From assembly GCA_002067865.1 (NCBI GenBank), contig MVRC01000005.1, positions 1 to 64,000 of the forward strand: DNA of 64,000 nt. The letters are read 5' to 3'. Below the pieces are notes generated by a model that was given only the letters and a program-made list of their open reading frames with translations, was not told the origin of the DNA and searched no databases. The position numbers were made by a program, and so were the translations under genes. How positions within the stretch are numbered: the stretch's first letter is position 1; each line of letters opens with the position of its first letter. Below, piece by piece: positions 1 to 64,000 of the stretch. The DNA is from Methanomassiliicoccales archaeon PtaU1.Bin124. GTDB lineage: Archaea; Thermoplasmatota; Thermoplasmata; Methanomassiliicoccales; UBA472.

Positions 1-1707
1 GGTCAGCAGCCGGACAATCCCGTCCAGCTTGTTGTTGAGCATCTTCAGCCATTCATAAAGGATGCGGTCTCCGATCTCGGGGACAGGAACGTTCGAGCCC
101 GCGAGCATGGAATCTCCCGCCAGGCGGCAGCGCACGATGGGACGCTCTTCCGGCTGAATCTTGCGGAAAGACAGGGGGATATACGCATACACTCTCGAGA
201 ATTCCCTGCGGTTGGTCGGGGTATCCTTTTCCATGGGCGTCATCTCATCCTTTGTCTTGTATTTGGCGTTCGTCTCCGGCTCGAAACCGACGATCTCGAT
301 GATCTGCTTCATGCGCCTGACATAGTCGTTTCCGACCCTGACCTGAGACTGGATCAGCACGTTGCGCAATGCTGTGAGCAAGATGCGCGGGCAGTTGATG
401 GGCGGGTTCTCCAGCCTGTTGACCATGGATTTGACGGAGTCGGCGTGCATGGTCGAGTAGGTGGTATGGCCCGTGGCCATGGCCTGGAACATGATGTAGG
501 TCTCTTTGCCACGCACCTCACCCACGATGATGTAGTTGGGACGCTGCCTCAGAGATGCCCTCATCAGGTCGTACATGTCGATCTCACCAGCGGCCTTTCC
601 GTTGGCGTCCCTTTCGCCGGCGCCGGTCCTGGTGGCGCCAGGGATCCAGTTCTCGTGCGGCAGGTTGATCTCCCTGGTGTCCTCGATGCTGACGATCTTG
701 GCGCCGGGCGGGATGAAGAGCGCGATGGAGTTCAGCGCCGAGGTCTTGCCCGAGGCGGTTCCGCCACAGAGGATCATCGATTCGCCGTTCTCGACTCCTA
801 GCCAGAGATATGCCATCATCTCCGGGCTGACCGTCTTGTACTTGAGCAGGTCGACCGGAGTGAAGGGTCTGTCCTTGAATCGTCTGATGGTGAACGTGGA
901 ACCGCGGGTGGAGACCTCCCGGGAATAGGTGGCGTTGACACGGTGCCCTTCCTGCGTGGTACCATCGAGGATGGGGCTGGAGACCGATATCTGCTTGCCG
1001 CCCCGCTGGGCCAGTGCCACCACGAAGGAGTTTAGATCCTCTTCGTTGGTGAGGACCAGGTTGGATTTGATGCTCTCATATTTACGGTGGGAGACGAAGA
1101 TGGGCACGTTGACCCCATCGCAGGAGATGTCCTCGACCTCGTCATCCTTCATCATCACGTCGATGAACGAATGGCCTACGAAATCACGGATGATGTAATA
1201 CTGGATCCTCTTGCTGGACAGCTGGGACATCCTCAGTCCGCGGGACTCGATGAAGCTCTCCACCGCTTCGCGGAGATACTCCTTCTTGTCCATGTTGGTG
1301 AGGAACTGCCATTCATAGCCCAAGGTCTTCTGGAGCGTGTCCTTGATGAGCTCCAGCTTCTCGGTCTCGTTCTCGTCCAGCTTGGGTTCGATGACCTCAT
1401 AGAGATATTCGCTGGAGCGGTTGTTGTAGGATATTCGCACATAGGCGTAATCGGGCACGACCGGATAGTAATCGGTCACCTCGATGGCCTCGTCGACGAT
1501 CTCCGGGACCTCGGTCACCTTGGACCCCTTGATCCCCTCGGTCGCCAGATAGGAAGGGACCAGAACGCGGGAGGCCTTCTTGCCGCCCATCTTGCGGAGG
1601 AACTTCATGTAGCTGTCCTTGACCCCTGTCTTCTGCGCGGTGGCGGGCTTTCCCTTCTTCGGGGCGCTGCCCTCTGTCTTGACAGGTTCGGATTCAGTTG
1701 GAGCCAT
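1..1707 (-). CDS. Type IV pilus/archaellum-type secretion ATPase (partial)
   Basis: This is a cytoplasmic motor ATPase of the GspE/TadA/FlaI family that powers assembly of pilin-like filaments. The reading frame starts at ATG 1705-1707 and runs through the left edge, giving 569 codons without a stop, so only the extreme C-terminus is missing. A lysine- and alanine-rich N-terminus precedes the N-terminal domain. The Walker A motif GGTASGKTS lies near residue 315, followed by an Asp box (SIEDTRE), the Walker B region (IIVGEVRG) and a His box (TGHTTYSTMHADS). The pilin-like gene at 1718-2782 ends 11 bp upstream of this start, so the two are probably co-transcribed. A FlaJ/TadC membrane platform gene would be expected just beyond the left edge. 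Whether it drives an archaellum or an adhesive pilus cannot be decided here. Confidence 0.93.
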   Translation of the reverse strand, partial: MAPTESEPVKTEGSAPKKGKPATAQKTGVKDSYMKFLRKMGGKKASRVLVPSYLATEGIKGSKVTEVPEIVDEAIEVTDYYPVVPDYAYVRISYNNRSSEYLYEVIEPKLDENETEKLELIKDTLQKTLGYEWQFLTNMDKKEYLREAVESFIESRGLRMSQLSSKRIQYYIIRDFVGHSFIDVMMKDDEVEDISCDGVNVPIFVSHRKYESIKSNLVLTNEEDLNSFVVALAQRGGKQISVSSPILDGTTQEGHRVNATYSREVSTRGSTFTIRRFKDRPFTPVDLLKYKTVSPEMMAYLWLGVENGESMILCGGTASGKTSALNSIALFIPPGAKIVSIEDTREINLPHENWIPGATRTGAGERDANGKAAGEIDMYDLMRASLRQRPNYIIVGEVRGKETYIMFQAMATGHTTYSTMHADSVKSMVNRLENPPINCPRILLTALRNVLIQSQVRVGNDYVRRMKQIIEIVGFEPETNAKYKTKDEMTPMEKDTPTNRREFSRVYAYIPLSFRKIQPEERPIVRCRLAGDSMLAGSNVPVPEIGDRILYEWLKMLNNKLDGIVRLLT

Positions 1708-1717
1708 TTTCAATCCC

Positions 1718-2782
1718 TCACTGCACTACCTCGACGCTCAAGGTCGCCAGGTTATAGGTTATCTTGTATGCCATGTACAGATGGACAGTGACGATATACT
1801 GGTTCTCTGCCACCCTGTGCTTTATGATGGTGACCATCGGGTCGCCGGTACTAGCGGCTCCATAGGTTATGGACTCATTTCCCTTATCCAGTATGATATG
1901 CGACTGTTGGACCAGACCCTCGGCCGCGCAGGTCGAGTTGAAATAGGTGTAATAGGCCGCCCCATACTCCGTGGTCATGTTCATGAAGAGGTGGTACTGG
2001 TTGTCGACCAGTCCCTTGGCCACGAAGTAGTTGGTCGGAAGGTCGACCGCCTCTATGTTAACGTTGACGCCGACCGTTCCGAGGCTGTAGACGCTCTCGG
2101 CCTCGCCGATCATATCGATCTCGGTGACGGTCACGTTCATGAACGCGCCCTTGTTCCAGTCCAGTGTGATGGTCGGGGCCGCCCGGAAGGTCTCCCCATC
2201 GGGCTGCTTGACGATTATCCCGCCGTTCTCATAGCTGATCCATTGCTCGACATAGTAGCGGTTGGGTCCATAGAACACGAGCTTTCCGCCGATCACATCA
2301 TTGGGGTCCGCCGGGAAGGAGGTGGGCGTGGTCACGCCCTTTTCCCTGAACATGATCTGCATGCCGCTCTCGGTATGGTTCTTCGGGGTGAAGGTCAACA
2401 GTCCGCCGGTCTGGGAAGCGAAGATCGGCACTCCCTCCGACCCAAGGTCGAAGGTCTGGTACATCTTCGTGCTCTGGGTGGAGACGATGCCGCCCGCGAC
2501 TATCGATTGGTACATCTGGATGGTCGAGGTGTAGGCGATCAGATTGTCGACCTTGCCCTTAAGGTCTCCGAACTGGTTCTGCACCTGGTTCATGTGTCCC
2601 CTCTCGTTGTCCTTCATCCATATGGGTATGTAGGTCGTTACGAAGATGGACATGAACGTCAAAAAAATGAGCAGAGCCATGATGGTCCCAACGACCGATG
2701 CCACGGCCTCCTTGTCCTTTTTCAGGCAGATTCTCTTTACTGACCTTTTCAAGGACCTGTTGAAGAATTCACTCCTTCCCAT
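1718..2782 (-). CDS. Archaeal type IV pilin-like secreted protein
   Basis: A 354-residue protein with a class III (type IV pilin) N-terminus: a basic stretch, then KKDKEAVASVVGT, then one hydrophobic helix (residues about 27-50) that would form the filament core after cleavage by a prepilin peptidase. The remainder is a large beta-rich extracellular domain with several N-x-T/S sequons. It is longer than typical archaellins or minor pilins (100-250 aa), so it could be a specialised pilin or a pseudopilin adhesin. It lies directly upstream of the secretion ATPase, which supports the assignment. A strong TATA element sits about 45 bp upstream of the start. The pilin-type N-terminus is clear; the role of the large domain is unknown. 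Confidence 0.8.
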   Translation of the reverse strand: MGRSEFFNRSLKRSVKRICLKKDKEAVASVVGTIMALLIFLTFMSIFVTTYIPIWMKDNERGHMNQVQNQFGDLKGKVDNLIAYTSTIQMYQSIVAGGIVSTQSTKMYQTFDLGSEGVPIFASQTGGLLTFTPKNHTESGMQIMFREKGVTTPTSFPADPNDVIGGKLVFYGPNRYYVEQWISYENGGIIVKQPDGETFRAAPTITLDWNKGAFMNVTVTEIDMIGEAESVYSLGTVGVNVNIEAVDLPTNYFVAKGLVDNQYHLFMNMTTEYGAAYYTYFNSTCAAEGLVQQSHIILDKGNESITYGAASTGDPMVTIIKHRVAENQYIVTVHLYMAYKITYNLATLSVEVVQ

Positions 2783-2824
2783 ACTGGTTACCCCAAAATT
2801 CGGACTCTATCTAGCTCGTAGTAA

Positions 2825-2835
2825 CTATATAAATA
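2825..2835 (-). promoter_or_regulatory. TATA box of the pilin/ATPase operon
   Basis: An AT-rich element (TATTTATATAG when read on the minus strand) lies about 47 bp upstream of the pilin-like start. With archaeal spacing of 24-27 bp to the transcription start, this gives a short leader of roughly 20 nt. Confidence 0.55.
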
Positions 2836-2990
2836 TGTCTATATTTTTTTAAAATTCACAATTCAAATGCCATATGGTCAATTATTCCTTGTGATTATAT
2901 TTAAAGGAAAATGTTCTCTTCGGCGAAAATTAGGTCGGGCGTCTCTTAGGTAAAGGTTTATTACGTTCCTCTTGCTTTCCCGCACAATAA

Positions 2991-3063
2991 GCCGCAGTAA
3001 CTCAGCTGGGAGAGTGCAAGACTGAAGATCTTGAAGTCGCTGGTTCAAGTCCGGCCTGCGGCA
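2991..3063 (+). tRNA. tRNA-Phe (GAA)
   Basis: A complete 73-nt cloverleaf. The acceptor stem GCCGCAG pairs with CTGCGGC, with an A discriminator. The anticodon stem CAAGA/TCTTG encloses loop CTGAAGA with anticodon GAA, and the T-loop is GTTCAAGTC. CCA is not encoded. No intron is present. Confidence 0.96.
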
Positions 3064-3142
3064 CTCCTTTAACCAACCTCTTTCCAGGTTTTTGTGCCAT
3101 AAGTAGAAAATACTGCATTCTGATTCGAGAGTGGGTGTTGCT

Positions 3143-3571
3143 ATGATGCAGATCAAGACATTCGAGACCACCGGGATAGAAGCAAAGAGATTTTCCAAGG
3201 CCGGGGAAAGAGTTGCGAACGTTCGCATCGACCAGAACAGCAGCATCATCCAGATCACAAAGGCGCAGGATAACACCGCCTCCATTGATTTCCGTTTCAC
3301 CGCTAACTATGTCGGCCTTGGGTTCATCAAGATCGAGGGACAGATGATCGTGTCTGGGGATGTCGACGTCCTTATCGCCGATTGGGGCAAGGAGGGCAAC
3401 ATGAACCCCGATGACGCCAACGCGGTGCACAACACCATCGTCAGCAATTGTCTGCCGACGGCGCTCCTGGTCGCCAGGGACATCAAGCTGCCCCCACCGT
3501 TCCCTCTGCCGCGCATCAATGTGCAGAAGAAATCGGAGATGAAACCAGGCAGCGGCGTCGAAGTGGCCTGA
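3143..3571 (+). CDS. Conserved hypothetical protein, about 142 aa
   Basis: A small soluble protein I do not recognise with confidence. It has alternating beta-strand patterns (KTFETTGIEAKRF, ASIDFRFTANYVGLGFIKIEGQM) and a C-terminal proline-rich segment (LPPPFPLPRINVQ). The strand-glycine pattern around residues 50-75 recalls SecB-like or other compact beta proteins, but that is a weak impression. ATG 3143 is preferred over the upstream GTG 3131: an AT-rich element (GAAAATAC, around 3105-3112) would place transcription initiation close to it, a leaderless arrangement. It sits alone between tRNA-Phe and a convergent gene, with a T8/A8 terminator downstream. Confidence 0.7.
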   Translation: MMQIKTFETTGIEAKRFSKAGERVANVRIDQNSSIIQITKAQDNTASIDFRFTANYVGLGFIKIEGQMIVSGDVDVLIADWGKEGNMNPDDANAVHNTIVSNCLPTALLVARDIKLPPPFPLPRINVQKKSEMKPGSGVEVA

Positions 3572-3590
3572 TCCGGCCATCGATCCTTAC

Positions 3591-3606
3591 TTTTTTTTAA
3601 AAAAAA
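3591..3606. terminator. Bidirectional T8A8 terminator
   Basis: A perfect run of eight T followed by eight A lies between two convergent genes ending at 3571 (+) and 3610 (-). It gives an oligo-T tract on both strands, the archaeal termination signal. Confidence 0.7.
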
Positions 3607-3609
3607 CGC

Positions 3610-5514
3610 TCACCTTATATAGTCCAGTGCGAACGAGCCGATGTTGAGGCTGTGCTTGGTGGAGGTATACTTGATGTACGCCCTGGACTGCACATCGGAT
3701 ATGCCCTGCACGGAGAAGTAGGTCTTCATCTGGTCGACCTTGAAGTCGATCATACCGTCCATGATGGATCCGAGCATCTGGATCTCCTGCTCGCCATGCA
3801 TTCCCTTCTCGACCAGGAACAGTGATACCGCCTGGTCCCTCTTCCTCCTTCCCATCAGCGGGCTCAGAAAACGGAAAGCGGCGTTGGGATCGGAATATGC
3901 GATGAGCGTGGAGACCGAGCGGAAGGCCATGCGATAGTACTTGAACTTCTCCTTGAACTCCTTGCTCAGGCTGTCGACCACTTCTGACAGCCGTTCATGG
4001 TCCGTCGGTTCGTCGATGTAAACGGTGTAGGGGTCCTGAGTATCATCACCCATGCTGCGGGAGTATGAGTCGATGTAGCGGACCAGGCCCTTCTTCTCGT
4101 ACTCCTCGTACCCGGAAAGCACGTACTTCATCTCCTCCCGGATGTCCTTGGCGGTCTTGTCCGTGATGACCCAGATCGAAGGAACGCCCTTCTTCAGGCC
4201 GTCCGCCACGAAGCAGTTCACGAGGACTTCCTTGCCAATGAACGGAGGCCCATGAACCATGATGTTGGAGCCGAACGGAATGCCTCCGTAGAGGAGATCG
4301 TCCAGACGGGTGTTGCCGGTCTTGGCCTTGGCCTGCTGCAGCTCCAACAGCTGCTCCGACTGCTTCGTCTTGATCTCGGTCTCGATGACGCCCGACTCCC
4401 GAACCCGCAGCTCCTCCTCCTTGGCGCGGAGCCACTTGTCCTTGTTGCGCAGCTCCTCCTCTTTTGCCTTGATCTCCGAGCCGAGCTCCTCCAGCTTCTT
4501 GCGCATCTCGACCTGGTCTACGCCCACCACGTCCTTCTTGGACTCCTCGAAGCGCAATCGTTCGGTAGTGAGCAGCTTATCGCGATACTGGAGCTCCTCC
4601 TCGCGGCGGGACATCATGTCCTCCTTGTTGTTGATGGACTCCCGCAGGCGGTTCACCTCCTCCTCGCGGACGCTCAGCTCCGCCTTCAGGTTCTCCAGCT
4701 GGACCTTGAGCATCAAGGTGTCCTTTTCCTGGGACTGGAGCTCCGCCAGCTTCCTGTCGATCTCAGAACCGGCATCGTTGGAGGACATGGTGCCCAGTTT
4801 TATCTGGTCATCCTTGAGCTTGAGCTCGACCGATAGCTTGGTAAGCTCGCTCTGCAGGCGGTCGATCTCCGAGTGCATCTCGCTCTCCCGCTGCTTCCAC
4901 TGCTCCTCTTTGTCCTTCAGCTCGGCATCGAAGCGACCGGCAAGCTCTTTCTCGGCCTCCCGGGACGCCTTGAAACCCATGCTGTTCTTGCGGGAATCCA
5001 GCTCCTTCGAGAGCGCATTAAGCTTAGACTCTTTCTCCTTGAGCTCCATCTCCTTCATGATCATGGAGCTCTTGTCCTTGGGGACCGCCTCAAGGGACTG
5101 GGAGAACTCGCCTTTCTGGTCCTTCAAGAGGGCCTCAAGACGCTCGATCTCCTTTGCCTTTACTTCTCGGTCCTCGATGAGCTTCTCCAACCGTTCGCTG
5201 AGCTCGATGGTGGATTGGTCGACCTGATCGGTCTCGTTCTGCAATTGCTCCTCCTCGCTGAGGAGACGCTTTCGCATCTTTGCCAGTTCCGCCTCGTACT
5301 TCTTCAGGGTCTGCTGCAGAGCGGTCAATTCCTCCGGGGCGCAGGTCTCGCCCTTGCCCTGGTCGGCATCCTGTTCCAACCAATCGAGGAATGTGGCATC
5401 CTTGCGGTCCAGCCATCTCTTGAGGCTGTCGATCACCTCATCGTCCTTTGAGGGGTCGAGGTCTGCCACCATATCATCGCCCGCCTTGGCATCCACTCCG
5501 CCCTTGTGTTTCAA
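3610..5514 (-). CDS. Coiled-coil protein with C-terminal degenerate KaiC/RecA-like domain
   Basis: A 634-residue cytoplasmic protein. Residues about 60-400 are almost uninterrupted heptad-type coiled coil rich in E, K, L and R. Residues about 405-634 form a KaiC-type RecA domain with a recognisable entry (TRLDDLLYGGIPFGSNIMV), a Walker A-like loop (GPPFIGKE, near 420) and a typical KaiC C-terminus (FLVEKGMHGEQEI, YFSVQGI). Two catalytic features look lost: the paired acidic residues after strand 2 read TDKT instead of an EE-type pair, and the Walker B Asp is replaced by Arg (AFRSVSTLIAY, near 530). It may bind nucleotide without efficient hydrolysis and act as a scaffold or sensor. It is transcribed away from the small + strand genes at 5764. 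Its biological role is unknown. Confidence 0.8.
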   Translation of the reverse strand: MKHKGGVDAKAGDDMVADLDPSKDDEVIDSLKRWLDRKDATFLDWLEQDADQGKGETCAPEELTALQQTLKKYEAELAKMRKRLLSEEEQLQNETDQVDQSTIELSERLEKLIEDREVKAKEIERLEALLKDQKGEFSQSLEAVPKDKSSMIMKEMELKEKESKLNALSKELDSRKNSMGFKASREAEKELAGRFDAELKDKEEQWKQRESEMHSEIDRLQSELTKLSVELKLKDDQIKLGTMSSNDAGSEIDRKLAELQSQEKDTLMLKVQLENLKAELSVREEEVNRLRESINNKEDMMSRREEELQYRDKLLTTERLRFEESKKDVVGVDQVEMRKKLEELGSEIKAKEEELRNKDKWLRAKEEELRVRESGVIETEIKTKQSEQLLELQQAKAKTGNTRLDDLLYGGIPFGSNIMVHGPPFIGKEVLVNCFVADGLKKGVPSIWVITDKTAKDIREEMKYVLSGYEEYEKKGLVRYIDSYSRSMGDDTQDPYTVYIDEPTDHERLSEVVDSLSKEFKEKFKYYRMAFRSVSTLIAYSDPNAAFRFLSPLMGRRKRDQAVSLFLVEKGMHGEQEIQMLGSIMDGMIDFKVDQMKTYFSVQGISDVQSRAYIKYTSTKHSLNIGSFALDYIR

Positions 5515-5763
5515 ATGACCGCTCCAGTTTTAATGACGTGAAATCAGGTAGCCTTGGCTACTGTATCTTTATCGGGGACCTTCCATTAATATCTATTGCC
5601 CACATAATCGCATGGAGAACTTCGAAACACCCCTGGAGGCGATCGTACCGGTATTTGAGGTCCAAAAGGAATCTGGGCCCCTATGTTGGCCAGTATCTTC
5701 CTCGGGGAAAAGATATATATCGCACGTGGCATCATAGAACGCTCGGTCGCCGGCCAGGGTTGA

Positions 5764-5937
5764 ATGATGGAGAAAAGGGTACATGTCAAGTTGGATCGCA
5801 ACAGCGATTTCACCCTTCGCGAGGTCCTCAAGAAGATAGAGGAGATACAGGCGGAGAACCCCGACCTGGATGTTTTCTTCGACGGCGATGATTATGCGAT
5901 ATGCAGCCGGCCTCGCAAGGTCGCAGTGAAGAAGTGA
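5764..5937 (+). CDS. Small conserved-looking protein, 57 aa
   Basis: A short reading frame starting with tandem ATG codons (5764 and 5767). It encodes a charged protein with a beta-helix-beta pattern: MEKRVHVKLDRNSDFTLREV, then a helix (LKKIEEIQAENPD), then LDVFFDGDDYAICSRP and a lysine-rich tail. Codon use matches its neighbours, and the frame ends 46 bp before the DUF531 gene on the same strand, so the two may share a transcript. Function unknown. An overlapping minus-strand frame has no comparable protein-like pattern. Confidence 0.6.
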   Translation: MMEKRVHVKLDRNSDFTLREVLKKIEEIQAENPDLDVFFDGDDYAICSRPRKVAVKK

Positions 5938-5983
5938 GAGGCACTGCAAAGTTCTAAGTGCACTTCCGGCCTGCCTTGTCCGA

Positions 5984-6547
5984 ATGAGCTATCAACAACG
6001 CCTTGGCAGAGGGACCATCGCCATCTACAATTCTTACGACCCCAAGAGCTTCCGCGAGGCTCACCGCCGCATCCTTGCCCGGGCCGGGCCATTGGCCCTC
6101 GCGTTCGATTTCAACCTGGCCACATTCGGCTTTCCGTTCCCCCCCGAACTTACCCAGCCACAGGAGATCGCCGATTGGGTAGCGACCACGACCTCCATAG
6201 GGGAGGACGGCAGCTATCTGAAAGAGATCACGGCCAAGGGGCGGTTCCAGACCTATCCTTATCCCAGCAAGGGATTCCCCCCTCAGCTGGGAGAGATGGT
6301 CCTCACCACCTGCAATCCCGATAAGGGCAAAAAGCGCTCAGTGGACGAAGTGGCCGCCATACTTCTGAACGGGCAGAGCGTTTGCCTGGTGTTCGGTGCC
6401 GGTCCCAAGGGCGTGCCGAAGGAGATCCATGATTTCGCCAGAAATCACATGGACATCACCTTTGGCGAACTTTCGCTGGAGACCTGCACGGCCATAGGCG
6501 CATGCGTGGCGGTGCTGGCCCATATGGTGAAAGCTCAGCATCATTGA
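5984..6547 (+). CDS. DUF531 family protein (SPOUT-like)
   Basis: A 187-residue protein matching the archaeal DUF531 family: N-terminal GTIAIYNSYDPKSFREAH, a middle AFDFNLATFGFPFP, and a C-terminal glycine-rich loop VFGAGPKGVPKE followed by SLETCTAIGACVAV. The last segment resembles the cofactor-binding knot of SPOUT RNA methyltransferases, so an RNA-modifying role is possible; this is inference, since DUF531 has no established reaction. The ATG at 5984 is the only reasonable start. It is convergent with purM, with 29 bp between stops. Confidence 0.85.
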   Translation: MSYQQRLGRGTIAIYNSYDPKSFREAHRRILARAGPLALAFDFNLATFGFPFPPELTQPQEIADWVATTTSIGEDGSYLKEITAKGRFQTYPYPSKGFPPQLGEMVLTTCNPDKGKKRSVDEVAAILLNGQSVCLVFGAGPKGVPKEIHDFARNHMDITFGELSLETCTAIGACVAVLAHMVKAQHH

Positions 6548-6576
6548 TGCCCCCTGGCTCGACGTCGGGTTAGAGA

Positions 6577-7602
6577 TCAATAGGTGTCGTAGACCAGAGA
6601 GAGGTTCTTCAAGGTGCAGCCGCTGCCCTTCTTTACGGTCCCGACCACCTTGGCCTTGTCCCCGAAGACGTCCAGAGCGTACCTTACGCCTTCCGGGCGC
6701 ATGATCATGGCATATCCCATGCCCATGTTGAAGGTCTTGTACATCTCGAAGTCGGAGACCGAACCCATCTGCTGCAGCTCCTGGAATATGGGCTGGGGTG
6801 CCAGCGGGTCGGTGATGGCGTATTCCATCCCCCTCTTCAGCCTGACGAAGTTCTTCAGACCGCCTCCGGTCACATCGACCATGCCAGTCACCGTTACCTT
6901 GCGGCAGACCTTGAGCACGTCCCGCACATAGATCTCGGTCGGGGTCAGCAGCTCCATGCCATAGGTCTTCCCTGCGCGCCCGAACTTGTCGTCCAGGGAC
7001 ACTTCGCTCCCTTCCAGGATCTTCCTGGCCAAGGTCAGGCCGTTGGAATGCACCCCGGTGCTCCTGATGCCGACAATGGCATCGCCCTCCTGGATGTCCG
7101 CTCCGGTGACCATATCCTCCCTCTTCAGGAATCCCAGGGCCGTGCCAGATAGGTCCACGCCCTTGACGATCTCCGGCAGCACGGCGATCTCGCCGCCCAC
7201 CAAGTCCACATTGGCCATCTCTGCGGCCCGGTCGAGCCCGATCCCGATCTCGCTGGTGACCCTCTCATCCGGCCTGTCGATGGCGATGTAGTCGACGAAC
7301 GACATCGGTTCAGCGCCCACACAGATGGTGTCGTTCACGTTCATGGCCATGCAGTCGATGCCGACGGTGTCCCACTTGTCCAGCGCTTCGGCGATCAACA
7401 GTTTCGACCCCACGCCGTCGGTGCAGAGCGTCAGTACCCACCCTTCGAAATCGATGAGGCTGGTGAACTGGCCCTTAATATCGATGACCCTGCCCGGCCC
7501 GGTCCGCTTATAATTCAGATGGCCCACCAGGGTCGAAATGGCCTTCGACTTGCGCTCGATGTCCACGCCCGCCTTTGCATAGGTCCATCCTTCCTTCGAC
7601 AT
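6577..7602 (-). CDS. purM: Phosphoribosylformylglycinamidine cyclo-ligase (AIR synthetase)
   Basis: This enzyme catalyses ATP-dependent closure of FGAM to 5-aminoimidazole ribonucleotide in purine biosynthesis. The 341-residue length is normal. Family signatures are visible: the N-terminal TYAKAGVDIE, ATP/substrate loops LCTDGVGSKLLIAE and DTIGVDC/AMNVNDTICVGAEP, DYIAIDR, VDLVGGEIAVLPE, and the C-terminal TGGGLKNFVRLKR and NMGMGYAMI. It is divergent from rlmE, with 85 bp between the start codons holding both promoters (an AT-rich GTATTTTAG on the minus strand near 7636 fits). No other purine gene lies in the window. Confidence 0.96.
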   Translation of the reverse strand: MSKEGWTYAKAGVDIERKSKAISTLVGHLNYKRTGPGRVIDIKGQFTSLIDFEGWVLTLCTDGVGSKLLIAEALDKWDTVGIDCMAMNVNDTICVGAEPMSFVDYIAIDRPDERVTSEIGIGLDRAAEMANVDLVGGEIAVLPEIVKGVDLSGTALGFLKREDMVTGADIQEGDAIVGIRSTGVHSNGLTLARKILEGSEVSLDDKFGRAGKTYGMELLTPTEIYVRDVLKVCRKVTVTGMVDVTGGGLKNFVRLKRGMEYAITDPLAPQPIFQELQQMGSVSDFEMYKTFNMGMGYAMIMRPEGVRYALDVFGDKAKVVGTVKKGSGCTLKNLSLVYDTY

Positions 7603-7657
7603 GCTGACCGCGACTCGTATCCTGATGAAATCTAAAATACCTTCGGCAGGGCAATCG

Positions 7658-7664
7658 TTTTATC
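7658..7664 (+). promoter_or_regulatory. TATA box of rlmE (leaderless)
   Basis: TTTTATC is centred 27 bp before ATG 7688, which is the expected distance from an archaeal TATA box to the transcription start. The rlmE message is therefore probably leaderless, and this decides the start codon against the upstream in-frame start at 7601. Confidence 0.6.
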
Positions 7665-7687
7665 TAGGCATTGCATCAAAGCGAATC

Positions 7688-8329
7688 ATGTCGAAGACCT
7701 GGTTGGCCGCACGCCGCCACGATCATTATTACCGCTTGGCCAAGCAGCTGGATTACCGCAGCCGCGCATCCTTCAAGCTCATCCAGATCGACGACAAGTT
7801 CAAGCTGCTCAAGCCGGGGAGCTTGGTGGTAGACCTGGGCGCCGCGCCGGGTGGCTGGCTGCAGGTCGCGGCGGAAAGGGTCGGCGGCAGGGGCAAGGTC
7901 ATCGGGGTCGATCTCCAGTCGATCGAGCCGATCGAAGGGACCATGGTGGAGACCATCAGGGGCGACATCCGCAAGCCCGAGACGATCGAGAAGCTCCTCT
8001 ATCTTGCCAACGGCAAGGTGGATGTCGTCCTCTCCGATATGAGCCCCAACATCTCCGGCAGCTATTCCACCGACCATGCCAGGTCGGTCGAGCTGTGCGA
8101 GCACGCCCTCAACTTCGCCAAGAAGACGCTGGTCGAAGGGGGCAGCATCGTGATGAAGATCTTCGAGGGCGACATGATGAAGGAGTTCATGAAGGAGATC
8201 AAGGCCAACTTCGAGGAAGTGAAGCTGTACGGCCCAAAGGCATCCCGCTCCAGCAGCTCTGAGATCTACATCATCGGCAAGGGATTCATTCCAAGGGGCG
8301 AAGAGGCGACCACCAAGGAATCCGCCTGA
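7688..8329 (+). CDS. rlmE: 23S rRNA 2'-O-ribose methyltransferase RlmE/FtsJ family
   Basis: An SAM-dependent methyltransferase that modifies a uridine 2'-OH in the 23S rRNA A loop. The 213-residue protein has the SAM motif VVDLGAAPGGWLQVA, the conserved substrate-entry segment RSRASFKLIQID, DIRKPE after strand 4, VVLSDMSPNISG with the catalytic Asp, and SIVMKIFEGD with the catalytic Lys. The family K-D-K-E tetrad therefore appears intact (R/K in the first helix, D, K, and E in SSSEIYI). The start was set by the TATA spacing and by alignment with the family N-terminus (MSKTWLAARRHDHYYRLAKQ). Confidence 0.95.
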   Translation: MSKTWLAARRHDHYYRLAKQLDYRSRASFKLIQIDDKFKLLKPGSLVVDLGAAPGGWLQVAAERVGGRGKVIGVDLQSIEPIEGTMVETIRGDIRKPETIEKLLYLANGKVDVVLSDMSPNISGSYSTDHARSVELCEHALNFAKKTLVEGGSIVMKIFEGDMMKEFMKEIKANFEEVKLYGPKASRSSSSEIYIIGKGFIPRGEEATTKESA

Positions 8330-8376
8330 AGCAGTTCTGGCAACCTATTTATCGAATGGGCTTCAATGTAAGGGCG

Positions 8377-8622
8377 ATGATCACCTACATACGCATCATG
8401 TTCAGCTCAGAGGGCAGGAGACCATCACTGGTCTTCGAGGCCATCCGCAGCCTGGGGTTCGAGCCGACGACCGGTAACTACGATGGCATCTATAAATGGG
8501 ACAAGAAGGCCACTGTGGAAGAGGCGATCTATCTGGCCGATAAGGTGCAACATACCCTGCGCGGCATGGGGGTCGTCTTCACCCTTGAGACGGTCGCGGA
8601 AAAGGACAACGAATGCGATTGA
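8377..8622 (+). CDS. Small conserved-looking hypothetical protein, about 81 aa
   Basis: A short protein with a ferredoxin-like alternation: strand ITYIRIMFSSEG, helix PSLVFEAIRSLGF, strand NYDGIYKWDKK, helix EEAIYLADKVQHTL, strand GVVFTLETV. A TATA-like element (CTATTTATC, 8344-8352) is centred about 28 bp before ATG 8377, favouring that start over ATG 8356. It ends 10 bp before the FAH-family gene, suggesting an operon. I do not recognise a named family; the pattern suggests a small binding or regulatory domain. Confidence 0.7.
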   Translation: MITYIRIMFSSEGRRPSLVFEAIRSLGFEPTTGNYDGIYKWDKKATVEEAIYLADKVQHTLRGMGVVFTLETVAEKDNECD

Positions 8623-8632
8623 GGTATGCAGG

Positions 8633-9259
8633 ATGAGGTGCGGCAAGATCGTCTGCGTGGGCCAGAACTACAGGGAGCACATCAAGGAGCTGAAGAACGA
8701 GGAGCCGACCGAGCCGGTGCTGTTCCTCAAGCCCAGCACGGCGCTGATCGGAAATGGGGACCCGATCTTCATTCCTGCTGGGATCGGCCGGGTGGATCAC
8801 GAGATCGAACTGGCTTTGGTGCTCGGCAGGCCTGGGAAGAACATCCCCAAGGACAAGGCCTTGGGCCATGTCTCTTCCGTGGCGGTGTTTAACGATGTCA
8901 CGGCCAGGGACATGCAGAACGCGCATCGCAAGGTGGGGCTCCCATGGTCGTTGTGCAAGGGCATGGACACGTTCGCCCCGATGTCCGAACCGATCCCACT
9001 GAGCGGCATCGATGACATCCACGATCTTCAGCTGGATCTGCGGGTGAACGGGCAGCTGAAACAAAATGGGAACACGCGGCAGATGATCTTCACCCCCGAG
9101 ACGTTGATCTCGTACATCTCCCGATTCATGACATTGGAGGAGGGAGACATCATCGCCACCGGGACGCCCAGCGGGGTCTCCCCCATAAGGGCAGGGGATG
9201 TTGTGGAGGCCACGATCGAGGGTGTGGGCGTGCTCCGCAATCCAGTTAAGGACGTCTAG
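8633..9259 (+). CDS. Fumarylacetoacetate hydrolase (FAH) family protein
   Basis: A single-domain FAH-fold enzyme of 208 residues, the short form used by 2-hydroxyhepta-2,4-diene-1,7-dioate isomerases, acylpyruvases and oxaloacetate decarboxylases/tautomerases. Seen in sequence: CVGQNYREHIKEL at the N-terminus, metal ligands in VDHEIELALVLG, NDVTARDMQ, the lysine loop LPWSLCKGMDTFAPM, and the C-terminal EGDIIATGTPSGV. The substrate cannot be assigned. ATG 8633 gives the correct family N-terminus; the longer upstream frame overlaps the preceding gene. Its TAG stop is shared with the convergent lhr stop inside a palindromic CTAG. Confidence 0.9.
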   Translation: MRCGKIVCVGQNYREHIKELKNEEPTEPVLFLKPSTALIGNGDPIFIPAGIGRVDHEIELALVLGRPGKNIPKDKALGHVSSVAVFNDVTARDMQNAHRKVGLPWSLCKGMDTFAPMSEPIPLSGIDDIHDLQLDLRVNGQLKQNGNTRQMIFTPETLISYISRFMTLEEGDIIATGTPSGVSPIRAGDVVEATIEGVGVLRNPVKDV

Positions 9260-11997
9260 TCCCAGAACCGCTTGGTCTTCGCATAGTTGATCTCGGCCAC
9301 CAGGATGTCGCGGAGGAAATCGTCCTCGTCCTGATGGAACGAGGCCAGGATGCGGCCGGCCGTGTCCGGGCCGATGCCTCGCCCCGCCATTGCTAGCATC
9401 GCCTTTCTGCCATTCGTGGAGATGAGCGAGGCGTTCTTGTAGAGCTTGCGCAGCTCCTTCTCCTCATCCTCCGACCGCTTGGTCTTCTTCAGCAGCTTGA
9501 TGACGTCCCTATTGTATGAGTAGAGCGCAGCCAGCATGCGACCGTTGCATTGGGGGCAGGTCGGTTTGGACGGGGCGTCCTTCGGCCGCTCGCGGAACTG
9601 GAAGCCGCAGTTGAGGCAGGAGAGGAACATCAGCTCCTCCTCCAGCCTGCGCTTCAGAGCCATCAGGATCGAGTGGTCGGCCCTCTGCGGCGTGATGAGC
9701 TCTTTGGAATGTGCCAGACCGGCCCGGCCGATGGGCGAGAGGCCGCACACCTTGAACTCCAGCTCTCCCGATTCGATGCGCTTTACGACATCGATGGTCG
9801 ACTCCATGTCCAGGTCCTCCCAGAGCACCTTCGACACCGCTTCCTCGAACATGGCGCTCTTCTCATATGCCTCGATCAGGCGGGAGAAGTTGATGTTGCG
9901 GTAATCGGCCTCCTTCTCCACCGCACCGAACTTCTTCGCCACATAGACGAAGCGCCAGCGCAGGTGGCTGGAATTGCGGATGACCATGCGGACCAGCGAT
10001 TCGATGGTGGTCGACCTGATGGAACGCAGCGTGTCGATTATCGTGTCCGGCTTGATGTCCCGCGGCAGGTCGAGGATGATCCGGTATGGGTCGGTCGTTA
10101 CGCCGACGCTCTCCCCCAGCCGGGCCGATAACAGGGTGGAGAGGACCTTGGCAATGGTCTCGTTCACCTTGGTGCCGAAGCAGACGTTGAGGATGGCCAG
10201 CTTCTTTCCTAACTCCAAGGTTATCATACGGTCGGTCGGGACCGCCCCGCTGTCCGCCTGCTCCTTCATGTACTTGGACAGTTCCTGCACGGCCTGGCCA
10301 TCGCCCTTGTATTTCTCATAGTGAGGTTCTCGACGGAGGCGGCCCACCTCTTGGGCCACGCTGTACGGGACGGGAATGTCCTCCCCCACCCAGGATGGTA
10401 TGGAGCCGATGTCCTTCACCTGCTCCACCAGCAGTTCGTCCTCCCGTACCTCCACGATGCGCCAGCTCCTGCCGCGGGTGATGAACGTGGCATATGGTTC
10501 GGCGAAGGAGACGACGAAGCTCTCATCCAGCGTCCCCACTATCGCCCTGGTCCCCAGGTCCCTCACCAGGTAGGTGCGCTCATCGGGGATCATGGAGATG
10601 TTGTCGTAGAAGTACTTCCTGCCCCGGGCGGACTTCTTGTACTCCCCCTCGTTGATGAACACCAGGCCGATGCGGGCCACCAGGTCCAGCACATCATCGA
10701 AGTCCTTCCTCTGCAGGTCCTGGAACGGATAGCTGCGGCATATCGTCCGGTACGCCTCGTCCTTCTTCACCGCCCCGACCATGGACATGGCCACCAGCTG
10801 ATTGGCCAGGACGGTCATGGGGTTCGGCCTTACCCGGATGGGTTCGAGCTCTTCGTGCAGTGACTTGCGCACGATGACCAGGCTCTCCGCGATCTCGTCC
10901 GGGTTGGAGGCGATGATCGCACCCTCGGCCTTTGCCCCGACATGATGCCCAGCCCGCCCCATGCGCTGGATCAGCCTGGCCACCTGGCGGGGTGAATTAT
11001 ATTGGATAGCGAAATCGGCGCTGCCTATATCGATGCCCAGTTCTAGCGAGCTGGTGCAGATGAGGCCTCTCAGCCTCTCCGCCTTGAAGTCCTCCTCCAT
11101 CTCAATGCGTATCTCCTTGGAAAGAGAGCCATGGTGCACCCCCACCTTGAAATTCTCATCCCAGACATGGTATCTGGCAGCCAGCGCCTCTGCGGTATCT
11201 CTGGTGTTCACGAAGAGCAACGTCGATCGGTGCGCCTCGATGATATCCCGGCAGCGGCGCATGCAGGAAATGAGCTGAGGGTCGGACTGCAAGGTCCCTG
11301 CCAGGTCGCGGTCCACATCCGTGACGGCGGGGCATTGCACGCTCAGCTCCATCTGCTTCGATACCTGGGCCTTGACGATGGTGACCTGTCTGTCCGCCCC
11401 GGCCAGGTAATGCGCCACCTCTGGCACGCTGCCGACCGTGGCCGACAGCCCGATGCGCTGGTACTCGCCGGCGAGGTCCACAAGGCGCTCCATGGCGATG
11501 GAGAGCTGCGCCCCCCGCTCGTCATCGGTCAGTTCGTGGATCTCGTCCACCACGAAATAGCGCACGTTCTTGAGGTGGGCCCTGAGGTTCCGCCCGGTGA
11601 ACATGATCTGCAGCGTTTCGGGCGTCGTGATGAGAATGTCAGGTGCGAACTTTGATTGCTTCTGCCGTTCTGACTGAGGCGTGTCCCCGTGCCTCACGGC
11701 CACCCTTAGGTCGAGCGCCTCGCCGAACTCCTCCAGACGCTTGAGCATGTCCCGGTTCAGGGCGCGCAGCGGGGTGACATAGATGCACCTTATGCCCTTT
11801 CCTTCCGTGTTGATGAGCTTGTGCAGCACCGGAAGCATGGCTGCCTCGGTCTTGCCGATGCCAGTAGGGGCGACGAGCAGCACATGCTTTCCTTCCAGCA
11901 CCCTCGGGATGGTATCCCTCTGCGGTCCCGTAGGCTCGTGGATGTTGCGGTCGCGCAGGACCTTCCGGATGCGCTCGTCAAGCAGCTCGAATACCAT
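9256..11997 (-). CDS. ATP-dependent helicase Lhr-type (Lhr-core)
   Basis: A 913-residue superfamily 2 helicase of the archaeal Lhr/ASH-helicase group, probably acting in DNA repair at forks. Motifs in order: TGPQRDTIP (Q-motif area), Walker A APTGIGKTEAA, TPLRALN, TTPETLQ, DEIH box (VVDEIHEL), motif III SATVGS, LLFVNTRD, the motif V area CTSSLELGIDIG and motif VI QRMGRAGH. The winged-helix and C-terminal Lhr domains follow, with a Cys4 zinc site (CLNCGF...CPQCNGR) near residue 830 and a final helix-hairpin-helix-like stretch. Length and order match Lhr1-type archaeal proteins. It is convergent with the FAH gene, with a 4-bp overlap of stops. Confidence 0.93.
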   Translation of the reverse strand: MVFELLDERIRKVLRDRNIHEPTGPQRDTIPRVLEGKHVLLVAPTGIGKTEAAMLPVLHKLINTEGKGIRCIYVTPLRALNRDMLKRLEEFGEALDLRVAVRHGDTPQSERQKQSKFAPDILITTPETLQIMFTGRNLRAHLKNVRYFVVDEIHELTDDERGAQLSIAMERLVDLAGEYQRIGLSATVGSVPEVAHYLAGADRQVTIVKAQVSKQMELSVQCPAVTDVDRDLAGTLQSDPQLISCMRRCRDIIEAHRSTLLFVNTRDTAEALAARYHVWDENFKVGVHHGSLSKEIRIEMEEDFKAERLRGLICTSSLELGIDIGSADFAIQYNSPRQVARLIQRMGRAGHHVGAKAEGAIIASNPDEIAESLVIVRKSLHEELEPIRVRPNPMTVLANQLVAMSMVGAVKKDEAYRTICRSYPFQDLQRKDFDDVLDLVARIGLVFINEGEYKKSARGRKYFYDNISMIPDERTYLVRDLGTRAIVGTLDESFVVSFAEPYATFITRGRSWRIVEVREDELLVEQVKDIGSIPSWVGEDIPVPYSVAQEVGRLRREPHYEKYKGDGQAVQELSKYMKEQADSGAVPTDRMITLELGKKLAILNVCFGTKVNETIAKVLSTLLSARLGESVGVTTDPYRIILDLPRDIKPDTIIDTLRSIRSTTIESLVRMVIRNSSHLRWRFVYVAKKFGAVEKEADYRNINFSRLIEAYEKSAMFEEAVSKVLWEDLDMESTIDVVKRIESGELEFKVCGLSPIGRAGLAHSKELITPQRADHSILMALKRRLEEELMFLSCLNCGFQFRERPKDAPSKPTCPQCNGRMLAALYSYNRDVIKLLKKTKRSEDEEKELRKLYKNASLISTNGRKAMLAMAGRGIGPDTAGRILASFHQDEDDFLRDILVAEINYAKTKRFWD

Positions 11998-12075
11998 GCA
12001 GACCTCCTAAGGGCAGGCGGGGTTAATCAAACAGGCATATGAAGGGTTCGGTGGGCAGAGCGAAAAACATGTGGA

Positions 12076-12095
12076 CGCCGGCCAGCAGGCCGGCG
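12076..12095 (-). terminator. GC-rich hairpin downstream of the hdrD-like gene
   Basis: A perfect 8-bp stem (CGCCGGCC/GGCCGGCG) with a 4-nt loop lies 20 bp past the stop of the hdrD-like gene. On the minus strand a T5 run follows about 10 nt later. It resembles an intrinsic terminator or a 3'-end stabilising hairpin. Confidence 0.45.
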
Positions 12096-12114
12096 AAAGG
12101 ATTGGAAAGATGTT

Positions 12115-13323
12115 TCACGCCTTCTTCTCGGCGGGTGCGTCGGCCTTGGGGGCCTCAGGGACAGGGTCCGTGGCCTGCATCAGCAGCTCGGAGATGTCCA
12201 TGACCTTGATATTGACGCCCGCCTTCTTCGCGCCCTGCGTCAGGTTGAGCACGCAGAACGGACAGGAGGTGACCAGGATCTCGGCGCCGGTCGCTGCGGC
12301 CTCCTTGACCCTCTCCGCCGCGATGTTGATGGCGAAGTCGTTGTTGGCGGACTTGAATCCGCCGCCCGCGCCGCAGCAGCGGGAGTCCATCTTGACGTGC
12401 TTCATCTCTACAAGCTGGATGCCTGGGATGGCCTTGATGCACTCGCGGGGCTCGTCGAACACATGGGCGTGACGGCCCAGGTGGCACGGGTCATGGTAGG
12501 TGACCTTCGCCTTGATCTCCTTGGTGAACTTGAGCTTCTTGTCCTTGATGAGCTGCGCGGCCATCTGGGTGAAGTGCTGTACCGGGAATGGCGGGTTGCC
12601 ATAGTAGCGGCCGTAGTCGTGAGAGGTGGTCTTGTAGCAGCCAGCGCAGGTCATGACCATGGACTGGGCACCCATCCTCTCGGCCTTGGTGATGTTGTTC
12701 TCGGCGAATCCTGCGGTCAGCCTGGTCTGGCCAGTGCGCAGCGCCGGGGAGGTGCAGCACCATTCGTCCGCTCCAAGGGTGTTCAGTGTGACGCCACCCC
12801 TGCTGAGCACGGTGACACCGGCCTTGGCCGGGGCGTTCATACGGTATGAGGCGGTGCAGCCAGCGAAGAACACTGCCTGGGGGTTGGGGCTCTTGGGGAC
12901 CTCCTTGGGCCACCATGCCGCCCTCTTCTCCCTCGGCTCGGCGTACGGGTTACGGTTCTCCTCGAGGCGCTCCCTGATCTGAACATGAGCGGGCAAGGGT
13001 CCCTTCCCCTGCTCCACGACCCATTCCCTGGCGGTCTCCCAGAACTCTGCGAACTCGATGCTCACGTGGCATACGGTCCAACAACGGGCGCATCCGGTGC
13101 ACCAGAACAGTGCGTCGACGAACTCCTGGTCAACCTCGACCTTGCGGCCGAGCATGCGGTCGAGCGCGGTCCTCTTGGCCAGTTGGCTAAGGTAGAAAAC
13201 CTTCCCACGCGGGGAGTTAGACTCCCAGGGGGCCTGGGCGTAGGTGTCGCATACCTGAACGCAGTAGCCGCACTGAAGACAAGCGGACAAGTCCCTTTCC
13301 ATGCTCTTCGGAAGCTTCGCCAT
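12115..13323 (-). CDS. HdrD-like Fe-S oxidoreductase with two CCG domains
   Basis: A 402-residue protein with two N-terminal 4Fe-4S motifs (CLQCGYCVQVC and CTGCARCWTVC), then two cysteine-rich CCG domains: C...WCCTS...CAGC, and C...RCCGAGGGF...CPFC. CCG domains hold the noncubane clusters that split or reduce disulfides in heterodisulfide reductase HdrB/HdrD. GlcF and lactate-dehydrogenase subunits share this layout. No hdrE, hdrA, hdrC or flavin oxidase gene is adjacent, so a soluble HdrD-type role is inferred, not shown. The C-terminus carries an Ala/Pro/Lys-rich tail. A TATA-like sequence at 13395-13403 implies a leader of about 50 nt. In Methanomassiliicoccales, HdrD homologues have been proposed to work with an Fpo-like complex. 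Confidence 0.85.
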   Translation of the reverse strand: MAKLPKSMERDLSACLQCGYCVQVCDTYAQAPWESNSPRGKVFYLSQLAKRTALDRMLGRKVEVDQEFVDALFWCTGCARCWTVCHVSIEFAEFWETAREWVVEQGKGPLPAHVQIRERLEENRNPYAEPREKRAAWWPKEVPKSPNPQAVFFAGCTASYRMNAPAKAGVTVLSRGGVTLNTLGADEWCCTSPALRTGQTRLTAGFAENNITKAERMGAQSMVMTCAGCYKTTSHDYGRYYGNPPFPVQHFTQMAAQLIKDKKLKFTKEIKAKVTYHDPCHLGRHAHVFDEPRECIKAIPGIQLVEMKHVKMDSRCCGAGGGFKSANNDFAINIAAERVKEAAATGAEILVTSCPFCVLNLTQGAKKAGVNIKVMDISELLMQATDPVPEAPKADAPAEKKA

Positions 13324-13489
13324 TAGATTACCTCAATGAGATGACCAGTATCCATGACCCGCAGGGTAGGATGTGGCATATGGATGGAAAACGAATATAA
13401 ATACCCTGTGCCGGGAAGCTTCAACGGGCTTAATCCACATGGAGCCAGCAGTTCAATAACGGCGTTAAGAATAGGGTGGTTTTTTCAGC

Positions 13490-14011
13490 CTATCCTTCGA
13501 GTATCGGACTGTACCCGTACCAACTGCCTTCCATGCGCAGATTGTACGCATTTTCCTGAAGAAGCTTCAGATGTCCCTCCTCGATGTGGGAGAGGTCGAC
13601 CAGAAGACGCTTCACATCGGGATCCGCGGCATTGTTCGCCGCTTTGGTGTACATCTCGATAGACTTCCTTTCCACCCCCATGCCCACCTCCAATATCTCC
13701 ACCTCTTCCTTCACGGTAAGGCATCGATCTTTGGGCAGCACGGCGAAGACCTTCTCCGGCACGATGTCGATGTAGCGGTTGTCCGGTTCGACCTTACCCC
13801 CGTTCTTCATAAGCCGGTCTATCTCCTTCAAAAGAAGCTCCCTATGGGTCGCTTCATCTCTCGCCAGGGCGCGCATGAGAGCCTTCCCCTCCTCCTCCGC
13901 GACGCAACTCTCAAGTTTTCCGTAGAACTTGATCCCAAACTCCTCGATCTCCACCGCTGCCTGAAGGATCGATAGCTGCTCTGACAATTTGGCCGGGTCG
14001 TTCGGCGACAT
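13490..14011 (-). CDS. Ferritin-like / rubrerythrin-type diiron protein
   Basis: A 173-residue four-helix protein with two copies of the diiron pattern: AAVEIEEFGIKFYGKLE plus DEATHRELL in the first half, and VGMGVERKSIEMYTKAA plus SHIEEGHLKLL in the second. These supply the Glu and ExxH ligands of the ferritin-like superfamily (COG1633). There is no C-terminal rubredoxin domain, so it differs from true rubrerythrin. Likely roles are peroxide or iron handling. It is divergent from the MFS gene at 14095, with 83 bp between the starts. Confidence 0.85.
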   Translation of the reverse strand: MSPNDPAKLSEQLSILQAAVEIEEFGIKFYGKLESCVAEEEGKALMRALARDEATHRELLLKEIDRLMKNGGKVEPDNRYIDIVPEKVFAVLPKDRCLTVKEEVEILEVGMGVERKSIEMYTKAANNAADPDVKRLLVDLSHIEEGHLKLLQENAYNLRMEGSWYGYSPILEG

Positions 14012-14094
14012 GGGTCCTCGATTTACGATTACATCTGGCCATATTTCATGGTATGGGAGAATATCAATATCCCATCAAGTCCATTTGAGTTGGT

Positions 14095-15534
14095 ATGGAC
14101 CCGGACTCGCGCTACAAATGGACGGTGCTGGCCATCGCCTGCATCGGTTCAATGATGGCGCCGCTGGACTCCTCGATCGTGAGCGTCACCCTGCCGGAGA
14201 TGGCGCAGAGCCTGCACATGGACTATGTCCAGGTCATCTGGGTCCCGACCGCCTATCTGGTGACGATCGCCGCCCTGCTGCTGAGCTTCGGCAGATTGTC
14301 CGATCTTCGGGGAAGGAAACCGTATTACCTGATCGGGTTCGCCATCTTCACCGTTTCCTCCATCGCCTGTAGCCTCTCCCACGACGGCTCCCAGCTGATC
14401 GTTTCACGCATCGCGCAGGGAGTGGGCGGGGCGTTCATGATGGCCGTTTCTCCGGCATTGATCACGGCCACGTTCCCAGGCAAGGAAAGGGGCAAGGCGT
14501 TAGGCATCAACGCCATGTTCGTCTACATCGGTCTATCGCTCGGGCCGCCCCTAGGGGGCTTCCTGACCGACCTCTTTGGCTGGCCATCCATCTTCTGGGT
14601 GAACGTGCCCATCGGGGCATTGGCCATCATCTTGGGCGCACTGGTCATCAAGGAGGAGAAGGTCCATCGTCCAGGCAGGTTCGATCTTCCAGGGGCGTTC
14701 CTCTTCGCTCTGTCCCTGGTCACATTGCTTCTTGCCCTGACCTTCGGGGAGGAATGGGGCTGGGGCGCTCCGCTGATCATCGTGCTCTTCCTGATCTTCG
14801 CCGCTTCGTTCTATGCCTTCGTGAGGACAGAGCAGGCCAAGGGTAGCGACGCGATGCTCGACCCCTCCCTCTTCCGCAAGAACAGGATGTTCGCCGCTGG
14901 TAATATCTCGGCCCTGCTGAACTATACTTCGTACTTCGGCGTGAGCTTCATCGCATCGTTCTATCTGCAAAGGGTCTTGGGACTAGGTCTGACGACCGCG
15001 GGACTGATACTACTGGTCATGCCGCTGGTCATGGCCTTCACCGCTCCGTTGAGCGGGTGGATGTCGGATCGGATCGGTTCTAGGATGCTGTCCACCGGAG
15101 GGATGGTCATAATCGCCATGGCCCTGCTCCTCATGTCGACGCTGGGCACGGGGGACAGTGGGTTCTTGGTGGCGCTCTACTTGGGCATAATGGGGTTGGG
15201 CATGGGGCTCTTCTCGTCCCCGAACACAAGTTCGGTCATGGGTTGCGTTCCGAACCGCCAGCTCGGGGTCGCCTCTGGGGCCATAGCGACGATGCGTACC
15301 GTAGGCCAGTCCTTCAGCCTCACCATCATGGGAGCCATCATCGCGGTCGTGGCCGGGACGGACATCGCCAACAGCGTTTTCGGCGGAGGTGGCCCGCTTC
15401 CACCGATGGCCACGTATGAGAGCTTCGTGAACGGGATGCACGCCGCCTTCCAGGTCGGGGCGGTCATCGCCCTTATCGGTGCGGCCACATCTTCCATTCG
15501 GGGCGGGAAGGCCTGCGAACCCATGGGCCAATGA
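14095..15534 (+). CDS. MFS drug/proton antiporter, DHA2 (14-TM, EmrB/QacA-like)
   Basis: A 479-residue membrane transporter with about 14 hydrophobic segments. It begins with the typical DHA2 first helix (MMAPLDSSIVSVTLPEMA), then motif B/C-like VIWVPTAYLVTIAALLLSFGRLSDLRGRKP (motif A, GRLSDLRGRK), RIAQGVGGAFMMAV, and motif C-like GPPLGGFL. The family exports small hydrophobic compounds using the proton gradient. The substrate is unknown. It ends 116 bp before the Ehr-type cluster and probably has its own promoter. Confidence 0.92.
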   Translation: MDPDSRYKWTVLAIACIGSMMAPLDSSIVSVTLPEMAQSLHMDYVQVIWVPTAYLVTIAALLLSFGRLSDLRGRKPYYLIGFAIFTVSSIACSLSHDGSQLIVSRIAQGVGGAFMMAVSPALITATFPGKERGKALGINAMFVYIGLSLGPPLGGFLTDLFGWPSIFWVNVPIGALAIILGALVIKEEKVHRPGRFDLPGAFLFALSLVTLLLALTFGEEWGWGAPLIIVLFLIFAASFYAFVRTEQAKGSDAMLDPSLFRKNRMFAAGNISALLNYTSYFGVSFIASFYLQRVLGLGLTTAGLILLVMPLVMAFTAPLSGWMSDRIGSRMLSTGGMVIIAMALLLMSTLGTGDSGFLVALYLGIMGLGMGLFSSPNTSSVMGCVPNRQLGVASGAIATMRTVGQSFSLTIMGAIIAVVAGTDIANSVFGGGGPLPPMATYESFVNGMHAAFQVGAVIALIGAATSSIRGGKACEPMGQ

Positions 15535-15623
15535 TCCCGGCGTCATCTGGTCATGCCCGCTGCCATGTGTTTCTACGATAGCTTTATATTCCTTGGATAA
15601 ATGCCCAAGCTCGTCCTGCTTAC

Positions 15624-15633
15624 TTTATAAATC
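15624..15633 (+). promoter_or_regulatory. TATA box of the Ehr-type gene cluster
   Basis: CTTTATAAAT is centred about 26 bp upstream of the tandem ATGATG at 15651-15656. The spacing implies a leaderless or nearly leaderless first message for the seven-gene cluster. A second AT-rich element (GCTTTATATT) occurs about 45 bp further upstream. Confidence 0.6.
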
Positions 15634-15650
15634 CGAGGCTGGAGTCCACG

Positions 15651-17720
15651 ATGATGGTGTCGTCCATGGGCGTCCAAAGCCTCGGACGTGAGATGGTAGG
15701 AATGTATTCCCAATCCCTCTTTCAGGCGCTCATCATCATCCTCTTGATAGGCGCGGCATGCGCGGCGATATTACATAAGCACGCAAAGCTCAGCAGGTCT
15801 GTCGCATGCTCGGCGGTTTTCATATCTGCATCGGCCGGGGCATGGCTTGCGATCGATGTCATCCTCAACGGGCCCGTGCAGTTGGGCGTGTCCTTGGCAA
15901 CGTTCTTCGGCGACTGGACCGTTTCGCTCGATCAGATCGGCGGTTACTTCCTTCTCATGGTCTGCATGATCATGGCCTGCGTCGCCGTGTACTCGCTCGG
16001 TTATCTAAAGGAGTACGATGGCAAGTATGACGCCGGTCTGATGGGAGGGCTGCTCTGCCTGTTCTTCCTCTCGCTCGTTCTCGTCATCTCTTCCAATAAC
16101 ATCATCTTCTTCCTCATCTCCTGGGAGCTCATGTCGGTCCTCTCGTTCCTGCTCGTGATGTATGAAGGCAGGAAGGAGGGGGTGGCACCAGCAGGCCTTC
16201 TATATCTGATTATGACGCACGTGGGCACGGCCTTCATCACCGTGTCATTCCTGTTGATGGCAAATTACACCGGCTCCTATGCGTTCTCCGATATCGCAGC
16301 TGGCTGGGCATCCATCCCCATGGACGTCCGCTCGGTCTGCTTCGTGTTCCTCCTCATCGGGTTCGGGACCAAGGCGGGTATGGTGCCCGTGCATATCTGG
16401 CTACCAGCCGCACATCCGGCCGCTCCGAGCAATATCTCCGCCCTGATGTCCGGCGTGATGGTCAAGATGGCCCTCATAATGATGGTCCGCAGCTTCTTCC
16501 TGTACCTCGGGCCGGTCCAGACATGGTGGGGCCTGGCGATCCTGCTCATCGGTTCGATCTCCGCTCTGGTGGGCGTGCTGAACGCGCTCAAGGAGACGGA
16601 CATCAAGTCCACCCTGGCCTACTCCACCGTGGAGAACATGGGGATAATCTTCATCGGTCTGGGGGCCTCGCTGATATTCGATTCCTACGGCCTGACGGCG
16701 TTCGCGGCGCTGGCATTGATCGCCACGCTGTTCCATGCGCTGAACCACGCGGTCTTCAAGGCACTGCTGTTCCTTGGCGCCGGGTCCGTCCTCCACGCCA
16801 CCCACACCCGCAACATGGAGGCGATGGGCGGGCTTGCCAAGCGCATGCCCTATACCAGCGCGGCGGTGCTCATAGGGCTGTTGTCCATGGCGGCCATCCC
16901 TCCCCTCGGAGGCTTCGTGAGCGAATGGCTGTTGTTCCAGTCATTGCTCCTTTCCGCGAACATACCGGACATCCTCATCAAGATCATCATCCCCGTCTCG
17001 ATCGCCCTGCTGGCATTGACCGGGGCGCTGGCGGCCACGATGGCCGTCCGTTTCTTCGGCACGGTCTTCCTGGCCCGGCCCCGCAGCGAGAGGGCGGAAG
17101 ATGCGCACGAATCTCCCCGTTCCATGCTCATAGGCATGGGATTCCTGGCGATCATGTGCTTCGTCCTCGGTCTGGCATCCTTTGCCATTCTGCCCTATAT
17201 CGACAACGTATCGGCGTCGGTCCTAGGCGTCAGTATCACTTCGCAGTTGGTCGATGGCATCTTCGTCAGTCCCATCAGCAGCGACTTCTCCACCATGGCC
17301 CCATTGCTCATCGCCGTGCTGGCCATCGGCATACTGGGGCTCACCTGGGGAATGGTGCGCATGTATGGGGGGAAGCAGGTGGTGCGCGAGACCGACACCT
17401 GGGACTGCGGTACGCCGCTCGGCCCGCGCAACGAATACACTGGGACCGCGTTCTCCAGTCCCCTCGTCAGGATATTCAGCCCCATCTATAGGTCTCAGAC
17501 AGAGATCAGGACGGAGTTCACCGCCTCTCCCTATGTGAAGAAGAGGATCACTTACGGCCTGAGATTCACTGACATCTTCGAGAAGTACTTCTACCGCCCG
17601 CTGGTGAGGTTCATCACAGCGGTCTCAAAGCGTCTGGCAGTGATCCAGACCGGCAGCATCCAGGCCTACCTGGCGTACATCTTCATCATGCTGCTGCTCC
17701 TGCTCGTCATCTTCAGGTGA
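15651..17720 (+). CDS. HyfB/NuoL-like antiporter subunit of Ehr-type complex
   Basis: A 689-residue polytopic membrane protein of the NuoL/MrpA/HyfB family. The proton-channel residues look retained: the TM5 glutamate (LISWELMSVLSFLLV) and the TM7-region lysine (GFGTKAGMVPVHIWLPAAHPAA), followed by SALMSGVMVKMAL, STLAYSTVENMGII and ALNHAVFKALLFLGAGS. It extends at the C-terminus beyond the core fold (residues about 560-689), as in HyfB, with a final TM helix. It should pump protons or Na+ as the first of two antiporter-like subunits here. The gene is first in a run of seven tightly spaced genes. Starts at 15651, 15654, 15666 and 15693 are possible; the TATA box favours the first two. Confidence 0.92.
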   Translation: MMVSSMGVQSLGREMVGMYSQSLFQALIIILLIGAACAAILHKHAKLSRSVACSAVFISASAGAWLAIDVILNGPVQLGVSLATFFGDWTVSLDQIGGYFLLMVCMIMACVAVYSLGYLKEYDGKYDAGLMGGLLCLFFLSLVLVISSNNIIFFLISWELMSVLSFLLVMYEGRKEGVAPAGLLYLIMTHVGTAFITVSFLLMANYTGSYAFSDIAAGWASIPMDVRSVCFVFLLIGFGTKAGMVPVHIWLPAAHPAAPSNISALMSGVMVKMALIMMVRSFFLYLGPVQTWWGLAILLIGSISALVGVLNALKETDIKSTLAYSTVENMGIIFIGLGASLIFDSYGLTAFAALALIATLFHALNHAVFKALLFLGAGSVLHATHTRNMEAMGGLAKRMPYTSAAVLIGLLSMAAIPPLGGFVSEWLLFQSLLLSANIPDILIKIIIPVSIALLALTGALAATMAVRFFGTVFLARPRSERAEDAHESPRSMLIGMGFLAIMCFVLGLASFAILPYIDNVSASVLGVSITSQLVDGIFVSPISSDFSTMAPLLIAVLAIGILGLTWGMVRMYGGKQVVRETDTWDCGTPLGPRNEYTGTAFSSPLVRIFSPIYRSQTEIRTEFTASPYVKKRITYGLRFTDIFEKYFYRPLVRFITAVSKRLAVIQTGSIQAYLAYIFIMLLLLLVIFR

Positions 17721-17724
17721 TCAC

Positions 17725-18675
17725 ATGGTCCAGGACGTCCTCCTCAACTCACTGTTCGCGGCGCTCCAGGCCGTCACCATGTTCGCCCTGTCGCCTTTGA
17801 TCATTGGAATCATCCGCAAGGTCAAGGCCTGGTTCCAGAGCCGCAAGGGTTCCAGCATCTGGCAGCCATACTACGACCTGGCAAAGCTCCTGCGCAAGGA
17901 CTCCACCATGTCCAAGGATGCATCTTGGATATCCCGCGCCACCCCATACATCGCGATCGCATCGGTGGGAGTGGTGGCGCTCATGGTGCCCTTCTTCACG
18001 ACCTATTCGCTCGGTTTCGTGGGCGACCTCATCGTGGTGGTCTACCTCCTCGCCCTTTTCCGTTTCTTCATGGTGCTGGCCGGCATGGATGCGGGAAGCA
18101 CCTTCGGAGGCATGGGCAGCAGCAGGGAGATGATGGTCTCGTCCATCGTCGAGCCGACCATGCTACTGGCCATCTTCACCATGGCGCTGATCACAGGCAC
18201 GACCACTCTGTCCTCGATATCATACAGCCTGGCAGTGACCGGGCCGGACCTGGTCCGACCAGCCCTGTTCCTCGCGCTGGCCGCGTTCTTCATATCATTG
18301 CTGGCAGAGAACGCTAGGGTGCCTGTGGACAATCCGGCCACCCACCTCGAGCTCACCATGATCCACGAGGGCATGCTCCTGGAATATTCCGGGAAGCAGC
18401 TGGCCCTTATGGAATGGGCCTCCTGGACCAAGTTCCTGTTGTTCTCCGCCATATTGGCCAATGTGTTCTTCCCGTGGGGCATCGCCACCGACCTGTCCGC
18501 CCTGGGGATGGCCGTCGGCGTCATCGCCATCATCGCCAAGGTGCTGGTCATAGCCCTGGCCGTCGCGCTCATCGAATCAGGCACATCCAAGATGCGCCTG
18601 TTCCGCCTGCCCAACCTGCTGACCGAATCCTTCACTCTGGCGCTACTGGCTGTGATGTCGTTCTATATCCTGTGA
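17725..18675 (+). CDS. HyfC/NuoH-like membrane subunit of Ehr-type complex
   Basis: A 316-residue membrane protein of the NuoH/HyfC/EchB family, which anchors the soluble redox arm and forms the path coupling redox chemistry to ion movement. Signatures: GIIRKVKAWFQSRKGSSIWQPYYDLAKLLRK near the N-terminus and the conserved loop ENARVPVDNPATHLELTMIHEGMLLEYSG. About eight TM helices are visible. It begins 4 bp after the HyfB-like gene. Confidence 0.93.
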   Translation: MVQDVLLNSLFAALQAVTMFALSPLIIGIIRKVKAWFQSRKGSSIWQPYYDLAKLLRKDSTMSKDASWISRATPYIAIASVGVVALMVPFFTTYSLGFVGDLIVVVYLLALFRFFMVLAGMDAGSTFGGMGSSREMMVSSIVEPTMLLAIFTMALITGTTTLSSISYSLAVTGPDLVRPALFLALAAFFISLLAENARVPVDNPATHLELTMIHEGMLLEYSGKQLALMEWASWTKFLLFSAILANVFFPWGIATDLSALGMAVGVIAIIAKVLVIALAVALIESGTSKMRLFRLPNLLTESFTLALLAVMSFYIL

Positions 18676-18684
18676 GGTGAGAAG

Positions 18685-19344
18685 ATGACCCAAGAACTCC
18701 TGACCGACACCATCAACGGGCTGGCCGCCATCGTGCTGCTCACCTCTTTCTTCCTCGTGGCCAACACGCGCATGCACCAGCTGGTGCGGACGTTCACGCT
18801 CCAATCCCTGGCATTGGGACTGTTCGCATTCTTCGTGGCCTATTACACTGGCGCAGAGCACATCTACCTGGTCGCAGTGCTAACCATCATCATCAAGGCG
18901 ATCATCATCCCGAGGTTCCTGGACTATACCATAGAAAAGATCCAGGTGAAGAAGGAAGTGGAGCCGCTGGTCGGCATCCCGCTCTCCCTCCTGATCTGCA
19001 CTGGGCTGGCGTTCATCGGCTATTACATCGCCGAGCCGGTCATCGCCAACGGCAACATCATCACCAAGAACTGCCTGGCCATATCCGTGGCCGTCGTTCT
19101 GATAGGCTTCTATCTCATGGCATCGCGGCGCAAGGCGATGAGCGAGGTGGTGGCGTTGCTGGTCATCGAGAACGGATTGTTCCTGGCGGCCATATCCATC
19201 ACCTACGGCATGCCTCTCATCGTGGAGCTGGGCATATTCTTCGATGTGTTCGTCACGGTCCTGATCATGGGTGTGTTCGTCTTCAAGATCAACCGCACCT
19301 TCGAGACGCTGGACACGAGGTTCATGAGGAGGCTGAGGGATTAA
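18685..19344 (+). CDS. HyfE-like membrane subunit of Ehr-type complex
   Basis: A 219-residue protein with about six to seven TM helices. It matches the HyfE family, which combines a NuoK-like core with extra helices: LTIIIKAIIIPRFLDYTIEKI and MSEVVALLVIENGLFLAAISITYGMPLIVELGIFFDVF (acidic residues within membrane segments, as in NuoK). It starts 9 bp after the HyfC-like gene with a good purine-rich ribosome site (GGTGAG) just upstream. Confidence 0.9.
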   Translation: MTQELLTDTINGLAAIVLLTSFFLVANTRMHQLVRTFTLQSLALGLFAFFVAYYTGAEHIYLVAVLTIIIKAIIIPRFLDYTIEKIQVKKEVEPLVGIPLSLLICTGLAFIGYYIAEPVIANGNIITKNCLAISVAVVLIGFYLMASRRKAMSEVVALLVIENGLFLAAISITYGMPLIVELGIFFDVFVTVLIMGVFVFKINRTFETLDTRFMRRLRD

Positions 19345-19345
19345 C

Positions 19346-20809
19346 ATGATGATCGAGCTCATCCTCCTACTGCCGCTGATCGCGGCCGCCATCTCCTACT
19401 TCGTCAAGCAACAGCATGTGGCCGAGGCCGTTTCCATGCTGTCCGGCGTATTGCAGTTCATCCTGGCGCTGCTGATCGCGGTGGACGTGATGCAGAACGG
19501 CGCCATCCAATATGGCCTCTGGTATGCCGACGAGCTGAGCGTGTTCATGCTGGTGATCATAACCTTCCTGGGCAGCATGGCAGTGGCCTATTCGTTCAGC
19601 TATATCGGTCATGACAGGGAGGAGCACGAGATATCCGGCCTACAGCTGCGCCGTTACTACCTCCTGCTGCAGCTGTTCCTGTTCACCATGCTGGTCGTCG
19701 TGCTGACCAACAACCTGGGCATAATGTGGATAGCGATCGAAGGGACCACGCTGACCTCCGCCTTCCTGGTGGGGTTCTACGAGAAAGACACATCCCTCGA
19801 GGCCGCCTGGAAATACCTCATCATCTGCTCCGTGGGCATATCCATGGCCCTGTTCGGCGTGGTGCTGACCTATGCCTCATCGGTCGATGTGGCGGGCTTC
19901 CCCTCCGATTCGCTGAACTGGACTGACCTGCGTTCGGTCGCAGCCCTCCTGGACCCGACCTTCCTGCGCATCGCCTTCATCTTCATCCTGATCGGCTACG
20001 GCACCAAGGTAGGATTCGTGCCGATGCACACCTGGCTGCCCGATGCACATTCCCAAGCGCCATCCCCCATCAGCGCCATGCTTTCGGGCGTGCTGCTGAA
20101 CTGTGCGCTCTACGGCATCCTGCGCTTCTACATCATCATGCAGCTCTCGGTTCCCGGCTTCGCTCCCGACCTGCTGTTGATATTCGGCGTGATATCATTG
20201 GTGATGGCCGCGGCCTTCATCATCCTGGCCAAGGACTTCAAGCGTCTATTGGCGTACAGCTCGATCGAGCACATGGGCATCATCGCCCTGGGCTTCGGGA
20301 TCGGTGGGTTCCTGGGGATCTTCGCCGGGCTGCTGCACATGCTGAACCACGCCCTCACCAAGTGTCTGATGTTCTTCGGTGCTGGAAATATTTTGCAGAA
20401 GTACAACACCCGCTCCATAGCGGAGGTGCGGGGCCTGGCATATATCATGCCCATCACCGCGGCCCTATTCCTCTTAGGGGCGCTAGCCATTACCGGCTCC
20501 CCGCCCTTCTCGATATTCCTCAGCGAGGTGATGGTGCTGCAGGCGGGGCTCGGGGCGGGCTCCTACCTGGTCGTGGCCATCTACCTGTTCGCCATTTTGG
20601 TAATCTTCGCGGCGTTCATGTACCACGTGTCCAAGATGCTGTTCGGCAAACCCACGGAGGGCGTGGTCCGGGGCGAGATCCATCACGTTTCCTTGATACC
20701 CATGGCCATCCTGCTGGTCTCGATACTGGTGATCGGCCTGTTCCTTCCCCAGCAGCTCATGGACTTCATCACGAAGGTCGCGGCGCTCTTCCCGGGGGGT
20801 AGCCGATGA
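19346..20809 (+). CDS. HyfF/NuoN-M-like antiporter subunit of Ehr-type complex
   Basis: A 487-residue, roughly 14-TM second antiporter-like subunit. Channel residues are retained: the TM5 glutamate (MWIAIEGTTLTSAFLVGFYE), the TM7-region lysine (GYGTKVGFVPMHTWLPDAHSQAP) and LLAYSSIEHMGIIALGFGIGG, followed by HMLNHALTKCLMFFGAGN. Its ATG lies one base after the HyfE-like stop, and its end overlaps the next gene by 4 bp, which suggests translational coupling. Two antiporter-like subunits imply more than one ion translocated per cycle; that is inference from complex I. Confidence 0.92.
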   Translation: MMIELILLLPLIAAAISYFVKQQHVAEAVSMLSGVLQFILALLIAVDVMQNGAIQYGLWYADELSVFMLVIITFLGSMAVAYSFSYIGHDREEHEISGLQLRRYYLLLQLFLFTMLVVVLTNNLGIMWIAIEGTTLTSAFLVGFYEKDTSLEAAWKYLIICSVGISMALFGVVLTYASSVDVAGFPSDSLNWTDLRSVAALLDPTFLRIAFIFILIGYGTKVGFVPMHTWLPDAHSQAPSPISAMLSGVLLNCALYGILRFYIIMQLSVPGFAPDLLLIFGVISLVMAAAFIILAKDFKRLLAYSSIEHMGIIALGFGIGGFLGIFAGLLHMLNHALTKCLMFFGAGNILQKYNTRSIAEVRGLAYIMPITAALFLLGALAITGSPPFSIFLSEVMVLQAGLGAGSYLVVAIYLFAILVIFAAFMYHVSKMLFGKPTEGVVRGEIHHVSLIPMAILLVSILVIGLFLPQQLMDFITKVAALFPGGSR

Positions 20810-22392
20810 ACAGAATGATCCTATCAGAGCTGGTGGAGGACCTTCCACCCGTTTTGCGTACCGGCATCAGGTGGGAGCTGCAGGATGACGGCTCTCTCAC
20901 CATCGACGTAGGCGAGGAGGCCCTGCCCGGGATCGTCGATCACATCCAGAAGAAATATCATTCGTGGCTCATCTCCGAGCATGCCTTGGACCTCCGGCCC
21001 AAGGGCGGCGAGTTCCAGCTCATCGTGCTCCTGGGCCTGCCGAAGGTGACCGTGCCGGTCATCATCAGGGCCAATGTCGACATCTATGCGTCGTCGTTCC
21101 ATTCATTGACGCCATCGGTGCCTGCGGCCAATTGGTTCGAGCGGGAGATATCGGACACCTTCGGTCTGACCCCGAACGGCCATCCTGACCAGCGCCCCCT
21201 CGTGCTCTATGACGACTGGCCATACGGAACATATCCGTTGCGCAAGGATTTCGACCCCTCCAGGCCTGTGCCCAGGGTGCCGAGCGAATATCCGTTCCGC
21301 AAGGTCGAGGGAGAGGGCGTGTTCGAGATCCCGGTCGGGCCGGTGCACGCGGGTGTGATCGAACCGGGTCACTTCCGTTTCAGCGTGGCCGGGGAGCCGA
21401 TAATCAACCTGGAGATACGAATGGGCTATACCCATCGTGGCGTGGAGAAGCTGTCGGAATCATTGCCGTACCACCGGGGCGTGCCGCTCGCCGAAAGAAT
21501 CTCCGGGGACAACGGTTTCACACATGCGCTGGCATATTGCCAGGCGGTCGAGTCGCTGGCAGGGTGCGCGGTGCCCGATAGGGCCCTGTTCATACGCACC
21601 ATCCTCTCGGAGATGGAGAGGCTGTATTGCCACATGGGGGACGTGGGCGGGATCGCCCTGGACACGGCGTTCGGGACAGGGGCGCAGATGGCATACATCC
21701 TCCGCGAGCGCCTGATGCAGCTGAACGATCAGGTGACGGGCAGCCGTTTCCTGCGCTCGGCAAGCTGTCTGGGCGGCGTGAGGTGCGATATCCCTGTCGA
21801 TTCGAAGAAGGACATCCAGAGGACGCTCCTCCAGGTCAAGCTCGATTTCGATGACTTCGTGACCACCATCAAGAACATGCCTTCCTTCCTGGACCGGGTC
21901 GAGACGACCGGGGTGCTCACGCTGGAGAACGCCCGCAGCCTCAATGTGGTCGGTCCGGTCGGAAGGGGCAGCGGCATCGATCGGGACGTGCGCCGCGATC
22001 ATCCCTACGCAGCCTACGACCAGATCTCATTCCAGGTGCCTGTCTACCGAGAAGGGGACGTCTGGGCCCGCACCCGTGTCAAGATCGACGAGGTCTACGA
22101 GTCGATCGGGATAATCGAGCAGGCGCTGGACAAACTGCCTTCCGGGGAACTGTGCGTGCCGTTGGGCGAGGCGCCGGAGGGAAGGACCGGGCTCAGCCTC
22201 ACCGAGACGCACAGAGGGGAATGCATGCACTGGCTTATGGCCGGAAAGGGCCAGCCTTACCGGCACAAGGTGCGGGACGCTTCGTTCCTGAACTGGCCAG
22301 CCATCGAACTGGCCGTGCTGGGCAACATCGTTCCCGACTTCCCCTTGGTGAACAAGAGCTTCAATCTATCATATGCGGGGAATGATCTATGA
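20806..22392 (+). CDS. HyfG-like large subunit (NuoC-NuoD fusion) lacking Ni-Fe ligands
   Basis: A 528-residue fusion. Residues 1 to about 165 are NuoC-like (WFEREISDTFGL, RPLVLYDDWP, YPLRKDF). The rest is a hydrogenase-large-subunit/NuoD domain (GPVHAGVIEPGHFRFSV, EIRMGYTHRGVEKL). In true [NiFe] hydrogenases the first metal motif is a CxxC in RxCGxC; here it reads RISGDNGFTH (residues about 230-239), with no cysteine. The C-terminal DPCxxC is also absent, the protein ending in NKSFNLSYAGNDL. All four Ni-Fe ligand cysteines are thus missing, so hydrogenase activity is not expected. This is the mark of Ehr-type complexes and of complex I NuoD. It overlaps its neighbours by 4 bp on each side. 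Confidence 0.92.
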   Translation: MNRMILSELVEDLPPVLRTGIRWELQDDGSLTIDVGEEALPGIVDHIQKKYHSWLISEHALDLRPKGGEFQLIVLLGLPKVTVPVIIRANVDIYASSFHSLTPSVPAANWFEREISDTFGLTPNGHPDQRPLVLYDDWPYGTYPLRKDFDPSRPVPRVPSEYPFRKVEGEGVFEIPVGPVHAGVIEPGHFRFSVAGEPIINLEIRMGYTHRGVEKLSESLPYHRGVPLAERISGDNGFTHALAYCQAVESLAGCAVPDRALFIRTILSEMERLYCHMGDVGGIALDTAFGTGAQMAYILRERLMQLNDQVTGSRFLRSASCLGGVRCDIPVDSKKDIQRTLLQVKLDFDDFVTTIKNMPSFLDRVETTGVLTLENARSLNVVGPVGRGSGIDRDVRRDHPYAAYDQISFQVPVYREGDVWARTRVKIDEVYESIGIIEQALDKLPSGELCVPLGEAPEGRTGLSLTETHRGECMHWLMAGKGQPYRHKVRDASFLNWPAIELAVLGNIVPDFPLVNKSFNLSYAGNDL

Positions 22393-22730
22393 AGGTCACC
22401 AATCTGTTCAGGTTCTACCGTCTGGGAGTGGGTAAGAGGGGCGTGGTCACGACACGATACCCCAACGGCCCGGCGGAACTTCCAGCAGCTGCCCAATGCG
22501 CCCCCGAGCTCACTGGGAAGTGTGATGCCTGTGGTCATTGTGCAGAGGCCTGTCCTACCAAGGCGATCGCTGTCACGACATCTAAGTTCACCATCGACCT
22601 TGGTGACTGCATCTATTGCGGAGAATGTGCCCGCGGGTGCCCCAAGGGATCAATCGTAATGGGAAAGAATTGCGAGCTTTCCGCCCGCAAGAGGGAAGGC
22701 CTGGAGGTGTCCTACGATGTCAGGCAGTGA
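22389..22730 (+). CDS. HyfH/NuoI-like 2[4Fe-4S] ferredoxin subunit
   Basis: A 113-residue electron-transfer subunit with two canonical 4Fe-4S motifs: C45-C48-C51-C55 (CDACGHCAEACP) and C74-C77-C80-C84 (CIYCGECARGCP). It would relay electrons from an external ferredoxin-like donor to the small subunit. It overlaps the HyfG-like gene by 4 bp and the next gene by 14 bp. Confidence 0.94.
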   Translation: MKVTNLFRFYRLGVGKRGVVTTRYPNGPAELPAAAQCAPELTGKCDACGHCAEACPTKAIAVTTSKFTIDLGDCIYCGECARGCPKGSIVMGKNCELSARKREGLEVSYDVRQ

Positions 22731-23187
22731 TTCCGAGCTGGAAGTCCTGGGAGGCCAGATGAAGGACAGGATCCGGAACGTTCTGGGCAGGTCCCTGGCC
22801 ATCCGCGAGGTTGACGCCGGCTCATGCAACGCCTGCGAAGTGGAGGTTAACGCCCTCACCAACCCCATCTACGACATCGAAAGGTTCGGGCTGCACATCG
22901 TCGCCTCGCCGCGTCACGCCGACGCCATCCTGGTCACTGGGCCGGTCACCAGGAACATGGAGCGGGGGTTGGTCCAGTCCTATAACGCCATGGCAGAGCC
23001 GAGGATGGTCATAGCCATGGGCGTGTGCGCCATCGGTGGCGGCCTGTTCCGTGAGTGCTATGCGTGCCACAAAGGGGTCGGGGAGGTCGTTCCCGTCGAC
23101 GTCTATATACCTGGTTGCCCGCCTCGCCCTCAGGCCATAATCCAGGGAATAATGGTCGCCCTGGACAAGTGGCAGCAGAGAAAATGA
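22717..23187 (+). CDS. HyfI/NuoB-like small subunit of Ehr-type complex
   Basis: A 156-residue [NiFe]-hydrogenase small subunit/NuoB homologue. The proximal-cluster ligands are intact: C37 and C40 (GSCNACEVEV), C104 (MGVCAIGGG) and C134 (IPGCPPRP). An extra pair, C114/C117 (ECYAC), is also found in the family. With the cluster intact but Ni-Fe ligands absent in the large subunit, the Fe-S relay probably ends at a site that reacts with something other than protons. It is last in the cluster and convergent with uspA, with 25 bp between the ends. Confidence 0.93.
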   Translation: MSGSDSELEVLGGQMKDRIRNVLGRSLAIREVDAGSCNACEVEVNALTNPIYDIERFGLHIVASPRHADAILVTGPVTRNMERGLVQSYNAMAEPRMVIAMGVCAIGGGLFRECYACHKGVGEVVPVDVYIPGCPPRPQAIIQGIMVALDKWQQRK

Positions 23188-23212
23188 TGGAAAAATGGGG
23201 CCATGGCCCCGT

Positions 23213-23614
23213 TCACTTCACGACTATCACGGTGCAGCGGGAGTTGCGCACGACGTATTCCGAGACCGAACCTATCAGCACCCGGTCCAGAACGGTCTTT
23301 CCCGATGTCCCGACGATGATCGCCTCGGCCTTCACCCTGTCGGAGGCGGACAAGATCGTCTCGTAGGGGTTACCGGCCTCGAGCAGCGTGGTGACCTTGA
23401 TCCCGTGGGCCGCCGCCTCGTTCTTCATCTTCTCCAGGACCCTCATTCCGTCCTGGATGACCTTCTCCTTGTCCTCTTCCGCCTTCGGGCTGACCACAAA
23501 GACGATGAACAACGTGGCGTTGTGCAGCTTGGCATACTCATAGGCATACTTGGTGGCCTTCTCGGAGTGAGGCTTGCCATCAGTGGCCAATAACACATTC
23601 CCGTTCTCAGGCAT
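23213..23614 (-). CDS. Universal stress protein, UspA family
   Basis: A 133-residue single-domain UspA protein. It carries the ATP-binding signature G-2x-G-9x-G(S) as GTSGKTVLDRVLIGS, and begins NVLLATDG as usual. ATG 23614 is supported by a TATA-like element (CATATTTC) centred about 27 bp upstream and by a GGAG just before the start; the in-frame upstream extension is basic and unlike the family. Confidence 0.92.
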   Translation of the reverse strand: MPENGNVLLATDGKPHSEKATKYAYEYAKLHNATLFIVFVVSPKAEEDKEKVIQDGMRVLEKMKNEAAAHGIKVTTLLEAGNPYETILSASDRVKAEAIIVGTSGKTVLDRVLIGSVSEYVVRNSRCTVIVVK

Positions 23615-23674
23615 GCTCCTGCTATCTGAATCATCCCTAGAAATATGTTTTCGACGCACTAACGCCGTTATCTT

Positions 23675-24898
23675 CTACTGTTTAGCCGTCTGATGCTGTC
23701 GGTCCCTTTCCTGCATCTTGCGGTAACGGGTGTTGTCGTTCACCGAGCCAACATACCCCTTGAAATCCCCATGGGAGTCATAGAAAGGTCTGGCCATGTC
23801 GATCATCCAGTGGTACTGGTTGTCGAAGGCGAGCAGGCGATATTCGATCTCGAAGTTCTCCTGGGTGAGGAACGACCTCTCCTGGGCCTCCATCAGACGG
23901 TCGATGTCATCCGGATGGACCCCTCTCATCCAGCCATGGCCATACTCCTCGTTGAAGGTACGTCCCGTGAAGCCCAGCCAGGCCTTGTTGAAGAACTCCC
24001 TCATCAGCTGGTCGTTGGAACGCCACATCAACGTTGGCATGTTGTCCAGCATGCTCTGATAGTAATCCCTGGTGCGTAGCACCTCAACCTCCATGCGTTT
24101 GCGCTGGGTGATGTCGCTGAGCATGTTCAAGGCGAAGCTAGGCTTTCCTTCCTCGTCCTTGATCGATGAGACATGCAGGTTGCCGTAGATGACCCGGCCG
24201 TCATGGGTCACGAACCGCTTCTCCACATTGTAATGATCGATGCGCCCGGCCATGAGGAGATCATATAGCCTGGCATCCTTTTCCACATCCTCCTGATGGA
24301 CCAGCTCTTCGGGCCTGCGTTGCAGGAGGTCATCCTTGTCAAGCCCCGTCATCTCGCTCAGCGCCTTGTTGCACTCGACCAGGTGGCGGTCCTTGTCCTG
24401 CAGCATGATGCCGACAGGGGCCTCTTCAAAGATGACCCTGAAACGGGCCTCCTGCTCTCTGTTCGCAGACTCCTCCAGCTGCTTGGAGGTGACGTCAGCG
24501 GCTATGACGATGAAGTAGTCCTTGCCTTCATGGGCGATCCGGTTCACGTTCACATCCATGAACATGATGGCACCATCTTTCTTCCTTGCCTTTGCCCGGA
24601 ACGCGCGGAAGGAATTCGAAGCGACCGTCCTGATCGACGGGATGATCTCATTGACCCCGCCGCAGGTTAGGGCGTCATGAATCGCTTGGTTCGATGCTTC
24701 CCCAGGCATCCCCATCATGGAAAATAGGAATGGATTGGCCTCGACCAGAGTAGGAACCCCATCCGATGACAACGAGTAGACCGCTATCCCGTATTTCATC
24801 TGCTGGAATATGGAATCGAGCAGCAGACCTAGGTCGGGCGGATCGTTGAGACCCGATCTATCAGATGAGGAAGGTTCTGCGACCATTCGCGGACTCAT
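23675..24898 (-). CDS. Triple-PAS-domain protein without output domain
   Basis: A 407-residue soluble protein made of three PAS/PAC units. The first (residues about 20-145) has PTLVEANPFLFSMMGM and DYFIVIAADVT. The second (about 150-270) has EEAPVGIMLQDKDRHLVECNKAL, GRVIYGNLHVS and LSDITQRKRME. The third (about 275-400) has MLDNMPTLMWRSND, AWLGFTGR, GVHPDDIDRL and the PAC-like FKGYVGSVNDNTRYRKMQERD. No histidine kinase, GGDEF or HTH region follows, so it would act by protein-protein contact or as a stand-alone sensor. The start is uncertain among 24922 (TTG), 24898 and 24886. Confidence 0.85.
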   Translation of the reverse strand: MSPRMVAEPSSSDRSGLNDPPDLGLLLDSIFQQMKYGIAVYSLSSDGVPTLVEANPFLFSMMGMPGEASNQAIHDALTCGGVNEIIPSIRTVASNSFRAFRAKARKKDGAIMFMDVNVNRIAHEGKDYFIVIAADVTSKQLEESANREQEARFRVIFEEAPVGIMLQDKDRHLVECNKALSEMTGLDKDDLLQRRPEELVHQEDVEKDARLYDLLMAGRIDHYNVEKRFVTHDGRVIYGNLHVSSIKDEEGKPSFALNMLSDITQRKRMEVEVLRTRDYYQSMLDNMPTLMWRSNDQLMREFFNKAWLGFTGRTFNEEYGHGWMRGVHPDDIDRLMEAQERSFLTQENFEIEYRLLAFDNQYHWMIDMARPFYDSHGDFKGYVGSVNDNTRYRKMQERDRQHQTAKQ

Positions 24899-24952
24899 CC
24901 CCTCTCTAGCCTTATTAATCAATCCGCCTGCTTTCCATATCTGATAATCACT

Positions 24953-25399
24953 TCAGACATCCTCGCCCGATCTCTTCGAGCAATAGACGATGTCCTCATG
25001 CTCCTTGTAGCCAAGCTCGGCAAAGAACCTGCGGGAATGGACGTTGTCCTCATTGATCAGGCAGCAAAAGACCTTCAGGCCGAGCGCTGAAAATCGCCCC
25101 TCGGCCTCAACAACGAGCATTCTCCCGACACCCCTTCCCTGCATTTCCGGTACGATCGCCAATCGGTTGATCCATCCCTTCCTACCATCATGCGTGCAGA
25201 GCGCCGTACCGACGATCCCGTCCTGGTTCTCCGCGATCAGGAACAAAGCCTCTCCTCCCTGCATCTCACGCTCGATGCTCTCCCTCGAATCGCGTCCAGA
25301 CCCTCTATAAGGTAGGCCAGCCCTTCTCCAGACGCTCACGACCTCCTCATAATCGCCTATCCGCATATCCCGGACCCGAACGTCCTGCATGGCCTCCAT
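24953..25399 (-). CDS. GNAT-family N-acetyltransferase
   Basis: A protein of about 148 residues with the GNAT acetyl-CoA motif (NRLAIVPEMQGRGVGRMLVVEAE) and the C-terminal FFAELGYKEHE. The pattern around VRDMRIGDYEEV is the usual first strand and helix. It could act on protein N-termini (RimI-like) or small molecules; the substrate is unknown. An alternative TTG start at 25420 would overlap the HNH stop by 4 bp (TTGA), and ATG 25390 is also possible. It is the last gene of a three-gene overlapping set with the HNH and DUF362 genes. Confidence 0.82.
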   Translation of the reverse strand: MEAMQDVRVRDMRIGDYEEVVSVWRRAGLPYRGSGRDSRESIEREMQGGEALFLIAENQDGIVGTALCTHDGRKGWINRLAIVPEMQGRGVGRMLVVEAEGRFSALGLKVFCCLINEDNVHSRRFFAELGYKEHEDIVYCSKRSGEDV

Positions 25400-25416
25400 C
25401 AGGCCTTCGGAGAATA

Positions 25417-26067
25417 TCAATCATCCCAGCCATGGAGGATGGATTGGACAGGCCTTTTACCATTTCGCCGAGAACCGCTGTTCCCCTTGGCCCGCTCGGC
25501 AGGGATGGCCATAAAATCGGTATGGCCGCCATGACATTCAGTACATAGCGTGATGAGATTGCTGGGATGATCGCTGCCCCCTGCCACGACCGGAATGATG
25601 TGGTGGACCTCTGCGTACCAGGCAGGATATCTCCCCAGGTCCCTGCCGCATTCCTGGCAGGCATTGCCATCCCTTTCGATCACTTTCGCCCGGACCTTTC
25701 GCCACGCCCTTTCCTTCAGGAACTGAGGGTACATCGAAGGGAGCAGGGGGATATCACTTCCATCCGGTTCTGCCCCGGGACAGTCTATCATTAAACTGGA
25801 CATATGCTGGTCTGCCATGCATTGAAGTCTTTCCCTGAGGGTGTCATGCCTCGGGCCCTCGCAACGACATCCATCGAGCCATCTCGACCTCGTCCTCAGG
25901 ACCTTCTCTCTTTCCTCATCAGACCAGCCTTGGTGGGGACATGACATGGACACTTCGTTATCACAGAAACCGAGCCTGCGCATGTCCCCCCAACTGTCAC
26001 AATCTGGAAGGGTGCGGAGGCACAGGCTGCGCCTTCCTGGCGCGTCTTGGAACTGGCAATGCTTCAT
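25417..26067 (-). CDS. Cysteine-rich HNH endonuclease-domain protein
   Basis: A 216-residue protein whose C-terminal part has a classic zinc-supported HNH motif: CQECGRDLGRYPAWYAEVHHIIPVVAGGSDHPSNLITLCTECH. The N-terminal half (residues 1-70) has about seven cysteines in pairs (KHCQF, SLCL, PDCDS, GFCD, SCPHQGW, GCRCEG), perhaps another metal-binding module. ATG 26067 gives a 4-bp ATGA overlap with the DUF362 gene, which decides the start over an upstream TTG. HNH domains of this stand-alone type occur in defence, mobile-element and repair contexts; nothing here picks one. Confidence 0.75.
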   Translation of the reverse strand: MKHCQFQDAPGRRSLCLRTLPDCDSWGDMRRLGFCDNEVSMSCPHQGWSDEEREKVLRTRSRWLDGCRCEGPRHDTLRERLQCMADQHMSSLMIDCPGAEPDGSDIPLLPSMYPQFLKERAWRKVRAKVIERDGNACQECGRDLGRYPAWYAEVHHIIPVVAGGSDHPSNLITLCTECHGGHTDFMAIPAERAKGNSGSRRNGKRPVQSILHGWDD

Positions 26068-27254
26068 TTCACATCCCGGCCGGGCCTTCGCTCCATGACC
26101 CGGACCATGATCTTGCCTGCCATGCTCCTTTCCAGATCGATGGCGCCATTGGCGCACATCTCGTGGCAGGTATAGCACCTGATGCAATCCCTCACCCTGA
26201 CCTTCATCCTTCCCCTCACCTGCCTGATCGCCTTAGTGGGGCAGCTCCTCTCGCATCTTCCGCAACCGTTGCATCGATCAGGGTCGATATATGGCCTCAA
26301 TGTGTATGACCTGACCAGCTTGGCCATTCGGCGCACCACCGCTCCCCCGCTGGGGTTGCGGCCCCTCGCATAGGTGGAAGGTAGCCTGAAGTCCTGGACG
26401 GTCAGGTCCTGCAATGCCTCCCCCCTAACTTCTACCTGGAGATCCCCATCGATCGCCCCTCTTTCCACCGCGGCACCGATGGTGGGGACAGAGGCGGCAT
26501 CCAGGCCGATCATTCTTGCCGCCACCACGTCCGCAGCTGCATAGGACGGGCTGGCGATGATCGCACCCAGCTTTCTCGGGTCACCTGAACCCGGTCCATC
26601 GCCCTCCATGCCAACGATGGCATCGATGATCTGCAAAGAGGGCCTCATCAGTTCATTGAGGTCCACGAGCATTCGGGAGAAGTCCATCGGGTCCTGCAGC
26701 CTGCCATGGAACGAGGCCTTCTCCATTCCGGGGACGACCCCGAAGAGGTTCTTCGTGGCGGCGGTCATCTTCGTCAAAAGGTGCGTCTTCAGCTTGGACA
26801 CGACGATCAACACATCCGCCTCGATCGCTGGTTCGATGATCAGGAAACGCTTGACCAGCCGCCCATCTGGATTGGCCACCTCACGATAGGACACGTTCTC
26901 GTTGAGCACGACCCCCAGCTCCTCTGACAGAGAACTGTACCCAGCGGTCTCGTACGCCTTCCGTAACTGGTTCGGCCCGTAGACCGCGCCAGCGCCGGGG
27001 CTCTCCGCCAGAACGACCTCACATCCGTTCTCTCGCAGCAATCGGCATACGGCCCAGATGACGTTAGGGTGGGTGCATACCGCCTCATCCGGCGGAGAGG
27101 CACGGAGGATGTTCGGCTTGACCAGCACCCTCTGGCCCTTCTTGGCGAACCGGTCCAGCCCTCCCAAGAGGTCGATGGCCTCTTTCACCCTCGAATAGAC
27201 CAGTTCCCTGGAATAGTCCTCACACCTCACTAGAGCGACGGTCTGCACGGCCAT
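26064..27254 (-). CDS. DUF362 protein with C-terminal 2[4Fe-4S] domain
   Basis: A 396-residue protein. Residues 1 to about 300 match DUF362 (LVKPNILRASPPDEAVCTHPNVIWAV, ESPGAGAVYG, VVSKLKTHLLTKMTAATKNLFGVVPG, DAIVGMEGDGPGSGDPRKLG). Two ferredoxin motifs follow (CNGCGRCERSCP and CIRCYTCHEMC). DUF362 proteins with ferredoxin tails are widespread in anaerobes and lack a settled reaction; a redox role is inferred. A TATA element (CTTTTTATAT, minus strand, 27271-27280) lies about 21 bp before the ATG, suggesting a leaderless transcript for this gene and the overlapping HNH and GNAT genes. Confidence 0.9.
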   Translation of the reverse strand: MAVQTVALVRCEDYSRELVYSRVKEAIDLLGGLDRFAKKGQRVLVKPNILRASPPDEAVCTHPNVIWAVCRLLRENGCEVVLAESPGAGAVYGPNQLRKAYETAGYSSLSEELGVVLNENVSYREVANPDGRLVKRFLIIEPAIEADVLIVVSKLKTHLLTKMTAATKNLFGVVPGMEKASFHGRLQDPMDFSRMLVDLNELMRPSLQIIDAIVGMEGDGPGSGDPRKLGAIIASPSYAAADVVAARMIGLDAASVPTIGAAVERGAIDGDLQVEVRGEALQDLTVQDFRLPSTYARGRNPSGGAVVRRMAKLVRSYTLRPYIDPDRCNGCGRCERSCPTKAIRQVRGRMKVRVRDCIRCYTCHEMCANGAIDLERSMAGKIMVRVMERRPGRDVK

Positions 27255-27290
27255 GCTACCTATGCCAGAGATATAAAAAGGGAGCGAATA

Positions 27291-28022
27291 TCAGACCCGG
27301 ACCAACCTCTGCATCTTCTCGTCATGCCTGGTCCGGAGACGCTTGCCCAGCGCCTCCGCCCGCTTCGCGACCTCCGCCTCCATCATCGCGTCCCTCTTCG
27401 TGGATTTGATGACGGCCGCGCCCTTCTCGTACGGCACATTGTCAGGCAGGACCTCTAGATATTTGGTATAGGCCTCCTTGATGCCATATTCGATCCCGGT
27501 CCTCTCCTTGGAGAAAGTGTTCCACGCCGGGTACGGACAATCGTTTCCATGTCCGCAGTTCAGGCAGCAGATGGTCCCCTTCGCCGTCATTGCGCCCACG
27601 ACCTCCAACCCCTCGAAGGTCATGGTCTTCTCCAGCCATTCGGACACAAGGCTCTCCGATGCCGAGCCGACCGCTACCGTGGCGCACAGCTTTCCCTTGA
27701 GCATCAGTCTCTGGTGCCTGAACGAATAACATCTCTCCACGAAGGATTTCATGAACGAGCTGGGGGCCGAATAGTAAGTGGGCGTCCCAAGTATAAGGGC
27801 ATCGGCACGGAGCACCTTCCTACTGATGGAGGCGAAATCATCATCGATGTCGCAGCGATTGTTTTCCACGCACTTCATGTGCGCCCGGCAGGGTCCGACG
27901 TTCACATCGGACAGCTTGATGAACTCCCTGTTCTCCGCCCCAGTCGCTGCCATGATCGCCTTCACGATCCTGTCGGTGTTCGAATCGATCACCGGGCTGC
28001 CGCTCACTCCCAGAACATACAT
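27291..28022 (-). CDS. Flavodoxin-fold iron-sulfur flavoprotein / NADPH-dependent FMN reductase-like
   Basis: A 243-residue protein with a flavodoxin-like fold. The FMN-phosphate loop is GVSGSPVIDSNTDRIV, then LILGTPTYYSAPSSFMKSFVER for the isoalloxazine site. Cysteines occur in VGPCRAHMKCVENNRCDID, the position of the compact cluster motif of archaeal iron-sulfur flavoproteins, and again in TICCLNCGHGNDCPYP. A role in electron transfer or oxygen/peroxide reduction is known for the family; the partner here is unknown. A charged C-terminal helix follows. Confidence 0.82.
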   Translation of the reverse strand: MYVLGVSGSPVIDSNTDRIVKAIMAATGAENREFIKLSDVNVGPCRAHMKCVENNRCDIDDDFASISRKVLRADALILGTPTYYSAPSSFMKSFVERCYSFRHQRLMLKGKLCATVAVGSASESLVSEWLEKTMTFEGLEVVGAMTAKGTICCLNCGHGNDCPYPAWNTFSKERTGIEYGIKEAYTKYLEVLPDNVPYEKGAAVIKSTKRDAMMEAEVAKRAEALGKRLRTRHDEKMQRLVRV

Positions 28023-28080
28023 TTGGTCTCCCCTTCCGATATATCGAACGCAATCCTAATAATTGTATGGCACGGATTCC

Positions 28081-28848
28081 CTATTCCACATCCAGTTCGA
28101 TCCCGACGGGACAGTGATCAGACCCCATGACGTCCTTTTGTATGAACGCCGAACGAAGCTTAGGGAGCAGGTCATCGCTGATTAAGAAATAGTCGATCCG
28201 CCAGCCTACGTTCCTTTGCCTTGCCCCGGTCTTAAGGTCCCACCATGAGTACCGTTCAGGGGACGGGTCGAAATGCCTATAGGTGTCCACGAACCCACTG
28301 GCCACGAGGCTGTCCATCCATCCCCTTTCCTCCGGAAGGAAACCCGAGATTTTGGAGTTCTCTTTCGGCCTGGCCAGATCGATCTCCTTATGGGCGGTGT
28401 TAACATCCCCGCATATCACCACCCCCTTGTGCTTTTTCATTTCGTTCACGATGGCCAAGAACTGTTCATAGAAATCCATCTTGAACCGCAATCGCTCGGC
28501 TGAGGCCTTGCCATTGGGGAAATAGACGTTGTACAGGACGAAATCATCATAATGGGCCACGATGGACCTCCCCTCCCGGTCGAATCGGTCGATGCCCAGA
28601 CCATCGACTATCTTGTTAGGTTCCTTTTTTGTTATCAACCCGACCCCGCTGTATCCTCCCTTTCCCTCGTTAGAAACGAAGTGGGAGCTGTATCCCGGTA
28701 GATCGCACAGACCTTTGGGCACCTGCTCTTTCGATGCCTTCGTCTCCTGTAGGCAATAGACATCGGCTTTTTCATCCTCGATCCATCTTAACAGCCCTTT
28801 ATTATATGCCGCTCTAACGCCGTTAACATTCCAACAAAGGAGCTTCAA
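28081..28848 (-). CDS. Exodeoxyribonuclease III / AP endonuclease (ExoIII family)
   Basis: A 255-residue base-excision repair nuclease that cuts at abasic sites. Motifs: LLCWNVNGVRA, CLQETKA (metal-binding Glu), the conserved Tyr-containing YNVYFPNG, VVICGDVNTAHKEID (catalytic Asp/Asn), WWDLKTGARQRNVGWRIDYF and the final GSDHCPVGIELD (catalytic Asp-His). Length is typical. AT-rich DNA upstream (28849-29030) can hold its promoter. Confidence 0.95.
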   Translation of the reverse strand: MKLLCWNVNGVRAAYNKGLLRWIEDEKADVYCLQETKASKEQVPKGLCDLPGYSSHFVSNEGKGGYSGVGLITKKEPNKIVDGLGIDRFDREGRSIVAHYDDFVLYNVYFPNGKASAERLRFKMDFYEQFLAIVNEMKKHKGVVICGDVNTAHKEIDLARPKENSKISGFLPEERGWMDSLVASGFVDTYRHFDPSPERYSWWDLKTGARQRNVGWRIDYFLISDDLLPKLRSAFIQKDVMGSDHCPVGIELDVE

Positions 28849-29192
28849 GGCCCAACACCGTGCTTGAAATGAATCCCGAAAAAGTTAAACTATTTCCTAG
28901 TTAACAGTGTTGAAATTAATGGACAGTATTATACATTATATTTATGTAAAAAGATTCTCTTTATAGATAATCAATAATTGCCAGTAAAAATAACTACGAA
29001 GTATCGTCTTCTCATTTTTGATTTTATTCACCTAATTTTTTAAATACTTTCAATGAATCATAATACTGTAGAAAGAAAATCGCGCCTTTCTGTTCGAAAG
29101 GACGATGAGGCACGCGCGGACACCCGCGCATGCGTTTCCCACTCGGGGCGTAGGATGCCCCGAAAATAAGTTGATTAGCGAGGGCTCTGAAG
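28849..29192 (+). promoter_or_regulatory. Promoter and structured 5' leader of the giant papain-like gene
   Basis: The gap of 344 bp is AT-rich to about 29080 and then GC-rich. A TATA box (TTTAAATAC, 29039-29047) predicts a transcript start near 29070, leaving a leader of about 120 nt. Three perfect hairpins follow one another in this leader: CCTTTC/GAAAGG (29085-29101), GCGCGG/CCGCGC with an ACAC loop (29114-29129), and TCGGGGC/GCCCCGA with a 7-nt loop (29143-29163). About 30 nt separate the last hairpin from ATG 29193. I do not recognise a known riboswitch class. No protein-like frame is seen. Confidence 0.5.
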
Positions 29193-32100
29193 ATGAGGGG
29201 ATTTGCTCGAACGGCAGCGATAATGCTCGCAGCGGCCATGCTGCTGTCGGCATTACCGGTCGCCTCGATATCCGCGTCGACCGGCACAGCAACGGCCCAA
29301 AGCATATCGTCCGAGCTCACTTCTGTCAAGAACGGTGTCACGACCAGTTACCACCAGTTCACCGCGGCCGAGGTCTCCAACCTGAAGTCCCTGCTTGGCG
29401 TCAGGGTGGAAGGGACCGATTATAATGTGGTGGTCGAAGGTCACGGGACCGGTCTGGCTCCGTTGTCGGTCAAGGAATATGAGACACTGGCCGATACGGC
29501 ATACGTGGTGAGCTCCGTTTCCATGGACGCCACCTACCCCAGCTCCCTCGACCTGTCCCAATCGTCCTGTTTCCCGGCCGTCGGGGACCAGCTTTCCCTG
29601 GGGGCGTGTGCCGCATGGGCGATGACCTATTATTGCTATGGATACCTGGAAGCCGTTGACCAGGGATGGACCCAGGCGAAGAGCGGCGCCACTTCCCAGC
29701 TGCTCAGCCCCTCCTTCACCTATAACCGTATCAGCGATTACAATTCCGGTTCTTCCTTGACCGGGAACGCCCAGGTCATCCGAGATTGGGGCGTCCCGAC
29801 TCTGTCCGTGATGCCTTACAATATCTACGATTATACCACCTGGGGCGACGATGCGGCGATGAGGAATGCTGTGCTGCATCGGGCTGAAAAGGTCATGTAC
29901 ATGACATCGGCCACGACCGATGACATCAAGGCGATCGTTCAATCGGGATGCCCCGTCACGTTCGCTCTTGACGCGACCACTTATGTGTCCGTTTTCAGCG
30001 GGGATGGAGCATCCAAGATCATCTCCGCGGTGGATTACTCCAGCACATCCCTCAACCACGCTCAGACGATCGTGGGATGGGACGACACCATCACCGAGGA
30101 CGGCGATGTGGGCGCATTCCGCGTGGTCAACTCCTGGGGCGTTGGATTCTGCGAGTCGGGCTACTATTGGATCACATATGCTGCGATGGCCGAGATGCTA
30201 GCTCTATCCCCGCCGACCTACATCCAGGATAAGATCGACTACGTGCCTCAGATCACCGCCGTGGTCCAGTTCAGCCAGGCTCCGGCCAGGGACACCACCT
30301 TCACCGCTTACCTTTACAACAATGTGACGGGCGCCAAGGTCAAGACCCGTTCCTTCACCTACAGGACCACCTACTACGGGGGTCCGGCACCGAAGTACTC
30401 AGAGTTCCTGTTTATGGACCTGACCGATTTCGCCGCCTCATACTCCAGCACCAACTGCAAGTTCACCATCGCATTCACCAACGGGGCCACTGCAGGCGAG
30501 GTCAGCAGCTTCCGTATCGAATGGTATGATAACGGATACGTCGTCGGGCAGCCGACGCAAAAATCCGGTTCGGCCATCGGGCTTCCCACCGCCACACCGG
30601 GAACGGTCTCCCTGGCGTTCACCAAATACGCTTCCATGTCCATCGCCTCGGCCCTGGACACCTCATCCCTTTCATTCAGCACCAGCGGGGACGCCTGCTG
30701 GACCCCCGTCGTCAACAATTATTGCTCCGGGGGAGATGCGATGCAGAGCGGCGATATCAGTAGCTCTCACACCAGCAGGCTGACCTCTGTGGTAACTGGC
30801 CCGATGGACCTTTCCTTCTATTGGATGGTCTCGTCCCAATCCGGGGCGGACTTCCTGCAGTGCAGCGTCGATTCAGTGGTCCAGGCCAGCATATCAGGCT
30901 CCACCTCCTGGGCCAAGGTCAGCCTGGCCATCGCCTCGGGCACGCACACCATCAGCTGGGCCTACATTAAGTCAGCCACCACCACCACTGGCCTGGATTG
31001 CGGCTACGTGGATCTCGTTGACACCACCGGCGGCACAAGCGACATCACCGCGCCGACCACCGTCCCCTCCGTGAGCGGCGCCGCCGGTACTAATTCATGG
31101 TACACCGGGACGGTCACCGTTTCTCTGACAGCATCCGATTCAGGCACGGGGGTCCAGGCCACAAAGTATCAGCTCGATTCCGGTGCCTGGTCCACCTATG
31201 CATCGGCCCTGTCGATCACCGCCGACGGAACCCATACCCTGCTGTACTACTCCATCGACAACAGCGGCAACGTCGAGGCCACAAAGACCCTGACCATCAA
31301 GAAGGACTCGGTCTCCCCGGCCACTACCGTCTCTGTTTCCAGCTACATCGTCACCCTGACCCGGGCCGATGCCATGAGCGGGATATATTCCACTCAATAT
31401 CGCATCGATGGGGGCGCCTGGACATCATATTCCAGCCCGTTCACCGCAGGAGCCGCCGGCGGCAGCTATCAGGTAGAGTACTATTCCATTGACAAGGCAG
31501 GCAACACCGAGCCCGTCAACCAGGTCACCGTGGGAGCGACCGACTCCACCGCACCTACCACCGCCCTCGTCGTGGACGGCACCCAGGGGACCGATTACTG
31601 GTATACCACAATGGTGAACGTTTATCTCACCGCCAGCGATGACAGCAGCGGCGTCGCTTCCACCTATTACAAGATCGACTCGGGCGCCTGGACAACATAT
31701 GCCAGCCCCTTCTTGATAAGTACCGATGGCCAGCACAATGTACAGTATTATTCGGTCGACATGAACGGCAACACTGAGGCGACCACATCCACGATGATAT
31801 CGGTCGACCTCTCCGAACCGACCACCAGTGCTTCGGCCATTGGATACGCCGTCACATTGACGGCAGGAGACGCCGGGAGCGGGGTCTCGAAGACCTATTA
31901 CCGCATCTCGTCCGGTTCATGGGCGCAGTACAGTGCACCGTTCAGCGCCGGGGTCTCCGGCTACCAGTACCAGGTGGACTATTACTCCGTGGACCTGGCC
32001 GGGCTGATCGAGGATATCAGGACCATAATGGTCGGAACCGCCGATACGGTCCCGCCGGTGACATCGATCAATGTCCAGGGAACGACCGGCAGCAATGGAT

Positions 32101-34865
32101 GGTACACATCATCGGTCTCCATCACCCTGACATCGTCCGATGCTTCCAGCACCATCAAGGCCATCTATTACCGCTGGCAGGGAACGAGCAGCTGGACCAC
32201 CTATTTGTCCCCCTTTACGACCTACACCGAAGGGATCCGCACCTTGGAATATTATGCGGCCGACTCGATTGGCAACACTGAATCGGTCAAGACTCTGTTC
32301 ATAAAGATCGACAAGACCAAGCCGGTCAGCAGCCACACTGCATCCTCGATGATGGTCACTCTCTCGGCCACTGATGCCACCAGCGGCGTTGGGAATATCC
32401 AGTACAATCTGGATAACGCCGGTTGGACCGCTTACTCTTCACCGATCGACGCAGGGAGCGCATATCAGGTGCACACACTGCTCTATAGGGCCATCGACAA
32501 CGCCGGCAACACCGAGGCCAGCCATAGCATCTCCCTAGGTACGGCAGATGTGACCGCCCCCATCACCGGACTGGCGGTACAAGGTTCCGCGGGCAGCAAC
32601 GGGTGGTACCTGGGCACCTGCATAGTCAGCCTGGTAGGCACAGACGGAGAGAGCGGGGTCTACCAGACATGGTATGCTCTGGACTCGGGGTCCTGGGTGC
32701 TATACTCCACAACTATCTCCCTTACCGAGAGCGGCGCACATGTGGTGTCGTTCTACTCGGTCGATAAGGCCGGGAACGTCGAGGCCACCGTCACCCGAAC
32801 GGTCCAGATCGACAATACCGTTCCTACGTCCGAGGCCTCCATCCTCGAGAGCACCGTTTCCATCACCGCCGCCGATGCCACCAGCGGCATCGCCAAGATA
32901 GAATATCGGATGGACGGCGGCGAGCTCACCGTCTACTCGGGAACCATCATCATATCCGATCCCACCGTATCGCACTCCCTCGTCTATCGTTCCACCGACA
33001 TGGCCGGCAACGTCGAGGCTGAGCATACCCTCATCATTCCCATCCGCACGAACGTCCTGTTCGAGGTGCCGTCCCCTCCACTAAGCCTTGATGCGGACGT
33101 TTCCGGCAACAGCATCGTCGTGTCTTGGCTGTCACCCGCCGATAATGGGAACGCCAGCATCCTGGGTTACAATGTGTACAGGGCCACCGGTTCCACGTAT
33201 CAGCTGATATCTACGGTCACCGGGCTGCAGTACGTCGACTCCGCCATCTCCCTCGGCGCCACATACAGCTATTATGTCACTGCGACCAACGTCATCGGGG
33301 AGAGCGCCGCATCGAACCAGGCATCCATTCTGTTCGTCTCCCTGCCGTCCCCGCCCTCGGGTGTGAGCGCCTCGATGCTGGACGGTTCCGTGCTCGTCTC
33401 TTGGTCGGTCCCGGCCAGCGACGGAGGCATGCCGATCCAGAACTACATCCTGACCCGCAGCTCCATTCTCGGCGAACAGAGCTTCCAGTTGTCAGCGGAC
33501 ACATATCAGTACAAGGACACTGCGGTCACGATTGGCCAAACCTACACCTACACCATCTTCTCCATCAACGCCATGGGCAAGAGCGCGACCGGCGCCTCGG
33601 CCATGATCAAGGTCCCGTACGATATGTCCCAGCCTTCCTACCTGACCGCCACCCTGAGCGATGGTAAGGCGGTATTGATCTGGAACTCTCCCAACGGCTC
33701 TACGCCTACCTCGTATCTGGTCAGGCGTTCCGTGGGCACCTTCGATGCGGCCGCCCAAGACCTGGCCAGGGTGACCGAAAAGGCCTATGTCGATCCCGAT
33801 CTGGTGGCTGGGACGACCTACTGCTACCAGGTCTGTGCCATCTACGACGGAGAGATGGGCCCATTCGCTCGGGCCATGCTCACCGTCCCTGACAACGGTC
33901 CTTCCCTGCCTTCCGCCCCTTCGGGACTTACCGCCACGGCCATCAGCAACGGGGTGTGGCTGACCTGGACAGCGGTCGACGGGGCCGATGAATACCGCAT
34001 CTTCCGCATGTCCGCCAATGATTCCAGCGTGACCCTGGTAGGCACATCCGCCGCGACGGACTACATCGACGGCTCCCCTCTTCCCAACACGAAATACTCT
34101 TACTGGGTGGCCGCGGCCAATCTTGCGGGCGAAGGGCCCCGCTCAGATCCCGCCCACGTCGCCACCCCTGTCACGTTGGAGATCCCTCCAACCGCACCAC
34201 AATCACTCCAGTTCCAGGTGGACGGGGACACACTGGTTCTCTCCTGGACGGCACCAGCCAATGCCGGAACCGCGGAGATCTTGGGATACAGGGTCTATCG
34301 CAGCCTGGAGAATTCCTCCCTGGCCTTGATAGCGATAATCAAGGCCACCCAGTTCAACGATGGGTCGATCGCATCCGGAAAGGAGTACAGATATTGGGTA
34401 TGCGCCTACAGCGATGTCGGCGATGGCGAGATGGCCGGGCCTGTGGTCGTGGTCCGCCCTGCCGAGGTCGTTGACGACCCCACCGTCCCGGACTCCTTCA
34501 CCCTGAGCAGCTATAAGGGCATGGTCTCGCTCACCTGGCAGGCTCCGGATGGGAACGTCATCGGTTACAATATCTATTGCGGCAACAGCACCTCCGATAT
34601 GACCCTGCTGGCCACGGTCCCAGCGAGCATGTTCAATTACGTGGACGGGAGCTCATCGGGGAAGTACTACGCGATAGCCGCCCTCTATGAGAGCGGAGAG
34701 GGGGTACGGTCTTCTCCAGTCTACGTACATGGACTGGCAGCGGCCACTATTACCGCAGCGACATCCACCACTGATTTCCTGGTGCAACCCTGGTTCTACG
34801 CCATGTTGGGCCTCATGGGTGCCATGCTTGTCGGGGCCGGACTGATCACTCGGCGGAAGAAGTGA
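29193..34865 (+). CDS. Giant surface-anchored papain-like (C1A) protein with OmpL47-like and FN3 repeats
   Basis: An 1890-residue secreted protein. A signal peptide (residues 1-28, hydrophobic AAIMLAAAMLLSALPVA) is followed by a short propeptide-like region and a papain-fold domain with all catalytic residues: Q133, C139 (GACAAWAM), H289 (LNHAQTIVGWDD) and N313 (VVNSWGVGFC). Next comes a beta-sandwich region. Then follow eight OmpL47/chitobiase-like repeats (residues about 620-1280) alternating a long form beginning with an NxWY motif and a shorter form, so four A-B pairs. Six FN3-like domains (about 1290-1850) come next. A C-terminal TM helix followed by RRKK anchors it with its domains outside. 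It probably digests or binds extracellular proteins. A cysteine protease with this tail is large for an archaeon. Confidence 0.85.
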   Translation: MRGFARTAAIMLAAAMLLSALPVASISASTGTATAQSISSELTSVKNGVTTSYHQFTAAEVSNLKSLLGVRVEGTDYNVVVEGHGTGLAPLSVKEYETLADTAYVVSSVSMDATYPSSLDLSQSSCFPAVGDQLSLGACAAWAMTYYCYGYLEAVDQGWTQAKSGATSQLLSPSFTYNRISDYNSGSSLTGNAQVIRDWGVPTLSVMPYNIYDYTTWGDDAAMRNAVLHRAEKVMYMTSATTDDIKAIVQSGCPVTFALDATTYVSVFSGDGASKIISAVDYSSTSLNHAQTIVGWDDTITEDGDVGAFRVVNSWGVGFCESGYYWITYAAMAEMLALSPPTYIQDKIDYVPQITAVVQFSQAPARDTTFTAYLYNNVTGAKVKTRSFTYRTTYYGGPAPKYSEFLFMDLTDFAASYSSTNCKFTIAFTNGATAGEVSSFRIEWYDNGYVVGQPTQKSGSAIGLPTATPGTVSLAFTKYASMSIASALDTSSLSFSTSGDACWTPVVNNYCSGGDAMQSGDISSSHTSRLTSVVTGPMDLSFYWMVSSQSGADFLQCSVDSVVQASISGSTSWAKVSLAIASGTHTISWAYIKSATTTTGLDCGYVDLVDTTGGTSDITAPTTVPSVSGAAGTNSWYTGTVTVSLTASDSGTGVQATKYQLDSGAWSTYASALSITADGTHTLLYYSIDNSGNVEATKTLTIKKDSVSPATTVSVSSYIVTLTRADAMSGIYSTQYRIDGGAWTSYSSPFTAGAAGGSYQVEYYSIDKAGNTEPVNQVTVGATDSTAPTTALVVDGTQGTDYWYTTMVNVYLTASDDSSGVASTYYKIDSGAWTTYASPFLISTDGQHNVQYYSVDMNGNTEATTSTMISVDLSEPTTSASAIGYAVTLTAGDAGSGVSKTYYRISSGSWAQYSAPFSAGVSGYQYQVDYYSVDLAGLIEDIRTIMVGTADTVPPVTSINVQGTTGSNGWYTSSVSITLTSSDASSTIKAIYYRWQGTSSWTTYLSPFTTYTEGIRTLEYYAADSIGNTESVKTLFIKIDKTKPVSSHTASSMMVTLSATDATSGVGNIQYNLDNAGWTAYSSPIDAGSAYQVHTLLYRAIDNAGNTEASHSISLGTADVTAPITGLAVQGSAGSNGWYLGTCIVSLVGTDGESGVYQTWYALDSGSWVLYSTTISLTESGAHVVSFYSVDKAGNVEATVTRTVQIDNTVPTSEASILESTVSITAADATSGIAKIEYRMDGGELTVYSGTIIISDPTVSHSLVYRSTDMAGNVEAEHTLIIPIRTNVLFEVPSPPLSLDADVSGNSIVVSWLSPADNGNASILGYNVYRATGSTYQLISTVTGLQYVDSAISLGATYSYYVTATNVIGESAASNQASILFVSLPSPPSGVSASMLDGSVLVSWSVPASDGGMPIQNYILTRSSILGEQSFQLSADTYQYKDTAVTIGQTYTYTIFSINAMGKSATGASAMIKVPYDMSQPSYLTATLSDGKAVLIWNSPNGSTPTSYLVRRSVGTFDAAAQDLARVTEKAYVDPDLVAGTTYCYQVCAIYDGEMGPFARAMLTVPDNGPSLPSAPSGLTATAISNGVWLTWTAVDGADEYRIFRMSANDSSVTLVGTSAATDYIDGSPLPNTKYSYWVAAANLAGEGPRSDPAHVATPVTLEIPPTAPQSLQFQVDGDTLVLSWTAPANAGTAEILGYRVYRSLENSSLALIAIIKATQFNDGSIASGKEYRYWVCAYSDVGDGEMAGPVVVVRPAEVVDDPTVPDSFTLSSYKGMVSLTWQAPDGNVIGYNIYCGNSTSDMTLLATVPASMFNYVDGSSSGKYYAIAALYESGEGVRSSPVYVHGLAAATITAATSTTDFLVQPWFYAMLGLMGAMLVGAGLITRRKK

Positions 34866-35343
34866 GCTTCTTCACCTTGTCCAATCCTCTCTGTGCCGAG
34901 TCCATGCCATCTATCAGGCCCAGTTCTTGGAATATGCAATATGATTCGCTGAAGGCCTTCTCCGCCTCCTGCACCTCTCCCTTCTTGATGAGGACCTCGC
35001 CCAGACCCAGCAGGTCGGTGGCCACGCCCTCTTTCACTCCGGCCGTTCGTTTCAACGAGATGGCCTCCTGGATGGTCTCCTTCGCCTCATCCAGACGGGA
35101 AAGGGCATAGAGGGATAGGCTGGCCAACGATAGCATGTTGGACCTCTGCAGCGGATCCTCGATCTCCTCGCACAGGATGGCCGCCTCATTGAACATGTCC
35201 AATGCCTGTTGCCATTCGCCCTTGCCGATATGCTCGGTCCCTGACGATGCCAGCTTCCTTACCGTCATCGCCCTGATGGAGCGCATGAACCCAGCCAGGC
35301 TCTCATGCCGGTTCGGCCTTCTGATATCGGGCGGCTCATCCAT
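34846..35343 (-). CDS. TPR-repeat protein
   Basis: A 165-residue soluble helical protein. It contains about three tetratricopeptide-like repeats (GTEHIGKGEWQQALDMFNEAAIL, LASLSLYALSRLDEAKETIQEAISL, LGEVLIKKGEVQEAEKAFSESYCIF), a protein-interaction scaffold. Its 3' end overlaps the 3' end of the giant papain-like gene by 20 bp on the opposite strand. No partner is evident. Confidence 0.8.
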   Translation of the reverse strand: MDEPPDIRRPNRHESLAGFMRSIRAMTVRKLASSGTEHIGKGEWQQALDMFNEAAILCEEIEDPLQRSNMLSLASLSLYALSRLDEAKETIQEAISLKRTAGVKEGVATDLLGLGEVLIKKGEVQEAEKAFSESYCIFQELGLIDGMDSAQRGLDKVKKLTSSAE

Positions 35344-35453
35344 GCCTTGATGAAGGCCAATCCCCCGTAGTTAATGCTTGCCCGACCCTGAGATATGACC
35401 TACCACGGATGATTAATAATCCTTCCTCCAATGGGCATCCCACCAGGAGCTTG

Positions 35454-36356
35454 ATGTCAATGGCGTATTGCAGCCAGTGCGGCCAACCCAACCCTGAAGG
35501 CGCCGAGTTCTGCAACAAATGCGGCCACAGGATGGAGCATGTCTCGGAGTCCGATATGGACCGCCGCTTCCGGGAGTTCGGCGAAGAGGTAGAGGGGGTC
35601 GGAAAGAAGATCTCTCAGGGGATCGAATCCGGGGCCAGGGGAGGTCAGACCGAGTTCGACCGCGCCCTCGGCCCGATCGGCCCTCTGGTCATGGCCGTCA
35701 TCGCTTTCATAATTCTGCTCATCGTGGCCCAGACGTTGAGCGTGCTGGGCGATCAGAACGCGTTCGTCAAGGACCTCACGCAGCAGGTGTTCTTGAACAA
35801 TCTGGTCCTGTGGTTCTTCCTCTTCGTGTTCCTAGGGTACTCCGCCTATCTGTCCCGGAAGGACCCCAGCTCTTACGATTTCATCGAACCCCTGGCCATG
35901 GCCATCGGCATCACCGTGGCGGTCTGGGTGACGATGATGGTCTTGGGTCTTGTCTCGGTCCACTATAAAATCGCCTGGTTAAGCTGGGCGAACGGCGCCA
36001 TGTGGGTCATCCTGCCGCTCATCTTCCTGCTTGTGCTGCTCCTAGGATATTCCTCGGTGCTGGTAAGGCAACAGGCCAAAAGGTCGGCGGCCCCCATCCC
36101 GACGCCGATGCCGGCGCCGGCCGCACCGCCCCAGTACATGCCACCAGGTGTCGCTGTACCAGGGCGGGTCTACCGTTCCGGGAAGGACCGTCTGCTGGGA
36201 GGGGTGTGCGGAGGCCTGGGGGAGCATTTCAACATCGATCCCACCATCCTTCGCATCATCTGGATCCTTTTGTTGGTGATATCTTTCGGAACGTTCCTTC
36301 TGGTCTACCTTGCACTTTGGATAGTCATCCCGAGGAACCCGACCCATCAATGGTAA
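35454..36356 (+). CDS. Zinc-ribbon membrane protein with C-terminal PspC domain
   Basis: A protein of about 300 residues. An N-terminal zinc ribbon (YCSQCGQPNPEGAEFCNKCG) is followed by a charged region, four TM helices (residues about 75-200), a proline-rich linker (PIPTPMPAPAAPPQYMPP) and a PspC domain (YRSGKDRLLGGVCGGLGEHFNIDPTILRIIWILL) ending at IVIPRNP. PspC domains sense or respond to envelope stress in bacteria; in archaea the role is not defined. AGGAG at 35445-35449 fits ATG 35454 or 35460; the longer frame start at 35409 lacks a ribosome site. Confidence 0.85.
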   Translation: MSMAYCSQCGQPNPEGAEFCNKCGHRMEHVSESDMDRRFREFGEEVEGVGKKISQGIESGARGGQTEFDRALGPIGPLVMAVIAFIILLIVAQTLSVLGDQNAFVKDLTQQVFLNNLVLWFFLFVFLGYSAYLSRKDPSSYDFIEPLAMAIGITVAVWVTMMVLGLVSVHYKIAWLSWANGAMWVILPLIFLLVLLLGYSSVLVRQQAKRSAAPIPTPMPAPAAPPQYMPPGVAVPGRVYRSGKDRLLGGVCGGLGEHFNIDPTILRIIWILLLVISFGTFLLVYLALWIVIPRNPTHQW

Positions 36357-36370
36357 AAAAAGAAAAAAAA
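36357..36370 (-). terminator. Oligo-T terminator (minus strand)
   Basis: A nearly unbroken A run on the + strand (A, one G, then A8) reads as T-rich on the minus strand just past the stop of the membrane protein gene ending at 36379. It fits an archaeal oligo-T terminator. Confidence 0.5.
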
Positions 36371-36378
36371 GGGGCCGC

Positions 36379-36834
36379 TCACCACCGGCCACGATTCTTC
36401 CAGCCCCAGACGGCCGCACCCAATCCACCGCCCACCACCAGGACGGACAGCAGCACCGCCAGGTTCTGGTAGATGCTGTAGTCATCGGCATAGAGCAGCA
36501 GCCAGACGATCAGGAACAGGCAGGCGCCCACTCCGATCACGGCAGAGGCCCATCCCTTCTTCTCGGGCACCTGCCAGCTTTCATCCATCGGGGCATGCCT
36601 GAGGCCGAATGGCACCCAGAAGGCCGCGTTCACTCCGACGAATATCAGGAAGGAGAGTATCAGCACTCCCAGGTTCTCCCAGAAGGAGTGGTCCCCCGCA
36701 TAGAAGAACAGCCAGGTAACTACGAACGCCATACCGGCGAAGACGGTGAAGATCGATAGGTAGATCCTCCACCTCATATCCTTTGGCACGTGGCCCTCGG
36801 CGCACATGGTTTGATCGTTAATCTCTACGTTCAT
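36379..36834 (-). CDS. Small membrane protein with internal duplication
   Basis: A 151-residue protein with four TM helices arranged as two similar halves. Both halves have the pattern W-L-F/L-F/L-Y-A-x-D, a short loop, then N-L-x-V-L (WLFFYAGDHSFWENLGVLIL and WLLLYADDYSIYQNLAVLLS). This points to duplication of a two-helix unit. The Arg/Lys-rich tail (KNRGRW) suggests a cytoplasmic C-terminus. ATG 36834 is the start: the open frame continues upstream to 37737, but that part is antisense to the threonine dehydrogenase gene and does not look like protein. Function unknown. Confidence 0.75.
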   Translation of the reverse strand: MNVEINDQTMCAEGHVPKDMRWRIYLSIFTVFAGMAFVVTWLFFYAGDHSFWENLGVLILSFLIFVGVNAAFWVPFGLRHAPMDESWQVPEKKGWASAVIGVGACLFLIVWLLLYADDYSIYQNLAVLLSVLVVGGGLGAAVWGWKNRGRW

Positions 36835-36969
36835 ATCCTTTTCATCTCTTGCCCTTCTCTCAGGGCGATGTAAGGATTGAGTGGTCACGATACTTGGGGT
36901 ATGTGAGCACATGTGACCGATTAAGCAACCATAAATACTGATGGCCTTCCATTGTGACTCGGTGAGTCC

Positions 36970-37923
36970 ATGCCTGGTAAGACATTGGTCATCGGCGCGA
37001 CAGGGCAGATCGGTTCGGAGCTCGTTCCCCAGTTGCGCATTTTGAAGGGGCAGGAGAACGTGGTCCAGATGGGCCATTCGTCCAGGCCCCCCACCGGCCC
37101 GGGGCCTTCGGTCACGGCCGATGTGATGGACATCGAGGGCGTCTCCCAGATAATCAAGGAGCATGACATCACCGAGGTCTATCATCTCGCTGCACTGCTC
37201 TCTGCGGTCGGTGAGCACGAACCGCAGATGGCCTGGGAGCTGAACATGAAAGGGCTGGTCAACGTCCTGGAACTGGCCCGTTCGCACAGGCTCAAGGTCT
37301 TCTGGCCCAGCTCCATCGCCGTGTTCGGCACGGGCTATCCTCGCGACAGCACGCCGCAGGAGACAGTGCTCCTCCCCACCACCATGTACGGTGTGACGAA
37401 GGTGTCCGGGGAGCTGCTTTGCAGTTACTATCATCGACGGTATCACGTGGATGTGCGCAGCGTAAGGTACCCCGGCATCATCAGTTCCGAGACCCCACCG
37501 GGCGGCGGAACGACCGATTATGCCGTGGCCATCTTCTACGAGGCCATCAGGCGGAAGCGGTACGAGTGCTTCGTGCGGGCCGACACGGTCCTCCCCATGA
37601 TGTACATGCCTGACTGCCTGAACGCCGCAGTGTCGATCATGAAGGCGGACATCGAAAGGATCGGAAGGAGGGACGCCTACAACCTCAACTCGATGAGCTT
37701 CAGCGCGGCCGATCTCGCTCAGGAGATCACGAAGCACATCCCAGACATGGAGGTAAGATATACACCAGATTTCCGTCAGGGGATAGCGGACACGTGGCCG
37801 CGGTCACTGGATGACAGCGAGGCGAGGAAGGACTGGGGCTGGTCCCCCGAATGGGGCCTGGAGCGGATGACCTCCGATATGCTGGAGAAGCTTCGAAAGC
37901 GATTGAGCGCGGAGAGTTCATAA
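36970..37923 (+). CDS. L-threonine 3-dehydrogenase, SDR/UDP-epimerase-like type
   Basis: A 317-residue NAD-dependent short-chain dehydrogenase. The Rossmann motif is VIGATGQIGSEL, the catalytic pair is YGVTK (Y-x3-K), and SSIAVFG supplies the Ser. The segment RSVRYPGIISSETPPGGGTTDYAV is characteristic of the TvThrDH-type L-threonine dehydrogenases. The neighbouring gene, 32 bp downstream, encodes 2-amino-3-ketobutyrate CoA ligase, which uses the product. This strongly supports threonine oxidation to 2-amino-3-ketobutyrate rather than sugar-nucleotide epimerisation. Confidence 0.92.
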   Translation: MPGKTLVIGATGQIGSELVPQLRILKGQENVVQMGHSSRPPTGPGPSVTADVMDIEGVSQIIKEHDITEVYHLAALLSAVGEHEPQMAWELNMKGLVNVLELARSHRLKVFWPSSIAVFGTGYPRDSTPQETVLLPTTMYGVTKVSGELLCSYYHRRYHVDVRSVRYPGIISSETPPGGGTTDYAVAIFYEAIRRKRYECFVRADTVLPMMYMPDCLNAAVSIMKADIERIGRRDAYNLNSMSFSAADLAQEITKHIPDMEVRYTPDFRQGIADTWPRSLDDSEARKDWGWSPEWGLERMTSDMLEKLRKRLSAESS

Positions 37924-37955
37924 ACCATCGGTGCCAATGGAACATCGTGATTCCT

Positions 37956-39149
37956 ATGCGCGACCCCATCTCATTCATCAGGCTGGAGTATGAGGACCTG
38001 GTCCAAAGCGACCTCGACTGGAGGATCAAGGTGCTCGACGGGTCGAGCACGCCTTGGAGCATCGTCAACGGCAAGAAGGTGATGATGCTCTGCTCCAACA
38101 ACTACCTCGGCCTTTCCAATCATCCTCATCTGAAGGAGATGGCCATCGAGGCCGTCCGCACGCATGGGGCCGGCTCAGGGTCGGTCAGGCCCATCGCCGG
38201 GACGATGGACGTCCATGTTGAACTGGAGCGCCGTCTGGCGAAGTTCAAGGATGCCGAGGCCTCATTGGTGTACCAGACCGGCTTCGCTGCGAACGCGGGG
38301 TTGATACCCCAGCTGGCCGGCAAGGGGGACCTGATAGTTAGCGATGAACTGAACCATGGAAGCATCATCGACGGGGTCCGCCTGTCCGCGGCCGACAGAG
38401 CCGTCTACAAGCACTGCGACATGAACGATCTGGATAGGATACTGGCCGAGTCCGAGCGGCACGCGCCCGCCTACCGCCGCATACTGATCATCACCGACGG
38501 TGTGTTCTCGATGGACGGGGACATCGCCCCGGTCGACGTGATCTCCAGGCTGGCAGCGGAGCATGGCGCTATGCTCTATGTCGACGACGCCCACGGAGAG
38601 GGCGTGCTGGGGGAGGGAGGAAGGGGCATAGTCTCCCACTTCCATCTCGGCCGGAACGACGTCCATGTGGAGATGGGTACTTTCTCGAAGGCGTTCGGGG
38701 TGGTCGGAGGGCATGTCTCAGGCTCTGAGGACCTGAAGAACTTCGCGCTGAACAAGTCCCGGACCTGGTTGCTCAGCGGCTCCCATCCTCCGGCCGTGGC
38801 GGCAGCGTGCATCGGCGCCATCGATGTCCTGGAGAACGAGCCTCATCACGTCAGGAACCTCTGGCTGCGGACGGACAAGTTCAAGAAGGGACTGGTCCAA
38901 GCAGGTTTCGATGTGGGGAATTCTGCCACGCCCATCACCCCCGTCATGATCGGCGACAGCGGGAAGGCCAAGCGGTTCAGCGACAGGCTGTTCGAGGAAG
39001 GGGTGTTCGCCCTGCCCATCGTATTCCCGATGGTGGCGAAGGGAAAGGCACGCATCAGGACGATCATGAACGCCGCCCTGACCGAAGAGGACCTCGATCT
39101 CGCGCTGGAGCGTTTCGAACGCGTCGGAAGGGAGCTCAAGATAGTCTGA
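37956..39149 (+). CDS. kbl: 2-amino-3-ketobutyrate CoA ligase (glycine C-acetyltransferase)
   Basis: A 397-residue PLP enzyme of the alpha-oxoamine synthase family. It splits 2-amino-3-ketobutyrate with CoA into glycine and acetyl-CoA. Features: CSNNYLGLSNHP, HGAGSGSVRPIAGTMDVHVELE, SDELNHGSIIDG, DGVFSMDGDIAP, VDDAHGEGVLGEGG and the PLP lysine in MGTFSKAFGVVGGHVSG. ATG 37956 yields the family N-terminus; the upstream open frame overlaps the dehydrogenase gene. It forms a two-gene operon with threonine dehydrogenase, linking threonine to the acetyl-CoA pool. Confidence 0.95.
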   Translation: MRDPISFIRLEYEDLVQSDLDWRIKVLDGSSTPWSIVNGKKVMMLCSNNYLGLSNHPHLKEMAIEAVRTHGAGSGSVRPIAGTMDVHVELERRLAKFKDAEASLVYQTGFAANAGLIPQLAGKGDLIVSDELNHGSIIDGVRLSAADRAVYKHCDMNDLDRILAESERHAPAYRRILIITDGVFSMDGDIAPVDVISRLAAEHGAMLYVDDAHGEGVLGEGGRGIVSHFHLGRNDVHVEMGTFSKAFGVVGGHVSGSEDLKNFALNKSRTWLLSGSHPPAVAAACIGAIDVLENEPHHVRNLWLRTDKFKKGLVQAGFDVGNSATPITPVMIGDSGKAKRFSDRLFEEGVFALPIVFPMVAKGKARIRTIMNAALTEEDLDLALERFERVGRELKIV

Positions 39150-39395
39150 GTTGTGCTGAAGTGTGAATAACCGTTGGGATGCTTCGTACCCCGAGTGAGT
39201 GGAATTCAAACATCGCTCTGGTTGAACGTTCGTTAAATCATGGTATTGAACGTTAAGATGAATCGTTACGATCCTTGGTCAAAGGCATGCCTTCCGTTCT
39301 TTGATACCTCGATCATGGTTGTAACCATCGGAGTGAGAGTAAGGATTAGGCTAAAATATCCCGCTCGACAACCTCTTCCTGCACTCTAGAAGGGG

Positions 39396-39977
39396 ATGTG
39401 GATGCCGATATCGTACAACGATGAGCTGATGCGCTCGACGCCCGAGACGTCCTATTGGGGAATGGGGCTCGAGTTCACGGGCGGCGCGATGATGGAATCG
39501 AAAGGACCGCCGGTGAACCGCACGCGCCCGGTCAGGGACTACAAGGACAAGTTCATCCTCAAGTTCCTGCAAGAAGAGGCCAGGAGGGACAATCCCGGGT
39601 TCAAGCAGTTCGATGGATCGATACAGGATGCTCGGATCATGTGGGTGAAGACCGAAGGCGATTGGGAGCCTGCCGGATATGTCATAATCAGCAGGGAACG
39701 CCAGATGCCCTCGGCCTATGAACGGAGGCTGGTGTTCTACCCCGAGACCCTGACCCAACTGTTCGTCAGAAGGGAGCAGCGCCGGAAGGGAGTTGGGAAA
39801 GAGCTGCTGCGCGAACACATTCTGGGGAGGGGGCACCGTCCGGTCTGGGTGGAGAGCCCAAAATGGGAGACCCGGGCCATTCTGGCCCAGCTGGGTTACG
39901 AGGAGACGGAAGAACGATATGAGGTTTGGCAGATGATGGAAGGGTTGACGAAATGGGTCCGTAGATGGGACCTGTGA
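39396..39977 (+). CDS. GNAT-like acetyltransferase
   Basis: A 193-residue protein with the GNAT core pattern near residues 115-150: LTQLFVRREQRRKGVGKELLREHI (acetyl-CoA pyrophosphate-binding loop RRKGVGK), then RPVWVESPKWETRAILAQLGYEETEERY. The N-terminal third is unusual for the family and may bind a specific substrate. ATG 39396 is a reasonable start; ATG 39402 is also possible. Target unknown. Confidence 0.72.
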   Translation: MWMPISYNDELMRSTPETSYWGMGLEFTGGAMMESKGPPVNRTRPVRDYKDKFILKFLQEEARRDNPGFKQFDGSIQDARIMWVKTEGDWEPAGYVIISRERQMPSAYERRLVFYPETLTQLFVRREQRRKGVGKELLREHILGRGHRPVWVESPKWETRAILAQLGYEETEERYEVWQMMEGLTKWVRRWDL

Positions 39978-39987
39978 GCCCCGGCCA

Positions 39988-40125
39988 TCACCAGGGGTTG
40001 AGCCACAAGAGCCTGCCCTTGATCCTGGCCGTTCTCTTCCGCTCATTTCCATCGGCCTTTTTCTTCTCCGTCTCCTCTTCGAACTCCTTCGACCAAGCCT
40101 TCCTTTCCCTGGACCCGAACGTCAT
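39988..40125 (-). CDS. Small basic protein, 45 aa
   Basis: A short minus-strand frame starting ATG at 40125 and ending TGA at 39988-39990. The product is highly charged (SRERKAWSKEFEEETEKKKADGNERKR) and ends RIKGRLLWLNPW. It lies 10 bp past the convergent acetyltransferase gene, in a gap without other coding signal. Such small basic proteins are common in archaea; I cannot name a family. Confidence 0.45.
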   Translation of the reverse strand: MTFGSRERKAWSKEFEEETEKKKADGNERKRTARIKGRLLWLNPW

Positions 40126-40244
40126 TTTTTTCACGGACGAGTAAAGCAGTGGTCACGGTACTAGGGCCGAACGTGCATTCGTGACCGGAAGTGGCCGGAT
40201 AAGCATGTGATAAATATGACGCCGGCTCTGACTGGCATGTTCTC

Positions 40245-40994
40245 ATGCGCATCATGGAATGGAACATCAGGCACGGAGGGTCCAGGGATAGTCTTCCAGG
40301 CATCATGGCCAGCTTGAAGCATCACGACCCGGACCTCGTGTGCCTCATAGAGTTCCGCCAGGAGCGCATCATCGAGCTCTCATTATCGTTGGCCAAGAAC
40401 GGCTGGCCATATGTCCTCAGCTCGATGCCCCCGCAGAACACGAACGGTATCCTGGTCGCCGCCAAGAGGTCCATCGAATCGGTTCCCGGCGAACCGGGCC
40501 TGGTCCAGCCCCACCGGTGGCTCGAGATCAGGCCAGCCAGGTCCGACCTCACCATCCTGGCCGTTCAGGTCCCATCCGTCCAGGACCTGTCGGCCAGGCG
40601 GGAGTTCTGGAGGTCCATCAAGGAATTCGCCCATCGTTCCGTTCGGGAAGGGAGAAGGTCCGTGATCGTCGGGGACCTCAACACCGGACTGGAAGAGGAC
40701 AGCGAAGGTACCAGTTATCTCGGGGATGACGATCTGAAGGAGGTCCTTTCCATGGGCTGGAGGGACGTCTGGCGAGAATATCACCAAAAGGCAAGGGAAT
40801 ATTCCTGGTATTCCTCGCAGGGGAAGGGTTACAGATTGGACCACGTCCTCGTCTCCCCTGACATAGACAGGCCGGTCTGGGCGAAATATTCTCATGAGGA
40901 GCGGCTGGAAGGGATATCCGACCACTCGCCGTTGATATTCGACATAGGGGACCGCCTGACCGAGGAAGGCTCTGTTCAGAGCGCGCTGCGGTGA
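40245..40994 (+). CDS. Endonuclease/exonuclease/phosphatase (EEP) family hydrolase
   Basis: A 249-residue metal-dependent phosphohydrolase of the EEP fold (same superfamily as exonuclease III). Motifs: MEWNIRHGG, LVCLIEFR (metal Glu), ILAVQVPS, SVIVGDLNTGLEED (catalytic Asp/Asn), RLDHVLVSPDI and EGISDHSPLIFDI (Asp-His). It lacks the DNA-binding features of ExoIII, so the substrate could be a nucleic acid or a small phosphate ester. Confidence 0.88.
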   Translation: MRIMEWNIRHGGSRDSLPGIMASLKHHDPDLVCLIEFRQERIIELSLSLAKNGWPYVLSSMPPQNTNGILVAAKRSIESVPGEPGLVQPHRWLEIRPARSDLTILAVQVPSVQDLSARREFWRSIKEFAHRSVREGRRSVIVGDLNTGLEEDSEGTSYLGDDDLKEVLSMGWRDVWREYHQKAREYSWYSSQGKGYRLDHVLVSPDIDRPVWAKYSHEERLEGISDHSPLIFDIGDRLTEEGSVQSALR

Positions 40995-41080
40995 ACGAAC
41001 GTCCGCGATAGTTACTGACATGGCAACATGGGGCATGCAGAAAGGATAATACCCCATACCCCACTTTTGGTGCGATATTC

Positions 41081-42616
41081 ATGGCAAAAAGTCTTAAGGG
41101 CTCATATCAGCAGCTGATGGAGCGATCCAAGCGGCTGACTGTTCTGAAAACGGCTGCGGGGATCATCCAATGGGATATGGAAACGAAGATGCCTCCCAAG
41201 GGCGTGGAACAGCGCAGCGAGCAGCTCTCCCTCCTGGACCTCATCGCCCACAGGGAGATCGTCGACCCTGAGATCGGCGCCTTGCTGGACTCCATAGAGA
41301 AGGACCGCAAGTATGAGTCCCTGGACGAGCTGCAGAAGCGCAATGTCCACCTTTATCGAAAGATGTACAACGAGGAAGCCAAGCTGCCGGACGAGCTTGT
41401 CGCAGCGACCTCTAAGCAGGCCACCATCTGCGTGAACGTCTGGAAGCGGGCCAAGGCGGCCAAGGACTTCAACATGTTCCGCCCAGAACTGGCGAAGATG
41501 ATCGAACTGCGCGAGAAGGCGGCCGACATCATGATGGAGGTCAAGGGGACCAAGACCCCATACGATGCCTTGCTGGACGCTTTCGAGCCAGGCATTACCG
41601 CCGACAAGATATCCGATATCTTCGGCGGGATGAGGAAAGGCCTCATGGGCGTTATGAAGAAGATCGAGGCATCGGGCGTCAAGCCCGACTCCGAGCTGCT
41701 CACCCGCAGGGTGAAGATCGACGCCCAGAGGAAGATCGGCCAGATGGCGATGGATTTCGTCAAGTACGACACCACCAGCAAGGAGGCGGGGGGAAGGTTG
41801 GACGAGACCGAGCATCCGTTCAGCACCGGTTACTTCGACGATGTGCGCATCACCACCCACTATCACGAGGACAGGTGGACATCCAGCCTGTTCAGCGTGC
41901 TGCACGAGAGCGGTCACGCGCTGTACGAGCAGGACATCGACCAGGACTGGAAGTGGCAGCCTGTCGGCAATGCCTGCAGCTACGGCATCCACGAATCCCA
42001 ATCGAGGTTCGTGGAGAACATCGTCGGGAGAAGCCCGGAGTTCCTCGAGTTCATGCTGCCCCAGCTGCGCAAGGTCTGCGGTCCGGCGCTCAAGGGCGTC
42101 AGGCTCGACCGGTTCGTCACCGCGGTGAACCAGGTGGAGGCCTCGAAGATCCGCATAGAGGCGGACGAAGTGACATACGGCCTGCACATCATCATCCGCT
42201 TCGAGATCGAGCGGGACCTGTTCGCCGGAAAGGTCAAGGTGAACGAACTGCCCCAGGTGTGGAACGAGAAGTACGATAAGTACCTCGGCGTGGAGATCGA
42301 AAATGATTCAGAAGGGGTCATGCAGGACACCCATTGGGCCGGCGGCTCCTTCGGATACTTCCCGTCCTACGCGCTGGGCAACATCTATGGCGGCATGTTC
42401 CTCCGCAAGATGGAGAAGGACGTACCGGAATGGCGCGAAGAGGTCAGGAAGGGCAACTATGTCCCGGTCGGAACGTGGCTCAAGGACAACGTTCACTCCA
42501 AGGGCAACATGTACGACCCGGCCGATCTGGTCAAGCACGTCACCGGGAAGAACGTGGAGATCGAGCCGTTCATCGCTTATCTGAAGGGCAAGATGGGCAA
42601 GATCTATGGATTCTAA
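41081..42616 (+). CDS. Thermostable carboxypeptidase 1, M32 family
   Basis: A 511-residue zinc carboxypeptidase of the Taq/M32 family that removes C-terminal residues from peptides in the cytoplasm. The zinc motif HESGH is at residues 275-279 (SVLHESGHALYEQ), with the downstream glutamate in GIHESQSRFVENIVGRS. Other family blocks are AAGIIQWDMETKMPPKG at the N-terminus, TTHYHEDRWTSSLFS and DTHWAGGSFGYFPSYALGN near the C-terminus. Length is typical. It fits peptide use alongside the two giant extracellular proteases. The following acetyltransferase gene overlaps its end by 11 bp. Confidence 0.96.
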   Translation: MAKSLKGSYQQLMERSKRLTVLKTAAGIIQWDMETKMPPKGVEQRSEQLSLLDLIAHREIVDPEIGALLDSIEKDRKYESLDELQKRNVHLYRKMYNEEAKLPDELVAATSKQATICVNVWKRAKAAKDFNMFRPELAKMIELREKAADIMMEVKGTKTPYDALLDAFEPGITADKISDIFGGMRKGLMGVMKKIEASGVKPDSELLTRRVKIDAQRKIGQMAMDFVKYDTTSKEAGGRLDETEHPFSTGYFDDVRITTHYHEDRWTSSLFSVLHESGHALYEQDIDQDWKWQPVGNACSYGIHESQSRFVENIVGRSPEFLEFMLPQLRKVCGPALKGVRLDRFVTAVNQVEASKIRIEADEVTYGLHIIIRFEIERDLFAGKVKVNELPQVWNEKYDKYLGVEIENDSEGVMQDTHWAGGSFGYFPSYALGNIYGGMFLRKMEKDVPEWREEVRKGNYVPVGTWLKDNVHSKGNMYDPADLVKHVTGKNVEIEPFIAYLKGKMGKIYGF

Positions 42617-43093
42617 ACCCACGGGGATGGTCCGGAGGTTCGGGGAGCGAGACGCCGACCCACTGCTGGCTTTGATCCAAAGGACCATCAAAACATCTTA
42701 TCCTCCTTTCTACTCCCCCGAATGTGTGGAGTTCTTCTGCGCCTACCATCATGTACGGAGCATCTTGGACGAGGCTGGAGCGGAACTGTGCTGGTGGCGG
42801 AGGTGGATGGCGCGCTGGTCGCCACGGGAACGTTGGCCGGAAGCGAGATAAAGCGGGTCTTCGTGGACCCATCCCATCAAGGGGAAGGCTGGGGACGGAC
42901 CATCATGGCCCATCTGGAGAAAGAGGCGAAGAGAATCGGTCTTTCGACCGTTGAGCTTGACGCATCCATACCCGCGAAGCCCTTCTACGACCATCTAGCG
43001 TACGAGACCGTAGCGGAACAAGAGCGGGCACTGCGGTCCGATTCCCTGCGCTACTATCGCATGAAAAGGTCATTATCGGCATCGTATGAGTGA
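42606..43093 (+). pseudogene. GNAT acetyltransferase split by a frameshift
   Basis: The N-terminal part (MVRRFGERDADPLLALIQRTIKTSYP, IRSILDEAGAEL) is in the frame that starts at ATG 42606. The C-terminal part (TVLVAEVDGALVATGTLAG, IKRVFVDPSHQGEGWGRTIMAHLEKEAK, PFYDHLAYETVAEQE) is in the frame ending at 43093. The two join into one good GNAT protein of about 162 residues if one base is added near 42785-42795, where the sequence reads GGAACTGTGCTGG. The gene overlaps the M32 stop. It is either a real recent pseudogene or a one-base error in the assembly. Confidence 0.8.
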
Positions 43094-43494
43094 TCCGTGA
43101 GCATTATTGGCCAGCTTTTCTTTTTTCATGTATTGCGACATTCTCACGCATGATAATCTGTCCTCGACTCATTAAATAATGTCAAGATGATTTTTCCTCA
43201 TCCTCAAAGAAGGGGAGCATTACATTACCAACCACTACCTGCTCAGAATGTCGCATGGGCAATGACATGCTGGGTAGGGCTGAAACGATAATGGACGTCG
43301 GTTTGGCATTGCGAACCTCTTCCGAGGCAAACCCAACGCTGGAAGGGACTCACGATGATCGGGCCTGTCGGAACGCCCAATCGGCAGGCCCCCAGCAAAA
43401 CCTCTTCCCTTCCATTTTTACCTTTCACGGCGAATCCATAATATTGCGGCATCCTCATTGACCATCCAGCACAGCGAGGGAAGGAGGAAGGGCA
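43094..43494 (+). promoter_or_regulatory. Promoter and long leader of the giant C11 gene
   Basis: The gap of 401 bp has no protein-like frame. A TATA box (TTAAATAA, 43172-43179) predicts a start near 43202, which would give a leader of about 290 nt. A weaker AT-rich element (ATAATATT, 43437-43444) could serve a shorter transcript starting near 43467. A ribosome site GGAGG (43483-43487) sits 7 nt before an ATC codon at 43495. A T5 tract at 43414-43418 could instead end a separate small RNA. Confidence 0.5.
43268..43397 (+). ncRNA. Predicted structured RNA domain (leader or small RNA)
   Basis: Three perfect stems nest into a multi-branch fold. A closing stem TGCTGGG (43268-43274) pairs with CCCAGCA (43391-43397). 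Inside it, GGTTTG (43300-43305) pairs with CAAACC (43328-43333), with a CCTC/GAGG hairpin within, and GGCCTG (43362-43367) pairs with CAGGCC (43385-43390). The last helix abuts the closing stem and could stack on it. No known riboswitch or RNase P/SRP signature was recognised. Confidence 0.45.
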
Positions 43495-46400
43495 ATCAGC
43501 AAGGGAGGCGCGGGGTCCACAATCATCGCCGTCTTATCGGTCCTGGCGCTTGTGCTGGTCTCAACCTCCATGACCGGAAATGTGGAAAGCACCTCTCCCT
43601 CGGCCATGTGGAGGTCCGACGGAGGAAATCCGGTCGAGACGGCCATCGAGGCCATCTCGTCACTTCCTGCCACGAGGTCGATCGCATCCTGGACCATCAT
43701 CGTCTACCTTGCAGGGGATAACAATCTGGGAGTGTACATGGAGAACGACCTGGAGGCCTTGACGGCCGCTGGGTCGAATTCCGACGTCAACATCCTGGTG
43801 CTTTTCGACCGAGAGGGTTCGAGGGATACGAAGGCATATTATCTGGCCGGTGGGAGCCGGACCGAGATCCCGCTCTACCAGATAAGCTCGGGCTGGGGCT
43901 CAGAGTTGAACATGGGCGACCCGAACACTCTGGTCAAATTTGCCGCTTACTGCATCGACACCCATCCTGCAGAACATTATCTGCTCGTGCTGCAGGACCA
44001 TGGAGGGGCATGGCAGGGAAGCTGTTGGGACGAGACGTCCTCTTCGGACCGGCTCACGCTCTCGGAGATCGGGAATGCCTTCGAGGCCATCAAGGGCCAT
44101 ATCGGCAAGAGAATGGACGTGGTGCTGTTCAACAGCTGCCTGATGGCCAATATCGAGGTGCTGTGCCAGGTCCAGGATTGCGCGGAATATGTGGTGGCCT
44201 CGGAGAGCATCGGCTGGACCAGCAATTGGGACAACGAATGGTCCTATACCATTCCCTGGCTCAAGGCCAACCCGGGCAGCGGAGGGGAACAGGTGGCCAT
44301 CTATCTGGCGAACATCTGCCATCTGGTCGACAGTTCCAGTTCGGTGACCCAAAGCGTGGCCGCGATCAACATGACCTATGTGCCATTGCTGATGAACGAA
44401 TTCTCAAATCTCAGCGCCAGAGCGAACGAATGGGTCTCGGTGGAGGGAGAATATGTTCTATCGGCCAGGTCTGGCTCGTCCTATTTTGTCGGGCCGTACA
44501 CCGGTGATTCCGACCTTCTCATCGACCTCTATCAATTTACATACAACCTTCGGGCCGCCAGCATCGATCCTGAACTGGATGAGATGTGCGGCAACATCAT
44601 GGACATCATAGGTCCCTCCGGAGGCTCGTTGGGTTCGATGGTGATGAAGCACAGATGGACATCGGCCACTTCGTTCTCTCACGGAATATCCGTCTACTTC
44701 CCATCGCTCGGTAAAGCGTATGACACCAGCTACAACAATGGTAATTTAATGGCCGCCACCACCCAATGGGATGAGCTGCTTCTCTCCGTCAGGGGTTACA
44801 CACAAGCCGACGATGCCATCTGGATCGACGGGGACTCGGCCCTGGCATCGATGGCCGCAGCGAGGGGATGGAGCGGCACGGGTATCTCAACCGACCCTTT
44901 CATCATTTCTGGCCAGAGCATAATCGGTCTCGATGCCCCCGGTATCTACCTGGCCGACATCTCGAAGTATGTCGTCGTAAGGGACAATCTAGTGGCTGCC
45001 ATGGACGTTCATGGTGTCACATCGAATGGGATCGAGGTGCGCAACAGTGGTCATGTGACCGTATCGAGGAATGAGATGTGGAACAGTGAGACCGGGATAT
45101 TGCTGGCATCCTGCAACGGTGTGAAGGTGAATAATAACACGCTTCTGAGCTGTCGCACCGGGATCGAACTGGACAATACCGATGGCGGTCAATTTGTCGG
45201 TAATATGATGGTCAACGCCACGATAGGTGTCCAGCTCATCAGTTCCGATGATAACGAGATCGGTAAGAACTCGATCCGCGATGCAAACGGCGCCATTTCG
45301 TTGAACCGATCTATAGCGAACACCATCTCGGGCAACCGGATGACGGGCTGCGGATTGATGATGGATGACCTCGCCTCCATCCTGATGCAAACGGTCACCG
45401 AGGACAATACCGTCAACGGCCTCCCGGTCCTCTATATCAGGGACGAGGATCTGGGCGGGGTGACCAGGACCTATTCGGCCGGTCAATTGATCCTGGCAAA
45501 CGTCAGCAACGGCATCATACAGGGTGTGCAGCTCAAGGGCGGCTCAGCCGGAGCGGTCCTGGGCGGGTGCAGCGGCCTGAGGATGAACGGCTGCCTGGTG
45601 GCACAGAACGATGTCGGGATGCTGCTCCTCGGCTGTACAGATGTCGTGCTGGACCGCTGCGAGATCAAAGAAAATGGCGAGGGCGTCATGGCCTGGGATT
45701 GCGTTGGGCTGACGATCACGAACAACTCGATCTCGAGCAATGCTGGTCATGGGGTCGATCTCATCGGATGCTCGGGCTGCCTCATTTTTTCCAACAATTT
45801 CGTCAGCAACAACGACGCTTCGTTGGACCCATCGAAGCCCCAGGCGAACGACCGAGAAGGATCGAACTATTGGTACGGCCCCGGGAGGGGAAATCATTGG
45901 TCCGACCTGACAGCACCGGACATCAATGACGACGGGATCGTCGACCTATCTTATCACATCGGCGCGGGGACCGACCAATTCCCACTTGTGGACAGGGTAA
46001 TGACAGATTCCATCTGGATCGAATCCGACGCTGCGCTCATCCAGGCCACTCGGGCGAATGGATGGGAAGGCGATGGCAGTCCATCCGATCCGATCGTTAT
46101 CGAGGGCTGGGACACGGTGTCCTGGAACGACCGAGAGGCGATCCACATTGCCAATACCACGCTGGCATTGATGATCGTCGACATGATCGTGGTCGATCGA
46201 GGTTCTGCAACGACCGGAATCTCCATCATAAATTCTGGCAACATATCTTTGTCCGGATGCTCGTTCATTGGATTCACCACCTCACTGGTCCTCATCGACA
46301 ACGGAAATGTTTCACTAACAGGGAATGTGCTGGAGGGCGGCCTCGTCATGAGCGGGGACACAGACAGCTGGGCCGGGCTGAACATATCCTCTGGCAACAC

Positions 46401-48897
46401 GGTGTCGGGTGATCCGCTGGTCTATGTCCATGATGTCGACATGAACGGTGGGGTCATTCCTATCGGGGGCCAGATCATCCTCTTCAACGTCAGTGATGCG
46501 AGGTTCGGTGGATGGTCCTCCAGGGATGTGACGACATCGGTCATCCTGGCCTACTGCGACAACATCACGGTCCAGAACGGGAACGTTGAGGGAGGCCTTA
46601 GCGGATTGATCGCAGAATATTGCGATTCATTGGCCATTACCAATTGTACGTTCAGCGGAGGCAAGGGGACGGGCATCGACCTCAAAGGGTGCCGAAATGT
46701 CCTGATCACCAACTCCTCCATCTCACATTATCTTGGTTTCGCGGTATCTCTGCACAGTTGTGTCGATTGTCTGGTCTTCAAGAACAGGTTCACTGGGAAC
46801 AACGGTGCCGGAAGCAGCTATACCCCGGCGAGCGCGCAGGCGTTCGATGACGGGAACAATGAGTGGAACGACGCCAAGAAGGGGAATCGTTGGTCGGACC
46901 GGTCATCACCCGATTCCAACGGGGACAGGGTCGTCGATATCCCCTATGCCCTGGCCGGAGATGCGGAAGACCTGTTCCCACTGGTGCTCGATCCCTCGGT
47001 CGACATAGAAAGCCCAGAAATCCTCATCACCTCACCCCTGGCCGGATCGAGGTTCACCACAGATGCCTTCTCGGTCGTATGGGACGCATCTGACAATGAA
47101 TCCGGCATCACCTCGCTCCAAATGTTCATCGACGGGGTCGAAACGGAAGATGTGACCGGCAGGACCGCCACGTCAATCACCGATCTGGCCGACGGGCCTC
47201 ACACGGTCTTGATCAAGGCCATGGATGGGGCGGGAAATTCCAGAGGCGCGGCCGTCAACATAATCATCGATGCCAGGCCCCCGAGGGTCTCGTTCGCCAG
47301 TCCGCTGAACCTGACGGCGATCAATATCGCCAACCCGGTCATCTCCTGGGTGATGGTCGACGATGGCAGTGGAATTTCGTCGACCATGTTCTCCGTTGAT
47401 GGTGGTCCAGTGTCCTTGGCAAATGGCGATGCCCGTGCCCTGGAAGGTCTGGCAGAAGGGTGGCACCAGTTCATGTTGGAAGCCACTGACCTATCTGGCC
47501 ACAGCACCATATACTGGCTCGATTTCTTCGTGGATCTGACCAAGCCCGAGGTCGGAGTGAGTGGCGCACCTTCCGGTATTGTCGATTCCCATTCGCTGAC
47601 CATCGCATGGGCGTCATGGGACAATCAATCAGGTATCGCCTGGTCCGGATACAAACTGGACAGCGGCCCATGGCGTTCAAAGGCCCCGGGCGATTTGACA
47701 TTGACCAACATTGCCGACGGAACTCACGATATCGTTCTGGCGGCGGTCGATGCCGCTGGGAACAGACAGGAGATCGTGCTGACATTCATGGTGGATGCCG
47801 ACCCCCCTATGATCCTGATGGACCCCGGATTGAATTCGTCGGCATTCAAGGGCGTCGATGTGGCCGTCTCATGGACAGCAGCCGATCTGGGGGCTGGCCT
47901 CAAATGTTACCAGGTGCGTATCGATGGAGGGGAGTGGTTCGACGTCGGCCTCGAAACAGGTCATCTTTTCACCGATCTGGTCGAAGCCTACCATTCGGTC
48001 GAGGTCAAGGCAACGGACCTGGTGGGCCATGCCATCGTAGCGCAGGCAGGATTCTGGGTGGACATGACCGCACCAGATCTGACGATCATCAGCCCCCTGG
48101 ATGGCAACATCTCCTCATCGAACGAGACGATCTTGCAGTGGCAGCTTTCAGAGGGAGGATCGCCCGTCATGGTCCTTGTGCAGGTGGATGACGATGAGAT
48201 GATGGCGTTCAGCGGTCTGAACGAGGCGGTCTTGCTCCTCGGCGAAGGTGAACACGTGTTGCGGTTCACCGCCATCGATCTGGCAGGTAACAACATCTCG
48301 AGGTCGATCAACATCACGCTGGACAGAACGGCTCCAGTGCTGGTCGATCATGGGCCGATCGGTTCGAACGTTACCCTGGCAGATCATATCTGGTTGGTCG
48401 CCAATGAACCGATATCCGCTTCCTTCATCCGGGTCAATGGTGTAGAAAGGGGAACCGTCATCTCCGATACCATATGCCGTGGTTTCTTGTCGATGTCCTA
48501 CGACACCGATTATGCGGTCGAGGTGACCATCCAGGACGCAGCAGGTAATCGGCGCGAGCTGGCGTTCTCCTTCCACACCACGGACCTGGCCGTATTCTCC
48601 GGTCGGGTCCTGGATGAAAAAGGGATTCCGATATCAGGAGCCATCGTTTCCGCGGGCAGGGCGAGCTGTGTCACGGACGCCAACGGTTCATTCCAATTGA
48701 CCGCTCTCTACAACATCACGACCATTTCAGTTACAGCCCGCGGGATGCAAACGTTGGAAATCGGCATTGCAGAAAGCAATCTGGGCGATGTAACGATGAG
48801 GCACGATGGCACCCCGATGATCATTTTGCTGTTGGCGATAATCTTGGCGGCCTGTGCCGTCCTTGTCATCGTGGTGTGGCTCAAGCGTAGGAAATGA
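43495..48897 (+). CDS. Giant surface-anchored clostripain (C11) protein with beta-helix and Ig-like domains
   Basis: A protein of 1781 residues from GTG 43552, or about 1800 from the proposed ATC start at 43495. The frame upstream of GTG encodes SKGGAGSTIIAVLSVLALVLVS, a complete signal peptide that GTG would cut in half. A clostripain-like C11 domain follows (WTIIVYLAGDNNLG, His in LVLQDHGGAW, Cys in VLFNSCLMAN; H150 and C196 counted from GTG). Two right-handed beta-helix regions of the NosD/CASH kind follow, each opened by WI(D/E)(G/S)D, then about five Ig/OmpL47-like domains, a carboxypeptidase-regulatory-like domain (GRVLDEKGIPISGAIVSAG) and a C-terminal TM helix with KRRK. It is probably an external cysteine protease with Arg/Lys-type specificity and glycan- or surface-binding modules. 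Confidence 0.85.
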   Translation: MSKGGAGSTIIAVLSVLALVLVSTSMTGNVESTSPSAMWRSDGGNPVETAIEAISSLPATRSIASWTIIVYLAGDNNLGVYMENDLEALTAAGSNSDVNILVLFDREGSRDTKAYYLAGGSRTEIPLYQISSGWGSELNMGDPNTLVKFAAYCIDTHPAEHYLLVLQDHGGAWQGSCWDETSSSDRLTLSEIGNAFEAIKGHIGKRMDVVLFNSCLMANIEVLCQVQDCAEYVVASESIGWTSNWDNEWSYTIPWLKANPGSGGEQVAIYLANICHLVDSSSSVTQSVAAINMTYVPLLMNEFSNLSARANEWVSVEGEYVLSARSGSSYFVGPYTGDSDLLIDLYQFTYNLRAASIDPELDEMCGNIMDIIGPSGGSLGSMVMKHRWTSATSFSHGISVYFPSLGKAYDTSYNNGNLMAATTQWDELLLSVRGYTQADDAIWIDGDSALASMAAARGWSGTGISTDPFIISGQSIIGLDAPGIYLADISKYVVVRDNLVAAMDVHGVTSNGIEVRNSGHVTVSRNEMWNSETGILLASCNGVKVNNNTLLSCRTGIELDNTDGGQFVGNMMVNATIGVQLISSDDNEIGKNSIRDANGAISLNRSIANTISGNRMTGCGLMMDDLASILMQTVTEDNTVNGLPVLYIRDEDLGGVTRTYSAGQLILANVSNGIIQGVQLKGGSAGAVLGGCSGLRMNGCLVAQNDVGMLLLGCTDVVLDRCEIKENGEGVMAWDCVGLTITNNSISSNAGHGVDLIGCSGCLIFSNNFVSNNDASLDPSKPQANDREGSNYWYGPGRGNHWSDLTAPDINDDGIVDLSYHIGAGTDQFPLVDRVMTDSIWIESDAALIQATRANGWEGDGSPSDPIVIEGWDTVSWNDREAIHIANTTLALMIVDMIVVDRGSATTGISIINSGNISLSGCSFIGFTTSLVLIDNGNVSLTGNVLEGGLVMSGDTDSWAGLNISSGNTVSGDPLVYVHDVDMNGGVIPIGGQIILFNVSDARFGGWSSRDVTTSVILAYCDNITVQNGNVEGGLSGLIAEYCDSLAITNCTFSGGKGTGIDLKGCRNVLITNSSISHYLGFAVSLHSCVDCLVFKNRFTGNNGAGSSYTPASAQAFDDGNNEWNDAKKGNRWSDRSSPDSNGDRVVDIPYALAGDAEDLFPLVLDPSVDIESPEILITSPLAGSRFTTDAFSVVWDASDNESGITSLQMFIDGVETEDVTGRTATSITDLADGPHTVLIKAMDGAGNSRGAAVNIIIDARPPRVSFASPLNLTAINIANPVISWVMVDDGSGISSTMFSVDGGPVSLANGDARALEGLAEGWHQFMLEATDLSGHSTIYWLDFFVDLTKPEVGVSGAPSGIVDSHSLTIAWASWDNQSGIAWSGYKLDSGPWRSKAPGDLTLTNIADGTHDIVLAAVDAAGNRQEIVLTFMVDADPPMILMDPGLNSSAFKGVDVAVSWTAADLGAGLKCYQVRIDGGEWFDVGLETGHLFTDLVEAYHSVEVKATDLVGHAIVAQAGFWVDMTAPDLTIISPLDGNISSSNETILQWQLSEGGSPVMVLVQVDDDEMMAFSGLNEAVLLLGEGEHVLRFTAIDLAGNNISRSINITLDRTAPVLVDHGPIGSNVTLADHIWLVANEPISASFIRVNGVERGTVISDTICRGFLSMSYDTDYAVEVTIQDAAGNRRELAFSFHTTDLAVFSGRVLDEKGIPISGAIVSAGRASCVTDANGSFQLTALYNITTISVTARGMQTLEIGIAESNLGDVTMRHDGTPMIILLLAIILAACAVLVIVVWLKRRK

Positions 48898-48909
48898 TCA
48901 TCCGACCGG

Positions 48910-49365
48910 TCATTTGACCGGCCATGTCAATTTCGTCCTCGCGTCTTCCTGACCTACTTCGCTCGGGTCGTTCAGGTACTCCTCCCACATGTATCCTTCC
49001 GGAACGAGCCCGTTCTCTTCCATCCATTTCTGCATGGCCGTGTAGGTTACCACCAGGTCCTTGTATGGCCCGACATGGATGGCCACCACGGCCTTCACCT
49101 TAGGAAGCTCGAACGCCTTGAACATGCCCTCCGGGTGGAACGGTGCGGAGACAGGGAACGCGCAGATGACATCGACCTCCTGGTCGTTCCAGGAGTTGTA
49201 ATAAGCGATGGGCGGACCGACGATGGTCAATCCATTCTTCTGTGAGAATGCGAACAGTTCTCCATACGCCTTCCCCATGTAGCTGGAGATGTCCTGGACA
49301 TTTACCTTGGCCTGTATGGAAACGGTCATCTGTCTCTCGGTCGTCACTAGTTGGAACTCGGTCAT
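48910..49365 (-). CDS. GyrI-like / effector-binding domain protein
   Basis: A 151-residue stand-alone domain of the GyrI-like (SBMC/AraC effector-binding) family, which binds small hydrophobic ligands. Seen: VSIQAKVNVQDISSYMGKAYGELFAFSQKNGL, GPPIAYYNSWNDQEVDVICAFPV, the central LPKVKAVVAIHVGPYKDLVVTYTAMQKWMEENG and the tail YLNDPSEVGQEDARTKLTWPV. There is no DNA-binding domain. It may sequester or sense a metabolite or drug. Confidence 0.88.
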   Translation of the reverse strand: MTEFQLVTTERQMTVSIQAKVNVQDISSYMGKAYGELFAFSQKNGLTIVGPPIAYYNSWNDQEVDVICAFPVSAPFHPEGMFKAFELPKVKAVVAIHVGPYKDLVVTYTAMQKWMEENGLVPEGYMWEEYLNDPSEVGQEDARTKLTWPVK

Positions 49366-49431
49366 ATCTTCCCCCGAGAACCCATTTGCGATGGTTTTTA
49401 TTAAACGTTCGATGGGAGGACCGAAAGTTGT

Positions 49432-49707
49432 TCATTTGGAAGGATGCGATCGTCGCCCATAATGGACCTTGAGGCCGATCATGATCACATTAAGGCTGAG
49501 GCCGACGGCGTTCCATATGATCACAGGAATGGAATCGACCCCGATCCCGTAGAGCATCCAGAGCCCCATGCCCAAACTCAGCAGCACTGGCATGGAAATT
49601 GAGACATCGTCCATCTTACCGGTCCGGAACCCTTTGATCAACTGGGGGATAAAACTGACCGTGGTGAGGAATCCCGCCACCAATCCCATGGCCATCCATT
49701 CGTCCAT
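49432..49707 (-). CDS. SemiSWEET/PQ-loop sugar transporter
   Basis: A 91-residue, three-TM protein matching SemiSWEET (MtN3) half-transporters: AGFLTTVSFIPQLIKGFRTGK holds the PQ motif, followed by SMPVLLSLGMGLWMLYGIGVDSIPVIIWNAVGLSLNVIMIGLKV. It works as a homodimer moving small sugars or related solutes down a gradient. Confidence 0.92.
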   Translation of the reverse strand: MDEWMAMGLVAGFLTTVSFIPQLIKGFRTGKMDDVSISMPVLLSLGMGLWMLYGIGVDSIPVIIWNAVGLSLNVIMIGLKVHYGRRSHPSK

Positions 49708-49783
49708 CGGGACCGAATTACCATTTCTTTATTGACAGTTTGCGCCTTAAAAGGGAAATATGACCCCTACAAATCTTTTCTTC

Positions 49784-50320
49784 ATGTCTCTGCACGACAC
49801 CGTCAGGACCGTAGGGGAATTCATGGAGCTCTCGGCCAGGACGGCCCCGAAAGGCCTTGGTCAGGATTTCATCGAGACCGTATTGTTGGACGATGATCAG
49901 AGGGTGAGGCTGGGCCAGGACATGCTGGAGCTGGCAAGGCAGCGCTCCCTGCCTGGGTTCAAGAGGGATGGCCAGAACGTCCTGGACGCCGACGCGGTGA
50001 TCCTGATCGGGCTGATGCCCCACAAGGGGGCCGGACTGGATTGCCAGGCCTGCGGGCTGCGCAGTTGCGAGGAGTTCAACAAGCGTTCTTCGAAGGGTGA
50101 TTTCGAAGGGCCCAACTGCGCCATCAGGATGCTCGATCTGGGCATAGCATTGGGCTCGGCGGTGAAGACTGCATCGGACATGAACGTGGACAACCGCATC
50201 ATGTACCGCATCGGTGTCTCCGCCAGGAGGCTAGGGCTCTGCAAGGCGCAGATCGTCCATGGGATACCTCTGTCCGCCAAGGGCAAGAACATTTTCTTTG
50301 ACAGGCCGACACAGAAGTGA
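49784..50320 (+). CDS. DUF2148 ferredoxin-domain protein
   Basis: A 178-residue protein of the DUF2148 family: AVILIGLMPHKGAGLDCQACGLRSCEEF has the CxxCGxxxC cluster motif, with a fourth Cys in GPNCAIRMLDLGIALGSAVKTA. The final part (NRIMYRIGVSARRLGL) is typical. The family occurs in anaerobes and methanogens and has no assigned reaction. ATG 49784 (MSLHDTVRT) is preferred over 49760. Confidence 0.88.
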   Translation: MSLHDTVRTVGEFMELSARTAPKGLGQDFIETVLLDDDQRVRLGQDMLELARQRSLPGFKRDGQNVLDADAVILIGLMPHKGAGLDCQACGLRSCEEFNKRSSKGDFEGPNCAIRMLDLGIALGSAVKTASDMNVDNRIMYRIGVSARRLGLCKAQIVHGIPLSAKGKNIFFDRPTQK

Positions 50321-50367
50321 GGCTCAGGGGCCAGATTAGAAATACGCTCGATGATGATTAGCGGGCG

Positions 50368-51240
50368 ATGCCTTCCATCGAAGACTTCACCGCGCCGCTC
50401 TGGACAGGGACCAGGGAGATTTTCGTACCCAAGGAGAAGGTGACCGAGCTCTCTTCAGGCTGGTACAAGTCGACGTACAACCTCCCCCACAAGGGCAGCG
50501 TCGGGGCATGGAGGAACGGAAGACTTCACGCGCATGACATGGGAGACCATTGGGCGGTGCATCTGGACAGGGTCGATCCGCAGATGCATAGCATGGGACA
50601 TCTCATCGCCGACGCCCCCCTTCTGCTGTTCCTGTGGAGCGGTTTCCTCAATTCCATGCTGATGGCCAAGGAGGGGCTGGAATCGAGCATAGGTCTCATC
50701 CCCGGAACGAATTACTGCCTCACGCGCATGGACAAACTGCGGTTGGTGGGAGGTCTGGCGCTGGTGTTCGTCGGCACGTGGGTCATCATCGACCCCGACC
50801 TGGAACTGGTCACTTTCCTGTTCCTAATCCCGATCATGATCATCATACTGGGCTCGATGATGGTGTTCGACGGGGTCGCCGGTAGGGAAGGGGGCCGCAT
50901 TTCAAAGGCGGCCGGAGGTCTGGCACTGGTGGGGTTCGGTTCCATCGGCATCCTGGTCGAAGAGCTGGTTCTGCTGCTCCTGCTCCTCTTTCTCATGTTC
51001 TGGACGCTGGCCAGCGGGATATATCTCCTGCTGCTCAGGGAGGAGAAGATGGACCATCTGAGGGACAGGGTGGCCCCGATCGTCCTGGGAGGCCTCTCGC
51101 TGGGCCTCGGTGTCTTCATGCTGCTCGACATCGACAGCGCGGTCTACATGCTTCTCAGGGTCATCGGCCTGCTCGGCATCGTGGCCGGCTCCATGCAAGT
51201 CCTGTATGGATCATGTGCCTGGAACCGATCCAAGGCCTAG
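50368..51240 (+). CDS. Multi-pass membrane protein with extra N-terminal domain
   Basis: A 290-residue protein. Residues 1-110 are soluble and unusual (WTGTREIFVPKEKVTELSSGWYKSTYNLPHKGSVGAWRNGRLHAHDMGDHW). Residues about 120-285 form six TM helices arranged in pairs with short loops and glycine-rich interfaces. The last helices carry internal similarity (LVGGLALVFVGTWV, AAGGLALVGFGSIG, VLGGLSLGLGVFML), suggesting triplication of a two-helix unit. No known family recognised. The stop shares CTAG with the convergent tag gene. Confidence 0.75.
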   Translation: MPSIEDFTAPLWTGTREIFVPKEKVTELSSGWYKSTYNLPHKGSVGAWRNGRLHAHDMGDHWAVHLDRVDPQMHSMGHLIADAPLLLFLWSGFLNSMLMAKEGLESSIGLIPGTNYCLTRMDKLRLVGGLALVFVGTWVIIDPDLELVTFLFLIPIMIIILGSMMVFDGVAGREGGRISKAAGGLALVGFGSIGILVEELVLLLLLLFLMFWTLASGIYLLLLREEKMDHLRDRVAPIVLGGLSLGLGVFMLLDIDSAVYMLLRVIGLLGIVAGSMQVLYGSCAWNRSKA

Positions 51241-51815
51241 GTTCGCCGTTTCTTCAGTTCCTTGTGCCTGAAGCACATGGTCAGATGGTCATTGACCATT
51301 CCTGCCGCCTGCATGAACGCGTAACAGATGGTCGGGCCCACGAACTTGAATCCCCTCTCCCTCAGCCCCTTGCTCATCGCCTCTGATTCCTTGCTCTGCG
51401 CCGGGATGTCCTTGAACGAGACCGGGTTGTTGTTGATGGTCTTCCCGCCCACGAAGCTCCAGATGAACTCGTCGAAGCTTTTCCCCTCCTGCCTCATCTT
51501 CAAAATACACCTGGCGTTCGTTATGGCCGCCTCGATCTTGCTGCGGTTGCGCACTATGCCCTTGTTCTGCAGCAGCTCCTCCACCTTGGCATCGTCATAC
51601 CTTGCCACCTTCTCGAGGTCGAAATCATCGAAAGCCTGGCGGAACGCCTCCCTCTTCCGCAATATGGTCAACCAGCTGAGCCCTGCCTGCATGCCGTCCA
51701 GTACCATGAACTCGAACAGCTTCCGCTCATCATGCACCGGTACGCCCCACTCTTCGTCATGATATTTGTTCAACAATGGGTCTGATCCCCATGGACATCT
51801 CTCCACCACTACCAC
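51237..51815 (-). CDS. tag: DNA-3-methyladenine glycosylase I
   Basis: A repair enzyme that excises 3-methyladenine from alkylated DNA. Family features: RCPWGSDPLLNKYHDEEWGVPVHDERKLFEFMVLDGMQAGLSWLTILRKREAFR, FVGGKTINNNP, SKGLRERGFKFVGPTICYAFMQAAGMVNDH. The zinc ligands are in place (Cys in CPWG, His in YHDEEW, and the C-terminal HLTMC). No ATG fits the N-terminus; GTG codons at 51815, 51809 and 51806 are candidates, and the frame upstream is not protein-like. About 190-192 residues, the usual size. Confidence 0.93.
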   Translation of the reverse strand: MVVVERCPWGSDPLLNKYHDEEWGVPVHDERKLFEFMVLDGMQAGLSWLTILRKREAFRQAFDDFDLEKVARYDDAKVEELLQNKGIVRNRSKIEAAITNARCILKMRQEGKSFDEFIWSFVGGKTINNNPVSFKDIPAQSKESEAMSKGLRERGFKFVGPTICYAFMQAAGMVNDHLTMCFRHKELKKRRT

Positions 51816-51968
51816 ACCTCGATTCCTAAGAGCATCCGAAGGTTGAAATGGGTTCCCATGGGGTCGGCGAAATTCCGCCAAACATTTAATCTGGAGGATT
51901 TTATTCGCCCATCAAGGCAGTGCTGGCAGAACGCTCATCACTGGCTGTTCAAAAGAGGGGTTGTTCTC

Positions 51969-52676
51969 ATCTCGAACGAACTGGACAAGGACCCGAAGAC
52001 CGTCAGCAAGATGTTCGATGACATCTCCCCCACCTATGATGTCCTGAACCACATACTCTCGATGTCGGTGGATGTTGGCTGGCGCAATCAGGCGTTGGAC
52101 GAGCTTTCACCCGGGCAAGGAGAGGTCATCCTGGACATCGCCACCGGGACGGGCGATATGGCGTTGCTGGCCCACAAGCGTACTGGATGCGAAGTGGTCG
52201 GCGTCGATATCTCCAGGAAGATGATCGAGGTGGCCGTGAACAAGTGGTCCGAGAGATATCCAGGCGATGGATATTCCGCCATCGAAGGCGATGCGCTTCA
52301 TCTGCCCTTCCCAGACGGCACCTTTGGTTCGGCCATGGTGGCATTCGGCATCCGGAACATGGTGGAGATGGGATCGTTCCTCGATGAGGTCCGCAGGGTT
52401 TTAAAGAAGGACGGACGACTGGCCATACTGGAGTTCTCCGTGCCCAGCTACCCGGTGGTCAAGCAGATATATCTGGCCTATCTGACGAAGATGCTGCCTT
52501 TCATCGGCGGGCTGCAGTCCGGCAATCGCACCGCCTATGATTATCTCAGCCATTCGATACGTAAGTTCCCCTCCCCCTCCTCGATGGAACAGCTTTTCGA
52601 AGAGCACGGGTTCATCGTGAAGAGATCGATCCCGCAGACCATGGGCATCTCCCACCTTTACGTCCTAGGCAAGTGA
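51969..52676 (+). CDS. UbiE/MenG-like (demethyl)menaquinone methyltransferase
   Basis: A 235-residue SAM-dependent methyltransferase of the UbiE/COQ5 family, which C-methylates quinone rings. Motifs: MFDDISPTYDVLNHILSMSVDVGWRN, SAM motif VILDIATGTGDMA, VVGVDISRKMIEVA, and the family signature FGIRNMVEMGSFLDEVRRVLKKDG...ILEFSVPSYPV. The family N-terminus fits an ATC codon at 51969, preceded by GAGGGG at 8 nt; a longer frame from ATG 51843 adds 42 residues unlike the family and crowds the divergent tag promoter. Whether this organism makes menaquinone or another methylated isoprenoid quinone is not shown here. Confidence 0.88.
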   Translation: MSNELDKDPKTVSKMFDDISPTYDVLNHILSMSVDVGWRNQALDELSPGQGEVILDIATGTGDMALLAHKRTGCEVVGVDISRKMIEVAVNKWSERYPGDGYSAIEGDALHLPFPDGTFGSAMVAFGIRNMVEMGSFLDEVRRVLKKDGRLAILEFSVPSYPVVKQIYLAYLTKMLPFIGGLQSGNRTAYDYLSHSIRKFPSPSSMEQLFEEHGFIVKRSIPQTMGISHLYVLGK

Positions 52677-52761
52677 TTGCGCCGGTCATCCTTCATATCC
52701 CTCCCATGATTAGAAAAATGGATTAAGCCCGGGGACGAATAGAAAAGCCGGGTGATATTGC

Positions 52762-53166
52762 ATGCCGAAGGCGAAGAGCGGGTCAAGCAAATTGGTCAAG
52801 AAGGGCTGCAGACTCGGCGTCACTGCAAAAGAGAAGGGCCTGGACAGTCCGATCGGCCCGATGGGGGCGAGCCCCTATATAATGATCTTCGAAGGCTCCA
52901 GCGACAAGGTCACGGTCTTGAACAATCCGGGACTGGGGCATGGCTCGAGGGGAGGCATGATGGCGGCCGATGCGATGGTCAGCAACGGAGTGGACGTGGT
53001 CATCACCGGAACGATCGGCAAGGTGACCCTGGACATACTGAAGGAGGCGGGCGTCAGGGTGCATGGCGGTTGCGAGGAGCAAGTCAGATCGGCCATGGAG
53101 AAGTGCCTGAAGGACGAGCTGCCGGAATGCCAGCACGGGGTGTTCGCCGGGTACATCGGGAACTGA
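52762..53166 (+). CDS. NifX/NafY-type dinitrogenase Fe-Mo cofactor-like domain protein
   Basis: A 134-residue protein of the dinitrogenase iron-molybdenum cofactor (NifB/NifX/MTH1175) superfamily: GVTAKEKGLDSPIGPMGASPYIMIFEG, NPGLGHGSRGGMMAADAMVSNGVDVVITGTIGKVTLDILKEAGVRVHGG. Such proteins bind Fe-S or metal cofactors and are common in archaea without nitrogenase. An ATG with a GGTGA purine-rich stretch upstream sets the start. No nif genes are near. Confidence 0.88.
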   Translation: MPKAKSGSSKLVKKGCRLGVTAKEKGLDSPIGPMGASPYIMIFEGSSDKVTVLNNPGLGHGSRGGMMAADAMVSNGVDVVITGTIGKVTLDILKEAGVRVHGGCEEQVRSAMEKCLKDELPECQHGVFAGYIGN

Positions 53167-53173
53167 GAGGAGA

Positions 53174-53563
53174 TCAATCATTATCTTCCATCTGGCATAC
53201 CATCTGTGCCAGTTCCCCTGCCCTTTTTCTCCATCCTTTTATGTCATCCACCAGCTTGCTCTGATGCTCTCTTTTTGGGTGCTTGTGGACCACATCGAGC
53301 AGGTGGTCATAGAAGTTCAACAGCTGACAGGTGGACCACTCCCTCCGGCTGATAGAATCGAAGTCGTTATCGAGGATATAACGTTCCAGAAGTTTCAGCT
53401 CCTGATCCATCCGGTCGAACGCCCAACCCCCCTTGGCCGCTTCGCCAACGTCTGTCGCCACATCAAAGAATTCGCGTCCGCGCAGATCGGCCAGCATGTC
53501 TCCCAGGTCCTTCCGGACCTCGCGGCTAAGTCTTAGCGCGGCATTATAGTCCACTCGTTCCAC
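53174..53563 (-). CDS. Hypothetical helical protein, 129 aa
   Basis: A soluble, all-alpha protein (LRLSREVRKDLGDMLADLRGREFFDVATDVG, DRMDQELKLLERYI, YDHLLDVVHKHPKREHQSKLVDDIKGW). It starts at a GTG. There is no recognisable domain. The 3' end lies 8 bp past the convergent NifX-like gene. Confidence 0.6.
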   Translation of the reverse strand: MERVDYNAALRLSREVRKDLGDMLADLRGREFFDVATDVGEAAKGGWAFDRMDQELKLLERYILDNDFDSISRREWSTCQLLNFYDHLLDVVHKHPKREHQSKLVDDIKGWRKRAGELAQMVCQMEDND

Positions 53564-53727
53564 CTATGAAGGAACTAGTCATCCACTGACTGTTAATGGT
53601 TTGCCAACTTGGAGGGATGGAAATCTCAAGCGATTCGAACGTGTTGCTAATACGCATTTTCGTCAGAGATGTTCGATGAGATAAACCCATTAAGCCGGGG
53701 TTCATTTCTTCCCCCTGAGGCGGGGCG

Positions 53728-53967
53728 ATGAAAGAGAAGGGAGGGATCAAGGTTCCGAAGGAGAAGAAAGATGAGATGGTGGCGAAGATCAAGGAGTTCT
53801 ATCGCCATGAAAGGGGAGAGGAGATCAGTGAATTGGCATCGAACATTCTCCTCTCATTCATCATCGAGGAACTGGCTCCAGAGTTCTACAATATCGGCGT
53901 CGAGGATTCGTATCGATATATGGGGGAAAGGGTCGAGGACCTTCTCTCGATCCAAAAGGTGCGATGA
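53728..53967 (+). CDS. DUF2164 family protein
   Basis: A 79-residue protein matching DUF2164 (VPKEKKDEMVAKIKEFYRHERGEEISELASNILLSFIIEELAPEFYNIGVEDSYRYM). The family is small, widespread and without known function. The start at ATG 53728 is preceded by a GAGGCGGGGCG purine-rich stretch. Confidence 0.88.
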   Translation: MKEKGGIKVPKEKKDEMVAKIKEFYRHERGEEISELASNILLSFIIEELAPEFYNIGVEDSYRYMGERVEDLLSIQKVR

Positions 53968-53980
53968 GGAAGAATAGGAG

Positions 53981-54054
53981 TGGGCCCGACCGGATTTGAA
54001 CCGGCGACCATCGGGTTATGAGCCTGACGCTCCACCAGACTAAGCTACGGACCC
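53981..54054 (-). tRNA. tRNA-Met (CAT)
   Basis: A complete 74-nt cloverleaf with anticodon CAT. The acceptor stem GGGTCCG pairs with CGGGCCC (one T-G), with an A discriminator; the D-arm is GCTT/GAGC and the T-loop TTCAAATC. The anticodon stem TCAGG/CCCGA contains one A-C mismatch at the middle pair. It lacks the G-C-rich anticodon stem of initiators, so it is an elongator Met or a CAU-Ile tRNA; the sequence cannot separate these. The gene overlaps no protein gene. Confidence 0.92.
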
Positions 54055-54121
54055 TTGTTGGGCCACCTTATTCCTAATCCAGATATAAAGGTTTTTTACC
54101 GTGAGTTCGATCAAAAGGGGC

Positions 54122-55840
54122 TCAATCTTCCAGCGTGGAGAGGTCGCCCAGCGGCTGGCCCATCTCTTTCGCTTTCAGTACGCGGCGCATGATCTTGCCG
54201 GAGCGGGTCTTCGGGAGGGACGCGACGAACTCGATCTCCCTCGGATATGCATAGTAAGCCAACTGGGTCCGGACGAACTGGGTGATCTCCTCCTTCAGCT
54301 TGTCCGATGGCGCCACCCCGGGCTTCAGAACGATGAACGCCTTGACGATCGCCCCTCTGAGCTCATCTGGTTTACCGATGACGGCCGACTCGGCCACCGC
54401 GGGATGCTCTATCAGCGCCGACTCCACTTCGAACGGCCCCAGCCTCTCGCCTGATGTCTTGATGACGTCATCGGCCCGGCCCAGGAACCAGATGTACCCT
54501 TCCTCGTCCATGTACGCCTGGTCACCGGAGATGTACCAGCCAGGCACGTGGAAGTAGTCACGGTAGCGCTGCTTGCTGCCATAGATGCCGACCATCATGG
54601 CCGGCCATCCCGGGCGGAGCGCCAGGAACCCCTCCTTTCGCGGAGGCAGCGGCTTGCCATGCTCGTCCACGATGGCCACGACGACCCCGGGAAGCGGCCT
54701 GCCCATCGAGCCGAGCTTGATCTTCATACATTTGAAGTTGGAGATGCAAGGAGCGCCCGTCTCCGTCTGCCACCAGTTGTCATGAATGCGGCGGCCCAGG
54801 ACCTTCATGCCCCAGCGTATGACCTCGGGGTTGAGCGGCTCCCCCGCCGAGCAGATGTGGCGCACCGAGCTGATGTCGTAACCGCTGACGACCTCGTCCC
54901 CTGACTTCTTCAGCATGCGTAGCGCCGTCGGGGCGGTGAACCAGACGGTCACCTTGAACCGTTCCATGATGGAGTACCACATGGCCGCGTCGAACCGCCC
55001 CTGGTACGAGATTATCGTGTTGCCCAGATACCACGGTCCGAAGATGCCGACCGATGTGCCTGTGACCCAGCCGGGATCGGCGGTGCACCAGTAGATGTCG
55101 TCGTCCCTCAGGTCGACCACGTAACGGCAGGACATGGCCTGCTGCATCATGGCCTTGTGCCCCAGCAGCACCCCCTTCGGCTTACCGGTCGACCCAGAGG
55201 TGTAATGGATGATGTATGGGTCCTCCGGCTCCATGGCGACCGCCTGGAACGAGGCATCGCCTGAGGCCAGCACTTCCTCATAAGGGATGGCCTTCTCATT
55301 GTCCACACCATCCTTGCCAACGATGATGAACTTCTCCACCACGGAGATGTCCCTCAGGATAGGTATGATGCGATGGAAGAGGTAGGGCGAGGTGATGACG
55401 ATCTTCGCCTGGCTGTCCAGGATCCTGTCCCTAACGGCCTCGGGGCCAAGAGCGGAGAAGAGCGGCCCAGCGATGCCCCCCATCTTTGCTATGCCCAGAA
55501 TGGAGACGAATAGCTCGGGGCTGCGGTCCAGAAAGACGAAAATCCTGTCCCCCTTGGCCGCCCCCAGCTTCAACAGGCCGTCACCGAATTTACTGGTGAG
55601 CTCTGACATCTGACCGAACGTGATGGTGTTGACGCTGTTATCGGCCAGGATTGAAATCAATGCGACCTTGTCCCGGCGGCCGTTGCGACAATGCCGGTCC
55701 AGTGCTTCAGAGACGACGTTATAGACCCCCCCGTGAGACCAATCGAACTCCCGCTCCATGGACGCCCAGTTGAACTCGCGGTACGCCCGGTCATAGTCCT
55801 GGAGATTTCCAGGCTGTTCGGGGGGAATCGTCTCCTCCAT
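54122..55840 (-). CDS. AMP-forming acetyl/acyl-CoA synthetase
   Basis: A 572-residue member of the ANL superfamily. It activates a carboxylate with ATP and CoA. Motifs: YTSGSTGKPKGVLLGHKA (phosphate loop), CTADPGWVTGTSVGIFGPWYLG, DNWWQTETGAP, DEEGYIWFLGRADDVIKTSGERLGPFEVE and PKTRSGKIMRRVLKA with the catalytic Lys. The WWQTETG and the ACS-like layout suggest acetate or a small acyl acid; the exact acid is not defined. An AT-rich TATA-like stretch (55880-55893) lies upstream of the ATG. Confidence 0.93.
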   Translation of the reverse strand: MEETIPPEQPGNLQDYDRAYREFNWASMEREFDWSHGGVYNVVSEALDRHCRNGRRDKVALISILADNSVNTITFGQMSELTSKFGDGLLKLGAAKGDRIFVFLDRSPELFVSILGIAKMGGIAGPLFSALGPEAVRDRILDSQAKIVITSPYLFHRIIPILRDISVVEKFIIVGKDGVDNEKAIPYEEVLASGDASFQAVAMEPEDPYIIHYTSGSTGKPKGVLLGHKAMMQQAMSCRYVVDLRDDDIYWCTADPGWVTGTSVGIFGPWYLGNTIISYQGRFDAAMWYSIMERFKVTVWFTAPTALRMLKKSGDEVVSGYDISSVRHICSAGEPLNPEVIRWGMKVLGRRIHDNWWQTETGAPCISNFKCMKIKLGSMGRPLPGVVVAIVDEHGKPLPPRKEGFLALRPGWPAMMVGIYGSKQRYRDYFHVPGWYISGDQAYMDEEGYIWFLGRADDVIKTSGERLGPFEVESALIEHPAVAESAVIGKPDELRGAIVKAFIVLKPGVAPSDKLKEEITQFVRTQLAYYAYPREIEFVASLPKTRSGKIMRRVLKAKEMGQPLGDLSTLED

Positions 55841-56005
55841 AGTCGTTTCCTCGAATGCCGAGAGGCATCTTAATTGGATTATTTAAAAGGTATAAAAGAT
55901 GCATCAGACCGAAATTACGCCTGGATTGCGGCACAGATACACATTGACCAGCATTCCGGCGGGTCAAGATTTATAAGCAGGGGAGGCTAACTCCCGACGC
56001 TCGAC

Positions 56006-57235
56006 ATGAAGAGGAGAACGATCGGAACGAAGGTGCCCAGCAGGGTCAAGTGGCTCATCCTGCTCACGGCCTTCCAGGCCATCGGCTATGGGTTCCTTAC
56101 CACGGCCATCTCGGCATACCTGCCGATGTTAGGGGTCAGTTCCGACCAGGTCGGTCTCATCATCGGCGCTTCGGGTGTGGCGATGATCCTTACCGCCATT
56201 CCCTTTGGGGTCCTATCCGACCGCATTGGAAGGAAGCGCATCCTGCTCTGGAGCCTCGTCGGCGTGCCGCCGGCCATGATCATCTGCGCCATATCCACGG
56301 ACCCGAGCGTGTTCCTCATCGCCACCATCATCGCTGGGATCTCCGACGGGGCCTTCCTGTCCACCTGGAACGCCATGATCGCCGACCAGACGAACGTGGA
56401 CAACCGGGACATGGCCTTCTCCTTATCGTTCACGGTGAACGGCGGGTTCAACGCCATCGGCCTTGCCCTTCCCCTGGCCTTCCCGTTGATCGAAGGGGCG
56501 TTCGGCATCAGCAGCATCGCCGTGCACGCGGACACGTTCCTTATCCTCGGGCTCATCACGCTCATCTCGCCAGTCACGATCTGGTACCTGCTTAAGGACT
56601 ACAAGGAGAAGGTCCCGGCTCCGAGGATGAAGGGTGCCTATCTCAGGCCCCGCAGCAGGAAGAACCTGATGAAGTTCAGCATCAACAACATGATGATCGG
56701 TCTGGGGGCCGGTCTGATCATCCCGCTCATACCGACCTGGTTCTATCTTGAGTATGGCATCGGCGACACGTATACCGGCCCGCTCCTGGCGGCCGCCAAT
56801 CTCTCCATCATCTTCGCCGTCATCTTCAGCACCCGGCTTTCCCACCGGGTGGGGGCGGTCAAGGCCATCGCCATTACCCAGGCGTCATCGACCATCTTCA
56901 TGGTGCTGATCCCGTTCATGCCCGGCGCTGGGCCGGCCGCTGCCGTCTATCTCATCCGCACGGCCCTGATGAACATGGGCGGGCCGATCATGGACTCCTA
57001 CTTCATGGGCATTGTGGACAAGGAGGACAGGGGGTTGGCCAGCGCGATCAATTCTATCGTGTGGAGGCTGCCCAACAGCGCCACGACGGTCATCGGCGGT
57101 CTGATGCTGACGTCCGGATACTACACATTGCCCTTCATCCTGGCGGCCACGGTCTACATCATCGCGGTATTGGCGTTCTACATCAACTTCCGGAACGTTA
57201 AGCCGAACGATGAGCCGACAGGGACAGCGTTATGA
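56006..57235 (+). CDS. MFS transporter
   Basis: A 409-residue, 12-TM major facilitator protein: GFLTTAISAYLPMLGVSSDQVGLIIGASGVAMILTAIPFGVLSDRIGRKRILL contains motif A (GVLSDRIGRKR). A charged central loop (KEKVPAPRMKGAYLRPRSRKN) separates the halves. The substrate is unknown. A TATA element (ATTTATAAG, 55969-55977) is about 32 bp before the ATG. It leads a run of five same-strand genes with gaps of 5-26 bp. Confidence 0.92.
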   Translation: MKRRTIGTKVPSRVKWLILLTAFQAIGYGFLTTAISAYLPMLGVSSDQVGLIIGASGVAMILTAIPFGVLSDRIGRKRILLWSLVGVPPAMIICAISTDPSVFLIATIIAGISDGAFLSTWNAMIADQTNVDNRDMAFSLSFTVNGGFNAIGLALPLAFPLIEGAFGISSIAVHADTFLILGLITLISPVTIWYLLKDYKEKVPAPRMKGAYLRPRSRKNLMKFSINNMMIGLGAGLIIPLIPTWFYLEYGIGDTYTGPLLAAANLSIIFAVIFSTRLSHRVGAVKAIAITQASSTIFMVLIPFMPGAGPAAAVYLIRTALMNMGGPIMDSYFMGIVDKEDRGLASAINSIVWRLPNSATTVIGGLMLTSGYYTLPFILAATVYIIAVLAFYINFRNVKPNDEPTGTAL

Positions 57236-57258
57236 GCCCGAAATCCCATTGAGCCTGC

Positions 57259-57963
57259 ATGGCGGAGAGGACACCGGACCCGTGGCGTTTTCAGCTCCAC
57301 ATGGAGATCGCCCGTCTGGCCGGCAAGGACACTGCAAGGCGCGTCGCTCCCTGCGAGGGGCCGGAATCCGTCTCCTCGGAAGAGGAGAACGTCGCTTGGA
57401 CGATCCACGCGATGAAGGGGATGGAGACCTACCTCAAAGAGGAAGAGAGCATCTCGGTGCTCCACAATTGCTCCCATACCCTTCCCGAGGCAAGGATCGT
57501 CGAGCTCAGGGACCACTTCAGGAAGAACCGGGACATCAGGTCCCTGCACCAATTATGGCAGAGGAGGTTCTTGGAGAACCTCGAGGCCCGATGGGGCCCC
57601 CTTCCGGATGAATGGGCCAGAACGGTGATCGACGAAGGCTGGGGGGAGGCTGGCAGGATCGACGGAAAGAGGATCATCGCCGCCAAGGTGCCCCAGGACC
57701 TGCCCGGATGGTTCCATGCTAAGACCGTCGAGGAGAAACGCCATGCATATTGCCATTGTTCCCGCATCAAACAGGTCTTCCTCATGAACGGGGAGAAGAT
57801 TCCAGCGGTCTACTGCAACTGCGGCGGGGGCTTCTACCGGTCCAATTGGGAACGGGTACTGGGCGTCCCTGTGAAGGTCACGGTGCGCTCGACCATAATG
57901 AAGGGCGACCCTTCCTGCTCCTTCATCATCACGCTGCCCGAAGGGGTCTGGTCGAAAGATTGA
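57259..57963 (+). CDS. Cysteine-rich conserved protein (DUF6144/ATC-hydrolase-like)
   Basis: A 234-residue soluble protein with conserved-looking cysteines: HNCSHTLPEARIVELRDHF, AYCHCSRIKQVFLMN, VYCNCGGGFYRSNWERVLGVPVKVTVRSTIMKGDPSCSFIITLPEG. The final pattern (WE-x-V-L-G-x-P-V then GD-x-C-x-F) is that of the L-2-amino-thiazoline-4-carboxylate hydrolase-like or DUF6144 group, a small-ligand fold related to V4R domains. This naming is from memory of the pattern and is tentative. It begins 23 bp after the MFS gene. Confidence 0.72.
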   Translation: MAERTPDPWRFQLHMEIARLAGKDTARRVAPCEGPESVSSEEENVAWTIHAMKGMETYLKEEESISVLHNCSHTLPEARIVELRDHFRKNRDIRSLHQLWQRRFLENLEARWGPLPDEWARTVIDEGWGEAGRIDGKRIIAAKVPQDLPGWFHAKTVEEKRHAYCHCSRIKQVFLMNGEKIPAVYCNCGGGFYRSNWERVLGVPVKVTVRSTIMKGDPSCSFIITLPEGVWSKD

Positions 57964-57989
57964 TACCGGGATAAAGGCTGGACGTCCTC

Positions 57990-58595
57990 ATGTCGGCCAC
58001 ACCCAAGGACCTCAGAGCACTGACGAGCAAGGCAGAGGAGATGGGGGCCTCGAAGGCGAGCACCATCCTGGCAAGCTCGGTCATTATGGACCCAAGGGTG
58101 GAGCTGAAATGCCGCATCCCCCTATGCCCCAACTATGGCCGCAGCCTCACGTGCCCTCCGAACGTGATAGGGCCAGAGCGTTTCGCACTGGCATTGGGCC
58201 GGTATTCTCATGCGGTCCTGGTGCAGAAGAGGTACGATCAGAAGGAGATGATGGCGATGCTCGCCACCACCCCATACCAGGAACTGGAATCATCGCCGGA
58301 GTACCTGGGTAGGATGAGGGGTATGTTCAAGGACTTCGCCGCTATCATGTCCGGGCTTGAGGGGGAGGCGATGAGGATGGGCTATCGGTTCGCGGCCGCG
58401 CTGGTGGGGGGGCCGTGCTGCCAATGCGATGAGTGCGCCAGCCCGGGCCAGAAGTGCCGCCACCCGTTTCAGGCAAGGCCCAGCATGGAGGCGATGGGGA
58501 TCGATGTGATCGCCACCGCAGCCTCCGCCCAGATGGCCATCGAATACCCGGCGAGGGACTATGCCACGTTGACCGGCCTGCTCTTGGTCGAGTGA
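57990..58595 (+). CDS. DUF2284 predicted metal-binding protein
   Basis: A 201-residue protein of the DUF2284 family: RVELKCRIPLCPNYGRSLTCPPNV near residue 40 and GGPCCQCDECASPGQKCRHPFQARPSMEAMGIDVIATA in the C-terminal half, giving two cysteine clusters that probably hold Fe-S centres or metal. The family is common in anaerobes and unassigned. It is in the MFS-led operon, 26 bp after the previous gene. Confidence 0.9.
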   Translation: MSATPKDLRALTSKAEEMGASKASTILASSVIMDPRVELKCRIPLCPNYGRSLTCPPNVIGPERFALALGRYSHAVLVQKRYDQKEMMAMLATTPYQELESSPEYLGRMRGMFKDFAAIMSGLEGEAMRMGYRFAAALVGGPCCQCDECASPGQKCRHPFQARPSMEAMGIDVIATAASAQMAIEYPARDYATLTGLLLVE

Positions 58596-58599
58596 TATC

Positions 58600-59058
58600 A
58601 TGAGGGTTTTCCTGGATTACTGCATGCTGAACGATGCCATGAGGGATGCCAGCGTCCTGGCGAAACTGAGGTTCATGCGCAAATCGGGGGTGGAGCTGGT
58701 CACCGCTACCAGCGTCATCGGCGAGGCGGTGGAGGTCCTGGCCGACGGACCGAAGGAAGGCCATTACGTTCTCATGGACCTGCTGCACGACCTGCACCTG
58801 CATTATGTCCATCCGCGCAAAGACTGGCTCAAGGACATGGCCCGGATCGATTCGTTCCTGGACGGCAAGAACGCTACTTTCGTTTCGGCCAGTGAGAGGA
58901 CGCACATGGCGTTGGCGATGTCCGCCGCGGCCGATATGTACATCACTTCCAGGGCAGAGGCTCGCAACCTTTCTATGCTGGTCGGGCTGAAGGAGATCCT
59001 CAACGTGGTCGATATCGATGATGCCGTGGCCAAGGTAAAGGCGGCCGGTGGAGCTTGA
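58600..59058 (+). CDS. PIN-domain-like protein, possibly catalytically degenerate
   Basis: A 152-residue protein with the PIN fold pattern: VFLDYCMLNDAM (first Asp), TATSVIGEAVEVLAD (Glu), a third region THMALAMSAAADMYITSRAEARNLSML in which the usual Asp before the helix appears as His, and a final strand ILNVVDIDDAV. Some acidic residues of an active PIN nuclease therefore look lost. No antitoxin gene is adjacent, arguing against a VapBC pair. It follows the DUF2284 gene by 4 bp. Confidence 0.65.
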   Translation: MRVFLDYCMLNDAMRDASVLAKLRFMRKSGVELVTATSVIGEAVEVLADGPKEGHYVLMDLLHDLHLHYVHPRKDWLKDMARIDSFLDGKNATFVSASERTHMALAMSAAADMYITSRAEARNLSMLVGLKEILNVVDIDDAVAKVKAAGGA

Positions 59059-59068
59059 GCGAGGTCCA

Positions 59069-60010
59069 ATGATACTTCGAAGAACGGCGCCCCAATGGAA
59101 GGTCATGTCCTGGGTGGGTTCCAAACCATTGAACCTTCAAGACCTTGCAGGAAAGGTGGTCGTGCTGAACTTCTGGACGGCCAGCCGGCTCGAGTGCGTA
59201 CGAGATCTGCAGAAGATCGTCGCGCTGAAGGAGAGGTTCCATGGCAGGCCGATCGAGTTCATCGGCATCCATTCCGCCGAGTTCGATTTCTGCAACGATG
59301 CGCACCGCCTGAAAGAGATTTGTTCACGTCTTGGGTTATCCTATCCTATCGGCATCGATAAGGCATTCTCCACCTGGACGGACTATGAGATCGAGATATG
59401 GCCGACCCAGCTCTTGATCGATGCGCATGGGGTCGTCCGGTTCATCCATGAAGGAGAGGGCGGCGAGGCCGAGCTGGAGGCGTGGGTGGTCCGGCTACTG
59501 AACGAGGTAGGGGCCAGGGATACGTTCGGGCCTCCTTCCTGCACCAGGAAACAGGTCGCCCCTCCGGAATATATCTTCTGCGGCGCGCTGAGGAACCAAG
59601 GCATCGGCAACGAACAGGAGGGCCATGCGTTCGAGGCGAGGGGGTTCGAGGACGATGGCGTGCATGAAAGGGGGGCCATCTACCTCGGTGGATGCTGGTT
59701 CCACGACCTTCAGTTCCTGCGCCACGAAGGGCGCGAGGCAGGGCATCTCGCTCTCCGTTTCAACTCATCCGATCTCTACCTGGTGCTGTCGGATGGCGCG
59801 TCCGATGTCATCTCCGTCACTTTGGATGGAGGACCATTGAAGAAGGAGCATGCTGGAAATGACATCTCCTTCAAGGATGGGAAAAGCATCATCATCGCCG
59901 ATCGAGACGGCCTCTACCACCTGGTGAGATCGAACGACAGGGCCGAGCACGAGATCCGACTGACCTTGGACAGCGATGCACCCTGCCTTTACTCGATAAT
60001 CTTGGCATGA
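59069..60010 (+). CDS. Thioredoxin/TlpA-like protein with C-terminal DipZ-like domain
   Basis: A 313-residue protein. Residues about 20-155 form a redoxin fold with the TlpA/DipZ-like entry VVVLNFWTASRLECVRDL. In relatives this is WTYSCINC, so the first active-site Cys is replaced by Arg and only the second Cys remains. Residues about 165-313 resemble the DipZ C-terminal beta-sandwich (GPPSCTRKQVAPPEYIFCGALRN, FEARGFEDDGVHERGAIYLGG, LYHLVRSNDRAEHEIRLTL). There is no signal peptide, so it acts in the cytoplasm. GAGGT before ATG 59069 sets the start. It is the last gene of the MFS-led operon. Confidence 0.8.
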   Translation: MILRRTAPQWKVMSWVGSKPLNLQDLAGKVVVLNFWTASRLECVRDLQKIVALKERFHGRPIEFIGIHSAEFDFCNDAHRLKEICSRLGLSYPIGIDKAFSTWTDYEIEIWPTQLLIDAHGVVRFIHEGEGGEAELEAWVVRLLNEVGARDTFGPPSCTRKQVAPPEYIFCGALRNQGIGNEQEGHAFEARGFEDDGVHERGAIYLGGCWFHDLQFLRHEGREAGHLALRFNSSDLYLVLSDGASDVISVTLDGGPLKKEHAGNDISFKDGKSIIIADRDGLYHLVRSNDRAEHEIRLTLDSDAPCLYSIILA

Positions 60011-60022
60011 GGACAAGCTTAA

Positions 60023-60048
60023 AATATGTTAGCAATCACTAACATATT
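60023..60048. promoter_or_regulatory. Palindromic operator upstream of tetR-like gene
   Basis: AATATGTTAG (60023-60032) and CTAACATATT (60039-60048) form a perfect 10-bp inverted repeat with a 6-nt spacer. It overlaps the TATA-like CTTAAAATAT and ends 6 bp before ATG 60055, the classic position for TetR self-repression. It is the best candidate binding site for the TetR-like product. Confidence 0.8.
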
Positions 60049-60054
60049 GGTCCC

Positions 60055-60672
60055 ATGGCACAGAGGAAGAAGAGCGGAGAAAGGCAGAAGGAGATTATTC
60101 TGGCAGCTGTCAAGATAATCGATAAGGACGGCATCCATGCGCTGACGTTGCAGAGCATCGCTAATGAGTTGGGCATAAGCGACGTGGCCTTGTTGCGTCA
60201 TTTCCGCTCCAAGGAAGAGATCGTCGAGGCCCTGGCACAGAAGGTCTTTTTCACAACCGTCATCACAGAGGACCCTTCCACCAATCATGATCTCGAAGCG
60301 TCGATCGAATCGCTGTTCAGGAGGCAGTTCTCTGAGTTCGAGGCTTGGCCTGAGGCCACATCGATCTTCTTCCATGAGGAGATATTCAGAGAATATCCAT
60401 CGGTGAGGGAGTGGTTTTTAGTTAGACGCACTGAGCGCCATCGCAGACTGGTCAGGATGGTCAAGGCCGGCCAGACGGCTGGTAAGGTCAGGAACGACCT
60501 GGATGCAGATATCTTCGCGACCGTTCTAATGGGCAGCATGAGGATGGCGGTCATGGAGTGGAGGGAGAGCGGGAGGAACGGCTCCCTCGTAGAAAAGGCG
60601 GCACCCATGGCGGACATGATGGCCAGGGCAATAGAGATAAAAAATGGGAGGTTGGAAAATGAAAGTAACTAG
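60055..60672 (+). CDS. TetR-family transcriptional regulator
   Basis: A 205-residue regulator with the TetR HTH at residues about 15-58 (ILAAVKIIDKDGIHALTLQSIANELGISDVALLRHFRSKEEIVEAL) and a variable all-helical ligand domain. The perfect palindrome just upstream implies self-regulation. Two small cupin genes follow, the first overlapping by 14 bp, so it probably controls all three. The inducer is unknown. Confidence 0.92.
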   Translation: MAQRKKSGERQKEIILAAVKIIDKDGIHALTLQSIANELGISDVALLRHFRSKEEIVEALAQKVFFTTVITEDPSTNHDLEASIESLFRRQFSEFEAWPEATSIFFHEEIFREYPSVREWFLVRRTERHRRLVRMVKAGQTAGKVRNDLDADIFATVLMGSMRMAVMEWRESGRNGSLVEKAAPMADMMARAIEIKNGRLENESN

Positions 60673-60997
60673 ATTACTGGACCTTGAGGACAGGAAGAAC
60701 CCTCACGGGGTGACCGTGAAGACGGTATATGACCACGACAGTGCTCAAGCGGTCCACATAACATTGGAGCCGGGCCAGGAGCTCAAGAGGCACGTGACCC
60801 CGGTGGACGTGTTCTTCTATATCCTTGAAGGAAAGGGGCAGGTCGAGATCGGAGACGAGGTGAGGGAGGTCGATAAGGATACCGTGGTCGACAGTCCAGC
60901 GAACATACCCCACCGCCTCATGAACCCCTTCAGGGAGACCATGAGGTTCCTCGTCGTGAAGGCGCCCAGGCCAGATGCGAAATCGAAGCTGTTGTGA
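60659..60997 (+). CDS. Cupin-domain protein 1
   Basis: A 112-residue single-domain cupin: AVHITLEPGQELKRHVTPVDVFFYILEGKGQVEIGDE, VDSPANIPHRLMNPFRETMRFLVVKAP. A metal-binding set of the family is partly present (RHVTPVD, PHRLMN). The start at ATG 60659 has GGGAGGT 8 nt upstream; the frame upstream is unlike protein. It overlaps the tetR-like gene by 14 bp. Confidence 0.88.
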   Translation: MKVTRLLDLEDRKNPHGVTVKTVYDHDSAQAVHITLEPGQELKRHVTPVDVFFYILEGKGQVEIGDEVREVDKDTVVDSPANIPHRLMNPFRETMRFLVVKAPRPDAKSKLL

Positions 60998-61010
60998 AGG
61001 AGAGATGGAA

Positions 61011-61373
61011 ATGGCAAAGGACGTGAGCGGAATGGTCGATCTGGAAGGAAAGAGGCCTGATCTGAGGGGAAAGGCATTGGTCACCAAGGACCTGCTCAAC
61101 TATCAGGAAGGGGCGGTGGTGTCACGCACACTGATCGACAAGAAGGTCGGCACGTTGACGGTGTTCTCGTTCGACGAAGGACAGGGTCTGAGCGAGCATA
61201 CCGCTCCCTATGATGCAACGGTCATGGTGCTGGACGGCCAGGTGGAGATCACCGTATCGGGGAATAAGAGCGTTCTCGAGGAGGGTGAGATGATGATAAT
61301 GCCCGCGAACGAACCTCACGCCCTTCGGGCATTGAAGCCGTTCAAGATGATGCTGATAATGATACGCGCCTAG
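61011..61373 (+). CDS. Cupin-domain protein 2
   Basis: A 120-residue single-domain cupin with the pattern GTLTVFSFDEGQGLSEHTAPYDATVMVLDGQVEITVSGNKSVLEEGEMMIMPANEPHALRALKPFKMMLIMIRA. The two His motifs (SEHTAPYDA and PHALRA) can bind a metal. AGGAG lies 8 nt before ATG 61011 and only 2 nt before ATG 61005, favouring the former. It is the third gene of the TetR operon; both cupins may act together in a small redox or stress response. Confidence 0.9.
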   Translation: MAKDVSGMVDLEGKRPDLRGKALVTKDLLNYQEGAVVSRTLIDKKVGTLTVFSFDEGQGLSEHTAPYDATVMVLDGQVEITVSGNKSVLEEGEMMIMPANEPHALRALKPFKMMLIMIRA

Positions 61374-61401
61374 GCCAGCAAGAACAAGTGAGAATGAATG
61401 G

Positions 61402-61474
61402 CGCCGTCGAGCGGGATCGAACCGCTGACCTTGTGATTAACAGTCACACGCTCTACCGACTGAGCTACGACGGC
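61402..61474 (-). tRNA. tRNA-Asn (GTT)
   Basis: A complete 73-nt cloverleaf. The acceptor GCCGTCG pairs with CGACGGC, with a G discriminator. The anticodon stem TGTGA/TCACA encloses CTGTTAA with anticodon GTT. The T-loop is GTTCGATCC. CCA is not encoded. Confidence 0.95.
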
Positions 61475-61498
61475 CTCGGTGTTGCGAGACAATGGCCC

Positions 61499-61840
61499 TC
61501 ATTTATTTATCGTTTGTCCCTTGGTCGCCTGCTTGTCCAAGGAGATGCGCAGCACGTTCACCGTCTGGTCCATCTTCATGAGAATCTCGTTCAGCTCATC
61601 GTAGAAGACCTGGACCTTATCTGTGGTGACGGCCCCTTCCGGCGAAGGGAGGATGAGACCTTCCTGTTCCAGAATTCGCAGGGAATATCTGACTTTGTGC
61701 TGGGGAATCCCCAACAGCTCTGACAGGCGGATGATGCCGATCGGTTCATGCGCCACGATGGTGTTGAGCATGGTGACATGGCGTTCCAGCAGGTGTATCT
61801 CCGACTCGATCTTGTTGGTCAGCGCACTCCTTCCCTTCAT
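61499..61840 (-). CDS. Winged-helix transcriptional regulator
   Basis: A 113-residue archaeal regulator with an N-terminal helix (NKIESEIHLLERHVTMLNTIVA), a winged HTH (GIIRLSELLGIPQHKVRYSLRILEQEGLILPSPEGAVTT) and a C-terminal helical segment for dimerisation. The HTH reads as a DNA-binding domain of the ArsR/PadR-like wing type. The target is unknown. It is divergent from the ABC transporter, so it may control it. Confidence 0.82.
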   Translation of the reverse strand: MKGRSALTNKIESEIHLLERHVTMLNTIVAHEPIGIIRLSELLGIPQHKVRYSLRILEQEGLILPSPEGAVTTDKVQVFYDELNEILMKMDQTVNVLRISLDKQATKGQTINK

Positions 61841-62030
61841 TTTTTCACCATTGGACGAATGACCCTCGGACCACCATGTTAAGTGTTATCATCGAGGCTG
61901 AGATGTGATGACATTTGATTATAATATTTCTTGTGTAACGTCTCCTGGCTTCTTCGAAGAACGTCGAAAAACATCGTTCCAGTTGCGAAACCTGTGACAT
62001 TCTCTGCAAGCGTTCTTCATCATGATGGCA

Positions 62031-62038
62031 TTAAATAG
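62031..62038 (+). promoter_or_regulatory. TATA box of the ABC transporter operon
   Basis: TTAAATAG is centred 27 bp before the GTG at 62061. The spacing implies a leaderless transcript starting at that GTG, which fixes the start of the ATPase gene downstream of the ATG at 62022. Confidence 0.55.
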
Positions 62039-62060
62039 CTCACCCAGGGATTGCGCCTGC

Positions 62061-62774
62061 GTGGCGGTCATAGAGGTCAGGGGATTAAGGAAAACGTACG
62101 GGAACTTCATTGCTCTGGACGACATCAATTTCCAGGTCAGGGAAGGCAGCTTCTTCGGCTGCTTTGGCCCGAACGGGGCCGGAAAATCCACTCTTCTTAA
62201 GATCCTCACCGGCCAGATCAACTCATCCGGTGGTCAGGCGAACGTGCTCGGGATCGACCCTGGAACCGATCCGTTGGGCGTGAAAAGGGTGATAGGCATC
62301 GTGCCGGAGGTCGAATCCCCCCCATCCTACCTGACCGCTACCGAGTTCCTGCAGTTCGTGGGCACAGTCCGCATGGTGGAGGACCTGGACAACAAGGTGT
62401 CCCACTGGCTGGAGGTTTTCGACCTGCAGAGCTCGGCCGGTACGTTATGCCGGGACCTTTCGAAGGGGATGAGGCAGAAGCTCATGCTTTCCGCTGCGTT
62501 CATCCATGAGCCCAAGGTCCTATTCCTGGACGAGCCTTTCATCAACCTCGACCCGATCTACCAGCGCAAGCTGAAGGACATCCTGCAGGAGCTCAAGGGC
62601 CAGGGGGTCACGATATTCCTCAATTCCCATATTCTTGACATCGCGCAGAAATTGTGCGATGAGTTCATCATCCTGAACAAGGGCAAGGTCGTCGCCTATG
62701 ACACCGCGCAGAACCTGCTGGCCAGGGGTGTGGACCTGGAGACGGAGTTCTTCAGGCTGGTGGAGAGCGGATGA
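62061..62774 (+). CDS. ABC transporter ATP-binding protein
   Basis: A 237-residue nucleotide-binding subunit. Walker A is GPNGAGKSTL, the Q-loop lies near VPEVESPPSYLTATEFLQF, the signature is LSKGMRQKL, Walker B is VLFLDEPFINLD and the switch His is in FLNSHILD. The DRA/CcmA-like pattern suggests an exporter. The leaderless GTG 62061 begins directly at AVIEVRGLRKTYG. It overlaps the permease by 4 bp (ATGA). Confidence 0.92.
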   Translation: MAVIEVRGLRKTYGNFIALDDINFQVREGSFFGCFGPNGAGKSTLLKILTGQINSSGGQANVLGIDPGTDPLGVKRVIGIVPEVESPPSYLTATEFLQFVGTVRMVEDLDNKVSHWLEVFDLQSSAGTLCRDLSKGMRQKLMLSAAFIHEPKVLFLDEPFINLDPIYQRKLKDILQELKGQGVTIFLNSHILDIAQKLCDEFIILNKGKVVAYDTAQNLLARGVDLETEFFRLVESG

Positions 62775-64000
62775 CCGGCATCCTCGGCCTGATGATGAGG
62801 GAGGAATACCGGCTTCACGTGTCCTATTCCTCCAGCCGGGTCTTCTTCACCATGCCCCTGTACGTGATACTCTTCACGGCGTTCTTCGGGGCCACGTTCG
62901 GGACCTTCTCCGGCACCATGTCGCTGTCCCAGATCATCATAATGGTCCACCTGGGGCTTTTCATATACGGGTTAAGCGTGGGCGCCTTCGGCTTCCTCGG
63001 CAGAACGTACATCGAGAGGAGGTATGGAAAGAACAACTTCCTGGTGACGATGCCCTTCCTTGTCCCGATATCGTTCAGGAAAGTTTACCTGGCGATGTTC
63101 GTACGGGACCTGATCTTCTACTCGTTCCTCATCCTGGGCCCGGCGTTCGTGGGCCTGAGCATCGCATCCATCGTGGTCCATTACCAATTCATATCCATCG
63201 TGCTCTTGTTCGCCGCGCTCTTCCTAAGTTTCCTGATGGGGCTGGCGTTCAGCTTCCTGGTTTCGGTCATCTACACCAGGAGCAGGCCCGTGTTCCTAGC
63301 CGTGGTGGCGGGGTTCATGGCGCTGGTCATATCCAACGGGGTGTTCAACGCCTTCCCGCTGTCATATCTGCTGCCCAGCGTCGGTTTGCAGCTGGCGGTC
63401 CAGCCGTTCGGACATGATGCCGTCATGGCCGCCGCCTACGCCCTCGTTAGCATCGCCGTTTCGGCGTTGTTCATGTTGCTGGCGGCCACGTTGGTCAGGG
63501 TGGAGTTCGAGTCGAAGAGCAACCATTACACCGACCGGTTCTACACGTTCCTGTACAGGATGAGGTTCTTTGGCAGGTACAGCGTCCTCCTAGCCAAGGA
63601 GTTCGTCGACATCATCAGATCCGGACTGGTCAGCAAGATGGCCTTCGCCTACGTGGCACCGCTCACTTTCCTCAGCCTGTCCACCTGGTACATCAACACC
63701 GGATTGAAGATCCCGGTCGGATTCAATGCGGTCTTCTATGCAGGCATGGTGGGTTTCTTCGGCGTGCTGGTGTACAACTGGCTCACCAGCATCGATCTGC
63801 AGGATTATTATGAGACCATGCCCTTCGGGGTCCCGGACCTGATAAAGGCGAAGATACTGGCATATCTGCTCCTCACCTTCGGCGTGTCGATAGCCTTCGT
63901 GGTGGGCGTGGCGTTCCTGAACGGCGAGACCCGGCTGTTATGGCTGGCTATACCGGTCCTGCTGATCACCTCGCTCTACATGGTCATGGCGACCGCCTAT
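62771..64000 (+). CDS. ABC transporter permease (partial, runs off the window)
   Basis: The frame is open for 410 codons to the right edge and has about ten TM helices (e.g. FFTMPLYVILFTAFFGATFGTF, FYSFLILGPAFVGLSIASIVV, LLFAALFLSFLMGLAFSFL, VVAGFMALVISNGVFNAF). Conserved soluble loops (RRYGKNNFLVTMPFLVPISFRKVYLAM, SKSNHYTDRFYTFLYRMRFFGRYSVLLAKEF) are those of the ABC-2-like membrane components. It forms an ATPase-permease pair with the upstream gene; the transported compound is unknown. Confidence 0.88.
   Translation, partial: MTGILGLMMREEYRLHVSYSSSRVFFTMPLYVILFTAFFGATFGTFSGTMSLSQIIIMVHLGLFIYGLSVGAFGFLGRTYIERRYGKNNFLVTMPFLVPISFRKVYLAMFVRDLIFYSFLILGPAFVGLSIASIVVHYQFISIVLLFAALFLSFLMGLAFSFLVSVIYTRSRPVFLAVVAGFMALVISNGVFNAFPLSYLLPSVGLQLAVQPFGHDAVMAAAYALVSIAVSALFMLLAATLVRVEFESKSNHYTDRFYTFLYRMRFFGRYSVLLAKEFVDIIRSGLVSKMAFAYVAPLTFLSLSTWYINTGLKIPVGFNAVFYAGMVGFFGVLVYNWLTSIDLQDYYETMPFGVPDLIKAKILAYLLLTFGVSIAFVVGVAFLNGETRLLWLAIPVLLITSLYMVMATAY

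Follow-up and report, generated by a model that had tools for sequence, protein, structure and literature searches.

On the forward strand of the window, the whole 64,000-nucleotide stretch of DNA analysed, positions 15651–23187 encode a seven-gene Ehr-type complex with homologues of HyfB, C, E, F, G, H and I; the host is a Methanomassiliicoccales methanogen (mcrA present). Judged from its sequence, Ehr is a descendant of Hyc/Hyf-like energy-converting [NiFe] hydrogenases in which the Ni-Fe centre has been lost, and the complex is predicted to have a complete membrane arm with its ion-path residues, a ferredoxin-type subunit with two clusters and the proximal cluster. On balance, it is probably a ferredoxin-linked ion pump in which the old hydrogenase pocket has been repurposed.

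The energy-converting hydrogenase-related complex (Ehr) has reportedly been described by Coppi 2005 and Marreiros 2013. It is widespread, being known from Geobacter, Nitrospira, candidate-phyla bacteria and ammonia-oxidising archaea, and its function has been an issue since the first description. No biochemistry was found in the literature for any member, and Ehr is not mentioned as a whole word in the main text of a Rhodospirillum paper. Expression of the Nitrospira moscoviensis Ehr is not raised by H2 (PMC12342949). An Ehr was reported earlier in the Methanomassiliicoccales genome MALP (Speth and Orphan 2018, PeerJ, PMC6147122); the passages found in that source share the complex class and methanogen order with the present case but concern another genome, of the 'Lake Pavin' clade, and give a brief mention without residue analysis. 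As Ehr is known and was previously reported in the same order, the complex at 15651–23187 is a further member of that class rather than a new one.

Gene content and order

Pfam and NCBIfam assigned the seven products to HyfB, NuoH/HyfC, HyfE, HyfF, NuoC+NuoD (HyfG), 2[4Fe-4S] and NuoB (HyfI) types. The HyfB/NuoL-like antiporter subunit EhrB (15651..17720, 689 aa; PF00361) had 'hydrogenase 4 subunit B' as its best NCBIfam match (660 bits) and is followed by the HyfC/NuoH-like EhrC (17725..18675, 316 aa; PF00146), the HyfE/NuoK-like EhrE (18685..19344, 219 aa; NF008556 hydrogenase 4 membrane subunit, 106 bits) and the HyfF/NuoM-like antiporter subunit EhrF (19346..20809, 487 aa; PF00361, 'hydrogenase 4 subunit F' 525 bits). 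The large subunit EhrG is a NuoC+NuoD fusion (20806..22392, 528 aa; PF00329+PF00346), and the HyfH-like 2[4Fe-4S] ferredoxin subunit EhrH (22389..22730, 113 aa; PF12838) and the HyfI/NuoB-like small subunit EhrI (22717..23187, 156 aa; PF01058) complete the set. All are on the + strand and closely packed, with small overlaps or gaps between neighbours.

The order B-C-E-F-G-H-I is that of Hyf in group 4a, and homologues of HyfA and HyfD are absent from the gene set at 15651–23187 in comparison with the E. coli hyf order. Homology to the large and small subunits of group 4 [NiFe]-hydrogenases is combined with an Mrp-like membrane arm, as in Ehr. HypD, the hyp gene looked up, is present in one copy in the genome, on a contig other than that of ehr.

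The former Ni-Fe site

All four Ni-Fe ligand cysteines of EhrG are substituted, by S233, N236, S522 and G525, so that neither Ni-Fe-binding CxxC motif is present and the four ligands of group 4a [NiFe]-hydrogenases (Hyf/FHL) are lacking. The first motif reads RISGDNGFTH (residues 231–240, 21496..21525, +; ERISGDNGFTH with the preceding residue), with S233 and N236 in place of cysteine and a new D235. The former DPCxxC motif is NKSFNLSYAGNDL (residues 516–528, 22351..22389, +), with S522 and G525 in place of cysteine and the stop immediately after. Ni-Fe ligands elsewhere in EhrG were ruled out, as none of its seven cysteines (245, 254, 275, 321, 327, 450 and 473) is at a ligand position or within a CxxC. 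Sequence decay or a chance motif was likewise ruled out because the replacement signature SGD...NKSFxLSYxG recurs in about 100 homologues.

The conserved replacement pocket consists of S233, D235, N236, D286, S522, K517 and R470. Two conserved aspartates, D235 and D286, accompany cysteine loss in the main Ehr lineage; 105 sequences combine no ligand cysteines with D286, and 11 combine all four with G286. D286 (codon 21661..21663, +) aligns with Thermus Nqo4 D139. Because Mbh, a true hydrogenase, also carries this aspartate, D286 cannot be taken as the mark of a new function. The best PDB match of the EhrG AlphaFold model (pLDDT 88.8) was E. coli FHL HycE (7z0s_E, TM 0.91), with complex I NuoCD next. 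Formate hydrogenlyase HycE and hydrogenase-4 HyfG (group 4a) provide the nearest solved structure and share gene order and fold with the complex, which differs from them in having no four-cysteine site, C-terminal extension, HyfA/HyfD or formate dehydrogenase.

Phylogenetic placement

The clade of NKSF-type sequences that includes EhrG was recovered with support of 100/100; its sister group is HycE/HyfG together with an archaeal relative (100/95), and Mbh falls outside. Within it, EhrG grouped with published Ehr from Nitrospira moscoviensis and Saganbacteria, apart from true hydrogenases, in a 59-row branch of moderate support (93/59). The complex resembles these published Ehr in subunits, loss of Ni-Fe ligands and family by tree, and differs from the bacterial ones in that its operon includes a ferredoxin subunit, which most bacterial operons examined do not. 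By this placement the complex is sister to HycE/HyfG, and by profile score and tree position it is not Mbs-like.

The nearest relatives of EhrG include members with all four cysteines present (L040, L043, L046, L053, L063, L064, L075, L092, L101, L110 and L118). They form the nearest clade with intact ligands and share the NKSF C-terminal context, but retain CxxC...CxxC and have G286 and no D235; they are probably group 4f [NiFe] hydrogenases, a label inferred from PMC10284858. A single clade for every member without the cysteines failed the AU test (p 3e-11), and the Ni-Fe cysteines were lost at least twice among Ehr relatives.

Fe-S clusters and ion-path residues

The eight cysteines of EhrH (45, 48, 51, 55, 74, 77, 80 and 84) are the ligands of two ferredoxin-type clusters, and EhrI retains C37, C40, C104 and C134 as ligands of the proximal [4Fe-4S] cluster. 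In the membrane arm, the antiporter residues E159, K241, K370 and E425 of EhrB are conserved across 100 loci; those of EhrF are E132, K221, K339 and E394, with K221, H335 and K339 invariant or close to invariant. Six glutamates of EhrC (E143, E195, E209, E215, E220 and E284) are near-invariant across 92 loci, and E162 and E181 of EhrE are conserved. The first-pass annotation had described an Ehr-type seven-gene complex in Hyf-type group 4 order, with all Ni-Fe cysteines lost and with the ferredoxin and small-subunit ligands and the antiporter Glu/Lys kept. Domains, profiles and tree agree with the first of these claims and the gene order with the second, while alignment and residue check confirm the losses and retentions.

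The four EhrI ligands were found as CCCC in every tested Methanomassiliicoccales locus where the positions align, and the ferredoxin clusters of EhrH are retained in all members tested, some with C48 replaced by D, H or S. This retention suggests that the redox chain is under selection in the order and that electron transfer is used, since selection would not keep unused clusters.

Bacterial relatives without redox centres

Most bacterial Ehr operons examined lack EhrH, and some also lack the proximal cluster. Its ligands have been lost in two lineages, one of candidate-phyla bacteria (patterns TCDD/DCDD/TEGN/SEGD and DTDN across the two), in proteins that are otherwise 48–54% identical with almost gap-free alignment. 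No EhrH was found in the operons of these lineages, and no Fer4_7 domain in five of six bacterial genomes with ligand-less EhrI. The loss of the ligands together with the missing ferredoxin gene indicates, at the level of sequence, that Ehr complexes without redox centres exist. It follows that the core function of the family needs no electron transfer, and the loss of all remaining electron-carrying sites in some relatives suggests that the shared job is the movement of ions rather than electrons. Such cofactor-free relatives would be natural test objects for ion movement without electron transfer in complex I-like machines.

Proposed function and alternatives

In the complex described here, reduced ferredoxin would pass electrons to EhrH, which would hand them on to EhrI and its proximal cluster. 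A reaction in the pocket that once housed the Ni-Fe centre would then drive H+ or Na+ transport through EhrC, EhrB and EhrF, or run in reverse, with D286 as a proposed coupling carboxylate. A reaction with an acceptor, as envisaged in the first-pass annotation, would be a reasonable expectation for the Methanomassiliicoccales Ehr. It should not be extended to the family as a whole, in which some members lack redox centres altogether. Comparison across the family makes two questions testable, namely whether an acceptor exists and what role D235 and D286 have. Binding of such an acceptor as quinone is bound in complex I is unlikely, because the complex has only one of the three residues of that site: I185, G234 and D286 occupy the His38, Tyr87 and Asp139 positions (Thermus Nqo4 numbering), so that the menaquinone-type site considered earlier lacks its His and Tyr. 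Despite the module homology with complex I/Fpo, we therefore regard reduction of a membrane quinone-like carrier in the pocket as very unlikely. The D286 match and the ubiA/ubiE homologues reported in Methanomassiliicoccales for an uncharacterised lipid carrier (PMC4153887) would fit it, but the genome's own Fpo retains all three residues in its large subunit, and quinone pathways were not identified in Ehr-bearing Riflemargulisbacteria (PMC6349859). A sulfur-reducing complex of the type of Mbs, the best studied group 4-related non-hydrogenase complex, is exceedingly improbable: the family profile scored 171 bits against Mbs (6u8y_L), 243 against Mbh and 362 against FHL HycE, and Ehr stands beside HycE/HyfG in the tree, Mbs itself having been compared by profile score.

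The neighbouring HdrD-like gene (12115..13323, −; 402 aa, two CCG domains, PF02754 x2, and two [4Fe-4S]) could make Ehr part of an ion-pumping ferredoxin:heterodisulfide (CoM-S-S-CoB) oxidoreductase, in parallel to the Fpo-HdrD link proposed in the literature for Methanomassiliicoccales. The host is a methanogen, an HdrD-rubrerythrin pair lies adjacent and divergent to Ehr in 17 loci from two families, and Ech hydrogenase, which follows Ehr in family f3, adjoins HdrD in an Ehr-less genome (G174). The hdrD-like gene, named in the first-pass annotation for a co-expression check, is thus a conserved neighbour in two families of the order, but adjacency is weak evidence of partnership because an older HdrD-rubrerythrin-helicase block exists without Ehr, in an Ehr-less family. 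HdrD occurs in 119 of 120 genomes and Ehr in 55, one family has Ehr located apart from HdrD, and bacterial Ehr are mostly without HdrD nearby; the helicase control and the Ehr-less genomes weaken HdrD as an Ehr-specific partner, and we consider this oxidoreductase unlikely. An ion transporter basically independent of redox chemistry, either an Mrp-like antiporter or a gated channel, with the former hydrogenase arm regulatory or ligand-binding and the Fe-S clusters of this methanogen sensors or optional, would accommodate the two lineages without EhrI ligands and EhrH, in which set the membrane Glu/Lys remain invariant. This reading is doubtful, because the tested Methanomassiliicoccales loci retain proximal cluster and ferredoxin subunit. 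Tentatively, the conserved function may be non-redox and the family a hydrogenase lineage becoming an ion-transport machine, losing first the Ni-Fe site (at least twice), next its ferredoxin subunit and lastly the proximal cluster (at least twice). The complex at 15651–23187 would be an early stage with its electron chain still present, and cofactor-free complexes would be the end. Four candidate-phyla-type ehr operons (L068, L080, L112 and L113) lie immediately downstream of ATP synthase genes, with which they share the strand.

Other genes in the neighbourhood and genome

Among the Ehr loci compared, no donor or acceptor gene conserved family-wide was found. The ubiE-like gene (51843–52676, identified by reading only), which the first-pass annotation had named for a co-expression check, is 29 kb from ehr and unlinked. 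Other PF00346 large subunits occur throughout Methanomassiliicoccales, with or without Ehr, and Ehr is an accessory in the order beside a widespread Fpo-like complex. Tail to tail with ehrI lies a universal stress protein gene (23213..23659, −; PF00582), which is a neighbour in all 19 loci compared across the order (L120–L138).

Family placement and host

Seven closely spaced genes on the forward strand at 15651–23187 encode homologues of HyfB, HyfC, HyfE, HyfF, HyfG, HyfH and HyfI, in agreement with the Hyf-type gene set claimed in the first-pass annotation; relative to E. coli hyf, the set lacks hyfA and hyfD. The large subunit, EhrG, is a NuoC+NuoD fusion of 528 aa. The claimed loss of the Ni-Fe motifs was confirmed, with ERISGDNGFTH at the RICGxC site and a stop directly after NKSFNLSYAGNDL at the DPCxxC site, whereas HycE and HyfG have a C-terminal extension beyond DPCxxC. 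The cluster ligands and ion-path residues described as kept were likewise present: eight ligand cysteines in the ferredoxin subunit (EhrH), C37, C40, C104 and C134 in the small subunit (EhrI), and ion-path residues that are near-invariant across ~100 loci.

The best match in profile and fold searches was FHL HycE (362 bits; TM 0.91), followed by Mbh and complex I. Placement among Mbs-type complexes, which the first-pass annotation had entertained as the case against its reading, was not borne out by the profile search, in which Mbs scored lower (171 bits versus 362 for HycE). In a large-subunit tree computed without the ligand-motif columns, sequences sharing the C-terminal NKSF signature formed a clade (100/100) with HycE/HyfG as sister (100/95). 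The published Ehr of Nitrospira moscoviensis and Saganbacteria fall inside this clade, which supports membership of the window complex in Ehr. Ehr has been characterised in the literature as lacking Ni-Fe ligands and was earlier reported from the Methanomassiliicoccales genome MALP (PMC6147122); the window complex thus adds one member to a known class.

The host genome contains mcrA, and a Methanomassiliicoccus MAG encodes a named relative of the complex at 57% identity, indicating that the host is a Methanomassiliicoccales methanogen. Its four PF00346 proteins are one Fpo-type, two with intact Ni-Fe motifs and the window EhrG, and its HypD is encoded on a different contig from Ehr. Across the order, Ehr was detected in at least 55 of 120 genomes, as contig ends conceal some.

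Loss of the Ni-Fe site

All four cysteines were retained, in the same NKSF context, in eleven relatives from Bacillota, Acidobacteriota, Myxococcota, Planctomycetota and one Mycoplasmatota MAG, which from PMC10284858 are probably group 4f hydrogenases. Three Cys-less Nitrospirae sequences sit within these relatives in the tree (98/88 and 96/84) and a single clade of all Cys-less members was rejected (AU test, p 3e-11), so the Ni-Fe site was lost at least twice. The Cys-less Nitrospirae large subunits (L088, L093, L098, L099 and L104, three placed in the tree), with SG[ATV]S, SYSGCD and G286, represent a second, independent loss. The site is half lost in a Desulfosporosinus MAG relative (L078, approximately 4376–5800; SGIC...SYAC), which has two of the four cysteines, and one Omnitrophota member has one.

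In the main Ehr lineage, Cys loss is accompanied by two aspartates with putative roles: D235, between the residues of the former Cys pair, and D286, which aligns with Thermus Nqo4 D139. D286 occurred with no cysteines in 105 sequences, and G286 with four cysteines in 11 and with none in 7 (others, n=3). Since Mbh likewise has Asp at position 286, D286 is a candidate coupling residue but does not prove that a quinone site exists.

Stepwise loss of redox centres

The pattern of ligand retention across the Ehr family points to stepwise erosion of its redox centres. The ferredoxin subunit is kept in every Methanomassiliicoccales locus, as are the proximal cluster ligands wherever positions align, while in some loci D, H or S substitutes for one of the ligands of the first ferredoxin cluster. 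Among 77 loci scored away from contig ends, 23 Cys-less loci had both ferredoxin and proximal cluster, nine had neither, and 36 had the proximal cluster with no ferredoxin in the operon by a strict two-cluster motif, a few of these 36 carrying EhrH with one altered ligand (e.g. L121, L139, L200 and L210). The remaining nine were eight four-Cys loci and one unscorable.

Small subunits without proximal [4Fe-4S] ligands were found at L068, L070, L077, L080, L084, L085, L089, L112, L113 and L116, and also at L022, L096, L108, L111 and L222–L226. The ligand positions read T/D-C-D-D, TEGN or SEGD in candidate-phyla-type loci, and TCDD, TEDD or TEGD in further candidate-phyla genomes. DTDN occurs at these positions in a Dehalococcoidales, an Altiarchaeales, a Methanosarcina MAG and a genome from the phylum to which the window itself belongs. 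The candidate-phyla-type and DTDN proteins are still 48–54% identical to the window EhrI, and the tree requires two events of proximal cluster loss. Where the whole operon is visible the ferredoxin subunit is also missing, so that no redox cofactor ligands are left. Whole-genome searches of six proximal-cluster-less bacterial genomes gave no EhrH match in any and no Fer4_7 domain in five, the domain being present in 14/14 control genomes. The candidate-phyla Ehr paper mentions only the absent large-subunit cysteines, and no report of a cofactor-free Ehr was found in the literature surveyed.

At four loci, all candidate-phyla-type (L068, L080, L112 and L113), the ehr operon is directly preceded on the same strand by genes for ATP synthase, namely beta and, at most of these loci, epsilon as well. 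The Altiarchaeales MAG locus L111 has two Ehr gene sets in tandem, at 4667–11296 and 15601–20627.

Predicted function and gene neighbourhood

The redox chain is complete in the Ehr of the window methanogen and is kept there by selection, which favours an ion pump that is linked to ferredoxin and has a rebuilt pocket and a putative acceptor, a reading we consider somewhat probable. Gene content, residues, phylogeny and conservation are shown here; the direction of electron flow, the transported ion and the role of D235 and D286 we infer. The main rival, a transporter that works independently of redox chemistry and whose redox arm is optional, would suit the proximal-cluster-less set, in which conservation extends over the membrane residues and most of the large subunit, but with the complete chain of the window it is rather unlikely. 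A quinone as acceptor is quite improbable: of the complex I site only the Asp is present in Ehr, His38 and Tyr87 being absent from the window EhrG, whereas the host Fpo large subunit has equivalents of His38, Tyr87 and Asp139. A sulfur-linked role, for which Mbs would be the model, is very improbable.

A role tied to HdrD is improbable, although in families f1 and f3 there are 17 loci where HdrD-like and rubrerythrin genes adjoin Ehr. The HdrD-rubrerythrin-helicase block also occurs in Ehr-less f4 genomes, so the adjacency reflects inherited position as much as function. The HdrD-like and rubrerythrin genes lie ~20 kb from Ehr in genome G305, and an HdrD homologue is present in 119/120 genomes of the order. 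The f3 order is HdrD-Rbr-Ehr-USP-Ech hydrogenase (L193, L204, L205 and L206), and HdrD adjoins Ech in the Ehr-less genome G174. Comparison of neighbours across Ehr loci found no partner gene conserved family-wide. Throughout Methanomassiliicoccales, ehrI has a universal stress protein gene as its tail-to-tail neighbour, at 23213–23659 in the window and in 19/19 of the loci L120–L138, and this gene is retained in family f2 despite other neighbours changing.

Further along the window, 26064–27254 on the reverse strand encodes a fusion of a DUF362 protein with a 2[4Fe-4S] ferredoxin domain, with homologues also near Ehr at L085, L091, L092, L105 and L120. The forward strand also encodes two very large proteins, of 1890 aa (29193–34865) and 1781 aa (43552–48897), that look secreted or surface-anchored; their domains are repeated and a membrane anchor lies at the C terminus.

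Follow-up and report, generated by a model that had tools for sequence, protein, structure and literature searches.

A five-gene run with an exporter, a DUF2284 protein, a PIN-fold protein and a one-cysteine thioredoxin in a Methanomassiliicoccales archaeon, read as a lineage-built patchwork

The window analysed here is a stretch of 64,000 nucleotides from contig MVRC01000005.1 of Methanomassiliicoccales archaeon PtaU1.Bin124. The host assembly bears mcrA, as do the five relatives tested alongside (6/6), and the host is therefore a methanogen. On the forward strand, positions 56006–60010 hold five intact open genes with gaps of 23, 26, 4 and 10 bp, which bears out the tight five-gene run described in a first-pass annotation of this DNA. 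The run comprises an MFS exporter-type transporter (gene 1, 56006..57235, 409 aa), a Cys-rich, V4R/H-NOX-like and DUF6144-like protein (gene 2, 57259..57963, 234 aa), a DUF2284 predicted metal-binding protein (gene 3, 57990..58595, 201 aa), an orphan PIN-fold protein assigned from a structure model (gene 4, 58600..59058, 152 aa) and a TlpA-like plus Thioredoxin_10 protein of the DipZ C-terminal type (gene 5, 59069..60010, 313 aa). For gene 5 we use the ATG at 59069, as the alternative GTG at 59048 would overlap the PIN gene. About 30 bp 5' of the MFS start codon, on the same strand, lies TTTATAA (55970..55976), which by consensus resemblance only we take to be a TATA-like box. We regard this anatomy as solid and hold it with high confidence, and the run may be co-transcribed and its products may share a pathway.

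The 44-bp gap between the thioredoxin gene and the next gene contains an operator-like palindrome (60023..60048, forward strand) with 10-bp arms and a 6-bp spacer, located at the promoter of a TetR-family regulator (60055..60672, forward; PF00440, 2.7e-12) that opens the next transcription unit. Two small cupins follow on the same strand (Cupin_2 in Pfam; 60674..60997 and 61005..61373), the start of the former being set by comparison with relatives. The first-pass annotation overlooked both the palindrome-bearing promoter and the TetR-cupin-cupin unit, which lie directly 3' of the run. A tRNA-Asn (gtt) on the reverse strand (61399..61474) marks the cluster boundary. Beyond it, synteny points to an order-wide anchor, containing a winged-helix protein of 113 aa (61499..61840, reverse), an ABC ATPase named by eye from its sequence (62022–62774, forward) and the membrane partner of this ATPase (62771–64000, forward, cut by the window end), for which Pfam gives no match. 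A promoter and terminator scan stayed at chance level, its model being of the sigma-70 type and unsuited to archaea. None of the eight locus proteins searched matches a PADLOC model at E up to 0.001, and a known type of anti-phage defence system was rejected on this basis.

Gene 1 belongs to MFS_1 (PF07690, 2.6e-41; 142.1 bits against a Pfam cut-off of 33.4). Its closest solved sequences are the MFS transporter 3wdo and NorA. The similarity to NorA is weak, as is that to Tet and multidrug models, where every score lies far under the cut-off. The gene product is likely a drug-type exporter, with export activity predicted from the family. Orthologues within the genus share 65–68% identity. In genus g7, the MFS orthologue (63–66%) sits elsewhere and no PIN gene lies beside DUF2284, so the exporter and DUF2284 are separable.

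Gene 2 had been described as an ATC-hydrolase-like Cys protein. It is indeed Cys-rich, but no ATC-hydrolase model of Pfam or NCBIfam matches it at E up to 1, and Pfam offers only a sub-threshold DUF6144 (6.4e-05, 23.4 bits with the cut-off at 28.8). Residues C165, H166, C167, C186, C188 and C220 are conserved in all six sequences compared. A search of the sequence against solved structures stayed at chance level. The best fold matches of the structure model (pLDDT 88.6) are mostly H-NOX, Bet3/TRAPP and DmpR/MopR phenol-sensor proteins, all of them weak, with E no lower than 0.036 and Z no higher than 7.7. We presume that the V4R, H-NOX, Bet3 and DmpR folds form one superfamily of sensors, into which most of these matches fall; gene 2 stands apart from it by the weakness of the match and by a Cys-rich site of its own. 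A V4R-like role in ligand or metal binding, which the model may suggest, is a lead and not a result.

For gene 3, the proposed assignment to DUF2284 is confirmed by a full-length Pfam match (PF10050, 1.9e-39; 135.5 bits against a cut-off of 25), and the Cys pattern is likewise common to the protein and the family. Seven cysteines are invariant in 12/12 sequences, and the protein likely binds a metal or an Fe-S cluster. Its sequence has no match among solved structures. In contrast to the ArsM/DUF2284 selenoproteins, the protein in the window stands alone, with no methyltransferase part. In the literature passages retrieved, DUF2284 appears scarcely and in single mentions, with nothing on this locus; a passage of PMC7883539 places it among gene clusters of Methanomassiliicoccales.

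Gene 4 has no match in Pfam, and its sequence has none among solved structures. An AlphaFold model on three orthologues (pLDDT 90.5) shares its fold with VapC toxins, with a TM score of up to 0.83 by target length in Foldseek and, in VIA-align 2, a Z of 16.7 with an rmsd of 1.8 over 129 residues. Judged by this model, gene 4 is a true PIN fold. RohQ, a cyclodehydratase of the PIN fold, is also among the fold matches, and the fold alone is therefore no proof of RNase activity. Residues D6, E42, E99 and E120, four candidate metal ligands read from the sequence alignment, recur in all three orthologues aligned and also in the fragments of the G130 orthologue, which is broken by a frameshift (4/4). 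The acids occupy the expected N-terminal and middle places of VapC and other PIN-domain RNases. Two distant paralogues (L019 and L017) have Asp where the window has E99, and gene 4 likewise has Glu at 99 where Shigella VapC has D98, a correspondence deduced from the numbering and the aligned ranges. D7 and D98 of Shigella VapC are named in PDB titles. As aligned, the site is altered, with Glu for one Asp, yet conserved and not decayed. The earlier description of a PIN-like protein with altered acidic residues thus stands for the fold and for the Glu, while its degeneracy does not. Gene 4 also differs from VapBC systems in its neighbours: no antitoxin gene adjoins it, with only 4 bp to DUF2284 and 10 bp to the thioredoxin gene.

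Gene 5 consists of AhpC-TSA (PF00578, 2.7e-11) followed by Thioredoxin_10 (PF17991, 5.8e-12) in Pfam, and among solved sequences the C-terminal part of DipZ comes closest (2hyx, 9.8e-32). The C-terminal half of Mycobacterium DipZ (2hyx, 5cyy) has the same order, a TlpA-like domain and then Thioredoxin_10. Unlike DipZ, gene 5 carries no N-terminal CcdA-like membrane domain, and no hydrophobic segment is found in its 313 aa. It also has Arg for the first Cys of CxxC: the motif reads WTASRLEC (RxxC) in the window versus TYSC(I/V)NC in G130, G131, G132 and G134, so that all four orthologues of the family carry CxxC and the reported replacement of the first active Cys holds true. The WPxQ motif retains its Pro. 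Outside the order, CxxC is present in all five matches read (L124, L126–L129) of six, a count that leaves out L125.

It is very improbable that RxxC reflects a sequencing or assembly error. The window does come from an assembly of 18 contigs, with no reads for comparison; the Arg codon, however, is CGG, two changes from a Cys codon (TGC/TGT), which excludes a single-base error as the cause, and adjoining residues of the motif are changed as well (WTASRLEC vs WTYSCINC).

A Cys-free thioredoxin paralogue, lacking Cys at both motif positions, occurs in G131, G132, G133 and G134. In three of these genomes it stands in tandem with the CxxC copy; G133, for which the search gave no second copy, is the exception. 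Neither of the sister genomes, G135 and G136, gives a thioredoxin match. We thus see the thioredoxin at graded stages of loss: intact in a relative, absent in the sisters, a half-site here, and a Cys-free tandem paralogue in three further genomes. According to a passage of PMC2757866, 7.6% of 4,082 thioredoxin-fold sequences retain only the second Cys, and the example given there is a peroxiredoxin (TxxC). Gene 5 resembles that peroxiredoxin-like form in its second Cys, but has Arg, not Thr/Ser, at the first position. Judging from its motif, a one-Cys thioredoxin can hardly perform dithiol exchange. Decay is the simplest account of RxxC, and repurposing is also possible.

Palindromes of the same kind as that before the TetR gene are found in nine of nine TetR promoters inspected. 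The pattern GTTAGYWAKYRMTAACW has 13 matches in 10 of the 22 family genomes, and the reversed control has none. These ten genomes are the ten that encode the TetR (10/22), each with a site before it, and the pattern is absent from 12/12 family genomes without the TetR. Two of the 13 matches come from a single G136 palindrome read on both strands, and two lie inside coding genes (G000:C6, a heliorhodopsin, and G143:C13); the rest precede TetR. Since the promoters inspected had served to define the pattern, the independent part of this result is the absence in the 12 TetR-less genomes together with the tenth locus, G143:C46.

Within the window there is only one operator-like site, before TetR, and no GTTAGYWAKYRMTAACW-type site precedes the MFS gene in G000, G135 or G136. 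The MFS promoter has no operator-like site, control of the exporter by TetR is thus unsupported, and TetR as a shared switch of the five genes was rejected. In relatives, the unit reads TetR, a NapH-like Fe-S membrane protein, cupin and cupin; the window and G136 are without the NapH-like gene. The palindrome suggests that TetR autoregulates a separate TetR-cupin-cupin unit, as we infer from the promoter sequences. TetR-regulated drug-efflux loci (TetR/TetA, NorA-type pumps) offer a comparison. The likeness lies in a drug-type MFS gene close to a TetR gene whose own promoter bears an operator-like site. Here, however, TetR and pump run in the same direction and not divergently, and the pump promoter has no such site.

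Of 147 genomes of the order, the window genome included and with an MFS cut-off of E up to 1e-30, 98 have a relative of DUF2284, 28 one of the MFS, 11 one of gene 2, and 6 each a relative of the thioredoxin and of PIN. We mapped 36 loci and the window, 35 with a close DUF2284 and one being a thioredoxin locus (G134), leaving out weaker DUF2284 paralogues; the gene-map counts rest on a codon-scored caller and tblastn. All five genes are together in one of the 147 genomes only, the window's own, and a single conserved five-gene system is thereby ruled out. A literature search for this combination of five genes found no match. The order MFS-DUF2284-PIN is consecutive in the window, G135 and G136 (3/3 genus members) and, at a contig end, in G130 of another genus. 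Conservation of the gene set in relatives, whose absence the first-pass annotation had named as a refutation, is thus largely missing for the five genes and holds for this core, within the genus and in G130. Among the mapped loci, the window and G130 are the only two in which the thioredoxin gene follows PIN. Gene 2 occupies this site in the window alone, and its closest relative (G001, 41%) has another neighbourhood.

Of the 35 DUF2284 loci, 32 have a winged-helix gene close to DUF2284 (33/36 for all loci), mostly followed by the ABC pair, which makes DUF2284 an apparent old resident of the site. As the loci were picked for DUF2284, only its neighbours are informative. The genes between DUF2284 and the winged-helix gene vary by lineage.

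How far the genes share a task can be weighed against these maps. A single stress-relief function shared by the exporter, DUF2284 and PIN is a serious candidate, to which we give somewhat less than an even chance. An inherited or chance neighbourhood is nearly as likely. It would have an old DUF2284 beside HTH, tRNA and ABC genes, to which exporter, gene 2, PIN and thioredoxin were added lineage by lineage with no shared task. The recurrent winged-helix neighbour, the lineage-variable genes in between and the single occurrence of the full set fit such a history; the MFS-DUF2284-PIN order, retained at ~41–70% identity across the genus and in a second genus, argues against it.

The pathway proposed in the first-pass annotation, an unassigned route of thiol or metal handling through the joint action of enzyme forms that only bind, appears unlikely. 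The run does unite two proteins rich in Cys with a one-Cys thioredoxin, but gene 2 and the thioredoxin are absent from both sister genomes that have the core, and just one active site is truly lost. The claim of several degenerate or binding-only components survives for the thioredoxin alone and is otherwise unsupported, given the constancy of the PIN acids, the seven DUF2284 cysteines and the gene 2 residues. A new pathway of all five genes is unlikely, because the gene set is unconserved beyond MFS-DUF2284-PIN. Similarly doubtful is a redox- or ligand-responsive module beside the TetR/NapH-like/cupin stress unit, in which gene 2 as sensor, DUF2284 as Fe-S protein and the one-Cys thioredoxin as a binding or peroxiredoxin-like partner would govern the PIN RNase and the exporter. 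We also see little prospect that PIN is a VapC-type RNase slowing translation under stress, with the other genes as passengers: the VapC-like fold and the retained acids would suit this role, whereas the missing antitoxin gene, the 4-bp distance to DUF2284 and the Glu in place of one catalytic Asp do not.

Our best reading is that the five-gene run is a lineage-built patchwork on the order-wide DUF2284...HTH-ABC neighbourhood and not one dedicated five-step pathway. We propose a core made up of a drug-type MFS exporter, putatively transcribed together with the DUF2284 Cys protein and an orphan PIN-fold protein, presumably an RNase. The host genome would have placed gene 2 between exporter and DUF2284 and retained a 3' DipZ-type thioredoxin whose nucleophilic Cys was lost, and the run would stop at the promoter of the separate, putatively autoregulated TetR-cupin-cupin unit. 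A likely use of this patchwork would be protection against a small compound, toxic or redox-active, which the exporter might expel and the metal- or ligand-binding proteins might bind or sense. To our knowledge, little is known on how methanogens of the Methanomassiliicoccales type handle toxic compounds. The region may serve as a testable stress locus in these organisms: a TetR with a recognisable operator goes together with two cupins, and in relatives with an Fe-S membrane protein as well, next to the genes for the exporter, DUF2284 and PIN.

The cluster is adjoined by a tRNA-Asn gene, a winged-helix gene and an ABC pair, which together occupy positions 61399–64000 of the window. Of the 35 DUF2284 loci mapped across the order, 32 have the winged-helix gene nearby, in most cases together with the ABC pair. 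Between the five genes and this block, the TetR promoter carries a palindrome (60023–60048), which is conserved in G135 and G136, the other two genomes of the genus, and in the family genomes G137, G139 and G142–G146. The genomes with this pattern are exactly the ten family genomes that encode this TetR. At the 3' end of TetR, the junction with the first cupin gene (60672–60674) lacks the NapH-like gene. In relatives, this gene, encoding an Fe-S membrane protein, sits between TetR and the first cupin; it is absent from the window and from G136.

The MFS orthologues of five of the 28 genomes (G002, G018, G020, G022 and G023) each contain one TGA or TAG within the match. These internal codons may represent terminal stops, decay or recoding. 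The PIN orthologue of G130, from the neighbouring genus, is split into two frames by a frameshift (L002, 2200–2700), which may be real or an assembly error.

Elsewhere in the window's own assembly, that of a methanogen, contig C6 encodes a heliorhodopsin (L139, 7559–8338; PF18761, 2.1e-96), adjoined by an ArsA-type ATPase gene. In the PF18761 search, 38 of the 147 order genomes, the window's own and 37 others, score above the cut-off, and 39 have a match at E up to 0.001. Among the papers searched, none contains both 'heliorhodopsin' and 'Methanomassiliicoccales'.

A Cys-free paralogue of the DipZ-type thioredoxin occurs in four genomes (L064, 8282–10172; L065, 4385–6269; L066, 1660–3543; L067, 7484–8356), at the same chromosomal site. 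In three of the four, an intact CxxC copy lies in tandem with it.
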